Positions 1 through 64,000 of a stretch of DNA of 64,000 nucleotides are shown in pieces. The DNA comes from Artemia franciscana (lineage: Eukaryota; Arthropoda; Branchiopoda; Anostraca; Artemiidae). Made by a program: the position numbers and the translations under genes. Under the pieces are notes generated by a model that did no database searches, had not been told where the DNA came from, and saw only the letters and a program-made list of their open reading frames with translations. Numbering within the stretch: the first letter of the stretch is position 1; each line of letters starts with the position of its first letter. The stretch is taken from assembly GCF_032884065.1 (NCBI RefSeq), contig NC_088881.1:12365260-12429259 (forward strand), read 5' to 3'.

Positions 1-689
1 AACCAGAAATCTTGGAAAATGTTTAGATACGTGATGATACTTGGGGGTAAGAATAAACAAAAGTCCTAGATACGTCATTGACATAATCATACAGGATGGG
101 CTCTCTTTGGTGGAGTTGGGGGGGGGGGAGATTCGGAAGAAATAGGAAAAAGGCTATTTGTAACTTACGGACGGGTGAACAGATCTTAATAAAATTTGAT
201 GTTTAGAAAGATCTTATGCTCCAGAGCTCTTATTTTTTTGAAATTCCGACCAGATCCGGTGACATTGGGGGGAATCCGAGGGGGAAACCGCAAAACATTG
301 AAAATTGGAAAATTGAGGTATCTTTATCTTCCGAATGGGTGATCGGATCTTGATGAAAAATGGTATGTAGACAGGTATTGTGTCTCAGATGCTCCATTTT
401 CAATTCGAATCGGATCCGGGGACCTAGGGTGTTGGAGGGGGAAACAAAAATCTTGGAAATCGGAAATCTTGGAAAACGTTAAGAGTGGAGGGATTGGTAT
501 GAAACTTAATGGGAAGAATAAGCACAGGTTTAAGATGCTTGATTGACATAACTGGACCAGATCCGATCTCTTTGGGGGAGTTGGGGGGATTTCCAGTACT
601 TTGGCGAGTTCGGTGATTCTGGATATACTAGGACGATGAAAATTTATAGACCAGCAATCTGTATCAGGGACTTGCAAGAATTTCGTTGA
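1..689 (-). repeat. Dispersed minisatellite-like repeat family, fragment 1
   Basis: On the minus strand this reads as the family also found at 9363-10680, 29585-30215, 51367-51995 and 61430-63005. Recurrent blocks include AAGAGCTCTGAGACA, TTTTCCAAGATTTCCGG, C-rich runs such as CCCCCTCCAACTCC, and ATTAAGATCCGATCACC. It is non-coding; the 117-codon open frame at 324-677 has the composition of the repeat and matches no protein family I know. It is the immediate 5' flank of the retroelement. Confidence 0.85.
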
Positions 690-839
690 TGCAAAATATT
701 GACTTGCCGTGCTTGAAACTCTACTTGTTAACGTGCATGCCCGTGGTTATAATTATTTGATTGCTTATATATGTTTTTGTTGTTGTAGGTGCTTGCTTGG
801 CTTTCCATTAAACCATTAAACTAAACTGAAGACATTGCA
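690..839 (+). repeat. 5' LTR of the Ty3 element
   Basis: The segment from TGTTAACG (726) to GACATTGCA (839) matches 4823-4929, including GGTGCTTGCTTGG and CCATTAAACCATTAAACTAAA. The outer boundary is uncertain. Comparison with the uninterrupted flank near 61665 suggests the insert starts at TGCAAAATATT (690), whose TGCAA mirrors the TTGCA end. The shared, certain part is 726-839. TATATATG near 768 could serve as a TATA-like element. Confidence 0.7.
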
Positions 840-853
840 TGGTGTCAGAAGTA
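840..853 (+). promoter_or_regulatory. Primer-binding site, tRNA-Leu type
   Basis: TGGTGTCAGAAGTA begins directly after the LTR terminal CA. It resembles the complement of the 3' end of leucine tRNAs (TGGTGTCAGGAGTGG type) with an A/G difference, as in mag/SURL-like elements. It would prime minus-strand DNA synthesis. The same site is mirrored at 9199-9212. Confidence 0.6.
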
Positions 854-864
854 AAACAGTAAAC

Positions 865-1620
865 ATGGACAGCACACCATATCTGTCCTTCGACTGGTCA
901 TCGATGAGCCAAAATCGGCCTGGAAAAGGTTCAGACAACACTGTGAATTAATGTTCTTTGGACCACTGGAAGGCAAATCCCAGGCTGTACAGTGTTCGTA
1001 TCTATTGATATGGGTTGATGATAAAGGAAGAGACATTTTCAGCACATGGACTCTAACAGATACCGAGACAAACAGGGTTCAAACGTACCTTAATAAATTC
1101 GGAGCCCATGTTGAACCCATATCAAACCCCATAGTGAAAAGATTTACTTTCCACAAGTGAGACCAAGGTAATGAAAACATCGAATAATATGTGACCGACC
1201 TCAAGTTAATTGCTAATGACTGTGACTTTGGTACCAGCAGAGATTACCTGATAAGAGATCGTCTTGTCTTTGGAGTTAAGAGTGACAGGATTAGAGAGAA
1301 ATTGCTAAGTGAAGGAGGGACATTAACCCTTGCCAGAGCAATAGAGATTTGCCGTGCCATCGAATATATACAGGAAACCGAAGCGCAAATGACAGCTGCT
1401 AATAAGACTTCAGTGCCCGTGATGAAAAAAGAGATAGATGCCCTGAAGAAACAGTACAACTACAAGGAATGCTATTTTTGTGGTTCACCTTATACCTAGA
1501 ATCATAACTGCCCAGCCAGGGGCAAAACATGTTCAAAATGTAACAAACTGAATCACTTCGCCGAAGTATGTAAAAGCAAAGGTGTGAATGAAATAAGCCA
1601 ATAAGAAGCAGGAACAAGTG
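865..1620 (+). pseudogene. gag of the Ty3 element
   Basis: ATG at 865 starts a short frame that shifts before 951. The main gag frame then runs 951-1160, 1191-1499 and onward in one register, interrupted by in-frame stops at 1158-1160 (TGA), near 1182 (TAA), at 1497-1499 (TAG) and near 1600. Features seen are a capsid-like helical region (LIRDRLVFGVKSDRIREKLL) and two CCHC zinc knuckles, CYFCGSPYT...HNC and CSKCNKLNHFAEVC, the first interrupted by the TAG. Gag would package the RNA into particles. The same stops occur in the inverted copy at 8432-9187. Confidence 0.85.
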
Positions 1621-1631
1621 CAAGTGAGTTC

Positions 1632-1958
1632 ATGATTGACACTGTCAACAGCATGCTAGTGAAACATGCAGATGGGCCAGATGCTGTAATAAGAATTGTT
1701 GACCAGAAACTAGACTTAGTCTTCAAAATAGACACAGGAGCTGAAGCAAATGTTCTTCCGGTCAGCGACTATAATAGCATGGTACCTAAACCTTGTTTGC
1801 AACCAACAAAAGACATTCTAACAAGCTACTCCGGAGAAAGATTACAGGTTTTGGGGTTTGTAGAGCTATGCATCTGCTACAAGGAAGGTGAGAAACAGGT
1901 TCACCAGTTTCATGTGGTCAACACTGATTGCAAGCCAATCCTTAGCAGAAAGACTTAG
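1632..1958 (+). pseudogene. Aspartic protease domain (pol start) of the Ty3 element
   Basis: The motif FKIDTGAEANVLP holds the catalytic D-T-G triad of retropepsins, followed by a hydrophobic strand and GERLQVLGF. It would cleave Gag-Pol. The register is the same as gag, suggesting a single gag-pol frame originally. The domain ends in a stop after a shift near 1950, where the RT continues in another frame. The 108-codon stretch is the usual size of this domain. An identical copy lies at 8094-8420. Confidence 0.85.
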
Positions 1959-3590
1959 CATTCTGAATATACAGAGCGAACCTGCACCCACAATGAAACC
2001 CAAAACGGCCAGAATACTGGAGGAATATGGAGATGTTTTTGAAGATGTAGGAAAACTCCTGGGGAAGTGTAAAATCCACTTGAAAGAAGGAGCTGTACCG
2101 ACAGTACAACCACCAAAAAGAGTTCCATTCGCCCTACAAGAAAAACTCAAAGAAAAACCTGATCGCCTTGAAGTCATGGGCATCATTGAGAAGACAAGTA
2201 CACCAACTGAATTGGTAAACTCAATCGTAGTCGTCCAAAAACCAAATGGATCTCTTAGGATTTGTTTAGATCCTGTCGATCTAGACAAATGGGTGCAGCG
2301 TCCTTACCACCCAATACCATCGCTTGATGATGTAGCAGCAAAATGTTCAGGATCTAATACATTTTTTAAATTGGACGCAAGACAAGGATACTGGTCCATG
2401 GAACTAGATGAGGAGTCATCCCTCCCAACCACCTTTAGCACTACATTTGGCAGATATCACTGGAAGCGATACCCATCTGGAGTCAAATCAGCACAGGACG
2501 AGTTCCGACGGAAGATGGAGGAAGTCTTTGAAGGACTCGACATTGGACTCTAGATGACATTGCTGGAACAGCAGCAAATACAGAAGATCATGATGCTAAG
2601 TTGTGGCTGGTATTACAGCGAGCCAGAGAAAAGGGAGTAAGGTTCAACCGAAATAAATGTATTTTTAATGTAGTAAGCATTCCATACTTCCGGCACTTGC
2701 TGACCACTGAAGGGATCAAAGCAGATCCAGAGAAGACAAAGGCAATTGCGAACATACCAGCACCAGAATCCCACGAACAGCTACAGGTGCTCCTAGGCAT
2801 GTACAATTATTTAGGAAGATGCATCCCAAACCTCTCCACTCTAAACCACCCTCTCCTTGAACTGTCTAAATCCAAGACTTACGACTGGACAACCCAGCAT
2901 GAGAATGCGAGGAAGCAAATCAAAGCCTCAATCTGCAAAAACCTCTCATACTTTGACCATAAGAGCAGAAATGCAGAAGTCATAGTGGACACCTCTCAAC
3001 ATGGGCTAGGGGCCCAACTAGTCGTCGACAACAAAACAGTTGCCTTTGGATCCCGGTCCCTCAGCGGAGCAGAAAAATGGTATTCGCAAATTGAGAAAGA
3101 CATGCTAGCCATAACATACGCTTGCAAATACTTCCGCCAATACACATACGGTAGAACAACCATTATAACCACCAACCACAAGCCTCTTTAGTCAATACTT
3201 AAGAAGCTCATATCCAAGGTTCCGCCACGACTTCAGAGAATGATGATAGCAGTTCAGAACTATGACATACAAGTCATATATCACCCAGGCTCCGAGATTC
3301 TGGTTGCAGATGCCCTTTCCAGATTACACTTGCCCGAAACAGATCCAGACGCACAGCATGACTCCGAATTTGCAGTACTCAGCTTTCTCAGATCTGTCCC
3401 AATTCGCTACAACAAGATCAAACAAATCATAGAGCAAACAAGGATTGACCAAAACCTACAAGTACTGGTCAAGACCATCGCTGAGGGATGGCCCGACCAT
3501 TGCCATGAATGCAACACTGCAATACTCAAGTTTTGGAATCACAGAGATGAACTAACATACATGGATGGCGTGATTCTGAAGGGCGACTGA
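1888..3590 (+). pseudogene. Reverse transcriptase and RNase H of the Ty3 element
   Basis: RT motifs seen: PPKRVPFALQEKLK, VVVQKPNGSLRICLDPVDLD, TFFKLDARQGYWSMELD (first catalytic Asp) and FGRYHWKRYPSGVKSA. The catalytic DD box falls at a frameshift around 2550-2560, where DDIAG reads in a different register from the upstream frame. The thumb and connection resume at 2601 (KCIFNVVSIPYF, GMYNYLGRCIPNLS). RNase H shows IVDTSQHGLGAQL, AFGSRSLSGAEK and EKDMLAITYACKYFRQY, then a TAG at 3189-3191 and the tether VADALSRL (about 3303-3330). The product would copy element RNA into DNA. The break at the active-site box makes this copy dead. Confidence 0.9.
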
Positions 3591-4490
3591 ATCATAATCT
3601 TAGAAACATTGCAGAATGACATTTTAAACCAACTACATGCTTCCCATCTAGGAATGGTCAAAACCAAAGAACGAGCCAGGATGGTAGTGTTCTGGCCAAA
3701 CATTACAAAAGATATTGAGAACATGATTGGCAGCTTCAGTACTTGTTGTTCTATGGCACAAAACCAAGGCAAAGAGAGTATGATGACATCTCAAACCTCA
3801 CACATCCATATGAACATGTTGGAACGGATATCTTCGAATTCATGGGAGTTCAGTATTTAGTCACTACTGACTATTACAGCAGGTTCAAAGAAGTCGATAA
3901 GCTAACAACTAGCACATCACAGCAAGTGATGACCAAACTTAAAGCCCGCTTCAAAAGACACGGAATCCCGAAAACACTGACGTCAGACAACGGGACTCAG
4001 TTCTCGTCAAAGGAATTAAGAGATTCCGTAGACACACGGAGCATGGCTCACAAAACTTAAAGCCCAAACTATCCACAGTCAAATGGATTTATCGAAAAAA
4101 CGGTACAGACGGCAAAAAGGATCATGTCCAAAGCTGCTGGAGTACCGTAATACACCAGTCGATGGGCTAGCCTCACCAGCACAGTTGCTGATGAGCCGAC
4201 AACTCAGATCCGTCTTACCCGTTCTTCCCAGACACTTAAATTCCAAGGTCATCCCACCCTCATCTTTCCAACAAGCCAGAGAAAGACAACAGAAACTACA
4301 AACGAAGTCGTATAATAGACACTCAAAGGACCTAAAACCACTGCTCAAGGATCAGACTGTGTGGGTGAAGCTCGACCATAATGCTAGGTGGCAGAAAGCA
4401 CTGATACTGGAAAAATACGAATATGCGCCACGATCCTACATTCTTCAAACAGAGAATGGAAAGTTCTACAGACGGAACAGGTGACAGATC
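3591..4490 (+). pseudogene. Integrase of the Ty3 element
   Basis: After a TGA at 3588-3590 the HHCC zinc-binding region is visible (LHASHLGMVKTKERA, then FSTCC). The frame shifts near 3743 to the core: HVGTDIFEF (first catalytic Asp), TSDNGTQFSS (second Asp) and, after a stop near 4059 and a further shift, PQSNGFIEKTVQ (catalytic Glu). The C-terminal part has LLEYRNTPVDGLASPAQLLMS followed by VWVKLDHNARWQKA. It would insert the cDNA into the genome. Only this copy contains the core; the inverted copy stops inside the zinc region at 6368. Confidence 0.85.
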
Positions 4491-4822
4491 AGAGAGAGAA
4501 ACCAAAGTATTTACACCAAGCCGCATTTTGAAGCAACGTCCTGGAACCCAGTATACCTGGAGATCAACCCCATGTATCTCCTGGAGCCCAAATAGGAATT
4601 GAACATCTACATAGCGTCCCGTCAAGTCCAACAAATTTCCCAATGCCACCTCGTGCTACAACTACACCCGCCGAAAAATTTGCTACCCCACTAGCAGATG
4701 CTGCCACTGCAGAGTCTCCTTCACGATCCCCTTCGCACCTAACCAAACGACCAAGACAGCCGCTACGTGGCACCACGCGTTCTGGGCGAATTACAAAGCC
4801 ACCCACCAGGCTCAACCTTTGA
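4491..4822 (+). other. 3' end of the Ty3 element between integrase and LTR
   Basis: Low-complexity, Pro/Thr/Ala-rich coding remnant (for example TTPAEKFATPLADAATAESPS reads in one frame) typical of integrase C-terminal tails, followed by untranslated sequence. I see no clear polypurine tract immediately before 4823. Confidence 0.5.
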
Positions 4823-4929
4823 TGTTATCAACAATAATTATAATTATTTGCTTTCTCATATATGTTTTTTTGTTGTAGGTGCTTGCTTGGGTTTCCATTA
4901 AACCATTAAACTAAACCAAAGATATTGCA
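4823..4929 (+). repeat. 3' LTR of the Ty3 element
   Basis: TGTTATCAAC...GATATTGCA matches 726-839, with TG...CA ends. It is about 107 bp and lacks the first 36 bp of the proposed 5' LTR. Pairwise differences from the 5' LTR are obvious (TGCATGCCCGTGG is missing), which indicates an old insertion. It is followed by CTTGATAATAG, which aligns to a site that is uninterrupted on the other strand near 61650-61665. Confidence 0.7.
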
Positions 4930-6140
4930 CTTGATAATAGTCTTTTCTTCGACTCGACCATCTGGAGGACTTTAGGGGGTGAAAAAATGAGGTATTTGCA
5001 ACTTAGGAACGGATGGTCGGATCCTAATAAAAATTGATAATTAAGGACCTCGTGTCTCAGAGCTCTTACTTTAAATCCCAACCGTATCCGGTTATATTGG
5101 GTGGAGCTGGAGGGGGAAACGGGAAACCTCGGAATCGCTTGGAAATCTTGGAACATTTCAAATTCGTGTGGCGAACTTTTTCATGATCCTATGGCACTGG
5201 CACTTTTTACTAATGCCAAAGCAAGTTTCTAAGAAATTTCACCATTGATAAATGAAGAGTCGGTATAAGTACTTGAACCAGTGGCAATATGCCACTATAT
5301 ATACTTCATGATTTTGATTGAAAGAAATAATTTCATGAAAAGATAGTAATTTTTATTTTAAAAGAAAAGATAGAACTTATCGGTTATTAGAAACACATTC
5401 AAGAATTGCGTTTAGGTTTAATCTCAGAAAATCGGTTTCATGGCTACTGTAACAAGTGGCGGATGATACAATGCATTGGACTTGTATAGCTTGGGCTATT
5501 TATTTGCACATTAGAGGGGGGGGGCTAGGTTACGTTATGTATAGTTGGGATAGGTTGGGCTAGAGTTCCACAATTTTGTTTCTAAAGAATTATTTTATCA
5601 TCATGTTTTGTTTTTTCTTATTTCAGTTGGGTTAACCTAACTTCACATCTTGGCTGTGTTTCGAATAACCGACAAGTACCGATAATATTATAATTAATGA
5701 TAATGATAATTAATTACATAATTAATGTATGAATTAATACATTAAGTTTGACTGGGTGAATTGTCTATCTGCTAAGTTTGAATGCCTTAGGGGATGGGGC
5801 AATTTTACATTTTTCTTTTCATTATTAAATTTTTTTATCCGAGACGTTGCTTTCAAGACCGAGCAGCTTATAAGTCTATTCTGACGATAAATAAAGGCAG
5901 TTTGAAGTTTGCGAAAAAAAATATCGATCTTTTTTGACAAAGCCCCGAAATGAAAATTTTCAAGGAATTTTTTTTTATTCAAAACTTTATATCTGATGAT
6001 ATTGGGCTATACATGTTCGAATAACGCCCAAAGAACTATTAGTGTAATAAAAAAAATTGTTTCCGCCATCTTAAGTTTGGCTTTTAAGGATTTTTGATGA
6101 GAATTGTCCATGGTTTAAGAAGGTATGTATAAATGGCACC
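4930..6140 (-). repeat. Antisense, internally deleted copy of the segment-B end and its right flank
   Basis: Read on the minus strand, 5315-6140 matches 59240-60098 (and 37440-40670 without the hAT), and 4930-5310 matches 61299-61660. The intervening 1.2 kb holding the Polinton-like remnant (60099-61298) is absent here. Shared landmarks are the antisense of CTAACCCAACCTATCC-type runs, ATTAATGTATGAATTAAT near 5725, and the GGCAATATGCCACT junction at 5284. There is no intact gene; the 82-codon frame at 5734-5982 is a shadow. Confidence 0.85.
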
Positions 6141-6367
6141 TTGCCACCTTGCGGCTTTGGACCGTCAGATAAATCCTCTTTATTTTTTTACTTCATGTCT
6201 TTTACCTACTTCCTTAATTGCCCATATCTCGGTATTGAAATCCTATTTCATCTTCTGTAGTAGATAAATCTCTCTGTAGTAGATTGTTTCTCTTGCATAA
6301 TTAGCCCCTTTATCTGCCATCTCATGGTCTAATATTCCGAGATGAGCACGATTCCGTTATCAACGAG
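6141..6367. other. Unassigned spacer next to the right arm
   Basis: About 230 bp of AT-rich DNA with no match I recognise elsewhere in the window and no ORF of note. It contains a near duplication of CTGTAGTAGAT around 6255-6285. It is the breakpoint region where the inverted arm begins. Confidence 0.5.
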
Positions 6368-6461
6368 CCATCCTGGCTCGTTCTTTGGTTTTGACCATTC
6401 CTAGATGGGAAGCATGTAGTTGGTTTAAAATGTCATTCTGCAATGTTTCTAAGATTATGAT

Positions 6462-8164
6462 TCAGTCGCCCTTCAGAATCACGCCATCCATGTATGTTAG
6501 TTCATCTCTGTGATTCCAAAACTTGAGTATTGCAGTGTTGCATTCATGGCAATGGTCGGGCCATCCCTCAGCGATGGTCTTGACCAGTACTTGTAGGTTT
6601 TGGTCAATCCTTGTTTGCTCTATGATTTGTTTGATCTTGTTGTAGCGAATTGGGACAGATCTGAGAAAGCTGAGTACTGCAAATTCGGAGTCATGCTGTG
6701 CGTCTGGATCTGTTTCGGGCAAGTGTAATCTGGAAAGGGCATCTGCAACCAGAATCTCGGAGCCTGGGTGATATATGACTTGTATGTCATAGTTCTGAAC
6801 TGCTATCATGATTATCTGAAGTCGTGGCGGAACCTTGGATATGAGCTTCTTAAGTATTGACTAAAGAGGCTTGTGGTTGGTGGTTATAATGGTTGTTCTA
6901 CCGTATGTGTATTGGCGGAAGTATTTGCAAGCGTATGTTATGGCTAGCATGTCTTTCTCAATTTGCGAATACCATTTTTCTGCTCCGCTGAGGGACCGGG
7001 ATCCAAAGGCAACTGTTTTGTTGTCGACGACTAGTTGGGCCCCTAGCCCATGTTGAGAGGCGTCCACTATGACTTCTGCATTTCTGCTCTTATGGTCAAA
7101 GTATGAGAGGTTTTTGCAGATTGAGGCTTTGATTTGCTTCCTCGCATTCTCATGCTGGGTTGTCCAGTCGTAAGTCTTGGATTTAGACAGTTCAAGGAGA
7201 GGGTGGTTTAGAGTGGAGAGGTTTGGGATGCATCTTCCTAAATAATTGTACATGCCTAGGAGCACCTGTAGCTGTTCGTGGGATTCTGGTGCTGGTATGT
7301 TCGCAATTGCCTTTGTCTTCTCTGGATCTGCTTTGATCCCTTCAGTGGTCAGCAAGTGCCGGAAGTATGGAATGCTTACTACATTAAAAATACATTTATT
7401 TCGGTTGAACCTTACTCCCTTTTCTCTGGCTCGCTGTAATACTAGCCACAACTTAGCATCATGATCTTCTGTATTTGCTGCTGTTCCAGCAATGTCATCT
7501 AGAGTCCAATGTCGAGTCCTTCAAAGACTTCCTCCATCTTTCGTCGGAACTCGTCCTGTGCTGATTTGACTCCAGATGGGTATCGCTTCCAGTGATATCT
7601 GCCAAATGTAGTGCTAAAGGTGGTTGGGAGGGATGACTCCTCATCTAGTTCCATGGACCAGTATCCTTGTCTTGCGTCCAATTTAAAAAATGTATTAGAT
7701 CCTGAACATTTTGCTGCTACATCATCAAGCGATGGTATTGGGTGGTAAGGACGCTGCACCCATTTGTCTAGATCAACAGGATCTAAACAAATCCTAAGAG
7801 ATCCATTTGGTTTTTGGACGACTACGATTGAGTTTACCCATTCAGTTGGTGTACTTGTCTTCTCAATGATGCCCATGACTTCAAGGCGATCAAGTTTTTC
7901 TTTGAGTTTTTCTTGTAGGGCGAATGGAACTCTTTTTGGTGGTTGTACTGTCGGTACAGCTCCTTCTTTCAAGTGGATTTTACACTTCCCCAGGAGTTTT
8001 CCTACATCTTCAAAAACATCTCCATATTCCTCCAGTATTCTGGCCGTTTTGGGTTTCATTGTGGGTGCAGGTTCGCTCTGTACATTCAGAATGCTAAGTC
8101 TTTCTGCTAAGGATTGGCTTGCAATCAGTGTTGACCACATGAAACTGGTGAACCTGTTTCTCAC
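6462..8164 (-). pseudogene. RT and RNase H of the inverted Ty3 copy
   Basis: Mirror of 1888-3590. RT occupies 7499-8164, the DD box is broken at the same place near 7495, RNase H lies within 6861-7451, and the tether ends with VADALSRL (about 6722-6749). Residue differences from the plus copy are few: INV for INI, KEKLDR for KEKPDR, TEWVNS for TELVNS, and DASQHG for DTSQHG. TEWVN and DASQHG look ancestral for Ty3 RT and RNase H, so the plus-strand copy carries the derived changes at those sites. Confidence 0.88.
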
Positions 8165-8420
8165 CTTCCTTGTAGCAGATGCATAGCTCTACAAACCCCA
8201 AAACCTGTAATCTTTCTCCGGAGTAGCTTGTTAGAATGTCTTTTGTTGGTTGCAAACAAGGTTTAGGTACCATGCTATTATAGTCGCTGACCGGAAGAAC
8301 ATTTGCTTCAGCTCCTGTGTCTATTTTGAAGACTAAGTCTAGTTTCTGGTCAACAATTCTTATTACAGCATCTGGCCCATCTGCATGTTTCACTAGCATG
8401 CTGTTGACAGTGTCAATCAT
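8094..8420 (-). pseudogene. Protease domain of the inverted Ty3 copy
   Basis: Mirror of 1632-1958 with the retropepsin DTG motif (IDTGAEANVLP) and the same terminal frame break. No residue difference from the plus-strand copy is seen. Confidence 0.85.
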
Positions 8421-8431
8421 GAACTCACTTG

Positions 8432-9187
8432 CACTTGTTCCTGCTTCTTATTGGCTTATTTCATTCACACCTTTGCTTTTACATACTTCGGCGAAGTGAT
8501 TCAGTTTGTTACATTTTGAACATGTTTTGCCCCTGGCTGGGCAGTTATGATTCTAGGTATAAGGTGAACCACAAAAATAGCATTCCTTGTAGTTGTACTG
8601 TTTCTTCAGGGCATCTATCTCTTTTTTCATCACGGGCACTGAAGTCTTATTAGCAGCTGTCATTTGCGCTTCGGTTTCCTGTATATATTCGATGGCACGG
8701 CAAATCTCTATTGCTCTGGCAAGGGTTAATGTCCCTCCTTCACTTAGCAATTTCTCTCTAATCCTGTCACTCTTAACTCCAAAGACAAGACGATCTCTTA
8801 TCAGGTAATCTCTGCTGGTACCAAAGTCACAGTCATTAGCAATTAACTTGAGGTCGGTCACATATTATTCGATGTTTTCATTACCTTGGTCTCACTTGTG
8901 GAAAGTAAATCTTTTCACTATGGGGTTTGATATGGGTTCAACATGGGCTCCGAATTTATTAAGGTACGTTTGAACCCTGTTTGTCTCGGTATCTGTTAGA
9001 GTCCATGTGCTGAAAATGTCTCTTCCTTTATCATCAACCCATATCAATAGATACGAACACTGTACAGCCTGGGATTTGCCTTCCAGTGGTCCAAAGAACA
9101 TTAATTCACAGTGTTGTCTGAACCTTTTCCAGGCCGATTTTGGCTCATCGATGACCAGTCGAAGGACAGATATGGTGTGCTGTCCAT
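8432..9187 (-). pseudogene. gag of the inverted Ty3 copy
   Basis: Mirror of 865-1620. It has the same capsid-like helices and two CCHC knuckles, with the same in-frame stops (8553-8555 TAG, 8892-8894 TGA). The shared lesions show decay preceded duplication. Confidence 0.85.
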
Positions 9188-9212
9188 GTTTACTGTTTTA
9201 CTTCTGACACCA

Positions 9213-9362
9213 TGCAATGTCTTCAGTTTAGTTTAATGGTTTAATGGAAAGCCAAGCAAGCACCTACAACAACAAAAACATATATAAGCAATCAAATAAT
9301 TATAACCACGGGCATGCACGTTAACAAGTAGAGTTTCAAGCACGGCAAGTCAATATTTTGCA
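9213..9362 (-). repeat. LTR of the inverted Ty3 copy
   Basis: Mirror of the 5' LTR at 690-839, followed on the minus strand by the TGGTGTCAGAAGTA primer-binding site at 9199-9212. Confidence 0.75.
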
Positions 9363-10680
9363 TCAACGAAATTCTTGCAAGTCCCTGATACAGATTGCTG
9401 GTCTATAAATTTTCATCGTCCTAGTATATCCAGAATCACCGAACTCGCCAAAGTACTGGAAATCCCCCCAACTCCCCCAAAGAGATCGGATCTGGTCCAG
9501 TTATGTCAATCAAGCATCTTAAACCTGTGCTTATTCTTCCCATTAAGTTTCATACCAATCCCTCCACTCTTAACGTTTTCCAAGATTTCCGATTTCCAAG
9601 ATTTTTGTTTCCCCCTCCAACACCCTAGGTCCCCGGATCCGATTCGAATTGAAAATGGAGCATCTGAGACACAATACCTGTCTACATACCATTTTTCATC
9701 AAGATCCGATCACCCATTCGGAAGATAAAGATACCTCAATTTTCCAATTTTCAATGTTTTGCGGTTTCCCCCTCGGATTCCCCCCAATGTCACCGGATCT
9801 GGTCGGAATTTCAAAAAAATAAGAGCTCTGGAGCATAAGATCTTTCTAAACATCAAATTTTATTAAGATCTGTTCACCCGTCCGTAAGTTACAAATAGCC
9901 TTTTTCCTATTTCTTCCGAATCTCCCCCCCCCCCAACTCCACCAAAGAGAGCCCATCCTGTATGATTATGTCAATGACGTATCTAGGACTTTTGTTTATT
10001 CTTACCCCCAAGTATCATCACGTATCTAAACATTTTCCAAGATTTCTGGTTTCCTCCTCCAATTCCTCCCAATGTCACCTGATCCGGTCAAGATCTAAAA
10101 TAAGAGTTCTGAAACACAAGGTTCATCTAAATATAAAATTTCATTAGGATCGAATCACCTTTTCGTAAGTTATTAATATCTAATTTTTTCCAATACCTTC
10201 GAATTACCGAATTAACAACCCCCCCTCCAACTCGCCCAAAGAGATTGTATACTGTCTCGTTATGTCAATAACGTATTTAGGACTTGTGCTTATTTTTCCT
10301 TCCAAGTTTCATCCCGATTTCTCCACTCTAAGCGTTTTCCAAGATTTCAGATTTCCCCATCCAATTCCCCCCAATATCGCCAAATCTGGTAGATATTTAA
10401 AATAAGAGCTCTGAGACATAAAATTCTTCTAAATATCGATTTTCATTAAGATGCTATCACCCGTTCGTAAGTTAAAAATAACTCATTTTTCAAATTTTTT
10501 CTTATTAACCGTCCCCCCACTTCCCCCTAGATGGTCAAATCGAGAAAAAGATTCCTGGTAAACCTACCAAACTTCATCGTCCTAACTTATATGAAGAAGC
10601 CCAAAGTAGCAAAACCGGGACAGACAGACAGACCAACAGAATTTCCAATCGCTATATGTTACTTGGTAAATTCCAAGTGA
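9363..10680 (+). repeat. Dispersed minisatellite-like repeat family, fragment 2
   Basis: About 1.3 kb of irregular units of roughly 160-300 bp anchored by ATTAAGATCCGATCACC, CTCTAAGCGTTTTCCAAG and AAGAGCTCTGAGACA. It ends in (CAGA)n (10619-10631) and a hairpin ACTTGG-taaatt-CCAAGT (10661-10678). The same order, including tail and hairpin, recurs at 61665-63000, so this is a defined element end. No protein is encoded; the open frames at 9375-9728 and 9962-10147 are repeat sequence. Confidence 0.85.
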
Positions 10681-10749
10681 TATTAAAACCAACAAATGAC
10701 TATATAACACTTTTTATTGTCAGAAATTTAATAAAAATACTATACAATG

Positions 10750-10980
10750 TCACTCTTTTTTCATGATGTGAGTCAATCCATTGCCCTTAATGTGCCTCAC
10801 AATTGAATTCAATCCATTTCGTAGTCTGGGTATATGCATTACATTCGCTTTTGATACGAAACATAATGATTCTTCCGACTTAAATTTACTCAGATACAAC
10901 ATATTTACGAAACAAATCATCCCACTCGCATGTTAGTCGACTATCCTTTCCAATTTCAAATGCTACATTGGGAACTCTTA
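10750..10980 (-). pseudogene. Copy of the short ORF at 63069-63278, nonsense-mutated
   Basis: Minus-strand frame equivalent to 63069-63278, ending with LTHIMKKE-stop. A TAA replaces the Lys codon present in the 63-kb copy (VD-stop versus VDK). The segment 10740-11020 is co-linear with 63040-63321. I do not recognise the protein; it may be non-coding repeat with an accidental frame. Confidence 0.4.
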
Positions 10981-11035
10981 TCTTCGTATCTTCACTGTCA
11001 ATTCCTTCAAGTCAGAGTAGTGTAAAACCACTCAT

Positions 11036-12060
11036 TTAAAAAAAAATTAGAACCTTTTTCGAACCTAAAACAATGTAAACTAACCAAATCTCCATATGGA
11101 ACATGATGGTTATTCTGCGATGGCCGCTTGTATCCAGAGAACCGTTTCACCAAGAAATAATGGCAAGCATTCTAAAGAATATCGACCCGGAAGTTGTAAT
11201 AACGCAATATGTGCCGCAGGCATGATGGCATGTCTGGCCGCTCGAACTGATGGATAAACTTGCCGTTCAGAATTAAAGGCTATGCGTTTAATCAGAATGA
11301 TGGGATATGTGTGTGTTTGGAGTAATGAGATATGTTTATCGTCAGAATGGTGGGATATGTGTATCCTCTGAATGGTTGGATATGTGTGCTGTCAGAGTCA
11401 ATGAGGGGTTAAAAAGGATTAAAAAAACTCCTGGTACCAGAGATCGCAGCTGTAGGGCTGTTGCAGTAGTACTTATACTTATACTGCTCGCATTATGAGT
11501 TTGACTAAATTGTTTATTGTAATTTTTCTTCTTGTTGGGTTTCACTTATCTATTGATGGTGATTTGTGGCAGTTTTACACTTTAAAGATTATTTAACATT
11601 ATTTCGGCTCATTTTTGGTTCAATGGAGCTCTCGAGTTTTCTTTAAAAAACTTGTTTTGAGGAGAAAGATTTTACTATTAATTTTTGTTATTGTTTTATT
11701 GGCATAGTCCTTTTTATAGAAAACAAAAATAAATAATTTATATCTTTTCGCTTTTTTTTCTATAAGAATCCATAGTATGACTTACAATTTGTGTGTTGGA
11801 AAAATATTTTCATAAATTTTTAACAACCCACATACTTTTGAAAATCTTGACGGAAATAGTATTATTTAATTTAGTTTTATACCTCCTCAAGTTGACTTGA
11901 AAAATAAAGCTCAATATCATTCCCATAAGATTCCATGTATGCTCTTTGATGGCCTGGACACACACTGTTTTAATTTAGTTAAATTCTAGGACAAGAAATA
12001 GTAGTAGACCTGAAAGATTCAACTCAATGCCCCAAGTTGTTCTTGGGATATTGCTGAAAT
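11036..12060. other. AT-rich interval without a recognised gene
   Basis: Contains an imperfect GATATGTG-type repeat (GGGATATGTGT at about 11302, 11330, 11351, 11379) and a 63-codon plus-strand frame at 11307-11498 with no recognisable motif. The last 150 bp may be decayed endonuclease N-terminus of the LINE that follows. I see no promoter or RNA gene. Confidence 0.5.
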
Positions 12061-12066
12061 GTCTTA

Positions 12067-12400
12067 TTGGCAACCAGCATAAAGACAGTGGCTTTTGATT
12101 TAGTTTTAAAGCAATATTTAGTGCTGAGGCTGAAGTGTGTTTTACTTGAAACCAATAATACTTTTGTTGCAGTTTATCTAGGCCGTGTCGTTATTCAGGC
12201 AGTTTATATGCCTACTAATTACAGAAATGAACAATCCAACGAAGGTTTTGCTAAAGCATGTGGAAGAGTCTCAAAATTTCTCATAAAATAGGAGCATCTG
12301 GCAAAGCCATATTACTCTGTGGCGATTTCAACACTGACCTCACTATTCATAGTTTACCGTGGTCCCAGACTTTTTATCATCACTTCCGAGAGATCTATCA
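12067..12400 (+). pseudogene. APE endonuclease domain remnant of the LINE
   Basis: The frame 12067-12291 ends in an in-frame TAG and shows a VIQAVYMPTNYRN strand typical of APE endonucleases. In another register, ILLCGDFNTDLT at about 12309-12345 is the conserved GDFN metal/DNA-binding motif. The domain would nick target DNA to prime reverse transcription. The catalytic His region (SDHYHLEVSV, about 12532-12561) is visible in the next frame, 12359-12646. Confidence 0.75.
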
Positions 12401-12843
12401 GTGGTAGCGAATAGCAAAAATTTTACTTATGTTCATAGGTCAGATAGCGTGGCATTTTTGGAATTTATAATTTCAGATCTTGAATGTTTAAAGAATTCTA
12501 TTGTTAAAGTACGAGAGGAAATTTTAATTAGTGATCATTATCACCTTGAAGTGTCTGTTGTTTTAAATGTGTTTTGCCATAGGTGTTGTAGTCCAAAATG
12601 TATTCAGAAGAAGCTTTGGGATAGAATAGACGTAAACTTATATTAGTGCATATTAGATGATATTCTCAGTAGAATTAGAATTCCTTTTCACCTCCTGTCA
12701 CAGTCTCAAAAATTTCATTCGTTGGAATTAGATATTTATTATGCTGAAACAGTTCATGCAATGATAGTTGCGGCTTCCGTTGCGGTTCCTGTTATTAGAG
12801 TGCATAGAAATACACAAAAAAGGGATGGTCTGCTATTCCAGGA

Positions 12844-14275
12844 TTGCATGAAGCAAAACAGAAACATCGGCTATGGTATCGTATTTGGGATCAATGTGAC
12901 CGACCGAGAAATGGCCCCCTTTTCCAGATTGTTAAATCAACAAAAAATAAATTTATAAAATTAGAGACAACTTGGAAGAAACAACAATTAAAAGATATAT
13001 CAACCAAGATTAGGAATAATCCAAAGTTACTTTTTAATGAGGTTAAAAAATTAACACAGTCATCAGCTGATTTATCAGACCAAATCCCGTTAGATCAATG
13101 GTATGCACACTTTACCTCAGTCTTTTCATCCATTCCACCATCAACTGAATTAAATTATCGTGAATTGTTATATAAGAATTTTTCTCAGCTGAACCCACAT
13201 AAAAACCTAGTTTATTTTACTCCATCTTCGATCTTGACTCAAATTAGATCACTAAATTGTGGGAAGGCCCCAGGTCCAGACGGTTTGTTACCAGAGCACC
13301 TTATGTATGGTACTTCAAATTACTAGAGCATCTTACGCTATTATTTCAAATAATAGTAACCCATGATTATGTCCCCTCTTTGATGGGTGAAGGTAAAGTA
13401 GTTTGTATATGCATGAAGGGCAAGGATCTTTAACAATGTTCATCATATAGACCAATAACACTTTGTTCTGTTATTAGTAAATTATTTGAAAAATTTTTTA
13501 CTTCCATATTTAACAACAAAGTGTGATATGGGGGATCAACAGTTGGGTTTTCGAAGTGGTGTAGGGGCTCAAAATGCACACGCAATAATTCTAGAAATAC
13601 TGGAACACCATCATAGGATTAAAAAACAATTATTTGTGTGTGGAGTTGATATTTCAAAAGCGTTTGATAGTATGTTGCAAAGCCATGCTTTTTAGTCACT
13701 GTTGCGTAGTGGGGTTAACCCATTTATAGGACAGTGTTTGGCGGACTGGTATGGTAATTCATCTTTGAGAATCTTTTCGGGAGGGCAACTTTAAGACCGA
13801 ATTTATTTACGTCGTGGAGTTAAACAAGGGTCAGTTCTTAGCCCCTTTATATTTAATAACGCAATTAGATTAGCCACACGGTTCATACCCCCATATGTGA
13901 TTAAGGGTATCGACATTAGCCACTTATCGTAGGCTGATGATATTTTGTTGTTCTCGGATAATTTAATAGCAATGCAGAATGCAATTAATACATTACACTC
14001 ACATCTACGAAAGATAGGACTAGAGATTGAACCATCTAAAACAGAATTCCTAGTGGCGAATAGTAAAAGTGATATCCAGCCTCATTCAATTAGGGTGGGA
14101 TCGCTTAATATTATTAAGAAAAATTCCATTAATTACCTTGAGTTGCCTTTTGGTCCGTCAATTAAAGCTACGCAGGAGTTGGTGTTATCATCTGTGTTGG
14201 GAAAACTTAGGAAAACAAATGGCCTGCTAGTCAGGGTGAAAGGTCGTTTTGATAAAGAAACACTTGCTAGGCTAT
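12844..14275 (+). pseudogene. Reverse transcriptase of the decayed LINE, copy 1
   Basis: Ordered LINE RT motifs in broken frames: CGKAPGPDGLLPEHL (about 13258-13302), SSYRPITLCSVISKLFEK (about 13443-13496), QQLGFRSGVGAQNAHA, VCGVDISKAFDSML (first catalytic Asp, about 13636-13677), GVKQGSVLSP (about 13819-13848), and ADDILLFSDN (the DD box, with a TAG in place of the preceding residue, about 13930-13962). The palm/thumb part IEPSKTEFLV lies at 13945-14277. At least five breaks are present. It is related to 41739-42592 with a 1-bp and a later 22-bp length difference. Confidence 0.85.
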
Positions 14276-14748
14276 AATTTATCATTCAATGTTTGCACCT
14301 CATGTATTTTTCAGTGTAAAATTAATGAAAAGCGTATCCGCGTTTACTTTTTCTGGTTTTGTAAGTATTTTCTTGGAATTCCACTATGGTTCAAAAATAG
14401 TTATATTATACGAAATTTCGGAATATTTGACATTACCGTTAAAATGGAACAACAATACGACCGATTTCTTAGACGGTCTAGAGAAAATAGAATAAATTTT
14501 CCCGTAATTGTCTCATTTAATGGAATAACAGTTTTGTCGATATTTCTATAATAAAATAGATATTTATGCGCTATGTTTATGGGTGCTATTTTATAAGTTA
14601 TGCTTATGAGTTTTGTTATTATTATGATTTACTGATTTTCATTAGAAGTGTAATTTTCAAATTTTTCAGTTTTCTTTCCATACTCCTCTGTGTACACCTT
14701 TTGTATGTAAAGAGGGCATACATAAATTATTATTATTATTATTATTAA

Positions 14749-15672
14749 TGGGCCAGTTGAATTACTGTTAAGGCTTGACGTTCCCAATATCCCTAGAGAC
14801 ATAGTTACTGCACCATTCAACTATGAACAAAATGGCTGTCTCAAAAGTTTGACTAGATCTGTTTGGAAAATTAATGCAATTGGGAAAAGGGTGATACAAC
14901 TTATAATTTCCAATCAAATTAGATCCGTTAACTGTTTCAATGATATTCCTAGCTATGATTGAACTGCGCAGCCTATGATATTACTTATATACCCCTTGAA
15001 AACCACCATGCATATAGTATTTTTCGTTTAATTGAAACCACCCCTTACAATTCTTTAAAAGTTTTACCTTAATACCCTCAGCGTTATTAGTAACTGTAAC
15101 TGTAGTAGTAGTTTTAATAGTATACACAGAGTATCTTCTGGCTAGTTGGAAATTCGCCACAAATTCGTATGAAAGGTCCAACTTGACAATGTATGCTGTT
15201 CATGATATATTGCTTTGTCACCCTTTTGACAATCTATGTGCTCATAGCTTGTTTTGATTTTCAGCCCTCCGCCTCAACATTCTTTAAAAACTTTACATCA
15301 GTAACCTCACTTTGCGAAGTAGTAATTGTTGTAGTAAACTAGTATCAGTATGTGCAGAGCTCCTTTTGTTTTCATCAATATCCCCATCAAAACACGCTGA
15401 AAGTTTTAACTTAATACCATCAACCATTCCTGCTGATACAATATTTGTTGATACAATATTTATACAATGCTGATACAATGCTGTTGAGCATTGTTGATAC
15501 AATATCATGACAAGATTTTTCGATGGGATTGATGCTGACACGGTTAAATATTCAAAAACCAAGTTTTGTTATAATTATTTTATATTAATAATTATTCAGG
15601 TTTGCTGTCAAAAAGCAATTCAAATTGCTGGGAAAAGTACTTAAACAACTTACGCAGACACAAAGAGCATGA
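14749..15672. repeat. Non-coding repeat block with about 250-bp internal similarity
   Basis: Related sub-blocks begin with ATTCTTTAAAAGTTTTAC (about 15050) and ATTCTTTAAAAACTTTAC (about 15279). Each is followed by a stretch resembling GTAACTGTAGTAGTAG, and GTGCTCATAGCTTGTTTTGATTTTC recurs at the right window edge (63727, 63948). A cluster of TGATACAAT words sits at 15434-15507. The minus-strand frames at 14981-15181 and 15293-15562 are repeat, not genes. Confidence 0.6.
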
Positions 15673-15680
15673 ATCGGTCA

Positions 15681-15753
15681 CTACCACAGAGAGATTTGAA
15701 CTCAATCCTCGATATTCTAAGGAGTGTGTCAAATCCGCTCAGCTGATGTAGCT
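15681..15753 (-). repeat. tRNA-like sequence in array unit 1
   Basis: Divergent version of the tRNA-like motif described for unit 3. A-box-like AGCTGAGCGG and B-box-like GAGTTCAAATC are recognisable on the minus strand, but the acceptor ends pair poorly (ACATCAG against CTGTGGT). Probably a fossil. Confidence 0.5.
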
Positions 15754-16804
15754 AACAATAAGACTGAATTATGAATTTTGATGTTATCGTAAACAAAGGC
15801 TGCCTAAGTACAAAAGAGATTGTATTTAAGACCAAATTAATTTTAAGGCTTTCAAGAAAGAAGATGAAGTAGGATTTCCATAACGAGATATAGGCAATAA
15901 AATCAGTAGTTAAAAGACACCAAGTAAACCAAACAAAAAGAAGATTTATTCGACGAGCAAAGGCCGAAAAATTAAATGGGTTCAAGGCCTTGTGAACGGC
16001 TAGAGATAAATAAAATGACTAGAAATTGAATACTATCATTCCAAAGCAATTCATTAAGTTAACTAAGGATTGATATATTAAGAAATAAAAAGAGAACCCT
16101 TGCTTCTGAGAAACTTTGAAGTCAAATTGAAAAACTATAGCCATGATTTTAATAGTTGCAGCGGTACCTGCAACCGTGTAAGGGCCAAACCACTGCACAT
16201 AATAACCCAAAATTAGAAACGTGTTACAAAAAAACTGGTCAGTGAGAAAAAAAAATGTCGTTTCGAGCTAATGTCCAGGAATAGAAAATATTTAATTCTG
16301 TTCAAAAAGTAAAATGTCTTTTCAAAAGTAAATTTATTGGAATTTCAAAAAATAACCTGAGACTCTTAAAAATGACGTCGGGTCGAAACGAAAAATCACA
16401 CTATTTAACTCGTCAAAGCAAAGACTCCATTGAGAAACCTTGCAGTCCCCTGGCTTGAACAACAAGGAAAATCACATTTTCGCATGGGTGGCACTGACGT
16501 ATTTTCTTATTTTTCTTTTCTAGCACTGGAACATCTAACAGACGTGTTTAAAGGCTCATTATTGAAAGCAAATTTCTATACCTGCTTGCATGTGTAATTA
16601 AAAAAAACTTAGTGTTAAGATGAAATACATTTTTTTGACAAATAAACTACATCTTCATTTACAAGCTGATAAATAACGTCAAAAACGTAGGCTACAATCA
16701 AACAGTTTTGGTAACAAACTGTAAGTAAGGAGCGATACGGCTCAACGGTAACCGAAACTCTAAAAAGGACAATTTGATTTAAATCCGCCGCAAATGCACA
16801 ATCT

Positions 16805-16872
16805 ACCACAGGGAGATTTGAACTCGATCCTCGAGATTCTAAAGAGAGTGTCAAATCCGCTCAGCTGGTAGC
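16805..16872 (-). repeat. tRNA-like sequence in array unit 2
   Basis: Same as unit 3 but with a 2-bp loss in one acceptor strand (ACCAGCTGAGCGG instead of ACCACAGCTGAGCGG), which breaks the stem. B box GAGTTCAAATC is intact. Confidence 0.5.
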
Positions 16873-18195
16873 TGAATATTAAACTGAATTATGAATTTTG
16901 ATGTTATCATAAACAAAGGCTGCCTATGTGCAAAAGTGATTGCATTGAAGACCAAATTAATTTTAAGGCTTTCAAGGAAAAAGTTGAGATGGGATTTCCA
17001 TATCGAGATATGGGCAATAAAACAAGTAGATAAAAGACATGAAATAAACAAAAAAAGAAAGCAGATTTATCTGACGAGTTAAAGTGGAAGTAGATACGAG
17101 TTAATAAAACAAGTAGATAAAAGACATGAAATAAACAAAAAAAGAAAGCAGATTTATCTGACGAGTTAAAGTGGAAGAAGTAAATGCGTCCAAGACATTT
17201 TGATGGCTAGATATAAATGAAATGACTAAACATTGAATATTATCATTCCAAAGCAATTCATTAAGTTGACTATAATTTGATATATTAAAAAATAAAAAGA
17301 AAACATTTGCTACTGAGAAACTTTGAAGTCAAATAGAAAAACTATGACCATGATTTTAATAGTAGCAGCGGTAGCTACAACCGTGTAAAGACCGAGCCAC
17401 TCCCCATAATAACCCAAAATTAGAAATGCGTTAGAAAGAGATTAGTAAGAAAAAAAATGTGATTTCTAGCTGATCTCCAGGAATGGTAAATATTATCTAA
17501 ATTTGTCTTAATAGTAAAATGTCTTTTCAAAAATAAAATTATTGGAACTTCACAAAACAACCTAAAACTCCTTAAAAATGACGTCGGGTCGAAACGAAAA
17601 ATCACAAAATAGGACTCGTCAAGCCAAAGACTCCATTCAGAAGCCTTGCCGCCCCCCTGGCTTGGACAACAAGAAAAATCACATTTTCGCATGGCTTGGC
17701 ACTGACGTATTTTCTTTTTTTCTTTTCTAGTGATAGCGAGCCACTGAAACATCACAGAGACGTGTTTAAAGGCTCATTATGAAAGAAAATTTCTAAACCT
17801 GCTTGCTTTTGTAATTAAAAAAGCATAGTGTTAACAGGTTGTTCTTTTGACAAATAAACTGTATCTTCATTTACAAGCTGACAAATGACGTCATAAACGT
17901 AGGCTACAATCAAACAGTTTTTGGTAACAAACTGTAAGTAAGGAGCAACACGGCTCAACGGTAACCGAAACTCTAAAAAGCAGAATTTTGATATCAATAG
18001 GTATATCAAAGAATTGGCTTTTTATGCTGCTCCAAATATATAACATCCATTAAGCTTAGTGTTACCCATAAAAGGCTATGAGCCTGAGAAAATCTGGCTG
18101 ATTTTCGAAAAAAAGGGAAACCCTCTAAAAGTCATAAAATTTTCATGAAAATCACACCATCAGATTCAGCGAATCAAAGAACGAATGCACAATCT

Positions 18196-18262
18196 ACCAC
18201 AGGGAGATTTGAACTCGATCCTCGAGATTCTAAAGAGAGTGTCAAATCCGCTCAGCTGTGGT
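18196..18262 (-). repeat. tRNA-like sequence in array unit 3 (tRNA-derived, SINE-like)
   Basis: On the minus strand, ACCACAG at the 5' end pairs perfectly with CTGTGGT 67 nt away, like a 7-bp acceptor stem. In between lie AGCTGAGCGG, close to a pol III A box, and GTTCAAATC, which fits the B-box pattern GWTCRANNC. The D/anticodon part does not fold into a standard cloverleaf by eye, so I call it tRNA-derived rather than a functional tRNA. It could drive pol III transcription of the unit. Confidence 0.55.
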
Positions 18263-19575
18263 AGCTGAATATTAAACTGAATTATGAATTTTGATGTTAT
18301 CATAAACAAAGGCTGCCTATGTGCAAAAGTGATTGCATTGAAGACCAAATTAATTTTAAGGCTTTCAAGGAAAAAGATGAGATGGGATTTCCATATCGAG
18401 ATATGGGCAATAAAACAAGTAGATAAAAGACATGAAATAAACAAAAAAAGAAAGCAGATTTATCTGACGAGTTAAAGTGGAAGTAGATACGAGTTAATAA
18501 AACAAGTAGATAAAAGACATGAAATAAACAAAAAAAGAAAGCAGATTTATCTGACGAGTTAAAGTGGAAGAAGTTAATGGGTCCAAGACATTTTGATGGC
18601 TAGATATAAATGAAATGACTAAAATTGAATATTATCATTCCAAAGCAATTCATTAAGTTGACTATAATTTGATATATTAAAAAATAAAAAGAAAACATTT
18701 GCTTCTGAGAAACTTTGAAGTCAAATAGAAAAACTATGACCATGATTTTAATAGTTGCAGCGGTAGCTACAACCGTGTAAAGACCGAGCCACTCCCCATA
18801 ATAACCCAAAATTAGAAATGCGTTAGAAAGAGATTAGTAAGAAAAAAAATGTGATTTCTAGCTGATCTCCAGGAATGGTAAATATTATCTAAATTTGTCT
18901 TAATAGTAAAATGTCTTTTCAAAAATAAAATTATTCGAACTTCACAAAACAACCTAAAACTCCTTAAAAATGACGTCGGGTCGAAACGAAAAATCACAAA
19001 ATAGGACTCGTCAAGCCAAAGACTCCATTCAGAAGCCTTGCCGCCCCCCTGGCTTGGACAACAAGAAAAATCACATTTTCGCATGGCTTGGCACTGACGT
19101 ATTTTCTTTTTTTCTTTTCTAGTGATAGCGAGCCACTGAAACATCACAGAGACGTGTTTAAAGGCTCATTATGAAAGAAAATTTCTAAACCTGTTTGCTT
19201 TTGTAATTAAAAAAGCATAGTGTTAACATGTTGTTCTTTTGACAAATAAACTGTATCTTCATTTACAAGCTGACAAATGACATCATAAACGTAGGCTACA
19301 ATCAAACAGTTTTTGGTAACAAACTGTAAGTAAGGAGCAACACGGCTCAACGGTAACCGAAACTCTAAAAAGCAGAATTTTGATATCAATAGGTATATCA
19401 AAGAATTGGCTTTTTATGCTGCTCCAAATATATAACATCCATTAAGCTTAGTGTTACCCATAAAAGGCTATGAGCCTGAGAAAATCTGGCTGATTTTCGA
19501 AAAAAAGGGAAACCCTCTAAAAGTCATAAAATTTTCATGAAAATCACACCATCAGATTCAGCAAATCAAAGAACC

Positions 19576-20140
19576 ATGCTTTAGAGCTCATATCAGCAAA
19601 AGTATGAAATTTTGTATTTTTTTGCCAGAAGAAAGATCACGGAAGCTTGTTTTTTTTCCCCAGGAATGATTGTATTGAACCAATGGTCCATGAACATCAG
19701 GAGAGGGCTTAATTGAACGAAAATTGCAAGTTGTGGTGTCCTTTATACTGACCAAAAATTGGAGGGCAAATAGAACCACTTCTATATCCCCTTTCCCAAA
19801 ATTTCGGAAGATGTTGATAAAAATTTAGAGATAGCCCTTTCTTTCAGCATAGTTGAAAGGTAACAAAGCTATGCCGTTAGAGATAATATAGCCCCCACAG
19901 CGTCAGGAGATATGTCTTTAAGATATAAAATTCGTCAGTTGTTTACGTATAGTATTTGTTATTGAAGTATAAAGTATGCAGACATTTTCAGGAAGGAGGA
20001 TGTGCTTGGGGCAGATTTCTATAGGGAGGGAAATTTTCGAGGGTGAGCTTTCCAGGGGCAATTTTACACTGGGGAGATTTGACGGAATTTCCATCGGATA
20101 TTCTTTTCATTTGTTTCACTTCTCTTTACCAATTCAATTC
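19576..20140. repeat. Terminal part of segment A, non-coding
   Basis: AT-rich repeat following array unit 3. It has G-rich words such as GGGGCAATTTTACACTGGGGAG near its end. It stops being shared with 47914-48478 exactly at 20140, where the second copy jumps to Helitron sequence. Confidence 0.7.
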
Positions 20141-21264
20141 TGCATATTGAGATGTTCCGGGGAAATTGCCTGAAGGAAATTTTCAGGTTGTTTTATTTCC
20201 AGGAAAAAAAATTCCTCAGAAGTGATTGGAAAAGCAAATTGAGCATAAAATCTTTTTCAAATGAAAGTATACGAGATTTCAATTTTTTTAACACTTTATT
20301 ATATCAAGATGTATAAAAATTTTTGGCCTAGGGACAATTCCTTCCCCAGACCCAGTCAGGAATCCAATCCATCTTGCTGAAAAATCGAAAGATTTAAAAG
20401 CAGTTTTATACCTTCATTTGTTTCTAATTGTAACCAGTATCCCCATTTTCAAACATTGTTCCCTTTTGAAGTCCATATGCTCTCTTTTTTATTTTTTCAA
20501 TACCTTTTACAACTGTTGCATTTAATTGAATTTTATCGGTTTATTAGATTTTATTTATATATTTCGAATGTCTGTAATGTATTTAGCATTTTTCGCATTA
20601 TTTTTATTGTGCCGAGTATTTAATTTTGAGTAAACTGTTTGTTTTATGAAATTTTTATGTATTTTAATGTATCAATTTTGTGTTTTATTGTGTCATTTTT
20701 GTTTCACCGCAAGTTCTGCAATATTAAATAGGGAAAGGCATTTTCAGAATTAATGGCTCCAGTCGTGTGACAATTTAATCATTATAAACTATACGGCAAG
20801 GTTTACCTTGTGCTATAGCCGGTGACTATAATTGTAATTTGCCCGAACCAGATTATCAGGCGTCTCCGCATGCCACTATAGTTAAGGGTTAATATAGTTA
20901 ATTTTTTGCGTGTATTACATAAATGTCCAATTTTACGTATATGTCTTGTATTATGGAAAGGCATTTTCAGAATTAAGCTTTATGCTTTTGCATCTCTTTC
21001 TTTTTTTAAATTTTTAAAAAATTTTAACGAATTTTTAAAATTCGTTACCTAACAATGGTCGTCTAATCATTTTTTCCATATTTTTTCAGCTATTTTGAAC
21101 TTTAATGATTTCTGCAATTTTCAGTCCTACTTTTTTACGTTGATCAGCCCTGAAATTCTTAATATACCCTGGACACCAAAATGAAAACATTTTCCCCCCT
21201 GAGTCCTTTTTAGGTCTATTCCTGAGAACAGGAGTTTTCTACTGCTTTTATTTTGGTTATTATT
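20141..21264. other. AT-rich interval without a gene
   Basis: No ORF or RNA gene recognised. GGGAAAGGCATTTTCAGAATTAA-like words occur twice (about 20731 and 20955). This is the left part of the 6555 bp missing from the second copy of the segment. Confidence 0.6.
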
Positions 21265-21268
21265 AAAT

Positions 21269-21294
21269 TTAAGATAAGATAAGATTTATTCATC
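21269..21294 (-). terminator. Polyadenylation signal and 5-mer tail of the LINE
   Basis: Minus strand GATGAATAAATCTTATC followed by TTATCTTA: an AATAAA signal directly followed by about three TCTTA units. Such short tails mark the 3' terminus of CR1-like LINEs and the point where reverse transcription starts. Confidence 0.65.
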
Positions 21295-21614
21295 ACGAAA
21301 CACACATACAATATTACATTTTACTATTTCCCCAAAGGCTCTTTGGCCTGTAAAAAAGGGGAAAATGAACGAGCCACTTACTCAGAGAGGAAAAAAATAA
21401 TCACTTACTCACAGAGAGAAGAGCAAAAAGGAGAAGAGAGGAAAGTATAAATAAAATGAAAAACTATAGAAAACGAAACTAAATAGACTAATATATTGAA
21501 CAGACTATATTAATTATGTAGATCTGTAGATAAAATAGACTCCAATGAAATAATCAGGAAATATATATGCATACATACACGCATATACACATATAAAAAG
21601 AGATAAAATAATTT

Positions 21615-24600
21615 CTAAGAAGCCAATGAATTTTTAATAATTTTTTTGAACAAACCGAATGAGTGGCACCTTCGAGCTGATTCGGGCAACTTATTCCATA
21701 CAATATAACTCGCAATTAAAGGATTAAAGTCTGACCTTACACAAGGAGTAAAAGGAACTTGAATATGATTTTTGGTATTGCGAAGATTATAATTATTCTG
21801 ATCAGAGGTGAAAGATGACTGAACACTTAGGGGACGGGGGAGGTTACCATGAAGCTGAGAAAAAGTAAAACATGCACACGAAAGAATATACAGTGACTCG
21901 AGATCAAGTAATGGGATAACTCTTGAACGGTTAGTTTCCTTAATGAGGTTTCTAGCTTTATTATAAACCTTAGAAAGTGGTTTTAACAGTGAAGGAAAGG
22001 TTGACATCCATACTATTGGACAGTAGGAAACGTAAGATCGGATCAAGGAGTGAAAAAGGATTTCCAAAATTGATCCAGGGAAAATATGTTTGAGTTTCCT
22101 TAAAATACCGAGACTCCTGCATATCTTCATTTTAATCAAATCAATGTGACGCTTGAAAGACAAGTTTTCATCAACAAGAATGCCCAAAAAACGAACATAT
22201 CGATCTTTAGATCTGTGAATTATCCCATTTGGCTGATGAATTTCTGATAACTTGGGATAAATCTGAGAAACATGCGAAAATATCAAAAAATTGGATTTTG
22301 AATAATTTAGGGTAAGAAAATTAGCATCAAGCCATGAAATTACTCTCTCAAACAAGTATTCCAAGTTTAATCGAAGCTCGGATTCACAGTTCCCCGAAGT
22401 GCCGAGTGTGCTATCATCAGCAAAACAAACAAGGACATCAGAAGATGGTGAACTATAGCTGGCACTATGGGCAAGGGAAGGTTTAGGATGACAGAGTCTA
22501 CAGCAATGAATAGGTTTCTGCTTTTTTACTGCGTAAAAAAGATCATTTATATAAATCAAAAATAGCACTGGCCCTAAAACTGATCCCTGAGGGACGCCAA
22601 AATTCACTTGTCATTGACAGAAATTAAATTGTGGATTGACAGAAATTAACCTATCATTCAAATAAGATTGAAACCAAGAAAATACATTACCCCTAATGCC
22701 AAAATGAGACATCTTCGATAGAAGAATTTCATGGGTTAAGAAATCGAATGCCTTGCGAATATCCAGGAATATAGCAGCCGGAATTAATCCCAAATCCAAT
22801 TCAGAATGTATAAAATTCAAAAGGGTCATACAGGCATGCTCAGTGGAGTGCTTCATTCGGAAACCAAATTGAAAATCATGAAGAAACTCTTTAGATTTTA
22901 GAAATTTAAGCAGACGAGAAAGCATAGCCTTTTCGAAGATTTTACTAAATACTGATAAAATTGAAATTGGTCGATAATTTGCTGGATCATTTCTTGGTCC
23001 ACCTTTATACAGAACAATAATCCGAGCACGCTTGAGAGGATCTGGAAAAACCCCATATTTAAATGAAAGATTAACAAGTTTTGTAAGAGGCACAACTATT
23101 GAAGAAAGAATAGATTTAACTACCTTAGTAGGAATAGAATCTGGCCCAGATGAAGATGAGTCTTTCAAGCCATTAACAATTTTAGTAATTTCAATTTCTG
23201 TTACTGGCTCTAGAAACATAGACTTAACACAAGACGGCCCGAGGTAAGATCTAAAGTCCGACTTAGACCGAGATAAAGTAGCTGTGGAAGCGATATTATT
23301 ACCAATACTAGCGAAAAATGAAGTAAATGCTTCTTGGACATTAAGCTCACCCTCTACAGTCTCGTCACCAATGACCAGACTCATAGGTAAAGAGCTATAT
23401 TGAGAACCAGGTTTAAGCACAGAATTTATTACCTTCCAAGTTTTACGAATATCCTTATTACACGCAGCAAAATTATTTAGATAATAGAGAGATTTGGCTT
23501 TCCTACACAAGGAATTATATATATTCCGGTAGATCTTGAATTGACAAAGACGAATAGCACTCGTTGAAAGTGTAGCGCATTTATAATACCTCCAGAGATT
23601 ATTTTTCCTTCTCCAGCTTTTGAGAAGTCCGGATGTCATCCATGGGTTTAGAGAAATAATCCTTTTAGACCTGCGATTAGAAGGTGGTACTTTACAAATG
23701 TTAAGAATAGCCTCTTTTATGGTTCCATAAAACGACTCAAATAAACAAGAAAAATCCTTGTTATTATCAAATAAGCTCCACGAATTTTTCGCTAATTTAG
23801 AACCAAGAAGAGATAACTCATTCTCACCAAACCTAATAGAATAGGAATCAAACACTTGAGCCCGGTTATTCCTTCCCCGATTAAAACTGAACCGAGAATA
23901 TATGGGAAAATGATCGGAGATATCAGTAACTAAAATTGAGTTTTTCTTCAAGCAAAGCGTAGAGAAGATATTGTCAATCAAAGAAGCTGTAACATTAGTT
24001 ACTCGTGTGGGGAAGGATGTAGTTGGTAGAGTTCCTGCGGCAAGCATGGTTGAAAGAAAATCAACTGAAGCCGAAGAATTTGAATCCATCAAATTTATAT
24101 TAAAGTCACCCATTATGATTAACTGACACGGACGTTTCAATATTAAGTCAAGTATTTCCTCAAGATTCCGAAGAAACAACGAAACGGCGCCACTAGGAGA
24201 ACGATAAATATTGCCTATGATTAGATCAATACCATTAACTCTAATTTCTATAAATTGTGACTCAAAGATACCTTCAAAATTCCTTGATAAGTCATCCCGT
24301 AAGCAATAATGCAAATTACTAGATATATACATGGCAAGACCTCCTTTAGCCATCTTGCAGCGGTTTATATGTTCCATTTTGTAGCCATGGATATCCAATA
24401 GCATTTCATTGCCAGAATACAAAAATGTCTCGCACAAACCAACAACATCAGGCTGTCCATCCAAAACTATTTGTCTTAAATTATCTATTGACGAGGAAAG
24501 ACCCTGAATGTTAAGCTGAAGTGCAGTCAGAGAATAATTTCCTTTGGTAACCTCCTCTCCCCCTAATTCCAAAACATATTTACTATTACAAACAGGGTTT

Positions 24601-24644
24601 ATATTAGTCAGGTTTTGATTAACCTGACCCACAGAATTATTCAC
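21615..24644 (-). pseudogene. LINE ORF2: APE endonuclease and reverse transcriptase, one in-frame TGA
   Basis: One register runs from 24644 to 21615 (1009 codons plus stop) broken only by TGA at 22611-22613, just before FGVPQGSVLGP. Endonuclease (about residues 20-260): LNIQGLSSS, CETFLYSG (catalytic Glu), GNIYRSPSG, IMGDFNINLMD, DNIFS and SDHFPIYSRF. RT: SSSGPDSIPTKVV, ANYRPISILSVFSKIFEK, FGFRMKHSTEHA, FLDIRKAFD (first Asp), FGVPQGSVLGP and VCFADDSTLG (FADD box). The C-terminus NYNLRNTKNH...WNKLPESARR resembles CR1-group RTs. The listed start is GTG; the frame stays open upstream to about 24765 without an ATG, so the true start is unclear. It nicks target DNA and copies LINE RNA. Confidence 0.85.
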
Positions 24645-24952
24645 AATACTAATTAGATCAAAAGGATTATTTTCAAGCTCGCAAAGGCGTCTTTCACGAC
24701 TTAAAATATTGACAAAAGCAGGTTTTACTTGGAGTCCATTTAAATCACCAGATGAACAAAAAAGAAATCTTTACCTAAATCTATTACGAAAGAAAAACCT
24801 GTCAAAGGATTATAAACACATAAATAATTAATAGCACAGAAGGTACTATCGGGATGAACCAAGAGCAGGAAAAAAAAAATGAAACGAAATAAAAAGAAAC
24901 TGTAAAAAAAAATGACTTAGGAAAGGATACGCATCAAGAAAATATTAACCAG

Positions 24953-26071
24953 TCACATACTAATACATTCATGCAAATAATTTATTTTGCGTATACGAGT
25001 TTCACCAGGAACTTTGGCTAGAATTTGACCATGATCAGACCAAACACTTCTTGGGCCAAAGGTGCTACGAGCCGCGTTTAATAGATCCCGACGCTTTTTA
25101 GTTAGGTTTTCTAAAACAAATACACCTGACTTTGCCAACTTACTTTTTGCTGCAAACACTTTACGAGCAGTATCTAAGCTTGAAAATGTTACTAGAACTG
25201 GGGCGATTTTCACATTCTCAGTTTGATTAGCAGGCCTGCGGAATCGATTAACCTTTAAGAGGTCCATTTCTTTAAAATCTTGCAAGCCCATTATTTGTGT
25301 TATCACTCCATTAAGATTTTCTCTCAGTTCCACATTGGGGTTTGGTTTCACACCGTAGAAAATTAGGCTATCAAGTAAGGCATCCTGCTCTAGTTGGTCA
25401 AACTTGTCTTCTAAGTTAGAGATTTTATTTTCAAGCAAGTTCACGGCATTATAAAGTTTTCGAAGGGTTGTTTCAATTTTTTCAAATTTGGCATTATATT
25501 CAAGGGAAATCGAATTATAAACTTCGTTCACAATATCTTCACTTATAATTTCCGAAGCTCGGCGATCTTTCATTGTATTTGATACGACACGAGAAATATC
25601 ATTCATTAGGTTAGACTTAGTGCTCATTAGTTCCTCTTGAGTTTCATTTATTATTTCTTTTAAATTTGATGCTGCTGCAGAAGTTGGAGTTAATGGTGCT
25701 AGGCTGGATTTTCCTTTAGTTTTAGCGGGTAGTGATAAGTAGGACTTACTTAGAGTCTTGAAAATATCAGGGGATAAGCGCTGCTCTTCAAAAGCCTTAT
25801 TTACATCTTTATCTGTCCTCGCACAAGCTTCTTTAAAATGGTCATTCCAATTGCGGATGTGTGCTTCAGCTATATTATGCTCCGAGTGGGTGCCATAGCA
25901 AAAGACTAGATATCTAGCTTGATTTTTCTGGTCTTTGGTGGTTTTAATAACTACTGATGGCCATAAGGGATATCCTTGAAATGAAGCTAGGACAAGATCA
26001 AACGGTTTATATTTTGCCATTTTACAATCTTCAGTCACAATGGGGGGGGGGGTGAACACTACAGGTAACAA
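24953..26071 (-). CDS. LINE ORF1 protein with N-terminal PWWP-like domain, coiled coil and RNA-binding C-terminus
   Basis: A 372-codon open frame. Residues about 20-85 match PWWP chromatin-reader domains: KPFDLVLASFQGYPLWPS holds the G-Y-P-x-W-P core, and YLVFCYGTHSEHNIAEAHI gives the aromatic strand and GTH turn typical of the HDGF/LEDGF group. PWWP domains bind H3K36-methylated nucleosomes. Residues about 195-235 (ENKISNLEDKFDQLEQDAL) are a heptad coiled coil. About 236-372 resembles the RRM-plus-CTD of L1/CR1-type ORF1 proteins (LIFYGVKPN, FSSLDTARKVFAAKSKL, ENLTKKRRDLLNAAR). The ATG at 26018-26020 (MAKYKPFD) is as good a start as 26071. It would coat LINE RNA and may tether it to active chromatin; that last point is inference. 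Confidence 0.8.
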   Translation of the reverse strand: MLPVVFTPPPIVTEDCKMAKYKPFDLVLASFQGYPLWPSVVIKTTKDQKNQARYLVFCYGTHSEHNIAEAHIRNWNDHFKEACARTDKDVNKAFEEQRLSPDIFKTLSKSYLSLPAKTKGKSSLAPLTPTSAAASNLKEIINETQEELMSTKSNLMNDISRVVSNTMKDRRASEIISEDIVNEVYNSISLEYNAKFEKIETTLRKLYNAVNLLENKISNLEDKFDQLEQDALLDSLIFYGVKPNPNVELRENLNGVITQIMGLQDFKEMDLLKVNRFRRPANQTENVKIAPVLVTFSSLDTARKVFAAKSKLAKSGVFVLENLTKKRRDLLNAARSTFGPRSVWSDHGQILAKVPGETRIRKINYLHECISM

Positions 26072-26302
26072 ATTTCAAGAACAGAATGATCCAATTTGCC
26101 GCCCCAAAAGTACTCACGTTTGTAATATGTGCTTGGTTATTCACGCAAGTTCATCAAATTCTTAGCAAGGACTATATCCAATTCAATTGAAAACTGGTTT
26201 AGCTCTTCACTCTTTGAACTCTCATAGTCGACTGAACTCTCATAGTCGACTGACTATGTGCCTGCGAAGTGCCTGGGGTGGCACTTCGCGCCACCCCAAC
26301 AC
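26072..26302. other. Flank of the LINE with an 18-bp tandem and GC hairpin
   Basis: Between LINE and Helitron: an exact 18-bp tandem (ACTCTCATAGTCGACTGA unit, about 26218-26253) and an 8-bp perfect hairpin GGGGTGGC-acttcgc-GCCACCCC (26275-26297). The hairpin resembles a Helitron terminator on either strand. No gene. Confidence 0.6.
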
Positions 26303-26611
26303 CTAGTTGGTGGGGGCACTTCGCGCCCCCCCCCCGTACGTGTAATTCGTTATGCGCCATATTAGTTACGCGCCATTTTAGTTGTGTCCCTGTGTACCAC
26401 CTATGAATATAGATAGATTTATATATGTGTTTTGAACTACGTAAAACTTGCGAATATACAACATTCTTGGCTTTCCCATTGTCTGTGCATATACAAAGCC
26501 TTATGTACTTATAATGACGTCATATACAAACGCTCTTTTTACAAACAAACAAACATGCATACACACAACTCGTTTTTATATAGATAGATAGATAGATAGA
26601 TACAATACAAA

Positions 26612-28910
26612 TTAACTGCGTAAAACTTGCGAATATACAACATTCTTCGCTGTCCAGCTGTCGCTGCATATAAATAGATTGTCAGGTTTACTGACCCTCG
26701 AACATGCAACGTACCATTGTCCATGGGAAAAACAATCAGTATTAAGATCTATACCACATTTTTCTAATGATTGACCTTGAGCTTTGTTGATGGTGATTGC
26801 AAATGCTAATCGAATTGGGAATTGCAATCTTTTAAATTGAAAAGGCAGATCCGTTGGAATTATGGGAATGCGAGGAATAAGAACAGCCTCACCCTCAAAA
26901 GGCCCTGTCAAGATTGTGGCTATTACGTTAAGTCGCGTGCCATTGCAAAGCTTTGGTGGGTTGATATTTCTTAACAGTATTATTGGTACGCCTATTTTTA
27001 GTCGTAGCACGTGTGGTGGAAACCCTGAAAGATCCACGGAATTTTAAAATTCAGATGGATAATTAACCGCCTCATTTGGTTCCAAAACTGCGTCGACTGA
27101 CTTGTAAAGGACTGCCTGCTCTCGAATCTTGGTCAAAACAATATTGTTGATTTCGTGGACGTCTATATTTTTGGGTGCAAGAATCGTTCTTTCACTTAGC
27201 CATTTATTATTTTTATAATTGTTTAGAATATTCGGAAATACTTTTTCAATCAATTCATTTTTGGACGTCACTAAATTACAGAATTCAGCAGGTAGTTGTA
27301 TACGTCCTGAAATTGAGTCTACTGGGAGCTTTCCGTTTCCAATTGCCAGCAATTGATCTGAAAATGTTTGACCAGAGTCATCGTTTTGCAATCGGACACG
27401 CATATTTGTAGTTAATTTTGATGTTTTTACGTGTGCCCATAAATTAGAATTTTTCAGGAAAGCATTCATTTCGTCTGCAGGGGTTTATCTAGGTATTATA
27501 GGTAATGTTTGCCTGAAATCTACCGCAAGCAATTTTAATGTGCTACCAAAGGGTTTCGAATTCCCTCGCAAATCTTTCAAACATTGATCCAGAGCCTCGA
27601 GCGATTTTTTGTGTGCCATTGTGCACTCGTCCCAAATAATAAGTTTGCATTGCTACAATACTTTACCCATCCCAGATGATTTGAAAATATTGCACGTATG
27701 AGTTTCTGTAGAATGCAAATTCAGAGGCAATTTCAAAGCGGAATGAGCAGTTCTTCCACCAGGCAGCAATGTTGCGGCTATTCCGGACGACGCAATTGCC
27801 AACGCTATATCATTTTTTGATCGAATTGATGCCAGAATCAGTTTTATCACAAACGTTTTACCAGTACCTCCTGGCGCATCCAAAAAGAAAATTTCTCCAA
27901 CGTTGTTATCGACACAATGCATTATCGTATCATAAATGTCTTTTTGTTCCGACGTTAACTTGGAAATGTTATTTTGTACATACGACAATAGATCACTCGT
28001 ACTGTAACTTTGTTCACGATCCAATTCTACACATGCCGAAACAGCAGCGATACGGTTAGGTGAGGGCATTCCCAAATCCTGAAGAGGTTTGTTTGCCATA
28101 CGTACGCACAAATCTTCTATAATAACTAATGTGTAGTTATAAATTTCTGATGTAAAATCAAAAGTCATATCTGACGTCTCTAACTGTTTTCGATGGAGTA
28201 TATCTTCGGACATTTTTTACTTATATTTTTCCCATAACTCTGTAGGAGCTGACGGAGAGCAAGTTGTTAAAATGATGCCAAACAATGCACGAATTTGACT
28301 TGGGGTTGACGTTTTGCACGCGTCATTGATGCAGTTATCCCAGTGTTGGTCATTCTCCAATAAATTCCGAGCTTGGCATGCACTACGGTAAGTGTCATGT
28401 ATAGTACCGTTTACAGTTCTCAAATACTCAAAGGATGTCGGACCGGGTACATTCACCAAAAGCAGGCGTAGAAAGAAGCATTCATGTTGATTGGGGTGGA
28501 CGGTGTAGAGTCTTCCTATCGTGGTATCTTTGAAGATGGTAGGTTGGCCGTCGACTGACTTACCCTGTTTTCGACGTTCAAATACTTTATTTTTAGTATT
28601 CCACGTGTAATACGAAGGCACTTCAGTATACAGCAGTTTTTTTGCAAAAGAATCATTTTTGCAAAGCGAAAAAAAAGCTGTTAATGTTGTATCCGGTGGA
28701 TTCAGGGCTCTTTGTTGCACGTTGGTTCCCGTGAAAAAAACACGTTGACCATTCTGTAAATGTACCGCTAAGTGAACAACAGCTACGTTCATGTATCGGA
28801 AATGAAAGAATTCGCCAAACAGCTTCATTACTGCTTATGTATCTTCCAGCCTGATATTGTACGATTTCGTCGAAATCTTTGATTTCGGGCTGCAAGCCAA
28901 AAACTGCCAT
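26612..28910 (-). pseudogene. Pif1-type Helitron helicase, copy 1
   Basis: One register from 28828 to 26612 with in-frame stops at 28217-28219, 27653-ish (TAG), about 27486 and 27044-27046, plus a frameshift near 28800 separating the start (28910, GRYISSNEAVWRILSFPIHE). Motifs: FLDAPGGTGKTFVIKLIL (Walker A), IIWDECTMAHKKSLEALD (Walker B, about 27600-27655), [51 protein letters not shown] and YVACSRVSKPDNLFI. It would unwind DNA during rolling-circle-like transposition. The same lesions occur in the second copy. Confidence 0.88.
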
Positions 28911-28989
28911 GTCACTGCCTTTGTTGACGTATTTACATATGTATTTGATTGCCTTTACGGAGTTACAGTATTCAACGTTTATGTGTGCA

Positions 28990-29193
28990 TTAAATGTTTT
29001 TGATAATAATGGGGAATATGGAACAACCCACTGGTCTCGGCACGCTTTCTGTTCTTTCTTTCTCTATCAGCCTCAAGCCTGTTTCCTTGCTGTTCTTTTG
29101 ATTCCTCGGCACGCTTTCTTTTCTGACTTTCTTTATCAGCAGCAAGTTTTTTGGCATAGACTCATTGAGTCTTTGAGTCCATGGTAAGTTCAT
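28990..29193 (-). pseudogene. Helitron N-terminal Arg/Lys-rich remnant, copy 1
   Basis: A 67-codon frame with the repeated element ESVPR-(N/P) and many K/E/R residues, resembling the basic N-terminal repeats of arthropod Helitron proteins. It ends 80 bp before the helicase block, so the Rep part between is deleted. Confidence 0.45.
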
Positions 29194-29584
29194 CAGTCAT
29201 TGTAAACTTAAACATTAATAGATTTCTACGTGAACAAAATTAATTTCCCAGTGAAATACTCTCTTTATTGCCTCACTGAATCGTGAAGACGATTCAGGTT
29301 TACACAAATTTCGGTTTACACAAAAGACAGAACCAAACAGTTTTACAGCCCAAATATAGACATGCACAACGGCGGTACAACGGTTTGCTACTATTGAAAA
29401 AACATAGGCCTATTATAGGGTAGGAATAAAATTCCAAAATTAAGCAAAACAAGAACTAAGAGCTCATATGGCACTTGTGACGAGGCAAGAAGAACCAAGA
29501 GCCAAGAGCTCATATGGTATGAGCTCAAAATTCTAACAAAATTCTAAGAATCAATAGATTGATTTAAAAGGAAAATCAGAGACT
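29194..29584. other. Short non-coding interval
   Basis: AT-rich, with ACAAATTTCGGTTTACACAAA-type and GAGCTCATATGG repeats (29461 and 29507). No gene seen. The same in the second copy (50977-51366). Confidence 0.55.
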
Positions 29585-30215
29585 TAATGCCGGTCAGGAT
29601 TTAAAATAAGAGCTCTGAGTCACGATGTCCTTCTAAATATCAAAATTTATTAAGATCCGTTCACCCAATCGTAAGCTACAAATATCTCATTTTTTCTAAT
29701 TTTTCCTCTCCCTTTAGCTCTCCCCCCTCCAAGATGGTCGAATCTGGCAAAACGACTTTATCAAGTCAATTTGTGCAGGTCCCTGACACACCTACCAATT
29801 TTCCTCGTCCTAGCACGTCCAGAAGCACCAAACTCGCCAAACCACTGAACCACTCCCCCCAACTACCCCAAAGAGAGCGAATCCAGTATGGTTACGTCAA
29901 TCACGTATCAAGGACATTTTCTTATTCTATCCACCAAGTTTCATCCCGATTCCGCCACTCCAAGTGTTTCCCAAGATTTCCCCCTTCAACTCAGCCAAAT
30001 GTCAAAAGATCTGGTCGGGATTTGAAATAAGAGCTCTGAGACATGAATTCCATCTAAATATCAGATTTCATTAAGATCCGATCACCTATTCGTAAGATAA
30101 AAATACCCCAATTTTCACGTTTTCCAAGAATTCCGGTTTCCACCTCAAACTCCCCCCAATGTCACAGGATCTGGTTGGAATTTAAAATTAGAGCTTTAAA
30201 GCACAAGATCCATAT
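29585..30215 (+). repeat. Dispersed minisatellite-like repeat family, fragment 3
   Basis: Two to three units with AAGAGCTCTGAGTCACGA, TTAAGATCCGTTCACCC and ATTAAGATCCGATCACC words. Non-coding. The copy at 51367-51995 shows a few more substitutions here than the surrounding B segment. Confidence 0.8.
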
Positions 30216-30224
30216 TTGAAACAG

Positions 30225-30563
30225 TAGGATGTACAAAAAATGTGGTTCAATCCCACTTTCTAGGGCTAAAATGAAAGAAAGGTTGAGATGACTAGGCCAC
30301 GTTCTGTGGATGAAGGATGAAAGATTGCAGAAGATTGTCCTTTTTGGCCATCCGTCTGGGACTAAACAGAAAGCAGGTCGTTCTCGTCTGGGGTGGGAGG
30401 ATATCATAAATAAAGATTTAAAGGAAATGGAAACTTCCTGGGAGGGTGTAAAGAGGGAGGCCTTGAATAGATTAGGTTGGAGGAGGAGCGTGCGTAACTG
30501 TGTACTCAGGCGGCTTGGTGCTGCAGTGAGTTATTAATAGTAGTAGTAGTAGTAGTAGTAGTA
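30225..30563 (+). mobile_element. 5'-truncated LINE 3' end with (AGT)n tail
   Basis: A 75-codon frame (30310-30537) reads KDERLQKIVLFGHPSG...GRSRLGWEDIINKDLK, the familiar extreme C-terminus of many invertebrate LINE ORF2 proteins (pattern L-GH-x-RM-P-x-x-R-x-PK and GR-P-x-x-W-x-D). A TGA at about 30289 interrupts the upstream LGHVLWM part. The stop at 30535 is followed at once by (AGT)n to 30563. A typical dead-on-arrival truncation. Confidence 0.75.
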
Positions 30564-30892
30564 TATGAGTAATCAAACACCATCAGTGCCATGTAATAAC
30601 TCTCACAAAACCATATTAAATAGACAAATACTGATAAATTAGGTGGTTAGGTTTAGTTAGATTATATTAGTTAGATGGCAGTTGGGTATTCGTTTACTCA
30701 CGATTTTCAAGACTTAGAAAATAGACACAAATATTTAAAAATGTGATTGAAAAACAGGAAATCCAAGAAAAATAGTGAAGATAAAAGTTCTCCTCCTGCA
30801 AAAATATGTTAACTCAGATTATTCTGCATATTATGAAGTAAGAATTGTTTTCTTAACATGTTCTTTTATGCATTGGTAAAACCCTAGGCTTA
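30564..30892. other. Interval upstream of the plus-strand Helitron
   Basis: AT-rich, contains TTAGGTTTAGTTAGATTATATTAGTTAG. No gene seen. It ends with the A that precedes the Helitron TC terminus. Confidence 0.6.
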
Positions 30893-31120
30893 TCTATATA
30901 TATAAAAATAAGTTGTTTGTCGTGTAGACTGACGTCATGTTTGTCCACTGACGTCATTATAAGGATTGAGCATTATGACATCATGCATGGATTTTGTAAT
31001 GTTTGTATATGACGTCAAAGGCTTTGTTTATGACGTCAAAGGCTTTTTATATGACGTCATTATAAGTATATAAGAATGCGTTTCAAAGAGAAATTTGAGT
31101 ATAGTAGTATAAATCCTACA

Positions 31121-31421
31121 ATGGCAGAAGAAACAGCCGAGGAAACTGTTCAAAAGAGTTAATGCCAAAAGGCTTACGGCTAAAGAACGCAAAACCGCGC
31201 AGTTAAATGAAAATCAACCTGGACAGCTAGAGTCAAAACGTATCAAAACTGAAAATAATAGCGATGATGATTGGGTCTGGGATTTTGACTTGGATAAGGT
31301 CATCAATGGCTACCAGATTTTAGTTAAAAGAACAAAGGTTCGGCGATATGTATTTCATAGTGACGAAAGACAAGCCAAGGTAAAACAAACCAAACAACTT
31401 GAAAGTGATACCGATGATTAA
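31121..31421 (+). pseudogene. Small acidic leader ORF of the Helitron, frameshifted, copy 1
   Basis: ATG at 31121 opens a frame (MAEETAEETVQK) that shifts by one base at about 31158 and then continues to TAA at 31419-31421 with a basic block and the acidic/aromatic stretch NSDDDWVWDFDLDKVINGY and a lysine-rich end. About 100 codons. I do not recognise a domain; small leader ORFs occur in some Helitrons. The copy at 52902-53202 has the same frameshift and only a few substitutions. Confidence 0.5.
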
Positions 31422-31473
31422 AAAAAAAAAAAAAACGATGTTGAAAGGACTATCGTTTCCCAGTTGCAACATC

Positions 31474-32190
31474 TTTTCCACAAAATAATAATTTAGTGCT
31501 TCTGTTCAAAACAGCAATCGAATTAATGCCTACTAATACGCAACTATCAACGAAGTGGCAATCGTTATGATCGGTGATCAGTTCTTACCTCGAGATAATA
31601 TTCTTTGTAGGCGAAACAATCAGTTGACAAGAATTGCTTAAACTCATCGATGCTACGATGCCCTACAATATCCTACTTTTTTTGGGATGAAGCCGACGGC
31701 TATCACTTTAATATTAAATTGATAAATCCAGCCACTAACAAAGAAATGGATGCAGCGCAATGAAATATTATGCCTATAGATTAATGATTCGTCATTTATT
31801 ACATTTACATATAATCCATCTTGGGATTAGATACAACAACTTTTATATCCTGGACAATCACCGGTTCATAGACATGATATTACGGCCCGTGTCTTCCGGA
31901 AAAAGTTGCTTTCCTTCATCTCCTACAGAGTTATGGGAGAAATACAAATTGCAAATGGCCGAGAATATACTCCACCGAATACGGTTAGAAAGGTCAGATA
32001 TAATCTTGGACTTTACAACAGAAATTTATAATTGCACTTTAGTTATGATTGAAGATTTGTGCTTATCTATTGCAAACAAACTTCTCAAGCATTTGGGAAT
32101 GCCTTCACCTAATCATACTGCTTCTATTTCTACATGTGTAGAATGGGATCGTGAACCAAGTTACAACACAATTGATCTATTGTCGTATGT
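31474..32190 (+). pseudogene. Fused remnants of Helitron Rep N-region and helicase N-region, copy 1
   Basis: 31480-31900 holds scattered pieces upstream of the HUH site: NLVLLFKTAIELMPTNTQ, WDEADGYHFNIKLINPATNK, YYAYRLMIR, TFTYNPSW and LPGQSPVHRHDITARVF, in shifting frames. At about 31915 the sequence jumps to SPTELWEKYK and continues through MAENILHRIRLERSDI to DLLSYV, which parallels the helicase lead-in at 27960-28240. The HUH catalytic segment and Walker motifs are deleted. Frame 31760-32224 covers the junction. Confidence 0.75.
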
Positions 32191-32465
32191 TCCAGACCGG
32201 GACACCGTGACACAAGGAATATAAATGACGGCCGGGACACTCAAAGAGAAATTACAGACCGGGACACCGGGACACAAATGACAAGCGGGACACAGGGAAT
32301 ATAAATGACGACCGGGACACTCAAAGAGAAATTACAGACCGAAACACCGGGACAAAAATTACAACCAGGACACAGGGAATATAAATGACAACCGGGAACA
32401 GGGACACAACTACAATCAGGACGCCGGAAGGGCACATGGGGGATATATAAATGACGATGGGGACA
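32190..32465 (+). repeat. 80-bp minisatellite inside the Helitron, copy 1
   Basis: GGAATATAAATGAC recurs at 32216, 32296 and 32376 (period 80) within units rich in CCGGGACAC and CTCAAAGAGAAATTACAGACC. About 3.5 units. It sits exactly at the internal deletion between helicase fragments. The minus-strand Cys/Pro-rich frame 32241-32486 is a shadow. Confidence 0.85.
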
Positions 32466-32662
32466 CAGGGAATATTCGATTAGCAATTACCATCAGCAAA
32501 GCCCAAGGGCAATCATTAGAAAAATGCGGTATAGAATACGGATTGTTTTCCCAACAATTATATGTTGCATGTTCAAGAGTCGGTAAACCTGACAATCTAT
32601 TTATATGCACAGACAATGGGACAGCGAAGAATATTGTATATTCACAAGTTTTAAGTAGTTAA
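32466..32662 (+). pseudogene. Helitron helicase C-terminal remnant, copy 1
   Basis: [21 protein letters not shown] and LYVACSRVGKPDNLFI, ending NIVYSQVLSS-stop at 32660-32662. This is the same tail as 26612-26830 on the other strand but more divergent, so the two Helitrons are different family members. Confidence 0.8.
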
Positions 32663-32927
32663 AAACATATATATATATATATATCTATCTATATTCACAA
32701 GTGGGACAAATGGACACAACTATAATGGCGCGTAACTAATATGGCACGTAACTAATATGAATCGTGACGATTTACGTACGCGGGGGGGGGGAGCTTGGGG
32801 GGCACGAAGCGCCACACCAACAGCTAGTAGTCTAATAACAATAGTCTATAATATAGGCTAAACCTTAGGCTTATACCAAAACAAGTGCATATCCTGTCAC
32901 ATTTTGGCTAAAACAATTAGGTAAAAA

Positions 32928-33048
32928 CCTGGGAGGGTGTAAAGAGGGAGGCCTTGAATAGATTGGATTGGAGGAGGAGTGCGCGTAGCTGTGTTGGCCT
33001 CAGGCGGCTTGGTGCTGCGGTGAGTTATTAGTAGTAGTAGTAGTAGTA
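32928..33048 (+). mobile_element. Second LINE 3' stub with (AGT)n tail, copy 1
   Basis: CTGGGAGGGTGTAAAGAGGG through GGTGCTGCGGTGAGTTATT matches 30442-30535 and is followed by (AGT)n. About 100 bp of the same LINE, truncated even further. Confidence 0.8.
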
Positions 33049-33925
33049 GATAAATAATTCAAAATAGCATAGCCTGATTGGTCAAAAATATTCTCCAGGT
33101 AAATCGATTAGCCTAACCAATAATTTTAAGTGTTTGATTTTGTTGAACTTTAATAATAAACATATTAATGCATAGCTTAGATTTTTTGCTGTTAAGATAT
33201 AAATGTTTCATTTTAAATTGGAACAAGTGGTTAGGGTAATATTCTTACGTAGTTTTAATTATTCAGCCACTTCTTTTACAGAGTTTACTGACAATTAATG
33301 GCAGTTTCTATCTTTTGCCACAGCAGCCACGAAACATAATGCATCATACATAACACTTAATGAATTTTTTTGGCCCATTTCTGGTGATTTTATACACGTT
33401 CTTAATTTTTAGATTTGGCATTAAGTGCAAAAATTGTACACAAGCATTGAACATATTTTGGATTAAAAATCAGTTCCCCTGTCTTCTAAGATGTATTACG
33501 CCTCTTCTAAAGGAAACATATTAATAAAATTAATAATTAGATTCTTTATTTTATACTCTTTTTCCATGTAAGACTATTGCTAGCTTAATGATTACAAACT
33601 GGAAAAAAATCCAGAGTCTTAAAAAAAGCATTTAATTACGTTGATTTAACATACAACATTGCAGCGCATTAAGCTTTCTATTAGTAAATACAAATAAATT
33701 TTGCACTGCTTTGGCAGACATTAAAAATAAAATCTTTTCACTCGGGAAGATCAACACTTCAATAAACTTGAGACAGCAGATGATGAATTACCGCGCGTCA
33801 TCTTAGTTCTAAAAAAAAAGACAAACAATTATAAATATCGACGGCTCTTCATATCGATGCTTATAAACACGCAGCAGGAAGTTATATATTTTGTCTAACT
33901 AACCAGAAATGTAACAGTAACAATG
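33049..33925. other. AT-rich interval with a stray arm of the fold-back family
   Basis: No gene. TACGCCTCTTCTAAAGGAAAC at about 33495 begins a stretch that repeats at 33929, so part of the fold-back family below is present a third time. TGAATTACCGCGCGTCATCTTAG (33784) resembles 34519. Confidence 0.55.
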
Positions 33926-34457
33926 GAATTACGCCTCTTCTAAAGGAAACATATTAATAAAATTAGTAACATTAAATTCCTAATTTTATGCTCCTTTTCA
34001 ATACAATACTCGTTACCCGACAGTGCAACACAATCCCCCCCCCCTAATGATCCCATATATAGCCTTGATAACATATTTATCCATAAACTGAATCTAATTA
34101 TCCTTTATAATTTCTTTTATAGAAAATGTTTTTCTGCAGTTTTGATTCTATCTTCACCTGGGACTGAGAGCAATATTGTCCAAAATATTATTTGAAATGA
34201 TATTAAAAGTGGATGATAATGGAAGGAAGCAGAACAATCTGATTATAAGAAAAATGCTGCATATTATATAATAAGAATTTCAATGTTCTAGTAGTTTCTT
34301 TTAGTTTGTATATATTCCAAGGGGGGGCCATCATGAGCGGGGGTGGGTTGCATTGTCAGTTAACAACTATTATATTGAAAACGAGTATAAGATAAGGAAT
34401 CTAATGTTACTACGTTTATTTTATTACGAAGCTTCCTTCAGAAGAGCCTTAATTCTA
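33926..34457. repeat. Fold-back repeat with about 120-bp inverted arms, copy 1
   Basis: 33926-34043 aligns with the reverse complement of about 34333-34457 (roughly three quarters identity by eye). Matching blocks are CTCTTCTAAAGGAA against CTCTTCTGAAGGAA, AGTAACATTA, CTCGTT, and G-rich/C-rich inner ends. The central 290 bp is unrelated AT-rich DNA. It looks like an old non-autonomous DNA element or MITE; no target duplication is established. Confidence 0.6.
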
Positions 34458-36660
34458 TACTGTTACCAATAAAACTTACAACTTCAACAATAACAATATC
34501 AATGTCATTCAATAGTAGATGTAGAATTACCCCGGATCATCTTAGTTCTGAACATAATATATGGAATTACAATTATAGATGGCTCTTCACATCGATCCTG
34601 CATTATATACGAAATATAGAAGAACCTAAAGCTATTGAGAAAAAAAAAAAAAAAAAAAAAAAACAATGGCTTCAACACCAACTGGTTACTATTATTTTTT
34701 TGACTCAGCTTTTCTGAAGAGTTTGCATAGCGGGTCATGAATAAATCATTATCATTACAGCAAACAACAGGGCGTAAAAACGTCCCATTATTAGTCCTAG
34801 TTTCTATGAATAGAAACTGGCACTAGCGCCCGAGCAAAAACTAGCGCCATCTAGCATTTGTTATTTTTTTGAATTTTTTCAAGCTTCTTAAATATAATTT
34901 TTCTTAGAAACTGGAGATCAGACACTTGTTAATGCAGTAATTTAGCCAGCTACACTGGTTAAACTAATATTGATTTATTATTACACTGAAAAATGCCAAG
35001 AAACTTTAAAAGTTAGATGGCATTAATGTATTTCTTTTTTGTCGACATGCCAAGAAACCAAGATACTTTAAAAGTAGATGGTATTGCAAAAGGAACGCGA
35101 AAACAAAGGCTCTCTGACTCTGAAGTTTGCTGCAGATAATATGTAGATGTTCAGAGGGCTTCAAGTTACACTCCACAAAGTTAAGAAAATTGAAAAATAA
35201 GATTCGGGTTTTTTTTATTCTCAAGATTAAAAACAAAGAAAATGAAATGGCAAACTAAACTACTTGTCGATTTGGTATCCGACGAATTCAATACTTGTTT
35301 GCAAGGCGCGTCTGCCTCCAATTTTTTTTTAAGTTTCCATGAATACTGCCTGCTAAAAGCAAGTTTATTCAGTGTATTTAATAATTAAAAAAGTCTGAAA
35401 TTAAAAATGTACCAGTAATAAAAAAAAGTCTGAAATTCAAAGCTTTTATCAACGAAAAACTACTCTAAACTAACAGATAAAAAAGGGCAAGAATTGAAAA
35501 ACACAAAGGTTATACAACAGCAAACGAAAAACAAAATTTAGGTGAGAGAAAGAGATATAAGAGGTTTATATAGATATTAAAGGTTATTAATAGAGGTTAT
35601 TAGAGGTTATATAAGAGATTTTGTTTTGTTTCTCATTTAGTTTTGGATACCATTAATTCAAATCAGTAATGTAAACTGCTCCATATTTACCGAACTCTAT
35701 ATTGTAGCAAGTATGAATAAACACACAAAAAAAGTATGGCTATGCATCATTCCCTAATAAAACGAAGAAAGTAGGGAACAAACTGTAACAAGCCTTTCTA
35801 AATAAAACAGGCCTCGAGTATAAGGCATAAAATATTAGAGGTAAGCTTATAACAATTCATTAGCAGAAGAAGAAGAACCAAAAGCTATTGAAAAAACAAA
35901 CAAAAAAACAATGCCTTCAACACCAACCGGTTACCATTTTTTTTTTTTTTGACTCGGCTTTTCTGAAGAGTTTGCATAGCGGGTCATGGATAAATCATTA
36001 TCATTACAGCAAACAATAGGGTATAAAAACGTCCCATTAATTGACCATATTCAGGTTCATGGCAATCGTATGGATTTCTGTCTTTCTAGTCCTTCAATTA
36101 ATCACCATTATCACTTATTCCACAGCTTTCACTGTCAACTTTGGTCCTTTGAGCAGTAAGAAAAGGAAACTCTTATATATAATTGCATATTTAATGGTTC
36201 AGTTCAAAGATTATGAATAGAAACTGGCACTAGTGCCCGACAAAAACCAGCCCCATTTACCGTTTGGCATTTTTTTGAATTTTTTCAAGCTTCTTAAATA
36301 TAATTTTTCTTAGAAACTGGAGATCAGACACTTGTTAATGCAGTAATTTAGCCAGCTACACTGGTTAAACTAATATTGATTTATTATTACACTGAAAAAT
36401 GCCAAGAAACTTTAAAAGTTAGATGGCATTAATGTATTTCTTTTTTGTCGACATGCCAAGAAACCAAGATACTTTAAAAGTTAGATGGTATTGCAAAAGG
36501 AACGCAAAAACAAATTCTCTCTGACTCGGAAGTTTGCTACAGATAATATGTAGATGTTCAGATGGCTTCAAGTTACTACACAAAGTTAAGAAAAGTTGAA
36601 GAATAAGATTCATTTTTTTTTCATTCTTAAGATTAAAAACAAAGGAAATAAAATGGCAAA
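34458..36660. repeat. Imperfect internal tandem duplication, copy 1
   Basis: 34665-34790 matches 35910-36040 (offset about 1246) and 34808-35240 matches 36216-36650 (offset about 1408), including GAAACTGGAGATCAGACACTTG. The second unit carries about 160 bp (36041-36215) absent from the first, which includes the candidate terminal exon. A 22-nt poly(A) lies at about 34641-34662. The minus-strand frames 35006-35236 and 36419-36613 share CNLKPSEHLHIICSKL and are listed as a weak possibility only. Confidence 0.75.
36098..36146 (-). CDS. Candidate last coding exon of a host gene, copy 1
   Basis: On the minus strand a pyrimidine tract ending TTACTGCTCAAAG precedes GACCAAAGTTGAC; the 49-nt frame ends in TAA (36098-36100), encoding about TKVDSESCGISDNGD. 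The phase (needs two bases from the previous exon) fits the donor phase of the exon at 36699-36781. The block is unchanged in the second copy (57877-57925). Very short, so this is a suggestion only. Confidence 0.25.
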
Positions 36661-36698
36661 CTAAACTAGTTCATTTTAATAGAAAACAAGCAACATAC

Positions 36699-36781
36699 CT
36701 TGATATATCTTTGGCGCTAGTGGTCGACTTGTTTGTCTCTTTTACTAAGGTCTTGCAGGACGCTAATTTTGTTTCAAGAGC
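36699..36781 (-). CDS. Candidate internal exon, NudE/NDE1-like, copy 1
   Basis: Minus strand: acceptor AATTATTTTTAG, an 83-nt open exon, then donor AAG|GTATGTTGC. In phase 0 it encodes ALETKLASCKTLVKE and NKSTTSAKDIS. The ALExKLAxC patch resembles my memory of the region after the coiled coil in NDE1/NDEL1 (NudE), dynein-regulator scaffolds; there too an exon starts at this point. The exon and about 300 bp around it are identical in the second copy while more distant flanks differ. No other exon of the coiled coil is seen, so the gene identity is tentative. Confidence 0.45.
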
Positions 36782-36940
36782 CTAAAAATAATTCCTTACT
36801 TAAAAAAACTTATATAATAAAAAATTAAGTTTTATAAAGTGAAACTTCAATTCCAAACTTAGGTATGCACAGTCAGCAATCAAACAAGCGAAAATATTAA
36901 CACCATCTTTAAAATAAAACGGCAAATAGTACACTAAAAA

Positions 36941-37225
36941 AGGAATACGGCATCAGACTTTGCGGTCCCTACCGGCGGTGCTGATATCCCTTTCTTGGCC
37001 CTTCAACCAGGATGTGCAACAGGGGGTTGGGGCCAACCATCCTGTGCTTTCGCACACCCTTCCTGTTTACCTTCCCCATATTTCTCCAGGTACCCATCTA
37101 GAGCTGGATCGACTCCGGCTGAGCTTACAGAGTCACGCCACTAACCCCCGTCCCAAACTAAATAACTGGGCACACTAGGATTCGAATTCTCGCCCTCTGA
37201 GACAAAGGATCCTAATCCAGCGCAC
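36941..37225 (-). repeat. tRNA-derived SINE, copy 1
   Basis: About 285 bp. On the minus strand it starts GTGCGCTGGATTAGG, has a B-box-like GAATTCGAATCC (37178-37189) and continues with a core containing GATGGGTACCTGG and AAATATGGGGAAGGTAAACAG. Head and body are arranged as in tRNA-derived SINEs. The plus-strand frame 36960-37178 is a shadow. It lies in the presumed intron upstream of the exon at 36699. Confidence 0.7.
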
Positions 37226-37755
37226 ATTTAATTTGCAAAACGCAAGTGAATGTCAATGAAGAGGGAGACAAGGAGGTAACGAATGAAATCGACAATATTT
37301 GACTCAGCTGCCCGAATGAAAACAGACGATATCAATTATTTATGGTCAGGTCGCACCGTTGCAAGGTGCTGTTTTAGCCATTTTGTGCCAAACTTAACTT
37401 GAAAATTAAAGTAAAAAAAATCTTGTTAAAAGTCTATCTTCGAGTTTATAGCTTTTTGGTAAGGTGCCATTTATACATACCTTCTTAAACCACGGACAAT
37501 TCTCATCGAAAATCCTTAAAAGTCAAACTTAAGATGGCGGAAACATTTTTTTTTTTTTTTTTTTTACTACGCTAATAGTTCTCTGAGCGTTATTCGAACA
37601 TGTATAGCCCAATAGCATCATATACAAAGCTTTAAATAAAAAAAAAAACTTAGAAAAAAATTCCTTGAAAATTTCCACTTCGGAGCTTGGTAAAAAAAAT
37701 CGATATTTTTTTTTCTCACAAACTTCAAACTGCCTTTATTTATCGTCAGAATAGA
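37226..37755. other. Non-coding flank of the hAT insertion, left
   Basis: Shared with 59007-59539 and, from about 37440, in antisense with 5800-6140. Contains homopolymer runs (T at 37545-37565). No gene. It ends with GAATAGA (37749-37755), the left target copy. Confidence 0.7.
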
Positions 37756-37822
37756 TGGTTCCCAACCGGTGGTACGCGTACCCCATGGGGTACGCTAAAC
37801 CCTCGCAGGGGGTACGCGAAGG
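37756..37822 (+). repeat. hAT left terminal inverted repeat and subterminal motifs
   Basis: TGGTTCCCAACC followed by three GGTACGC-type motifs (GGTACGCGTACC, GGGGTACGCT, GGGGTACGCG). hAT transposases commonly bind such subterminal repeats. The leading CAG is missing compared with the right end. Confidence 0.75.
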
Positions 37823-38061
37823 TCCCAAAATTAATTTAGTCTACATCTTTAAAACTTGTTTCTGACTCAGTTCCAACATTTCCCTCAAAATCAGATAACA
37901 TAACCCATTGTACGTAATTTCAGACTCATTTTCAAAACTTTCGCTTTCAGTAACCCGCTAATTTTTCTCCATAGCCGTAAGGTCTCGATTTAAACTCAGC
38001 GGGTTCAGTATCTTGTCATCTGTTGAAACACGAAGTTCGTGAATTGTGGTTGCAAACAAAG

Positions 38062-39933
38062 ATGGATAGATTCCTGATCAGGAATAACAAGAAGCCGAAT
38101 GATGGTACCCAAAACTCTGAACCTGCTTCTAAGAAGAAGAAATATGAATAATCATCGGTCAAAGTGCGTCGATATTTGTCAGAATACCTAGGGCTCGGAT
38201 TTAGTGCGACAAAGTCTGATCCAGTGAATGCACAGTGCGTTCTTTGTGGTCAAGTCTTGGCCAACAGTTCCATGAAACCTGCACATATGAACCGGCATCT
38301 CAGTACTGTGCACCCTTCTCATGTCGGTAAGCCCATAGAGTTTTTCAAGCGTAAACAAGAAGCATTCGCTAGTAACTGTTTGGAAATTGCAAAAGTGGCA
38401 TCAGTTTCTTCAAAGGCTCTCCGGGCTTCGTATGCTGTTTCATATTTAGTTGCGAAACAGAAAAAACCGCACACCATCGCCGAATGTCTGATATTACCAG
38501 CACTAGTGAAAGTCAGTGAAATAATGTTTGACACGAAAACTGCTACTGCCCTTCAGTCTTTACCTGTGTCGAACAATACCATTTCAAGAAGGATAGAAGA
38601 CATTGCAAGCGATATTGTCATGCAGGTTATTGAGCAAATAAAGTTGACGAAGATGTTTGCGTTACAGCTTGACGAAAGAACGGATTTGTCAGGTGAAGCC
38701 CAGGTGATCGTCTTTGTTCGATATCAAGATTGTTCTGACATAAGAGAAAATATTCTGTTTTGTCAAAACCTACAGTCAAGAACAACAGGAGAAGAACTAT
38801 TCAAGGTGATTGACAAATTCTTCGCAGAAGGGGGCATCTTGTGGGACTGGTGTCTATCAGTTTGCAGTGATGGAGCTGCCACCCTAACAGGGAAGAATAA
38901 TGGGCTCATGGCCTGGATAAGGAAGAAAAATCCAAAGGTGAAGTGGTTGCACTGCATCATTCACAGGCAAGCTCTTGCATCGAAAAGGATGAACGCACAT
39001 CTGCACGAGACCCTCAACGAGGCTGTAAAAGTGATCAACTTCATCAAAGCCCGACCACTGAACTCAAGAATGTTCAAGTTGCTGTGCCAAGAGATGGGTT
39101 CAGAACATCAACATTTACTTCTGCACACAGAAGTTCGCTGGTTGTCTCGTGGGAAGATTTTAAACAGACTTTTCGAGCTTCGACAAGAAGTTCATATGTT
39201 TCTTCTGGAGCAAAAATCTGCATTCAGTTCACTTTTTGAAAACCAGGACTGGGTCTGCAGGCTGGCCTATCTTGCGGATATTTTCGACAAACTGAATGAC
39301 TTGAATCTGTCAATGCAAGGTTTCCGGACGGACGAACTCTCCCTGAATTCGAAGATGTGTGCTTTCATCAAGAAATTGGAGTTCTGGCTTAAAAAGGTTC
39401 AAAGAAACAGCGTTAGTGTCTTCCCGACCCTTGACAAGTTTGCGGACGATAGTGAAATTGATAACCTCAACACAATCTGTGATTGTATTCGGGAGCATCT
39501 GACAAAGTTGCGAGATGAACTTGTGTCATATTTCCCATCGATTATGAACCAAGATAGAACGCAGGATTGGATCCAAAATCCATTTGTTGAAGACGTGACC
39601 TCAAGCTCCGGTCTTAGTGACAAGCTTACAGAGAATCTGATCGAACTTGCCAGTGATCGCGCCTTAGAACTGAAATTCCAAAATGTAACTGTTTCCCAGT
39701 TTTGGCTGGAGGTGAAAGGAGAATACAAGGAACTAAGTGAAATCGCCATGTCTGCTTTGTTACCATTCGGATCCACTTACCTTTGTGAAGTGTCATTTTC
39801 GGCAATGTCATTGATCAAAACCAAACACAGAAACAGACTGAGTATACAAAATGACCTTATAATTGCCGTTAGTGACATCGAGCCAAGATTTGATAATATT
39901 TTAGCAAAAAAGCAGCCTCAAGTTTCTCATTGA
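38062..39933 (+). pseudogene. hAT transposase (BED finger, RNase H-like core), TAA at codon 30
   Basis: From ATG 38062 one register runs 623 codons to 39933, interrupted only by TAA at 38149-38151; after it the frame is open (589 codons from 38164). Near the N-terminus a BED-type finger (CVLCG...HMNRHLSTVH). Core: LQLDERTDLSGEAQVIVFVRY (first Asp), CSDGAATLTGKNNGL (second Asp), WLHCIIHRQALASK (CxxH), EVRWLSRGKIL. C-terminal dimerisation region: ALLPFGSTYLCEVSFSAMSL and KTKHRNRL. It resembles the group from which ZBED5/GTF2IRD2-like host genes derive. It cuts element ends and makes 8-bp target duplications. The early stop may be the only lesion. Confidence 0.85.
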
Positions 39934-40036
39934 TTTTGTACGTACATTTAAGCACCGTCATATTGGACAATAAATCTCGTGTTTTTGAAAATCTGATTTT
40001 AGTTAAGAAAAAAGTAAAACAACGATTCTCAAGAAA

Positions 40037-40101
40037 GAGGTACGCAAACTTTTTGGGCCTTGACTAGGGGTACGCGGACCGAAAAAGGTTGGGAACCACT
40101 G
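40037..40101 (-). repeat. hAT right terminal inverted repeat and subterminal motifs
   Basis: GGTACGCAAAC and GGGGTACGCGGACC followed by AAAAAGGTTGGGAACCACTG. Mirror of the left end with the complete CACTG terminus at 40101. Confidence 0.8.
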
Positions 40102-40109
40102 GAATAGAC

Positions 40110-40895
40110 TATATAAGCTGCTTGGTCTTGAAAGCAACGACTCGGACAAACAAATTTAATAAAAAAAAAATGTAAAATTGCCCCACCCCCCCTAAGTAAT
40201 TCAAACTTAGCAATTAGACAATTCACCCAGTCAAACTTAATGTATTAATTCATACATTAATTATGTAATTAATTATTATTATCATTAATTATAATCTTTT
40301 CGGTACTTGTTGGTTATTCAAAACACAGCCAAGATGTGAAGTTAGGTTAACCCAAATGAAAAAAAAAAATAATGATAAAATAATTTTTTAGAAACAAAAT
40401 TTGGTAACCCTAGCCCAACCTATCCCAACCCTACCTAACATAACCTAGCCCCCCCTCTAATGTGCAAATAAATAGCCCAAGTTATACAAGTCCAATGCAT
40501 TGCATCATACGCAACTTGTTACAGTAGCCATGAAACCGGTTTTCTGAGATTAAACCTAAGCGCAATTCTTGAATGTGTTTCTAATAACCTACAAATTCTA
40601 TCTTTTCTTTTAATGCAAAAATTACTATCTTTTCATGAAATTATTTCTTTCAATCAAAATCATGAATTACATTCCTATCACCAACATATAATAGCTTCGT
40701 TTATAAATGCACAGTTTATCTTCTAAAGGCAATTCCAGGCGACACTTTTTTCAAACAGAAAATTTTCTTCCTAAAGCTATGAAATCATAACGGGAAATAC
40801 TCCTCAGCTATATTTCCTATCAATTGATGAAAAAGAATTTTCATCATTGAGGATTTACGTGAGTATTCTCGGTTTTAAAAATCGTCTTATCAAAG
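40110..40895. other. Non-coding flank of the hAT insertion, right
   Basis: Matches 59540-60320, and to about 40670 also the antisense copy at 5315-5870. Contains ATTAATTCATACATTAAT (near-palindrome, about 40245) and CCAACCTATCCCAACCCTACC. No gene recognised before the penton-like remnant. Confidence 0.7.
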
Positions 40896-40907
40896 CAGAA
40901 AATTTCA

Positions 40908-41218
40908 GTGGCAATCCATGCAGACTGTGCACCTAGTTTCTCCTCAGACAGTTGTATATTTATTTACAGTACATTTGTGGAGCAATCGCGAATTGGTAAC
41001 TCAAATGTCCGCCTCTTACGTGTTCTTGAACGAAAAACCGCCATGAGCCCATTCATTACTATAATACAGAGCATTTTCAGTATGTTCCTGCAAACACTTC
41101 GTATTTGGAACTCTGTCAGATAACATTAAGAAGTGAATTAGGTGATCCTCTAGCAATAACAAAAGGTTTGGCTGTGATTACATGTCATTTTCGACCCATT
41201 CAACAACGAGATGGCTAA
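40908..41218 (+). pseudogene. Polinton/adintovirus-type penton-like (minor capsid) remnant, copy 1
   Basis: Frame 40908-41123 has FIYSTFVEQSRIGNSNVRLLRV, and a second register after a break near 41045 has a conserved-looking end with GDPLAITKGLAV and ITCHFRP before TAA 41216-41218. The pattern (Y-x-x-[IV]-V-x-x-x-x-[IV]-G-[ND]...LLR, then L-x-F/HFRP) matches what I recall of Polinton single jelly-roll penton proteins, which close capsid vertices. The 5' part is unreadable. No polymerase, integrase or ATPase of a Polinton is nearby, so this is an isolated fossil. Confidence 0.5.
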
Positions 41219-41584
41219 CGGAAAAAATACATTGGTTTGTCCTGATATTTATTGCTATGTTACTACTCTTAAGCCACGACGCTGAAAACCTAATGAAGAC
41301 TACTTCATAGATTTATCATCCAATGAGTTGTGGTGAAGAAATAATCAAACTCCCATCGCGACCGATGGGTTGTCCTTGAAAATTACCTACTACATAATTT
41401 GTTTAGACAAACATGTGTCTACTTAAATAGAACATTGGTGAGGGCTAGCAAAAATCTATCAAAATATGGAAGCTATATACGTTTCATGTTGATGACTCCA
41501 AAGTCCTAAAAGAAATTCATAGGTCTTGCAATGGGCTATGATTATAGATCGAACATTGATACTGATGGTGAACTCGCTTAGGCC
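41219..41584. other. Possibly decayed coding sequence between the penton remnant and the next ORF
   Basis: An ATG overlaps the penton stop (ATGGCTAA). Its frame reads MANGKNTLVCPDIYCYVTT before a stop. TCVYLNRTLVRASKNL reads near 41409-41456. I recognise no family. Confidence 0.3.
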
Positions 41585-41638
41585 GTGAGCAAGAAGTATC
41601 ATTTAGTTGGTAAACTAAATCATGAAATATTTAATATA
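41585..41638 (+). pseudogene. Start of the unidentified ORF, cut by the assembly gap
   Basis: First 18 codons (SKKYHLVGKLNHEIFNI) of the ORF complete at 61018-61410; the rest lies in the N run. An in-frame TAG directly precedes it. Confidence 0.5.
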
Positions 41639-41738
41639 NNNNNNNNNNNNNNNNNNNNNNNNNNNNNNNNNNNNNNNNNNNNNNNNNNNNNNNNNNNNNN
41701 NNNNNNNNNNNNNNNNNNNNNNNNNNNNNNNNNNNNNN
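41639..41738. other. Assembly gap (100 N)
   Basis: Exactly 100 N, a conventional placeholder of unknown true size. It separates B copy 1 from A copy 2. By comparison with 61072-63321 and 9363-13424 it may hide several kilobases. Confidence 0.99.
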
Positions 41739-43083
41739 GGAATCTTTCACAATGTTCATCATATAGACCAATAACACTTTGTTCTGTTATTAGTAAATTA
41801 TTTGAAAAGAATTTTACTTCCATATTTAACAACAAAGTGTGATATGGGGGATCAACAGTTGGGTTTTCGAAGTGGTGTAGGGGCTCAAAATGCACACGCA
41901 ATAATTCTAGAAATACTGGAACACCATCATAGGATTAAAAAACAATTATTTGTGTGTGGAGTTGATATTTCAAAAGCGTTTGATAGTATGTTGCAAAGCC
42001 ATGCTTTTAGTCACTGTTGCGTAGTGGGGTTAACCCATTTATAGGACAGTGTTTGGCGGACTGGTATGGTAATTCATCTTTGAGAATCTTTTCGGGAGGT
42101 CAACTTTAAGACCGAATTTATTTACGTCGTGGAGTTAAACAAGGGTCAGTTCTTAGCCACTTTATATTTAATAACGCAATTAGATTAGCCACACGGTTCA
42201 TACCCCCATATGTGATTAAGGGTATCGACATTAGCCACTTATCGTAGGCTGATGATATTTTGTTGTTCTCGGATAATTTAATAGCAATGCAGAATGCAAT
42301 TAATACATTACACTCACATCTACGAAAGATAGGACTAGAGATTGAACCATCTAAAACAGAATTCCTAGTGGCGAATAGTAAAAGTGATATCCAGCCTCAT
42401 TCAATTAGGGTGGGATCGCTTAATATTATTAAGAAAAATTCCATTAATTACCTTGAGTTGCCTTTTGGTCCGTCAATTAAAGCTACGCAGGAGTTGGTGT
42501 TATCATCTGTGTTGGGAAAACTTAGGAAAACAAATGGCCTGCTAGTCAGGGTGAAAGGTCGTTTTGATAAAGAAACACTTGCTAGGCTATAATTTATCAT
42601 TCAATGTTTGCACCTCATGTATTTTTCAGTGTTCCATTTATGAAGTTTTTGAGTAAAATTAATGAAAAGCGTATCCGCGTTTACTTTTTCTGGTTTTGTA
42701 AGTATTTTCTTGGAATTCCACTATGGTTCAAAAATAGTTATATTATACGAAATTTCGGAATATTTGACATTACCGTTAAAATGGAACAACAATACGACCG
42801 ATTTCTTAGACGGTCTAGAGAAAATAGAATAAATTTTCCCGTAATTGTCTCATTTAATGGAATAACAGTTTTGTCGATATTTCTATAATAAAATAGATAT
42901 TTGTGCGCTATGTTTATGGGTGCTATTTTATAAGTTATGCTTATGAGTTTTGTTATTATTATGATTTACTGATTTTCATTAGAAGTGTAATTTTCAAATT
43001 TTTCAGTTTTCTTTCCATACTCCTCTGTGTACACCTTTTGTATGTAAAGAGGGCATACATAAATTATTATTATTATTATTATT
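41739..43083 (+). mobile_element. Decayed APE-type LINE with (TTA)n tail, copy 2 (5' part lost in gap)
   Basis: Same RT motifs and 3' tail (about 43065-43083) as copy 1. It retains 22 bp (TTCCATTTATGAAGTTTTTGAG region, about 42632-42653) missing from copy 1. The endonuclease is not in the sequenced part. Confidence 0.85.
41755..42592 (+). pseudogene. Reverse transcriptase of the decayed LINE, copy 2
   Basis: SSYRPITLCSVISKLFEK reads at about 41757-41810, followed by QQLGFRSGVGAQNAHA, VCGVDISKAFDSML and ADDILLFSDN with the same TAG before the DD box as copy 1. It differs by one base near 42007 (CATGCTTTTAG against CATGCTTTTTAG), which lengthens the local frame. Confidence 0.82.
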
Positions 43084-44009
43084 AATGGGCCAGTTGAATT
43101 ACTGTTAAGGCTTGACGTTCCCAATATCCCTAGAGACATAGTTACTGCACCATTCAACTATGAACAAAATGGCTGTCTCAAAAGTTTGACTAGATCTGTT
43201 TGGAAAATTAATGCAATTGGGAAAAGGGTGATACAACTTATAATTTCCAATCAAATTAGATCCGTTAACTGTTTCAATGATATTCCTAGCTATGATTGAA
43301 CTGCGCAGCCTATGATATTACTTATATACCCCTTGAAAACCACCATGCATATAGTATTTTTCGTTTAATTGAAACCACCCCTTACAATTCTTTAAAAGTT
43401 TTACCTTAATACCCTCAGCGTTATTAGTAACTGTAACTGTAGTAGTAGTTTTAATAGTATACACAGAGTATCTTCTGGCTAGTTGGAAATTCGCCACAAA
43501 TTCGTATGAAAGGTCCAACTTGACAATGTATGCTGTTCATGATATATTGCTTTGTCACCCTTTTGACAATCTATGTGCTCATAGCTTGTTTTGATTTTCA
43601 GCCCTCCGCCTCAACATTCTTTAAAAACTTTACATCAGTAACCTCACTTTGCGAAGTAGTAATTGTTGTAGTAAACTAGTATCAGTATGTGCAGAGCTCC
43701 TTTTGTTTTCATCAATATCCCCATCAAAACACGCTGAAAGTTTTAACTTAATACCATCAACCATTCCTGCTGATACAATATTTGTTGATACAATATTTAT
43801 ACAATGCTGATACAATGCTGTTGAGCATTGTTGATACAATATCATGACAAGATTTTTCGATGGGATTGATGCTGACACGGTTAAATATTCAAAAACCAAG
43901 TTTTGTTATAATTATTTTATATTAATAATTATTCAGGTTTGCTGTCAAAAAGCAATTCAAATTGCTGGGAAAAGTACTTAAACAACTTACGCAGACACAA
44001 AGAGCATGA
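43084..44009. repeat. Non-coding repeat block, copy 2
   Basis: Same as 14749-15672: two related ATTCTTTAAAA sub-blocks and the TGATACAAT cluster (about 43771-43844). Confidence 0.6.
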
Positions 44010-44017
44010 ATCGGTCA

Positions 44018-44090
44018 CTACCACAGAGAGATTTGAACTCAATCCTCGATATTCTAAGGAGTGTGTCAAATCCGCTCAGCTGATGTAGCT
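44018..44090 (-). repeat. tRNA-like sequence, array copy 2 unit 1
   Basis: Counterpart of 15681-15753; divergent, acceptor ends unpaired. Confidence 0.5.
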
Positions 44091-45141
44091 AACAATAAGA
44101 CTGAATTATGAATTTTGATGTTATCGTAAACAAAGGCTGCCTAAGTACAAAAGAGATTGTATTTAAGACCAAATTAATTTTAAGGCTTTCAAGAAAGAAG
44201 ATGAAGTAGGATTTCCATAACGAGATATAGGCAATAAAATCAGTAGTTAAAAGACACCAAGTAAACCAAACAAAAAGAAGATTTATTCGACGAGCAAAGG
44301 CCGAAAAATTAAATGGGTTCAAGGCCTTGTGAACGGCTAGAGATAAATAAAATGACTAGAAATTGAATACTATCATTCCAAAGCAATTCATTAAGTTAAC
44401 TAAGGATTGATATATTAAGAAATAAAAAGAGAACCCTTGCTTCTGAGAAACTTTGAAGTCAAATTGAAAAACTATAGCCATGATTTTAATAGTTGCAGCG
44501 GTACCTGCAACCGTGTAAGGGCCAAACCACTGCACATAATAACCCAAAATTAGAAACGTGTTACAAAAAAACTGGTCAGTGAGAAAAAAAAATGTCGTTT
44601 CGAGCTAATGTCCAGGAATAGAAAATATTTAATTCTGTTCAAAAAGTAAAATGTCTTTTCAAAAGTAAATTTATTGGAATTTCAAAAAATAACCTGAGAC
44701 TCTTAAAAATGACGTCGGGTCGAAACGAAAAATCACAGTATTTAACTCGTCAAAGCAAAGACTCCATTGAGAAACCTTGCAGTCCCCTGGCTTGAACAAC
44801 AAGGAAAATCACATTTTCGCATGGGTGGCACTGACGTATTTTCTTATTTTTCTTTTCTAGCACTGGAACATCTAACAGACGTGTTTAAAGGCTCATTATT
44901 GAAAGCAAATTTCTATACCTGCTTGCATGTGTAATTAAAAACAACTTAGTGTTAAGATGAAATACATTTTTTTGACAAATAAACTACATCTTCATTTACA
45001 AGCTGATAAATAACGTCAAAAACGTAGGCTACAATCAAACAGTTTTGGTAACAAACTGTAAGTAAGGAGCGATACGGCTCAACGGTAACCGAAACTCTAA
45101 AAAGGACAATTTGATTTAAATCCGCCGCAAATGCACAATCT

Positions 45142-45209
45142 ACCACAGGGAGATTTGAACTCGATCCTCGAGATTCTAAAGAGAGTGTCAAATCCGCTCA
45201 GCTGGTAGC
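45142..45209 (-). repeat. tRNA-like sequence, array copy 2 unit 2
   Basis: Counterpart of 16805-16872 with the same 2-bp loss in the acceptor strand. Confidence 0.5.
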
Positions 45210-46533
45210 TGAATATTAAACTGAATTATGAATTTTGATGTTATCATAAACAAAGGCTGCCTATGTGCAAAAGTGATTGCATTGAAGACCAAATTAATTT
45301 TAAGGCTTTCAAGGAAAAAGTTGAGATGGGATTTCCATATCGAGATATGGGCAATAAAACAAGTAGATAAAAGACATGAAATAAACAAAAAAAGAAAGCA
45401 GATTTATCTGACGAGTTAAAGTGGAAGTAGATACGAGTTAATAAAACAAGTAGATAAAAGACATGAAATAAACAAAAAAAGAAAGCAGATTTATCTGACG
45501 AGTTAAAGTGGAAGAAGTAAATGCGTCCAAGACATTTTGATGGCTAGATATAAATGAAATGACTAAACATTGAATATTATCATTCCAAAGCAATTCATTA
45601 AGTTGACTATAATTTGATATATTAAAAAATAAAAAGAAAACATTTGCTACTGAGAAACTTTGAAGTCAAATAGAAAAACTATGACCATGATTTTAATAGT
45701 AGCAGCGGTAGCTACAACCGTGTAAAGACCGAGCCACTCCCCATAATAACCCAAAATTAGAAATGCGTTAGAAAGAGATTAGTAAGAAAAAAAAATGTGA
45801 TTTCTAGCTGATCTCCAGGAATGGTAAATATTATCTAAATTTGTCTTAATAGTAAAATGTCTTTTCAAAAATAAAATTATTGGAACTTCACAAAACAACC
45901 TAAAACTCCTTAAAAATGACGTCGGGTCGAAACGAAAAATCACAAAATAGGACTCGTCAAGCCAAAGACTCCATTCAGAAGCCTTGCCGCCCCCCTGGCT
46001 TGGACAACAAGAAAAATCACATTTTCGCATGGCTTGGCACTGACGTATTTTCTTTTTTTCTTTTCTAGTGATAGCGAGCCACTGAAACATCACAGAGACG
46101 TGTTTAAAGGCTCATTATGAAAGAAAATTTCTAAACCTGCTTGCTTTTGTAATTAAAAAAGCATAGTGTTAACAGGTTGTTCTTTTGACAAATAAACTGT
46201 ATCTTCATTTACAAGCTGACAAATGACGTCATAAACGTAGGCTACAATCAAACAGTTTTTGGTAACAAACTGTAAGTAAGGAGCAACACGGCTCAACGGT
46301 AACCGAAACTCTAAAAAGCAGAATTTTGATATCAATAGGTATATCAAAGAATTGGCTTTTTATGCTGCTCCAAATATATAACATCCATTAAGCTTAGTGT
46401 TACCCATAAAAGGCTATGAGCCTGAGAAAATCTGGCTGATTTTCGAAAAAAAGGGAAACCCTCTAAAAGTCATAAAATTTTCATGAAAATCACACCATCA
46501 GATTCAGCGAATCAAAGAACGAATGCACAATCT

Positions 46534-46600
46534 ACCACAGGGAGATTTGAACTCGATCCTCGAGATTCTAAAGAGAGTGTCAAATCCGCTCAGCTGTGGT
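46534..46600 (-). repeat. tRNA-like sequence, array copy 2 unit 3
   Basis: Counterpart of 18196-18262. The 7-bp ACCACAG/CTGTGGT stem, AGCTGAGCGG and GTTCAAATC are all preserved. Confidence 0.55.
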
Positions 46601-47913
46601 AGCTGAATATTAAACTGAATTATGAATTTTGATGTTATCATAAACAAAGGCTGCCTATGTGCAAAAGTGATTGCATTGAAGACCAAATTAATTTTAAGGC
46701 TTTCAAGGAAAAAGATGAGATGGGATTTCCATATCGAGATATGGGCAATAAAACAAGTAGATAAAAGACATGAAATAAACAAAAAAAGAAAGCAGATTTA
46801 TCTGACGAGTTAAAGTGGAAGTAGATACGAGTTAATAAAACAAGTAGATAAAAGACATGAAATAAACAAAAAAAGAAAGCAGATTTATCTGACGAGTTAA
46901 AGTGGAAGAAGTTAATGGGTCCAAGACATTTTGATGGCTAGATATAAATGAAATGACTAAAATTGAATATTATCATTCCAAAGCAATTCATTAAGTTGAC
47001 TATAATTTGATATATTAAAAAATAAAAAGAAAACATTTGCTTCTGAGAAACTTTGAAGTCAAATAGAAAAACTATGACCATGATTTTAATAGTTGCAGCG
47101 GTAGCTACAACCGTGTAAAGACCGAGCCACTCCCCATAATAACCCAAAATTAGAAATGCGTTAGAAAGAGATTAGTAAGGAAAAAAATGTGATTTCTAGC
47201 TGATCTCCAGGAATGGTAAATATTATCTAAATTTGTCTTAATAGTAAAATGTCTTTTCAAAAATAAAATTATTCGAACTTCACAAAACAACCTAAAACTC
47301 CTTAAAAATGACGTCGGGTCGAAACGAAAAATCACATAATAGGACTCGTCAAACCAAAGACTCCATTCAGAAGCCTTGCCGCCCCCCTGGCTTGGACAAC
47401 AAGAAAAATCACATTTTCGCATGGCTTGGCACTGACGTATTTTCTTTTTTTCTTTTCTAGTGATAGCGAGCCACTGAAACATCACAGAGACGTGTTTAAA
47501 GGCTCATTATGAAAGAAAATTTCTAAACCTGTTTGCTTTTGTAATTAAAAAAGCATAGTGTTAACATGTTGTTCTTTTGACAAATAAACTGTATCTTCAT
47601 TTACAAGCTGACAAATGACATCATAAACGTAGGCTACAATCAAACAGTTTTTGGTAACAAACTGTAAGTAAGGAGCAACACGGCTCAACGGTAACCGAAA
47701 CTCTAAAAAGCAGAATTTTGATATCAATAGGTATATCAAAGAATTGGCTTTTTATGCTGCTCCAAATATATAACATCCATTAAGCTTAGTGTTACCCATA
47801 AAAGGCTATGAGCCTGAGAAAATCTGGCTGATTTTCGAAAAAAAGGGAAACCCTCTAAAAGTCATAAAATTTTCATGAAAATCACACCATCAGATTCAGC
47901 GAATCAAAGAACC

Positions 47914-48477
47914 ATGCTTTAGAGCTCATATCAGCAAAAGTATGGAATTTTGTATTTTTTTGCCAGAAGAAAGATCACGGAAGCTTGTTTTTTTTCCCCA
48001 GGAATGATTGTATTGAACCAATGGTCCATGAACATCAGGAGAGGGCTTAATTGAACGAAAATTGCAAGTTGTGGTGTCCTTTATACTGACCAAAAATTGG
48101 AGGGCAAATAGAACCACTTCTATATCCCCTTTCCCAAAATTTCGGAAGATGTTGATAAAAATTTAGAGATAGCCCTTTCTTTCAGCATAGTTGAAAGGTA
48201 ACAAAGCTATGCCGTTAGAGATAATATAGCCCCCACAGCGTCAGGAGATATGTCTTTAAGATATAAAATTCGTCAGTTGTTTACGTATAGTATTTGTTAT
48301 TGAAGTATAAAGTATGCAGACATTTTCAGGAAGGAGGATGTGCTTGGGGCAGATTTCTATAGGGAGGGAAATTTTCGAGGGTGAGCTTTCCAGGGGCAAT
48401 TTTACACTGGGGAGATTTGACGGAATTTCCATCGGATATTCTTTTCATTTGTTTCACTTCTCTTTACCAATTCAATT
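47914..48477. repeat. Terminal part of segment A, copy 2
   Basis: Same as 19576-20140; ends at TTCAATTC where the 6555-bp deletion begins. Confidence 0.7.
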
Positions 48478-50693
48478 CCCTCGAACATGCAACGTACCAT
48501 TGTCCATGGGAAAAACAATCAGTATTAAGATCTATACCACATTTTTCTAATGATTGACCTTGAGCTTTGTTGATGGTTATTGCAAATGCTAATCGAATTG
48601 GGAATTGCAATCTTTTAAATTGAAAAGGCAGATCCGTTGGAATTATGGGAATGCGAGGAATAAGAACAGCCTCACCCTCAAAAGGCCCTGTCAAGATTGT
48701 GGCTATTACGTTAAGTCGAGTGCCATTGCAAAGCTTTGGTGGGTTGATATTTCTTAACAGTATTATTGGTACGCCTATTTTTAGTCGTAGCACGTGTGGT
48801 GGAAACCCTGAAAGATCCACGGAATTTTAAAATTCAGATGGATAATTAACCGCCTCATTTGGTTCCAAAACTGCGTCGACTGACTTGTAAAGGACTGCCT
48901 GCTCTCGAATCTTGGTCAAAACAATATTGTTGATTTCGTGGACGTCTATATTTTTGGGTGCAAGAATCGTTCTTTCACTTAGCCATTTATTATTTTTATA
49001 ATTGTTTAGAATATTCGGAAATACTTTTTCAATCAATTCATTTTTGGACGTCACTAAATTACAGAATTCAGCAGGTAGTTGTATACGTCCTGAAATTGAG
49101 TCTACTGGGAGCTTTCCGTTTCCAATTGCCAGCAATTGATCTGAAAATGTTTGACCAGAGTCATCGTTTTGCAATCGGACACGCATATTTGTAGTTAATT
49201 TTGATGTTTTTACGTGTGCCCATAAATTAGAATTTTTCAGGAAAGCATTCATTTCGTCTGCAGGGGTTTATCTAGGTATTATAGGTAATGTTTGCCTGAA
49301 ATCTACCGCAAGCAATTTTAATGTGCTACCAAAGGGTTTCGAATTCCCTCGCAAATCTTTCAAACATTGATCCAGAGCCTCGAGCGATTTTTTGTGTGCC
49401 ATTGTGCACTCGTCCCAAATAATAAGTTTGCATTGCTACAATACTTTACCCATCCCAGATGATTTGAAAATATTGCACGTATGAGTTTCTGTAGAATGCA
49501 AATTCAGAGGCAATTTCAAAGCGGAATGAGCAGTTCTTCCACCAGGCAGCAATGTTGCGGCTATTCCGGACGACGCAATTGCCAACGCTATATCATTTTT
49601 TGATCGAATTGATGCCAGAATCAGTTTTATCACAAACGTTTTACCAGTACCTCCTGGCGCATCCAAAAAGAAAATTTCTCCAACGTTGTTATCGACACAA
49701 TGCATTATCGTATCATAAATGTCTTTTTGTTCCGACGTTAACTTGGAAATGTTATTTTGTACATACGACAATAGATCACTCGTACTGTAACTTTGTTCAC
49801 GATCCAATTCTACACATGCCGAAACAGCAGCGATACGGTTAGGTGAGGGCATTCCCAAATCCTGAAGAGGTTTGTTTGCCATACGTACGCACAAATCTTC
49901 TATAATAACTAATGTGTAGTTATAAATTTCTGATGTAAAATCAAAAGTCATATCTGACGTCTCTAACTGTTTTCGATGGAGTATATCTTCGGACATTTTT
50001 TACTTATATTTTTCCCATAACTCTGTAGGAGCTGACGGAGAGCAAGTTGTTAAAATGATGCCAAACAATGCACGAATTTGACTTGGGGTTGACGTTTTGC
50101 ACGCGTCATTGATGCAGTTATCCCAGTGTTGGTCATTCTCCAATAAATTCCGAGCTTGGCATGCACTACGGTAAGTGTCATGTATAGTACCGTTTACAGT
50201 TCTCAAATACTCAAAGGATGTCGGACCGGGTACATTCACCAAAAGCAGGCGTAGAAAGAAGCATTCATGTTGATTGGGGTGGACGGTGTAGAGTCTTCCT
50301 ATCGTGGTATCTTTGAAGATGGTAGGTTGGCCGTCGACTGACTTACCCTGTTTTCGACGTTCAAATACTTTATTTTTAGTATTCCACGTGTAATACGAAG
50401 GCACTTCAGTATACAGCAGTTTTTTTGCAAAAGAATCATTTTTGCAAAGCGAAAAAAAAGCTGTTAATGTTGTATCCGGTGGATTCAGGGCTCTTTGTTG
50501 CACGTTGGTTCCCGTGAAAAAAACACGTTGACCATTCTGTAAATGTACCGCTAAGTGAACAACAGCTACGTTCATGTATCGGAAATGAAAGAATTCGCCA
50601 AACAGCTTCATTACTGCTTATGTATCTTCCAGCCTGATATTGTACGATTTCGTCGAAATCTTTGATTTCGGGCTGCAAGCCAAAAACTGCCAT
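48478..50693 (-). pseudogene. Pif1-type Helitron helicase, copy 2, C-terminally truncated
   Basis: Counterpart of 26695-28910 with the same internal stops (48827, about 49269, 49436, 50000) and frameshift. Walker A FLDAPGGTGKTFVIK is intact. The frame runs out of helicase at the junction and ends after four chance codons at 48464. Confidence 0.88.
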
Positions 50694-50772
50694 GTCACTG
50701 CCTTTGTTGACGTATTTACATATGTATTTGATTGCCTTTACGGAGTTACAGTATTCAACGTTTATGTGTGCA

Positions 50773-50976
50773 TTAAATGTTTTTGATAATAATGGGGAAT
50801 ATGGAACAACCCACTGGTCTCGGCACGCTTTCTGTTCTTTCTTTCTCTATCAGCCTCAAGCCTGTTTCCTTGCTGTTCTTTTGATTCCTCGGCACGCTTT
50901 CTTTTCTGACTTTCTTTATCAGCAGCAAGTTTTTTGGCATAGACTCATTGAGTCTTTGAGTCCATGGTAAGTTCAT
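50773..50976 (-). pseudogene. Helitron N-terminal Arg/Lys-rich remnant, copy 2
   Basis: Identical frame to 28990-29193. Confidence 0.45.
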
Positions 50977-51366
50977 CAGTCATTGTAAACTTAAACATTA
51001 ATAGATTTCTACGTGAACAAAATTAATTTCCCAGTGAAATACTCTCTTTATTGCCTCACTGAATCGTGAAGACGATTCAGGTTTACACAAATTTCGGTTT
51101 ACACAAAAGACAGAACCAAACAGTTTTACAGCCCAAATATAGACATGCACAACAGCGGTACAACGGTTTGCTACTATTGAAAAAACATAGGCCTATTATA
51201 GGGTAGGAATAAAATTCCAAAATTAAGCAAAACAAGAACTAAGAGCTCATATGGCACTTGTGACGAGGCAAGAAGAACCAAGAGCCAAGAGCTCATATGG
51301 TATGAGCTCAAAATTCTAACAAAATTCTAAGAATCAATAGATTGATTTAAAAGGAAAATCAGACTT
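50977..51366. other. Short non-coding interval, copy 2
   Basis: Counterpart of 29194-29584; no gene seen. Confidence 0.55.
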
Positions 51367-51995
51367 AGTGCCGGTCAGGATTTAAAATAAGAGCTCTGAG
51401 TCACGATGTCCTTCTAAATATCAAAATTTATTAAGATCCGTTCACCCAATCGTAAGCTACAAATATCTCATTTTTTCTAATTTTTCCTCTCCCTTTAGCT
51501 CCCCCCCCCCCAAGATGTTCGAATCTGGTAAAACGACTTAATCAAGTCAATTTGTGCAGGTCCCTGACACACCTACCAATTTTTATCGTCCTAGCACGTC
51601 CAGAAGCACCAAACTCACCAAATCACTGAACCCCTCCCCCCAACTCCCCCAAAGAGAGCGAATCCAGTATGGTTACGTCAATCACGTATCAAGGACATTT
51701 TCTTATTCTATCCACCAAGTTTCATCCCGATTCCGCCACTCCAAGTGTTTCCCAAGATTTCCCCCTTCAACTCAGCCAAATGTCAAAAGATCTGGTCGGG
51801 ATTTGAAATAAGAGCTCTGAGACATGAATTCCATCTAAATATCAGATTTCATTAAGATCCGATCACCTATTCGTAAGATAAAAATACCCCAATTTTCACG
51901 TTTTCCAAGAATTCCGGTTTCCACCTCAAACTCCCCCCAATGTCACAGGATCTGGTTGGAATTTAAAATTAGAGCTTTAAAGCACAAGATCCATA
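51367..51995 (+). repeat. Dispersed minisatellite-like repeat family, fragment 4
   Basis: Counterpart of 29585-30215 with a few more differences (C-run length, TTATCGTCC for CCTCGTCC). Confidence 0.8.
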
Positions 51996-52005
51996 TTTGA
52001 AACAG

Positions 52006-52344
52006 TAGGATGTACAAAAAATGTGGTTCAATCCCACTTTCTAGGGCTAAAATGAAAGAAAGGTTGAGATGACTAGGCCACGTTCTGTGGATGAAGGATG
52101 AAAGATTGCAGAAGATTGTCCTTTTTGGCCATCCGTCTGGGACTAAACAGAAAGCAGGTCGTTCTCGTCTGGGGTGGGAGGATATCATAAATAAAGATTT
52201 AAAGGAAATGGAAACTTCCTGGGAGGGTGTAAAGAGGGAGGCCTTGAATAGATTAGGTTGGAGGAGGAGCGTGCGTAACTGTGTACTCAGGCGGCTTGGT
52301 GCTGCAGTGAGTTATTAATAGTAGTAGTAGTAGTAGTAGTAGTA
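52006..52344 (+). mobile_element. 5'-truncated LINE 3' end with (AGT)n tail, copy 2
   Basis: Same as 30225-30563; 75-codon frame at 52091-52318 with GRSRLGWEDIINKDLK. Confidence 0.75.
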
Positions 52345-52674
52345 TATGAGTAATCAAACACCATCAGTGCCATGTAATAACTCTCACAAAACCATATTAA
52401 ATAGACAAATACTGATAAATTAGGTGGTTAGGTTTAGTTAGATTATATTAGTTAGATGGCAGTTGGGTATTCGTTTACTCACGATTTTCAAGACTTAGAA
52501 AATAGACACAAATATTTAAAAATGTGATTGAAAAACAGGAAATCCAAGAAAAATAGTGAAGATAAAAGTTCTCCTCCTGCAAAAATATGTTAACTCAGAT
52601 TATTCTGCATATTATGAAGTAAGAATTGTTTTCTTAACATGTTCTTTTATGCATTGGTAAAACCCTAGGCTTAT
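52345..52674. other. Interval upstream of the plus-strand Helitron, copy 2
   Basis: Counterpart of 30564-30892; no gene seen. Confidence 0.6.
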
Positions 52675-52901
52675 CTATATATATAAAAATAAGTTGTTTG
52701 TCGTGTAGACTGACGTCATGTTTGTCCACTGACGTCATTATAAGGATTGAGCATTATGACATCATGCATGTATTTTGTAATGTTTGTATATGACGTCAAA
52801 GGCTTTGTTTATGACGTCAAAGGCTTTTTATATGACGTCATTATAAGTATATAAGAATGCGTTCCAAAGAGAAATTTGAGTATAGTAGTATAAATCCTAC
52901 A

Positions 52902-53202
52902 ATGGCAGAAGAAACAGCCGAGGAAACTGTTCAAAAGAGTTAATGCCAAAAGGCTTGCGGCTAAAGAACGCAAAACCGCGCAGTTAAATGAAAATCAACC
53001 TGGACAGCTAGAGTCAAAACGTATCAAAACTGAAAATGATAGCGATGATGATTGGGTCTGGGATTTTGACTTGGATAAGGTCATCAATGGCTACCAGATT
53101 TTAGTTAAAAGAACAAAGGTTCGGCGATATGTATTTCATAGTGACGAAAGACAAGCCAAGGTAAAACAAACCAAACAACTTGAAAGTGATACCGATGATT
53201 AA
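52902..53202 (+). pseudogene. Small acidic leader ORF of the Helitron, frameshifted, copy 2
   Basis: Counterpart of 31121-31421 with the same one-base break near 52940; N to D and T to A codon changes are the visible differences. Confidence 0.5.
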
Positions 53203-53254
53203 AAAAAAAAAAAAACGATGTTGAAAGGACTATCGTTTCCCAGTTGCAACATCT

Positions 53255-53970
53255 TTTCCACAAAATAATAATTTAGTGCTTCTGTTCAAAACAGCAATCG
53301 AATTAATGCCTACTGATACGCAACTATCAACGAAGTGACAATCGTTATGATCGGTGATCAGTTCTTACCTCGAGATAATATTCTTTATAGGCGAAACAAT
53401 CAGTTGACAAGAATTGCTTAAACTAATCGATGATACGATGCCCTACAATATCCTACTTTTTTTGGGATGAAGCCGACGGCTATCACTTTAATATTAAATT
53501 GATAAATCCAGCCACTAACAAAGAAATGGATGCAGCGCAATGAAATATTATGCCTATAGATTAATGATTCGTCATTTATTACATTTACATATAATCCATC
53601 TTGGGATTAGATACAACAACTTTTACATCCTGGACAATCGCCGGTTCATAGACATGATATTACGGCCCGTGTCTTCCGGAAAAAGTTGCTTTCCTTCATC
53701 TCCTACAGAGTTATGGGAGAAATACAAATTGCAAATGGCCGAGAATATACTCCACCGAATACGGTTAGAAAGGTCAGATATAATCTTGGACTTTACAACA
53801 GAAATTTATAATTGCACTTTAGTTATGATTGAAGATTTGTGCTTATCTATTGCAAACAAACTTCTCAAGCATTTGGGAATGCCTTCACCTAATCATACTG
53901 CTTCTATTTCTACATGTGTAGAATGGGATCGTGAACCAAGTTACAACACAATTGATCTATTGTCGTATGT
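53255..53970 (+). pseudogene. Fused Rep/helicase remnants of the Helitron, copy 2
   Basis: Counterpart of 31474-32190. Frame 53540-54004 contains the fusion point into SPTELWEKYK. Confidence 0.75.
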
Positions 53971-54245
53971 TCCAGACCGGGACACCGTGACACAAGGAAT
54001 ATAAATGACGGCCGGGACACTCAAAGAGAAATTACAGACCGGGACACCGGGACACAAATGACAAGCGGGACACAGGGAATATAAATGACGACCGGGACAC
54101 TCAAAGAGAAATTACAGACCGAAACACCGGGACAAAAATTACAACCAGGACACAGGGAATATAAATGACAACCGGGAACAGGGACACAACTACAATCAGG
54201 ACGCCGGAAGGGCACATGGGGGATATATAAATGACGATGGGGACA
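53970..54245 (+). repeat. 80-bp minisatellite inside the Helitron, copy 2
   Basis: Same 80-bp period units (GGAATATAAATGAC at 53996, 54076, 54156). No copy-number change since the duplication. Confidence 0.85.
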
Positions 54246-54442
54246 CAGGGAATATTCGATTAGCAATTACCATCAGCAAAGCCCAAGGGCAATCATTAGA
54301 AAAATGCGGTATAGAATACGGATTGTTTTCCCAACAATTATATGTTGCATGTTCAAGAGTCGGTAAACCTGACAATCTATTTATATGCACAGACAATGGG
54401 ACAGCGAAGAATATTGTATATTCACAAGTTTTAAGTAGTTAA
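54246..54442 (+). pseudogene. Helitron helicase C-terminal remnant, copy 2
   Basis: Counterpart of 32466-32662, unchanged as far as I can see. Confidence 0.8.
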
Positions 54443-54707
54443 AAACATATATATATATATATATCTATCTATATTCACAAGTGGGACAAATGGACACAAC
54501 TATAATGGCGCGTAACTAATATGGCACGTAACTAATATGAATCGTGACGATTTACGTACGCGGGGGGGGGGAGCTTGGGGGGCACGAAGCGCCACACCAA
54601 CAGCTAGTAGTCTAATAACAATAGTCTATAATATAGGCTAAACCTTAGGCTTATACCAAAACAAGTGCATATCCAGTCACATTCTGGCTGAAACAATTAG
54701 GTAAAAA

Positions 54708-54828
54708 CCTGGGAGGGTGTAAAGAGGGAGGCCTTGAATAGATTGGATTGGAGGAGGAGTGCGCGTAGCTGTGTTGGCCTCAGGCGGCTTGGTGCTGCGG
54801 TGAGTTATTAGTAGTAGTAGTAGTAGTA
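54708..54828 (+). mobile_element. Second LINE 3' stub with (AGT)n tail, copy 2
   Basis: Counterpart of 32928-33048. Confidence 0.8.
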
Positions 54829-55705
54829 GATAAATAATTCAAAATAGCATAGCCTGATTGGTCAAAAATATTCTCCAGGTAAATCGATTAGCCTAACCAA
54901 TAATTTTAAGTGTTTGATTTTGTTGAACTTTAATAATAAACATATTAATGCATAGCTTAGATTTTTTGCTGTTATGATATAAATGTTTCATTTTAAATTG
55001 GAACAAGTGGTTAGGGTAATATTCTTACGTAGTTTTAATTATTCAGCCACTTCTTTTACAGAGTTTACTGACAATTAATGGCAGTTTCTATCTTTTGCCA
55101 CAGCAGCCACGAAACATAATGCATCATACATAACACTTAATGAATTTTTTTGGCCCATTTCTGGTGATTTTATACACGTTCTTAATTTTTAGATTTGGCA
55201 TTAAGTGCAAAAATTGTACACAAGCATTGAACATATTTTGGATTAAAAATCAGTTCCCCTGTCTTCTAAGATGTATTACGCCTCTTCTAAAGGAAACATA
55301 TTAATAAAATTAATAATTAGATTCTTTATTTTATACTCTTTTTCCATGTAAGACTATTGCTAGCTTAATGATTTCATACTGGAAAAAAATCCAGAGTCTT
55401 AAAAAAAGCACTTAATTACGTTGATTTAACATACAACATTGCAGCGCATTAAGCTTTCTATTAGTAAATACAAATAAATTTTGCACTGCTTTGGCAGACA
55501 TTAGAAACAAAATCTTTTCACTCGGGAAGATCAACACTTCAATAAACTTGAGACAGCAGATGATGAATTACCGCGCGTCATCTTAGTTCTAAAAAAAAAG
55601 ACAAACAATTATAAATATCGACGGCACTTCATATCGATGCTTATAAACACGCAGCAGGAAGTTATATATTTTGTCTAACTAACCAGAAACGTAACAGTAA
55701 CAACG
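54829..55705. other. AT-rich interval, copy 2
   Basis: Counterpart of 33049-33925; no gene. Contains the stray arm of the fold-back family near 55275. Confidence 0.55.
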
Positions 55706-56239
55706 GAATTACGCCTCTTCTAAAGGAAACATATTAATAAAATTAGTAACATTAAATTCCTAATTTTATGCTCCTTTTCAATACAATACTCGTTACCCGA
55801 CAGTGCAACACAATCCCCCCCCCCTAATGATCCCATATATAGCCTTGATAACATATTTATCCATAAACTGAATCTAATTATCCTTTGTAATTTCTTTTAT
55901 AGAAAATGTTTTTCTGCAGTTTTGATTCTATCTTCACCTGGGACTGAGAGCAATATTGTCCAAAATATTATTTGAAATGATATTAAAAGTGGATGATAAT
56001 GGAAGGAAGCAGAACAATCTGATTATAAGAAAAATGCTGCATATTATATAATAAGAATTTCAATGTTCTAGTAGTTTCTTTTAGTTTGTATATATTCCAA
56101 GGGGCGGGGGCCATCATGAGCGGGGGTGGGTTGCATTGTCAGTTAACAACTATTATATTGAAAACGAGTATAAGATAAGGAATCTAATGTTACTACGTTT
56201 ATTTTATTACGAAGCTTCCTTCAGAAGAGCCTTAATTCT
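55706..56239. repeat. Fold-back repeat, copy 2
   Basis: Counterpart of 33926-34457 with a 2-bp longer G run near 56101. Confidence 0.6.
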
Positions 56240-58440
56240 ATACTGTTACCAATAAAACTTACAACTTCAACAATAACAATATCAATGTCATTCAATAGTA
56301 GATGTTGAATTACCCCGGATCATCTTAGTTCTGAACGTAATATATGGAATTACAATTATAGATGGCTCTTCACATCGATCCTGCATTATATACGAAATAT
56401 AGAAGAACCTAAAGGTATTGAGAAAAAAAAAAAAAAAAAAAAAAACAATGGCTTCAACACCAACTGGTTACTATTATTTTTTTGACTCGGCTTTTCTGAA
56501 GAGTTTGCATAGCGGGTCATGAATAAATCATTATCATTACAGCAAACAACAGGGCGTAAAAACGTCCCATTATTAGTCCTAGTTTCTATGAATAGAAACT
56601 GGCACTAGCGCCCGAGCAAAAACTAGCGCCATCTAGCATTTGGCATTTTTTTGAATTTTTTCAAGCTTCTTAAATATAATTTTTCCTAGAAACTGGAGAT
56701 CAGACACTTGTTAATGCAGTAATTTAGCCAGCTACACTGGTTAAACTAATATTGATTTATTATTACACTGAAAAATGCCAAGAAACTTTAAAAGTTAGAT
56801 GGCATTAATGTATTTCTTTTTTGTCGACATGCCAAGAAACCAAGATACTTTAAAAGTAGATGGTATTGCAAAAGGAACGCGAAAACAAAGGCTCTCTGAC
56901 TCTGAAGTTTGCTGCAGATAATATGTAGATGTTCAGAGGGCTTCAAGTTACACTCCACAAAGTTAAGAAAAGTTGAAAAATAAGATTCGGGTTTTTTTAT
57001 TCTCAAGATTAAAAACAAAGAAAATGAAATGGCAAACTAAACTACTTGTCGATTTGGTAACCGATGAATTCAATACTTGTCTGCAAGGCGCGTCTGCCTC
57101 CAATTTTTTTTTTAAGTTTCCATGAATACTGCCTGCTAAAAGTAAGTTTATTCAGTGTATTTAGTAATTATAAAAAGTCTGAAATTAAAAATGTACCAGT
57201 AATAAAAAAAAGTCTGAAATTCAAAGCTTTTATCAACGAAAAACTACTCTAAACTAACAGATAAAAAAGGGCAAGAATTGAAAAACACACAGGTTATACA
57301 ACAGCAAGCGAAAAACAAAATTTAGGTGAGAGAAAGAGATATAAGAGGTTTATATAGATATTAAAGGTTATTAATAGAGGTTATTAGAGGTTATATAAGA
57401 GATTTTGTTTTGTTTCTCATTTAGTTTTGGATACAATTAATACAAATCAGTAATGTAAACTGCTCCATATTTACCGAACTCTATATTTTAGCAAGTATGA
57501 ATAAACACACAAAAAAAGTATGGCTATGTATCATTCCCTAATAAAACGAAGAAAGTAGGGAACAAACTGTAACAAGCCTTTCTAAATAAAACAGGCCTCG
57601 GGTATAAGGCATAAAATATTAGAGGTAAGCTTATAACAATTCATTAGCAGAAGAAGAGGAACCAAAAGCTATTGAAAAAACAAACAAAAAAACAATGCCT
57701 TCAATACCAACCGGTTACCATTTTTTTTTGACTCGGCTTTTCTGAAGAGTTTACATAGCGGGTCATGGATAAATCATTATCATTATAGCAAACAATAGGG
57801 TATAAAAACGTCCAATTAATTGACCATATTCAGGTTCATGGCAATCGTATGGATTTCTGTCTTTCTAGTCCTTCAATTAATCACCATTATCACTTATTCC
57901 ACAGCTTTCACTGTCAACTTTGGTCCTTTGAGCAGTGAGAAAAGGAAACTCTTATATATAATTGCATATTTAATGGTTCAGTTCAAAGATTATGAATAGA
58001 AACTGGCACTAGCGCCCGACAAAAACCAGCCCCATCTACCGTTTGGCATTTTTTTGAATTTTTTCAAGCTTCTTAAATATAATTTTTCTTAGAAACTGGA
58101 GATCAGACACTTGTTAATATAGTAATTTAGCCAGCTACACTGCTTAAACTAATGTTGGTTTATTATTACACTGAAAATGCCAAGAAACTTTAAAAGTTAG
58201 ATGGCAATGGCGTAATTCTTTTTTGTCGACATGCCAAGAAACCAAGATACTTTAAAAGTTAGAAGGTATTGCAAAAGGAACGCGGAAGCAAATTCTCTCT
58301 GACTCGGAAGTTTGCTACAGATAATATGTAAATGTTCAGATGGCTTCAAGTTACTACACAAAGTTAAGAAAAGTTGAAGAATAAGATTCATTTTTTTTTT
58401 TCATTCTTAAGATTAAAAACAAAAGGAAATAAAATGGCAA
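56240..58440. repeat. Imperfect internal tandem duplication, copy 2
   Basis: Counterpart of 34458-36660. It shows the highest divergence within segment B, for example ATGGCAATGGCGTAATTC at 58201 against ATGGCATTAATGTATTTC. Confidence 0.75.
57877..57925 (-). CDS. Candidate last coding exon of a host gene, copy 2
   Basis: Same 49-nt frame as 36098-36146, unchanged; the pyrimidine tract differs by one base (CTCACTGCTCAAAG). Confidence 0.25.
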
Positions 58441-58479
58441 ACTAAACTAGTTCATTTTAATAGAAAACAAGCAACATAC

Positions 58480-58562
58480 CTTGATATATCTTTGGCGCTA
58501 GTGGTCGACTTGTTTGTCTCTTTTACTAAGGTCTTGCAGGACGCTAATTTTGTTTCAAGAGC
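58480..58562 (-). CDS. Candidate internal exon, NudE/NDE1-like, copy 2
   Basis: Identical in all 83 nt and in both splice signals to 36699-36781. If both copies were spliced into one transcript, 83 nt would shift the frame, so they should belong to separate gene copies or one is silent. Confidence 0.42.
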
Positions 58563-58721
58563 CTAAAAATAATTCCTTACTTAAAAAAACTTATATAATA
58601 AAAAATTAAGTTTTATAAAGTGAAACTTCAATTCCAAACTTAGGTATGCACAGTCAGCAATCAAACAAGCGAAAATATTAACACCATCTTTAAAATAAAA
58701 CGGCAAATAGTACACTAAAAA

Positions 58722-59006
58722 AGGAATACGGCATCAGACTTTGCGGTCCCTACCGGCGGTGCTGATATCCATTTGTTGGCCCTTCAGCCAGGATGCGCAA
58801 CAGGGGGTTGGGGCCAACCATCCTGTGCTTTCGCACACCCTTTCTGTTTACCTTCCCCATATTTCTCCAGGTACCCATCTAGAGCTGGATCGACTCCGGC
58901 TGATCTTAGAGAGTCACGCCACTAACCCCCGTCCCAAACTAAATAACTGGGCACACTAGGATTTGAATCCTCGCCCTCTGAGACAAAGGATCCTAATCCA
59001 GCGCAC
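58722..59006 (-). repeat. tRNA-derived SINE, copy 2
   Basis: Counterpart of 36941-37225 with several substitutions; its B box reads GGATTTGAATCC on the plus strand. Confidence 0.7.
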
Positions 59007-60319
59007 ATTTAATGTGCAAAACGCAAGTGAATGTCAATGAAGAGGGAGACAAGAAGGTAACGAATGAAATCGACAATATTTGACTCAGCTGCCCGAATGA
59101 AAACAGACGATATCAATTATTTATGGTCAGGTCGCACCGTTGCAAGGTGCTGTTTTAGCCATTTTGTGCCAAACTGTACGTGAAAATTAAAGTAAAAAAA
59201 CTCGTGTTAAAAGTCTATCTTCGAGTTTATAGCTTTTTGGTAAGGTGCCATTTATACATACCTTCTTAAACCACGGACAATTCTCATCGAAAATCCTTAA
59301 AAGTCAAACTTAAGATGGCGGAAACATTTTTTTTTTTTTTTTTTTTTTACTACGCTAATAGTTCTCTGAGCGTTATTCGAACATGTATAGCCCAATATCA
59401 TCATATACAAAGCTTTAAATAAAAAAAAACTTAGAAAAAAATTCCTTGAAAATTTCCACTTCGGAGCTTGGTAAAAAAAAAATCGATATTTTTTTTTCTC
59501 GCAAACTTCAAACTGCCTTTATTTATCGTCAGAATAGACTATATGAGCTGCTTGGTCTTGAAAGCAACGACTCGGACAAACAAATTTAATAAAAAAAAAA
59601 TGTAAAATTGCCCCACCCCCCTAAGTAATTCAAACTTAGCAATTAGACAATTCACCCAGTCAAACTTAATGTATTAATTCATACATTAATTATGTAATTA
59701 ATTATTATTATCATTAATTATAATCTTTTCGGTACTTGTTGGTTATTCAAAATACAGCCAAGATGTGAAGTTAGGTTAACCCAAATGAAATAAAAAAAAA
59801 AATAATGATAAAATAATTTTTTAGAAACAAAATTGGGTAACCCTAGCCCAACCTATCCCAACCCTACCTAACATAACCTAGCCCCCCCTCTAATGTGCAA
59901 AAAAATAGCCCAAGTTATACAAGTCCAATGCATTGCATCATACGCAGCTTGTTACAGTAGCCATGAAACCGGTTTTCTGAGATTAAACCTAAGCGCAATT
60001 CTTGAATGTGTTTCTAATAACCGACAAATTCTATCTTTTCTTTTAATACAAAAATTACTATCTTTTCATTAAACTATTTCTTTCAATCAAAATCATGAAT
60101 TACATTCCTATCACCAACATATAATAGCTTCGTTTATAAATGCACAGTTTATCTTCTAAAGGCAATTCCAGGCGACACTTTTTTCAAACAGAAAATTTTC
60201 TTCCTAAAGCTATGAAATCATAACGGGAAATAATCCTCAGCTATATTTCCTATCAATTGATGAAAAAGAAGTTTCATCAATGAGGATTTACGTGAGTATT
60301 CTCGGTTTTGAAAATCGTC
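59007..60319. other. Non-coding interval with the empty hAT target site
   Basis: Matches 37226-37755 plus 40102-40895. The uninterrupted target GAATAGAC is at 59532-59539. No gene. The part 59240-60098 is also present in antisense at 5315-6140. Confidence 0.75.
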
Positions 60320-60340
60320 TTATCAAAGCAGAAAATTTCA

Positions 60341-60651
60341 GTGGCAATCTATGCAGACTGTGCACCTAGTTTCTCCTCAGACAGTTGTATATTTATTTAC
60401 AGTACATTTGTGGAGCAATCGCGAATTGGTAACTCAAATGTCCGCCTCTTACGTGTTCTTGAACGAAAAACCGCCATGAGCCCATTCATTACTATAATAC
60501 AGAGCATTTTCAGTATGTTCCTGCAAACACTTCGTATTTGGAACTCTGTCAGATAACATTAAGAAGTGAATTAGGTGATCCTCTAGCAATAACAAAAGGT
60601 TTGGCTGTGATTACATGTCATTTTCGACCCATTCAACAACGAGATGGCTAA
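60341..60651 (+). pseudogene. Polinton/adintovirus-type penton-like (minor capsid) remnant, copy 2
   Basis: Counterpart of 40908-41218. The same motifs in two registers, ending at TAA 60649-60651; the frame is open further upstream here (from 60308). Broken at the same place, so not functional. Confidence 0.5.
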
Positions 60652-61017
60652 CGGAAAAAATACATTGGTTTGTCCTGATATTTATTGCTATGTTACTACT
60701 CTTAAGCCACGACGCTGAAAACCTAATGAAGACTACTTCATAGATTTATCATCCAATGAGTTGTGGTGAAGAAATAATCAAACTCCCATCGCGACCGATG
60801 GATTGTCCCTGAAAATTACCTACTACATAATTTGTTTAGACAAACATGTGTCTACTTAAATAGAACATTGGTGAGGGCTAGCAAAAATCTATCAAAATAT
60901 GGAAGCTATATACGTTTCATGTTGATGACTCCCAAGTCCTAAAAGAAATTCATAGGTCTTGCAATGGGCTATGATTATAGATCGAACATTGATACTGATG
61001 GTGAACTCGCTTAGGCC

Positions 61018-61410
61018 GTGAGCAAGAAGTATCATTTAGTTGGTAAACTAAATCATGAAATATTTAATATACCTCAATGGATGCCTCCCCATGTTAAAGA
61101 CTGGCATAATGCTACAACTCGCTTCGTCCAATTTCAACTTGAGAAAACACTTGATGCATCACCGGTACAAATGTCAATCAAAAATCAACTATTCTTCATG
61201 CATGAAAGCAATAGTTCTGTTGCTTTCGCAATTGAAGAGTTAAGAGCCTCTGGAAATAATATGAAACTGCACGTTCCTCACACAATCACAGATAAAAAGC
61301 ATATTGCCACTGGTTCAAGTACTTACACCAACTCTTCATTTATCAATTGTGAAATTTCTTGGAAACTAGCTTTGACATTAGTAAAAAGTGTCAGTGCCAT
61401 AGGATCATGA
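61018..61410 (+). CDS. Unidentified 130-codon ORF, possibly a gene fragment
   Basis: Opens at GTG after an in-frame TAG and reads LNHEIFNIPQWMPPHVKD, then TTRFVQFQLEKTL, FFMHESNSSVAFAIEELRASG and a Ser-rich end. Composition looks protein-like, with a possible amphipathic helix at FAIEELRAS. No ATG start, no family recognised. It lies about 370 bp downstream of the penton-like remnant on the same strand, so it may be another fossil of that element. Its 3' third is found in antisense at 5170-5305. Confidence 0.4.
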   Translation: MSKKYHLVGKLNHEIFNIPQWMPPHVKDWHNATTRFVQFQLEKTLDASPVQMSIKNQLFFMHESNSSVAFAIEELRASGNNMKLHVPHTITDKKHIATGSSTYTNSSFINCEISWKLALTLVKSVSAIGS

Positions 61411-61429
61411 AAAAGTTCGCCACACGAAT

Positions 61430-63005
61430 TTGAAATGTTCCAAGATTTCCAAGCGATTCCAAGGTTTCCCGTTTTCCCCTCCAGCTACACCCAATATAAC
61501 CGGATACGGTCTGGATTTAAAGTAAGAGATCTGAGACAAGAGGTCCTTAAATATCAAATTTCATTAAGATCCGATCATCCGTTCCTAAGTTACAAATACC
61601 TCATTTTTTTCAATTTTCCACCCCCTAAAGCCCTCCAGATGGTCGAGTTGGGAAAACAACTGTTATCAAGGAAATTCGTGCAGGTTCCTAATACGTATAC
61701 AAATTTTCATCGTCCTTGCACGTCCAGAATCGCCAAACTCGCCAAAGCACTGGAAATCCCCCTAATTCCCCAAAAGAGATCGGATCTGGTCTAGTTATGT
61801 CAATCAAGTATCTTAAACCTGTGCTTATTCTTCCCATTATGTTTCATACCGATCTCTCCACTCTAAGCGTTTTCCAGATTTCCGATTTCCAAGATTTTCG
61901 TTTCCCCCTCCAACACCCTAGGTCCCTGGATCCGATTCGAATTGAAAATGGAGCATCCGAGACACAAGATCTTTCTATATATCATTTTTTCATCAAGATC
62001 CGATCACCCATTCGGAAGATAAAGATACCTCAATTTTCGCGTTTTCCATGGTTTCCGGTTTCCCCCTCGGATTCCCCACAATGTCACCGGATCTAGTCGG
62101 AATTTCAAAAAAATAAGAGCTCTGAAGCATAAGATCTTTCTATATATCAAATTTTATTAAGATCTGTTCACCCGTCCGTAAGTTACAAATAGCCCTTTCT
62201 CTATTTCTTCCAAATGCCCCCTCCCCAACTCCACCAAAGAGAGACAATCCTGTATGATTATGTCAATGACGTATCTAGGACCTTTGTTTATTCTTATCAC
62301 CAAGTATCATCACGTATCTAAGCATTTTCCAAGATTTCCGGTTTCCTCCTCCAATTCCTCCCAATGTCACCCGATCCGGTTAAGATTTAAAATAAGATTT
62401 CTGAAACATAAGGTTCATCTAATTATAAAATTTCATTAGGATCGAATCTCCTTTTCGTAAGTTATTAATACCTCATTTTTTCCAATATTTCCGAATTACG
62501 GAATTAACAACCCCCCCCCCAACTCAACCAAAGAGATTGTATATTGTCTGGTTATCTCAATAAAGTATTTAGGACTTGTGTTTATTTTTCCTTCCAAGTT
62601 TCATCCCGATTTCTCCACTCTAAGCGTTTTCCAAGATTTCAGATTTCCCCATCCAACTCCCCCAAATGTCACTAAATCCGGTAGATATTTCAAATAATAG
62701 CTCTGAGACATAAAATTCTTCTAAATATAGATTTTCATTAAGATGCAATGACCCGTTCGTAAGTTAAAAATAACTAATTTTTTTGAATTTTTCCTAATTA
62801 ACCGTCCCCCCACTTCCCCCTAGATGGTCAAATCTGGAAAAAGACTATTTCTAATTTAATCTGGTCTGGTTTCTGATACACCTGCCAAATTTCATCGTCC
62901 TAACTTATATGAAGGTGCCCAAAGTAGCAAAACCCGGACAGACAGACAGACCGACAGAATTTCCAATCGCTATATATCACTTGGTAAATTCCAAGTGATA
63001 TTAAA
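61430..63005 (+). repeat. Dispersed minisatellite-like repeat family, fragment 5 (longest)
   Basis: About 1.58 kb. Collinear from about 61665 with 9363-10680. Ends in (CAGA)n (62938-62955) and the 9-bp stem hairpin ATCACTTGG-taaatt-CCAAGTGAT (62976-62999). Its uninterrupted region near 61650-61665 corresponds to the Ty3 insertion site in the 1-10 kb copy. Confidence 0.85.
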
Positions 63006-63068
63006 ACCAAGAAAACACTATATAACACTTTTTACTGTCAGAAATTGAATAAAAAAAACTATAGAATT

Positions 63069-63278
63069 TTACTCGTTTTTCATGATGTGAGTCAATCCGT
63101 TGCCCTTAATGTGCTTCACAATTGAATTCAATCCATTTCGTAGTCTGGATGTATGCATTACATTTGCTTTCGATACGAAACATAATGGTTCTTCCGACTT
63201 AAATTTGCTCAGATACAACACATCTACGAAACAAATCATCCCACTCACATGTTTGTCGACTATCCTTTCCAATTTCAA
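63069..63278 (-). CDS. Short unidentified ORF fragment
   Basis: A 69-codon minus-strand frame opening at TTG: RIVDKHVSGMICFVDVLYL, then LCFVSKANVMHTSRLRNG and GLTHIMKNE-stop. An overlapping frame upstream (IRVPNVAVEIGKDSRQ) also looks coding, so a frameshifted gene is possible. The copy at 10750-10980 has a nonsense change. Family unknown; may be a fossil exon or repeat. Confidence 0.3.
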   Translation of the reverse strand: MKLERIVDKHVSGMICFVDVLYLSKFKSEEPLCFVSKANVMHTSRLRNGLNSIVKHIKGNGLTHIMKNE

Positions 63279-63321
63279 CTGCTACATTGGGAACTCTTAT
63301 ATTCGTATCTTCACTGTAAAT

Positions 63322-63448
63322 TCGAGGCTTCAGTCTTCGAGGCTTCAGTCTTCCCCCCCCCCATCCATCCGCTACAATACTACAGTTTAAAGTTAATCTA
63401 TATTTTCTGATGTACGTGCTTTTTGCATTTATTTAGCTACTAAATAAA
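63322..63448. other. Junction sequence
   Basis: The homology to 10740-11035 ends here, at a short tandem CGAGGCTTCAGTCTT (about 63322-63352) and a C run. Confidence 0.5.
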
Positions 63449-63690
63449 AAAAAGTTCTGAGTTCTGAGTTCTTTATTTAACATTAAAATCCATAAACAAA
63501 AAAATTACTTCAAGACAATCTCCCCCATAAGGCTCCATGGCCGGGAAAGAACAGGGGAGAAAAAAATACCAACAACAAAAAATATAAACAAAAACCAAAA
63601 ATTGAGTCGCCAACCTTAATAATCTCCAAAAAAATGACAAGCTAGGCAGGGAGTGCTTCTTCATATCTGCTGTTTCGAAGGTTTTGGACC
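63449..63690 (-). mobile_element. Possible LINE 3' end with (GAACTCA)n tail
   Basis: On the minus strand the sequence ends AATAAAGAACTCAGAACTCAGAAC, a polyadenylation signal followed by about 2.5 copies of a 7-mer. This is the same design as the 21.27-kb LINE end. The 200 bp upstream (GGCCATGGAGCCTTATGG) would be 3' UTR. No coding part remains. Confidence 0.45.
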
Positions 63691-64000
63691 CCCCCCCCGA
63701 AAAAGATTCCTGCGTACGTGCCTGATGTGCTCATAGCTCGTTTTAATTTTCCACCCTCCGCCTCAACATTCTTTAAAAACTTTACTTCCAAGATTTCCAA
63801 GCGATTCCAAGGTTTTCCGTTTCCCCCTCCAGCTCCACCCAATATAACCGGATACGATCGGGATTTAAAGTAAGAGCTCAGAGCCACAGCTTCGTGTGAA
63901 AGGTCTAACTTGAAAATGTATGCCGTTCATGGTATATTGCTTTGTCACCCTTTTGACAATCTATGTGCTCATAGCTCGTTTTGATTTTCCACCCTCCGCC
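63691..64000. repeat. Segment-A-type repeat interleaved with the dispersed family
   Basis: GTGCTCATAGCTCGTTTT...CTTTAAAAACTTTAC (63727-63789) and again from 63890 to the window end match 15170-15300. Between them 63785-63890 is a fragment of the dispersed family (TTCCAAGATTTCCAAGCG, GGGATTTAAAGTAAGAGCTC). It resembles one repeat inserted into another. Confidence 0.7.

Follow-up and report, generated by a model that had tools for sequence, protein, structure and literature searches.

PWWP domains at the start of LINE ORF1 proteins in several retrotransposon families of Artemia franciscana

PWWP domains are the modules by which cells dock on histone-marked, transcribed genes. At least one kind of retroelement is guided by such a reader: LEDGF/p75 tethers lentiviral integrase. 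Among LINEs, the closest described system is the type IIC ORF1 of Metcalfe and Casane (2014), in which a PHD finger is joined to a transposase-22 domain (the L1-type RRM-CTD); it was reported in the subgroups L2_6 and CR1_5 (PMC4120745). The choice of chromatin sites by most APE-type LINEs is largely open, and the consulted part of that study suggested that these PHD fingers read chromatin, its authors knowing in 2014 of no functional study of the PHD fingers of LINE ORF1 (PMC4120745). Reticulate evolution of ORF1 was also described there for the Jockey superfamily (PMC4120745). In the present study, we analyzed a stretch of 64,000 nucleotides of Artemia franciscana DNA (hereafter, the window) together with the genome assembly and found PWWP, a second and well-characterized reader fold, at the same place in ORF1, in several families and with a clear pocket to mutate.

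The window contains a full LINE of about 4.97 kb belonging to family A (21270..26236, minus strand). Its ends were obtained from an alignment to four sibling copies, which are 97.4-98.9% identical to it over nearly the same span. The open frame at 24953-26071 of the minus strand has the natural ATG of ORF1 at 26020, which gives a protein of 355 aa (24953..26020, minus strand). This protein comprises a PWWP domain (residues 1-90; 25751..26020), a coiled-coil region (residues 114-215; 25376..25681), and an RRM and CTD of the LINE-1 ORF1p type (residues 216-355; 24956..25375), all on the minus strand. In the structure model, the coiled-coil region forms two long helices (residues 114-149 and 153-215), and residues 171-355 matched 2yko, 2ykp, and 2ykq. 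Stop-free copies of the family A ORF1 covering residues 1-354 or 1-355 numbered 22 among 121 genome matches (hand count, window copy included).

ORF2 of the window element (21615..24644, minus strand) encodes an APE-type endonuclease and a reverse transcriptase. A single in-frame stop at 22611-22613 breaks its frame, and the ORF2 of the copy L026 is uninterrupted (1009 aa). Profile searches matched Exo_endo_phos and RVT_1 in the ORF2s of L026, L009, and L015, which identifies these elements as APE-type non-LTR retrotransposons; RNase H had no match at E 0.1 in the same three ORF2s. The window element terminates at its 3' end in tandem copies of a short unit, (TTATC)n (21270..21290, minus strand), and families C and D terminate in other units, (CT)n and (TGTCTA)n, respectively. 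Judged by these 3' ends, the elements may belong to the CR1/L2 lineage. Inspection by eye revealed no ATG for the family A ORF2 between the upstream stop and the conserved start (window 24644-24800), unlike family B, in which ORF2 opens with an ATG. Family A may use an unusual start.

A sequence-only reading of this locus had proposed a PWWP domain at the start of ORF1, followed in the same frame by a coiled coil and by an RNA-binding C-terminus resembling those of L1/CR1, and had suggested a profile search and a fold check of the N-terminus. Both found PWWP. The window ORF1 scored 32.8 bits against PF00855 (curated cut-off, 25.6 bits), and the structure model and fold search returned a PWWP fold. 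The remainder of the proposed architecture was borne out by the helices and the 2yko-type match. PF00855 was matched at E 0.01 or better in 14/14 ORF1s of an alignment set (A1) that had been picked as PWWP-bearing; P0017 scored 15.2 bits, which is under the cut-off. The nearest PWWPs by profile and fold belong to the HDGF family (HDGF, HRP2, HRP3, PSIP1/LEDGF, and fly JASPer/Shuguo). The top PDB match in a single-sequence search was the fly chain 6kco, entered as LD23804p / Shuguo PWWP, which we take to be the JASPer gene product. By model and fold matches, this ORF1 has the coiled coil, RRM, and CTD of LINE ORF1 type II. It does not belong to type IIC because no PHD finger was matched among the 14 A1 members at E 0.01.

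We searched the assembly (1.27 Gb, 6468 contigs) for PWWP, and at least 150 matches were scored among 733 candidates, host genes among them. The match was stop-free within an open frame of 340-450 aa in 52 of 150 rows (hand count; the host gene L005, 1167 aa, was excluded). L025 appeared by eye to be a host PHD/PWWP-like gene. The copies fetched represent families A, B, C, D, E, F, and G, together with L008, L082, L086, and L087; L088 and L089 lie near G. ORF2 is located downstream of ORF1 in families A-E, and the start of an endonuclease follows L008; for the others, the fetched sequence covered ORF1 or its start only. Over the longest stretches, copies were 96-99% identical in families A, C, D, and E and 89-98% identical in B. 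The identities of 96-99% suggest that several families moved recently.

The database proteins P0003, P0004, P0005, and P0007 share the architecture of the window ORF1, and P0003 and P0005 both carry PF00855. Among the matches listed, P0005 was 52% identical to this genome when aligned over its full length, and no shorter piece exceeded 54%. For P0003, the listed matches in open copies were about 44% identical; those in copies that were decayed or incomplete reached 63-74%, with one stretch of 39 residues at 77%. Judging from their sequences, P0003 and P0005 probably come from other species. In the search for sibling copies suggested by the earlier reading, the sibling families were found to retain the PWWP N-terminus, so that this architecture is conserved and spread over several families, with ORF2 coupled to it in A-E. 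The occurrence of sibling copies and families across many scaffolds ruled out a chance fusion. The same observation, together with the four database proteins of like architecture, leaves a chance fusion, an assembly artefact, or a host gene with practically no probability.

Two arrangements of copies were noted. On C17, ORF1 is matched four times at a spacing of 6598-6599 bases (33243627-33264418), each time within a 394-aa open frame; this resembles a tandem array, and PWWP was read in one of these ORF1s (L086). In family B, a second ORF2-start piece is located upstream of ORF1 (L017:7970-8338 and L019:1371-1589), as if by head-to-tail joining.

The relationships of families differed between the two ORFs. 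By ORF2, family B groups with A (RT identity of 52-64% vs 27-42% for A or B against C, D, and E). By ORF1, it groups with E (61-65% per region vs 23-39% between A and B). Forcing the A+B grouping on ORF1 was rejected (p-AU 4.5e-5), as was forcing B+E on ORF2 (p-AU 3e-77); these p-values are optimistic because the groups were named after the identities were known, but the identity gap is plain. Since PWWP and RRM-CTD share the affinity between B and E, we infer that the whole ORF1 moved. These sequence comparisons indicate that ORF1, including its PWWP, has been exchanged as a unit between ORF2 lineages.

We compared the pocket in 17 PWWPs, one per lineage; L088, L089, and G are closely related, and these sequences therefore represent fewer than 17 independent lines. 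LINE positions were equated with those of PSIP1 through an HDGF alignment, in what we take to be the PSIP1 residue numbering. The pocket positions were F14 (M15 in PSIP1; 16/17), Y17 (Y18; 16/17), W20 (W21; 17/17), C41 (F44; 16/17), and H45 (H48; 15/17), and they ranked among the most conserved of the PWWP domain. The position of PSIP1 E49, adjoining H45, is D or E in 14/17. The W of L011 and the VLYYG of L021 did not recur in any further E or A copy that was read. The broken copy L008 has W, plus I at the F14 position, and the decayed copy L004, which was left out of the comparison, has F.

The PSIP1 cage consists of M15, Y18, W21, and F44 (PMC3663649). According to the consulted part of that study, W21A and F44A abolished all binding, including nucleosome binding for F44A, and the authors suspected misfolding; specificity was lost in M15A, Y18A, H48A, and E49A (PMC3663649). 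The LINE PWWPs keep three of these four cage positions and have Cys at the fourth. The near-fixed F, Y, W, and H together with this Cys argue for a pocket retained with one fixed change. A decayed pocket was ruled out because this Cys hardly varies and the residues around it are conserved. The sequence-only reading had drawn a parallel to LEDGF, which holds for the HDGF type of the domain and not for the F44-equivalent cage residue.

The pocket may read a target other than H3K36 methylation, such as a different methyl-lysine or a methylated protein other than a histone, and might serve in nuclear retention or in the recruitment of a host factor to the RNP. The fourth-wall Cys, which is fixed rather than random while F14, Y17, W20, and H45 are kept, would be consistent with a changed specificity. 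However, no such partner is known, and the acidic residue at the E49 position is shared with PSIP1, an H3K36 reader. We regard this explanation as improbable.

The PWWP is basic in 16/17 lineages (pI 8.7-9.6), the exception being family F (pI 6.1), and a basic domain fits DNA contact. It may accordingly be an extra nucleic-acid-binding module that acts independently of histone methylation, forming a bridge to the target DNA or to the RNA of the element while the RNP assembles or while target-primed reverse transcription takes place. We consider this unlikely, although it carries appreciable weight. A role in DNA binding alone predicts a variable pocket and fixed DNA contacts; however, the pocket is nearly fixed, and the equivalents of PSIP1 K14 and K16, which are presumably DNA-contacting residues, vary (the commonest residue accounts for 0.53 and 0.35 of sequences, respectively). 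In its favor, besides the pI, a Cys in place of F44 would be expected to lower the affinity for methyl-lysine, the PDB entry 6kco is a PWWP with ssDNA, and JASPer binds nucleic acids according to the consulted part of PMC6877644.

Among 10 ORF1 lineages, mean identity was 43% for PWWP, 34% for the linker and coiled coil, and 45% for RRM-CTD. Selection within families was assessed by pN/pS in copies chosen as open frames (20 of A, 6 of C, 7 of D, 6 of E, and 2 of G); the G rows L049 and L050 (frame length) and L053 were excluded, as was B (one open copy). The pN/pS of PWWP was 0.24 in A, 0.75 in C, 0.58 in D, 0.65 in E, and 0.14 in G. Relative to the other two ORF1 regions, it was the highest in D and E, in the middle in C, and the lowest in A and G. 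In the whole ORF1 of the 20 open family A copies, N:S was 9:12 for variants in at least two copies vs 71:25 for singletons (Fisher p 0.009). The lower ratio among shared variants suggests that replication lineages purge amino-acid changes across ORF1 as a whole. For PWWP alone in family A, no selection was detected (3:4 shared vs 12:4 singleton, p 0.18), the numbers being small. As regards the test of purifying selection on the cage residues that the earlier reading had suggested, the pocket was conserved between lineages, and no signal for PWWP alone was detected within families.

PWWP-less copies were found in family F. The query P0008 (269 aa, PWWP-less) had 147 genome matches, including 25 full-length rows at 98-99% identity, 22 of which were stop-free. 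Six further rows start at residue 4 in 362-aa frames, and five of these are stop-free in the match; PWWP was present at the start in all four that were read (L077-L080). The eight short copies that were read (L069-L076) all run from a shared MSS start directly into the post-PWWP linker, in frame, and in the five that were aligned, the 5' UTR is shared with the long form as far as the start. Divergence, measured over 780 ORF1 bases, was 3.9% among five PWWP-bearing copies (F-plus), 1.9% between the PWWP-less copies (F-minus) and the nearest F-plus copy, and 0.13% among eight F-minus copies, the last value being biased low because these loci were taken from the top-scoring end of the 25 full-length rows. 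Family F nests inside the PWWP lineages (97/97 support, unrooted tree). P0008 as an ancestral PWWP-less state was rejected on the basis of this nesting, in an unrooted tree, and of the deletion seen in the genome copies.

The sequences indicate that PWWP was recently lost in family F and that the PWWP-less form was then amplified. The F-minus lineage may or may not borrow the proteins of its PWWP-bearing relatives in trans. Copies lacking the N-terminus had been named beforehand as a sign of chance fusion. Such copies exist; however, their deletion is recent and derived inside a PWWP-bearing family, which argues for dispensability and not for chance fusion. Since one lineage lost PWWP and still multiplied, the domain appears to be helpful but not essential. 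This loss with later amplification and the absence of a within-family signal for PWWP alone would also suit a passenger that is inherited by descent and brings the element little benefit. We consider a passenger very improbable because identity and the near-fixed pocket residues persist across far-apart lineages, several families keep open frames, and the loss was seen in one lineage only.

We propose that the PWWP of ORF1p tethers the LINE RNP to nucleosomes, the likeliest address being H3K36-methylated gene bodies, and consider the chances for and against this proposal to be evenly balanced. An ORF1p trimer would coat the LINE RNA and display three PWWP domains. The RNP would then dock on nucleosomes by avidity, through a basic face that contacts DNA and through the pocket for methyl-lysine; transcribed, H3K36-methylated chromatin is the most plausible site, and docking would influence the insertion site, at which ORF2p would nick DNA and prime reverse transcription. 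In the fly, the arthropod PWWP protein JASPer is brought by H3K36me3 to active genes as well as to telomeric retrotransposons, according to the consulted part of PMC6877644. Points against tethering are the Cys in the fourth wall, the loss in family F, the absence of a selection signal for PWWP alone, the pI of 6.1 in family F, and the position of the window copy outside any recognised host gene; the fixed Cys and the family F deletion kept us from rating it higher. More tentatively, and with some doubt, we speculate that an exchangeable, diverse class of LINEs with its own HDGF-type PWWP tethers its RNP to H3K36-methylated chromatin in the manner of a self-encoded LEDGF, and that the loss in family F acted as a natural knock-out, changing where the lineage prefers to insert and enabling its expansion. 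Young PWWP families and a PWWP-deleted sister lineage are present in one genome, and reader-guided insertion may therefore be tested by insertion mapping alone.

No recognised host gene was found around the window copy, and transposon remnants surround the LINE. Host-gene domains were absent from the 16 of 24 window ORFs of at least 120 aa that were scanned, a weak test because short exons are missed. The window contains a large duplication (13426-37755 and 41742-59538, 98.9-99.4% identity), the second arm of which lacks both the LINE and the final part of an ORF for a Helitron helicase. We rejected this gap as an empty insertion site; it is probably a deletion because it also removes the end of the helicase ORF. 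Each arm carries one pair of 1.39-kb direct repeats of about 99% identity (16793-19574 and 45130-47912). A 3.7-kb inverted repeat of 99.8% identity (1-3684 and 6368-10051) contains retrotransposon RT/RNase H fragments, and an open frame of 589 aa (38164-39933, plus strand), which includes a hAT dimerisation domain, is possibly an open hAT transposase.

The earlier suggestion that a LINE of this architecture was undescribed agrees with the literature searched. No PWWP LINE was described by title or abstract start among the matches listed (subscription papers and Repbase were outside the scope), no paper was found that combined PWWP, non-LTR retrotransposon, and ORF1, and none is described in the consulted parts of PMC3978060 and PMC6877644. 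Within the literature searched, PWWP in place of PHD appears to be new, and a reader domain at the N-terminus of LINE ORF1 was already known.

Type IIC resembles the present elements in the N-terminal position of a histone-reader-class domain on an L1-type ORF1, in reticulate ORF1 exchange, and in the general-targeting role proposed in the consulted part of PMC4120745. It differs in having PHD, another fold, and the main text of that paper does not mention PWWP. The coiled coil, RRM, and CTD of human LINE-1 ORF1p (2yko) are alike by fold at 12% identity. To our knowledge, the N-terminus of the human protein has no folded reader domain. The HDGF-family PWWPs are the nearest relatives of the domain itself; however, the LINE version differs by its Cys at F44 and by its fusion to the RNA-binding protein of a LINE. 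In LEDGF/p75 tethering, a host protein acts in trans, whereas the domain described here is encoded by the element, and the likeness between the two would hold only if the proposed tethering is correct.
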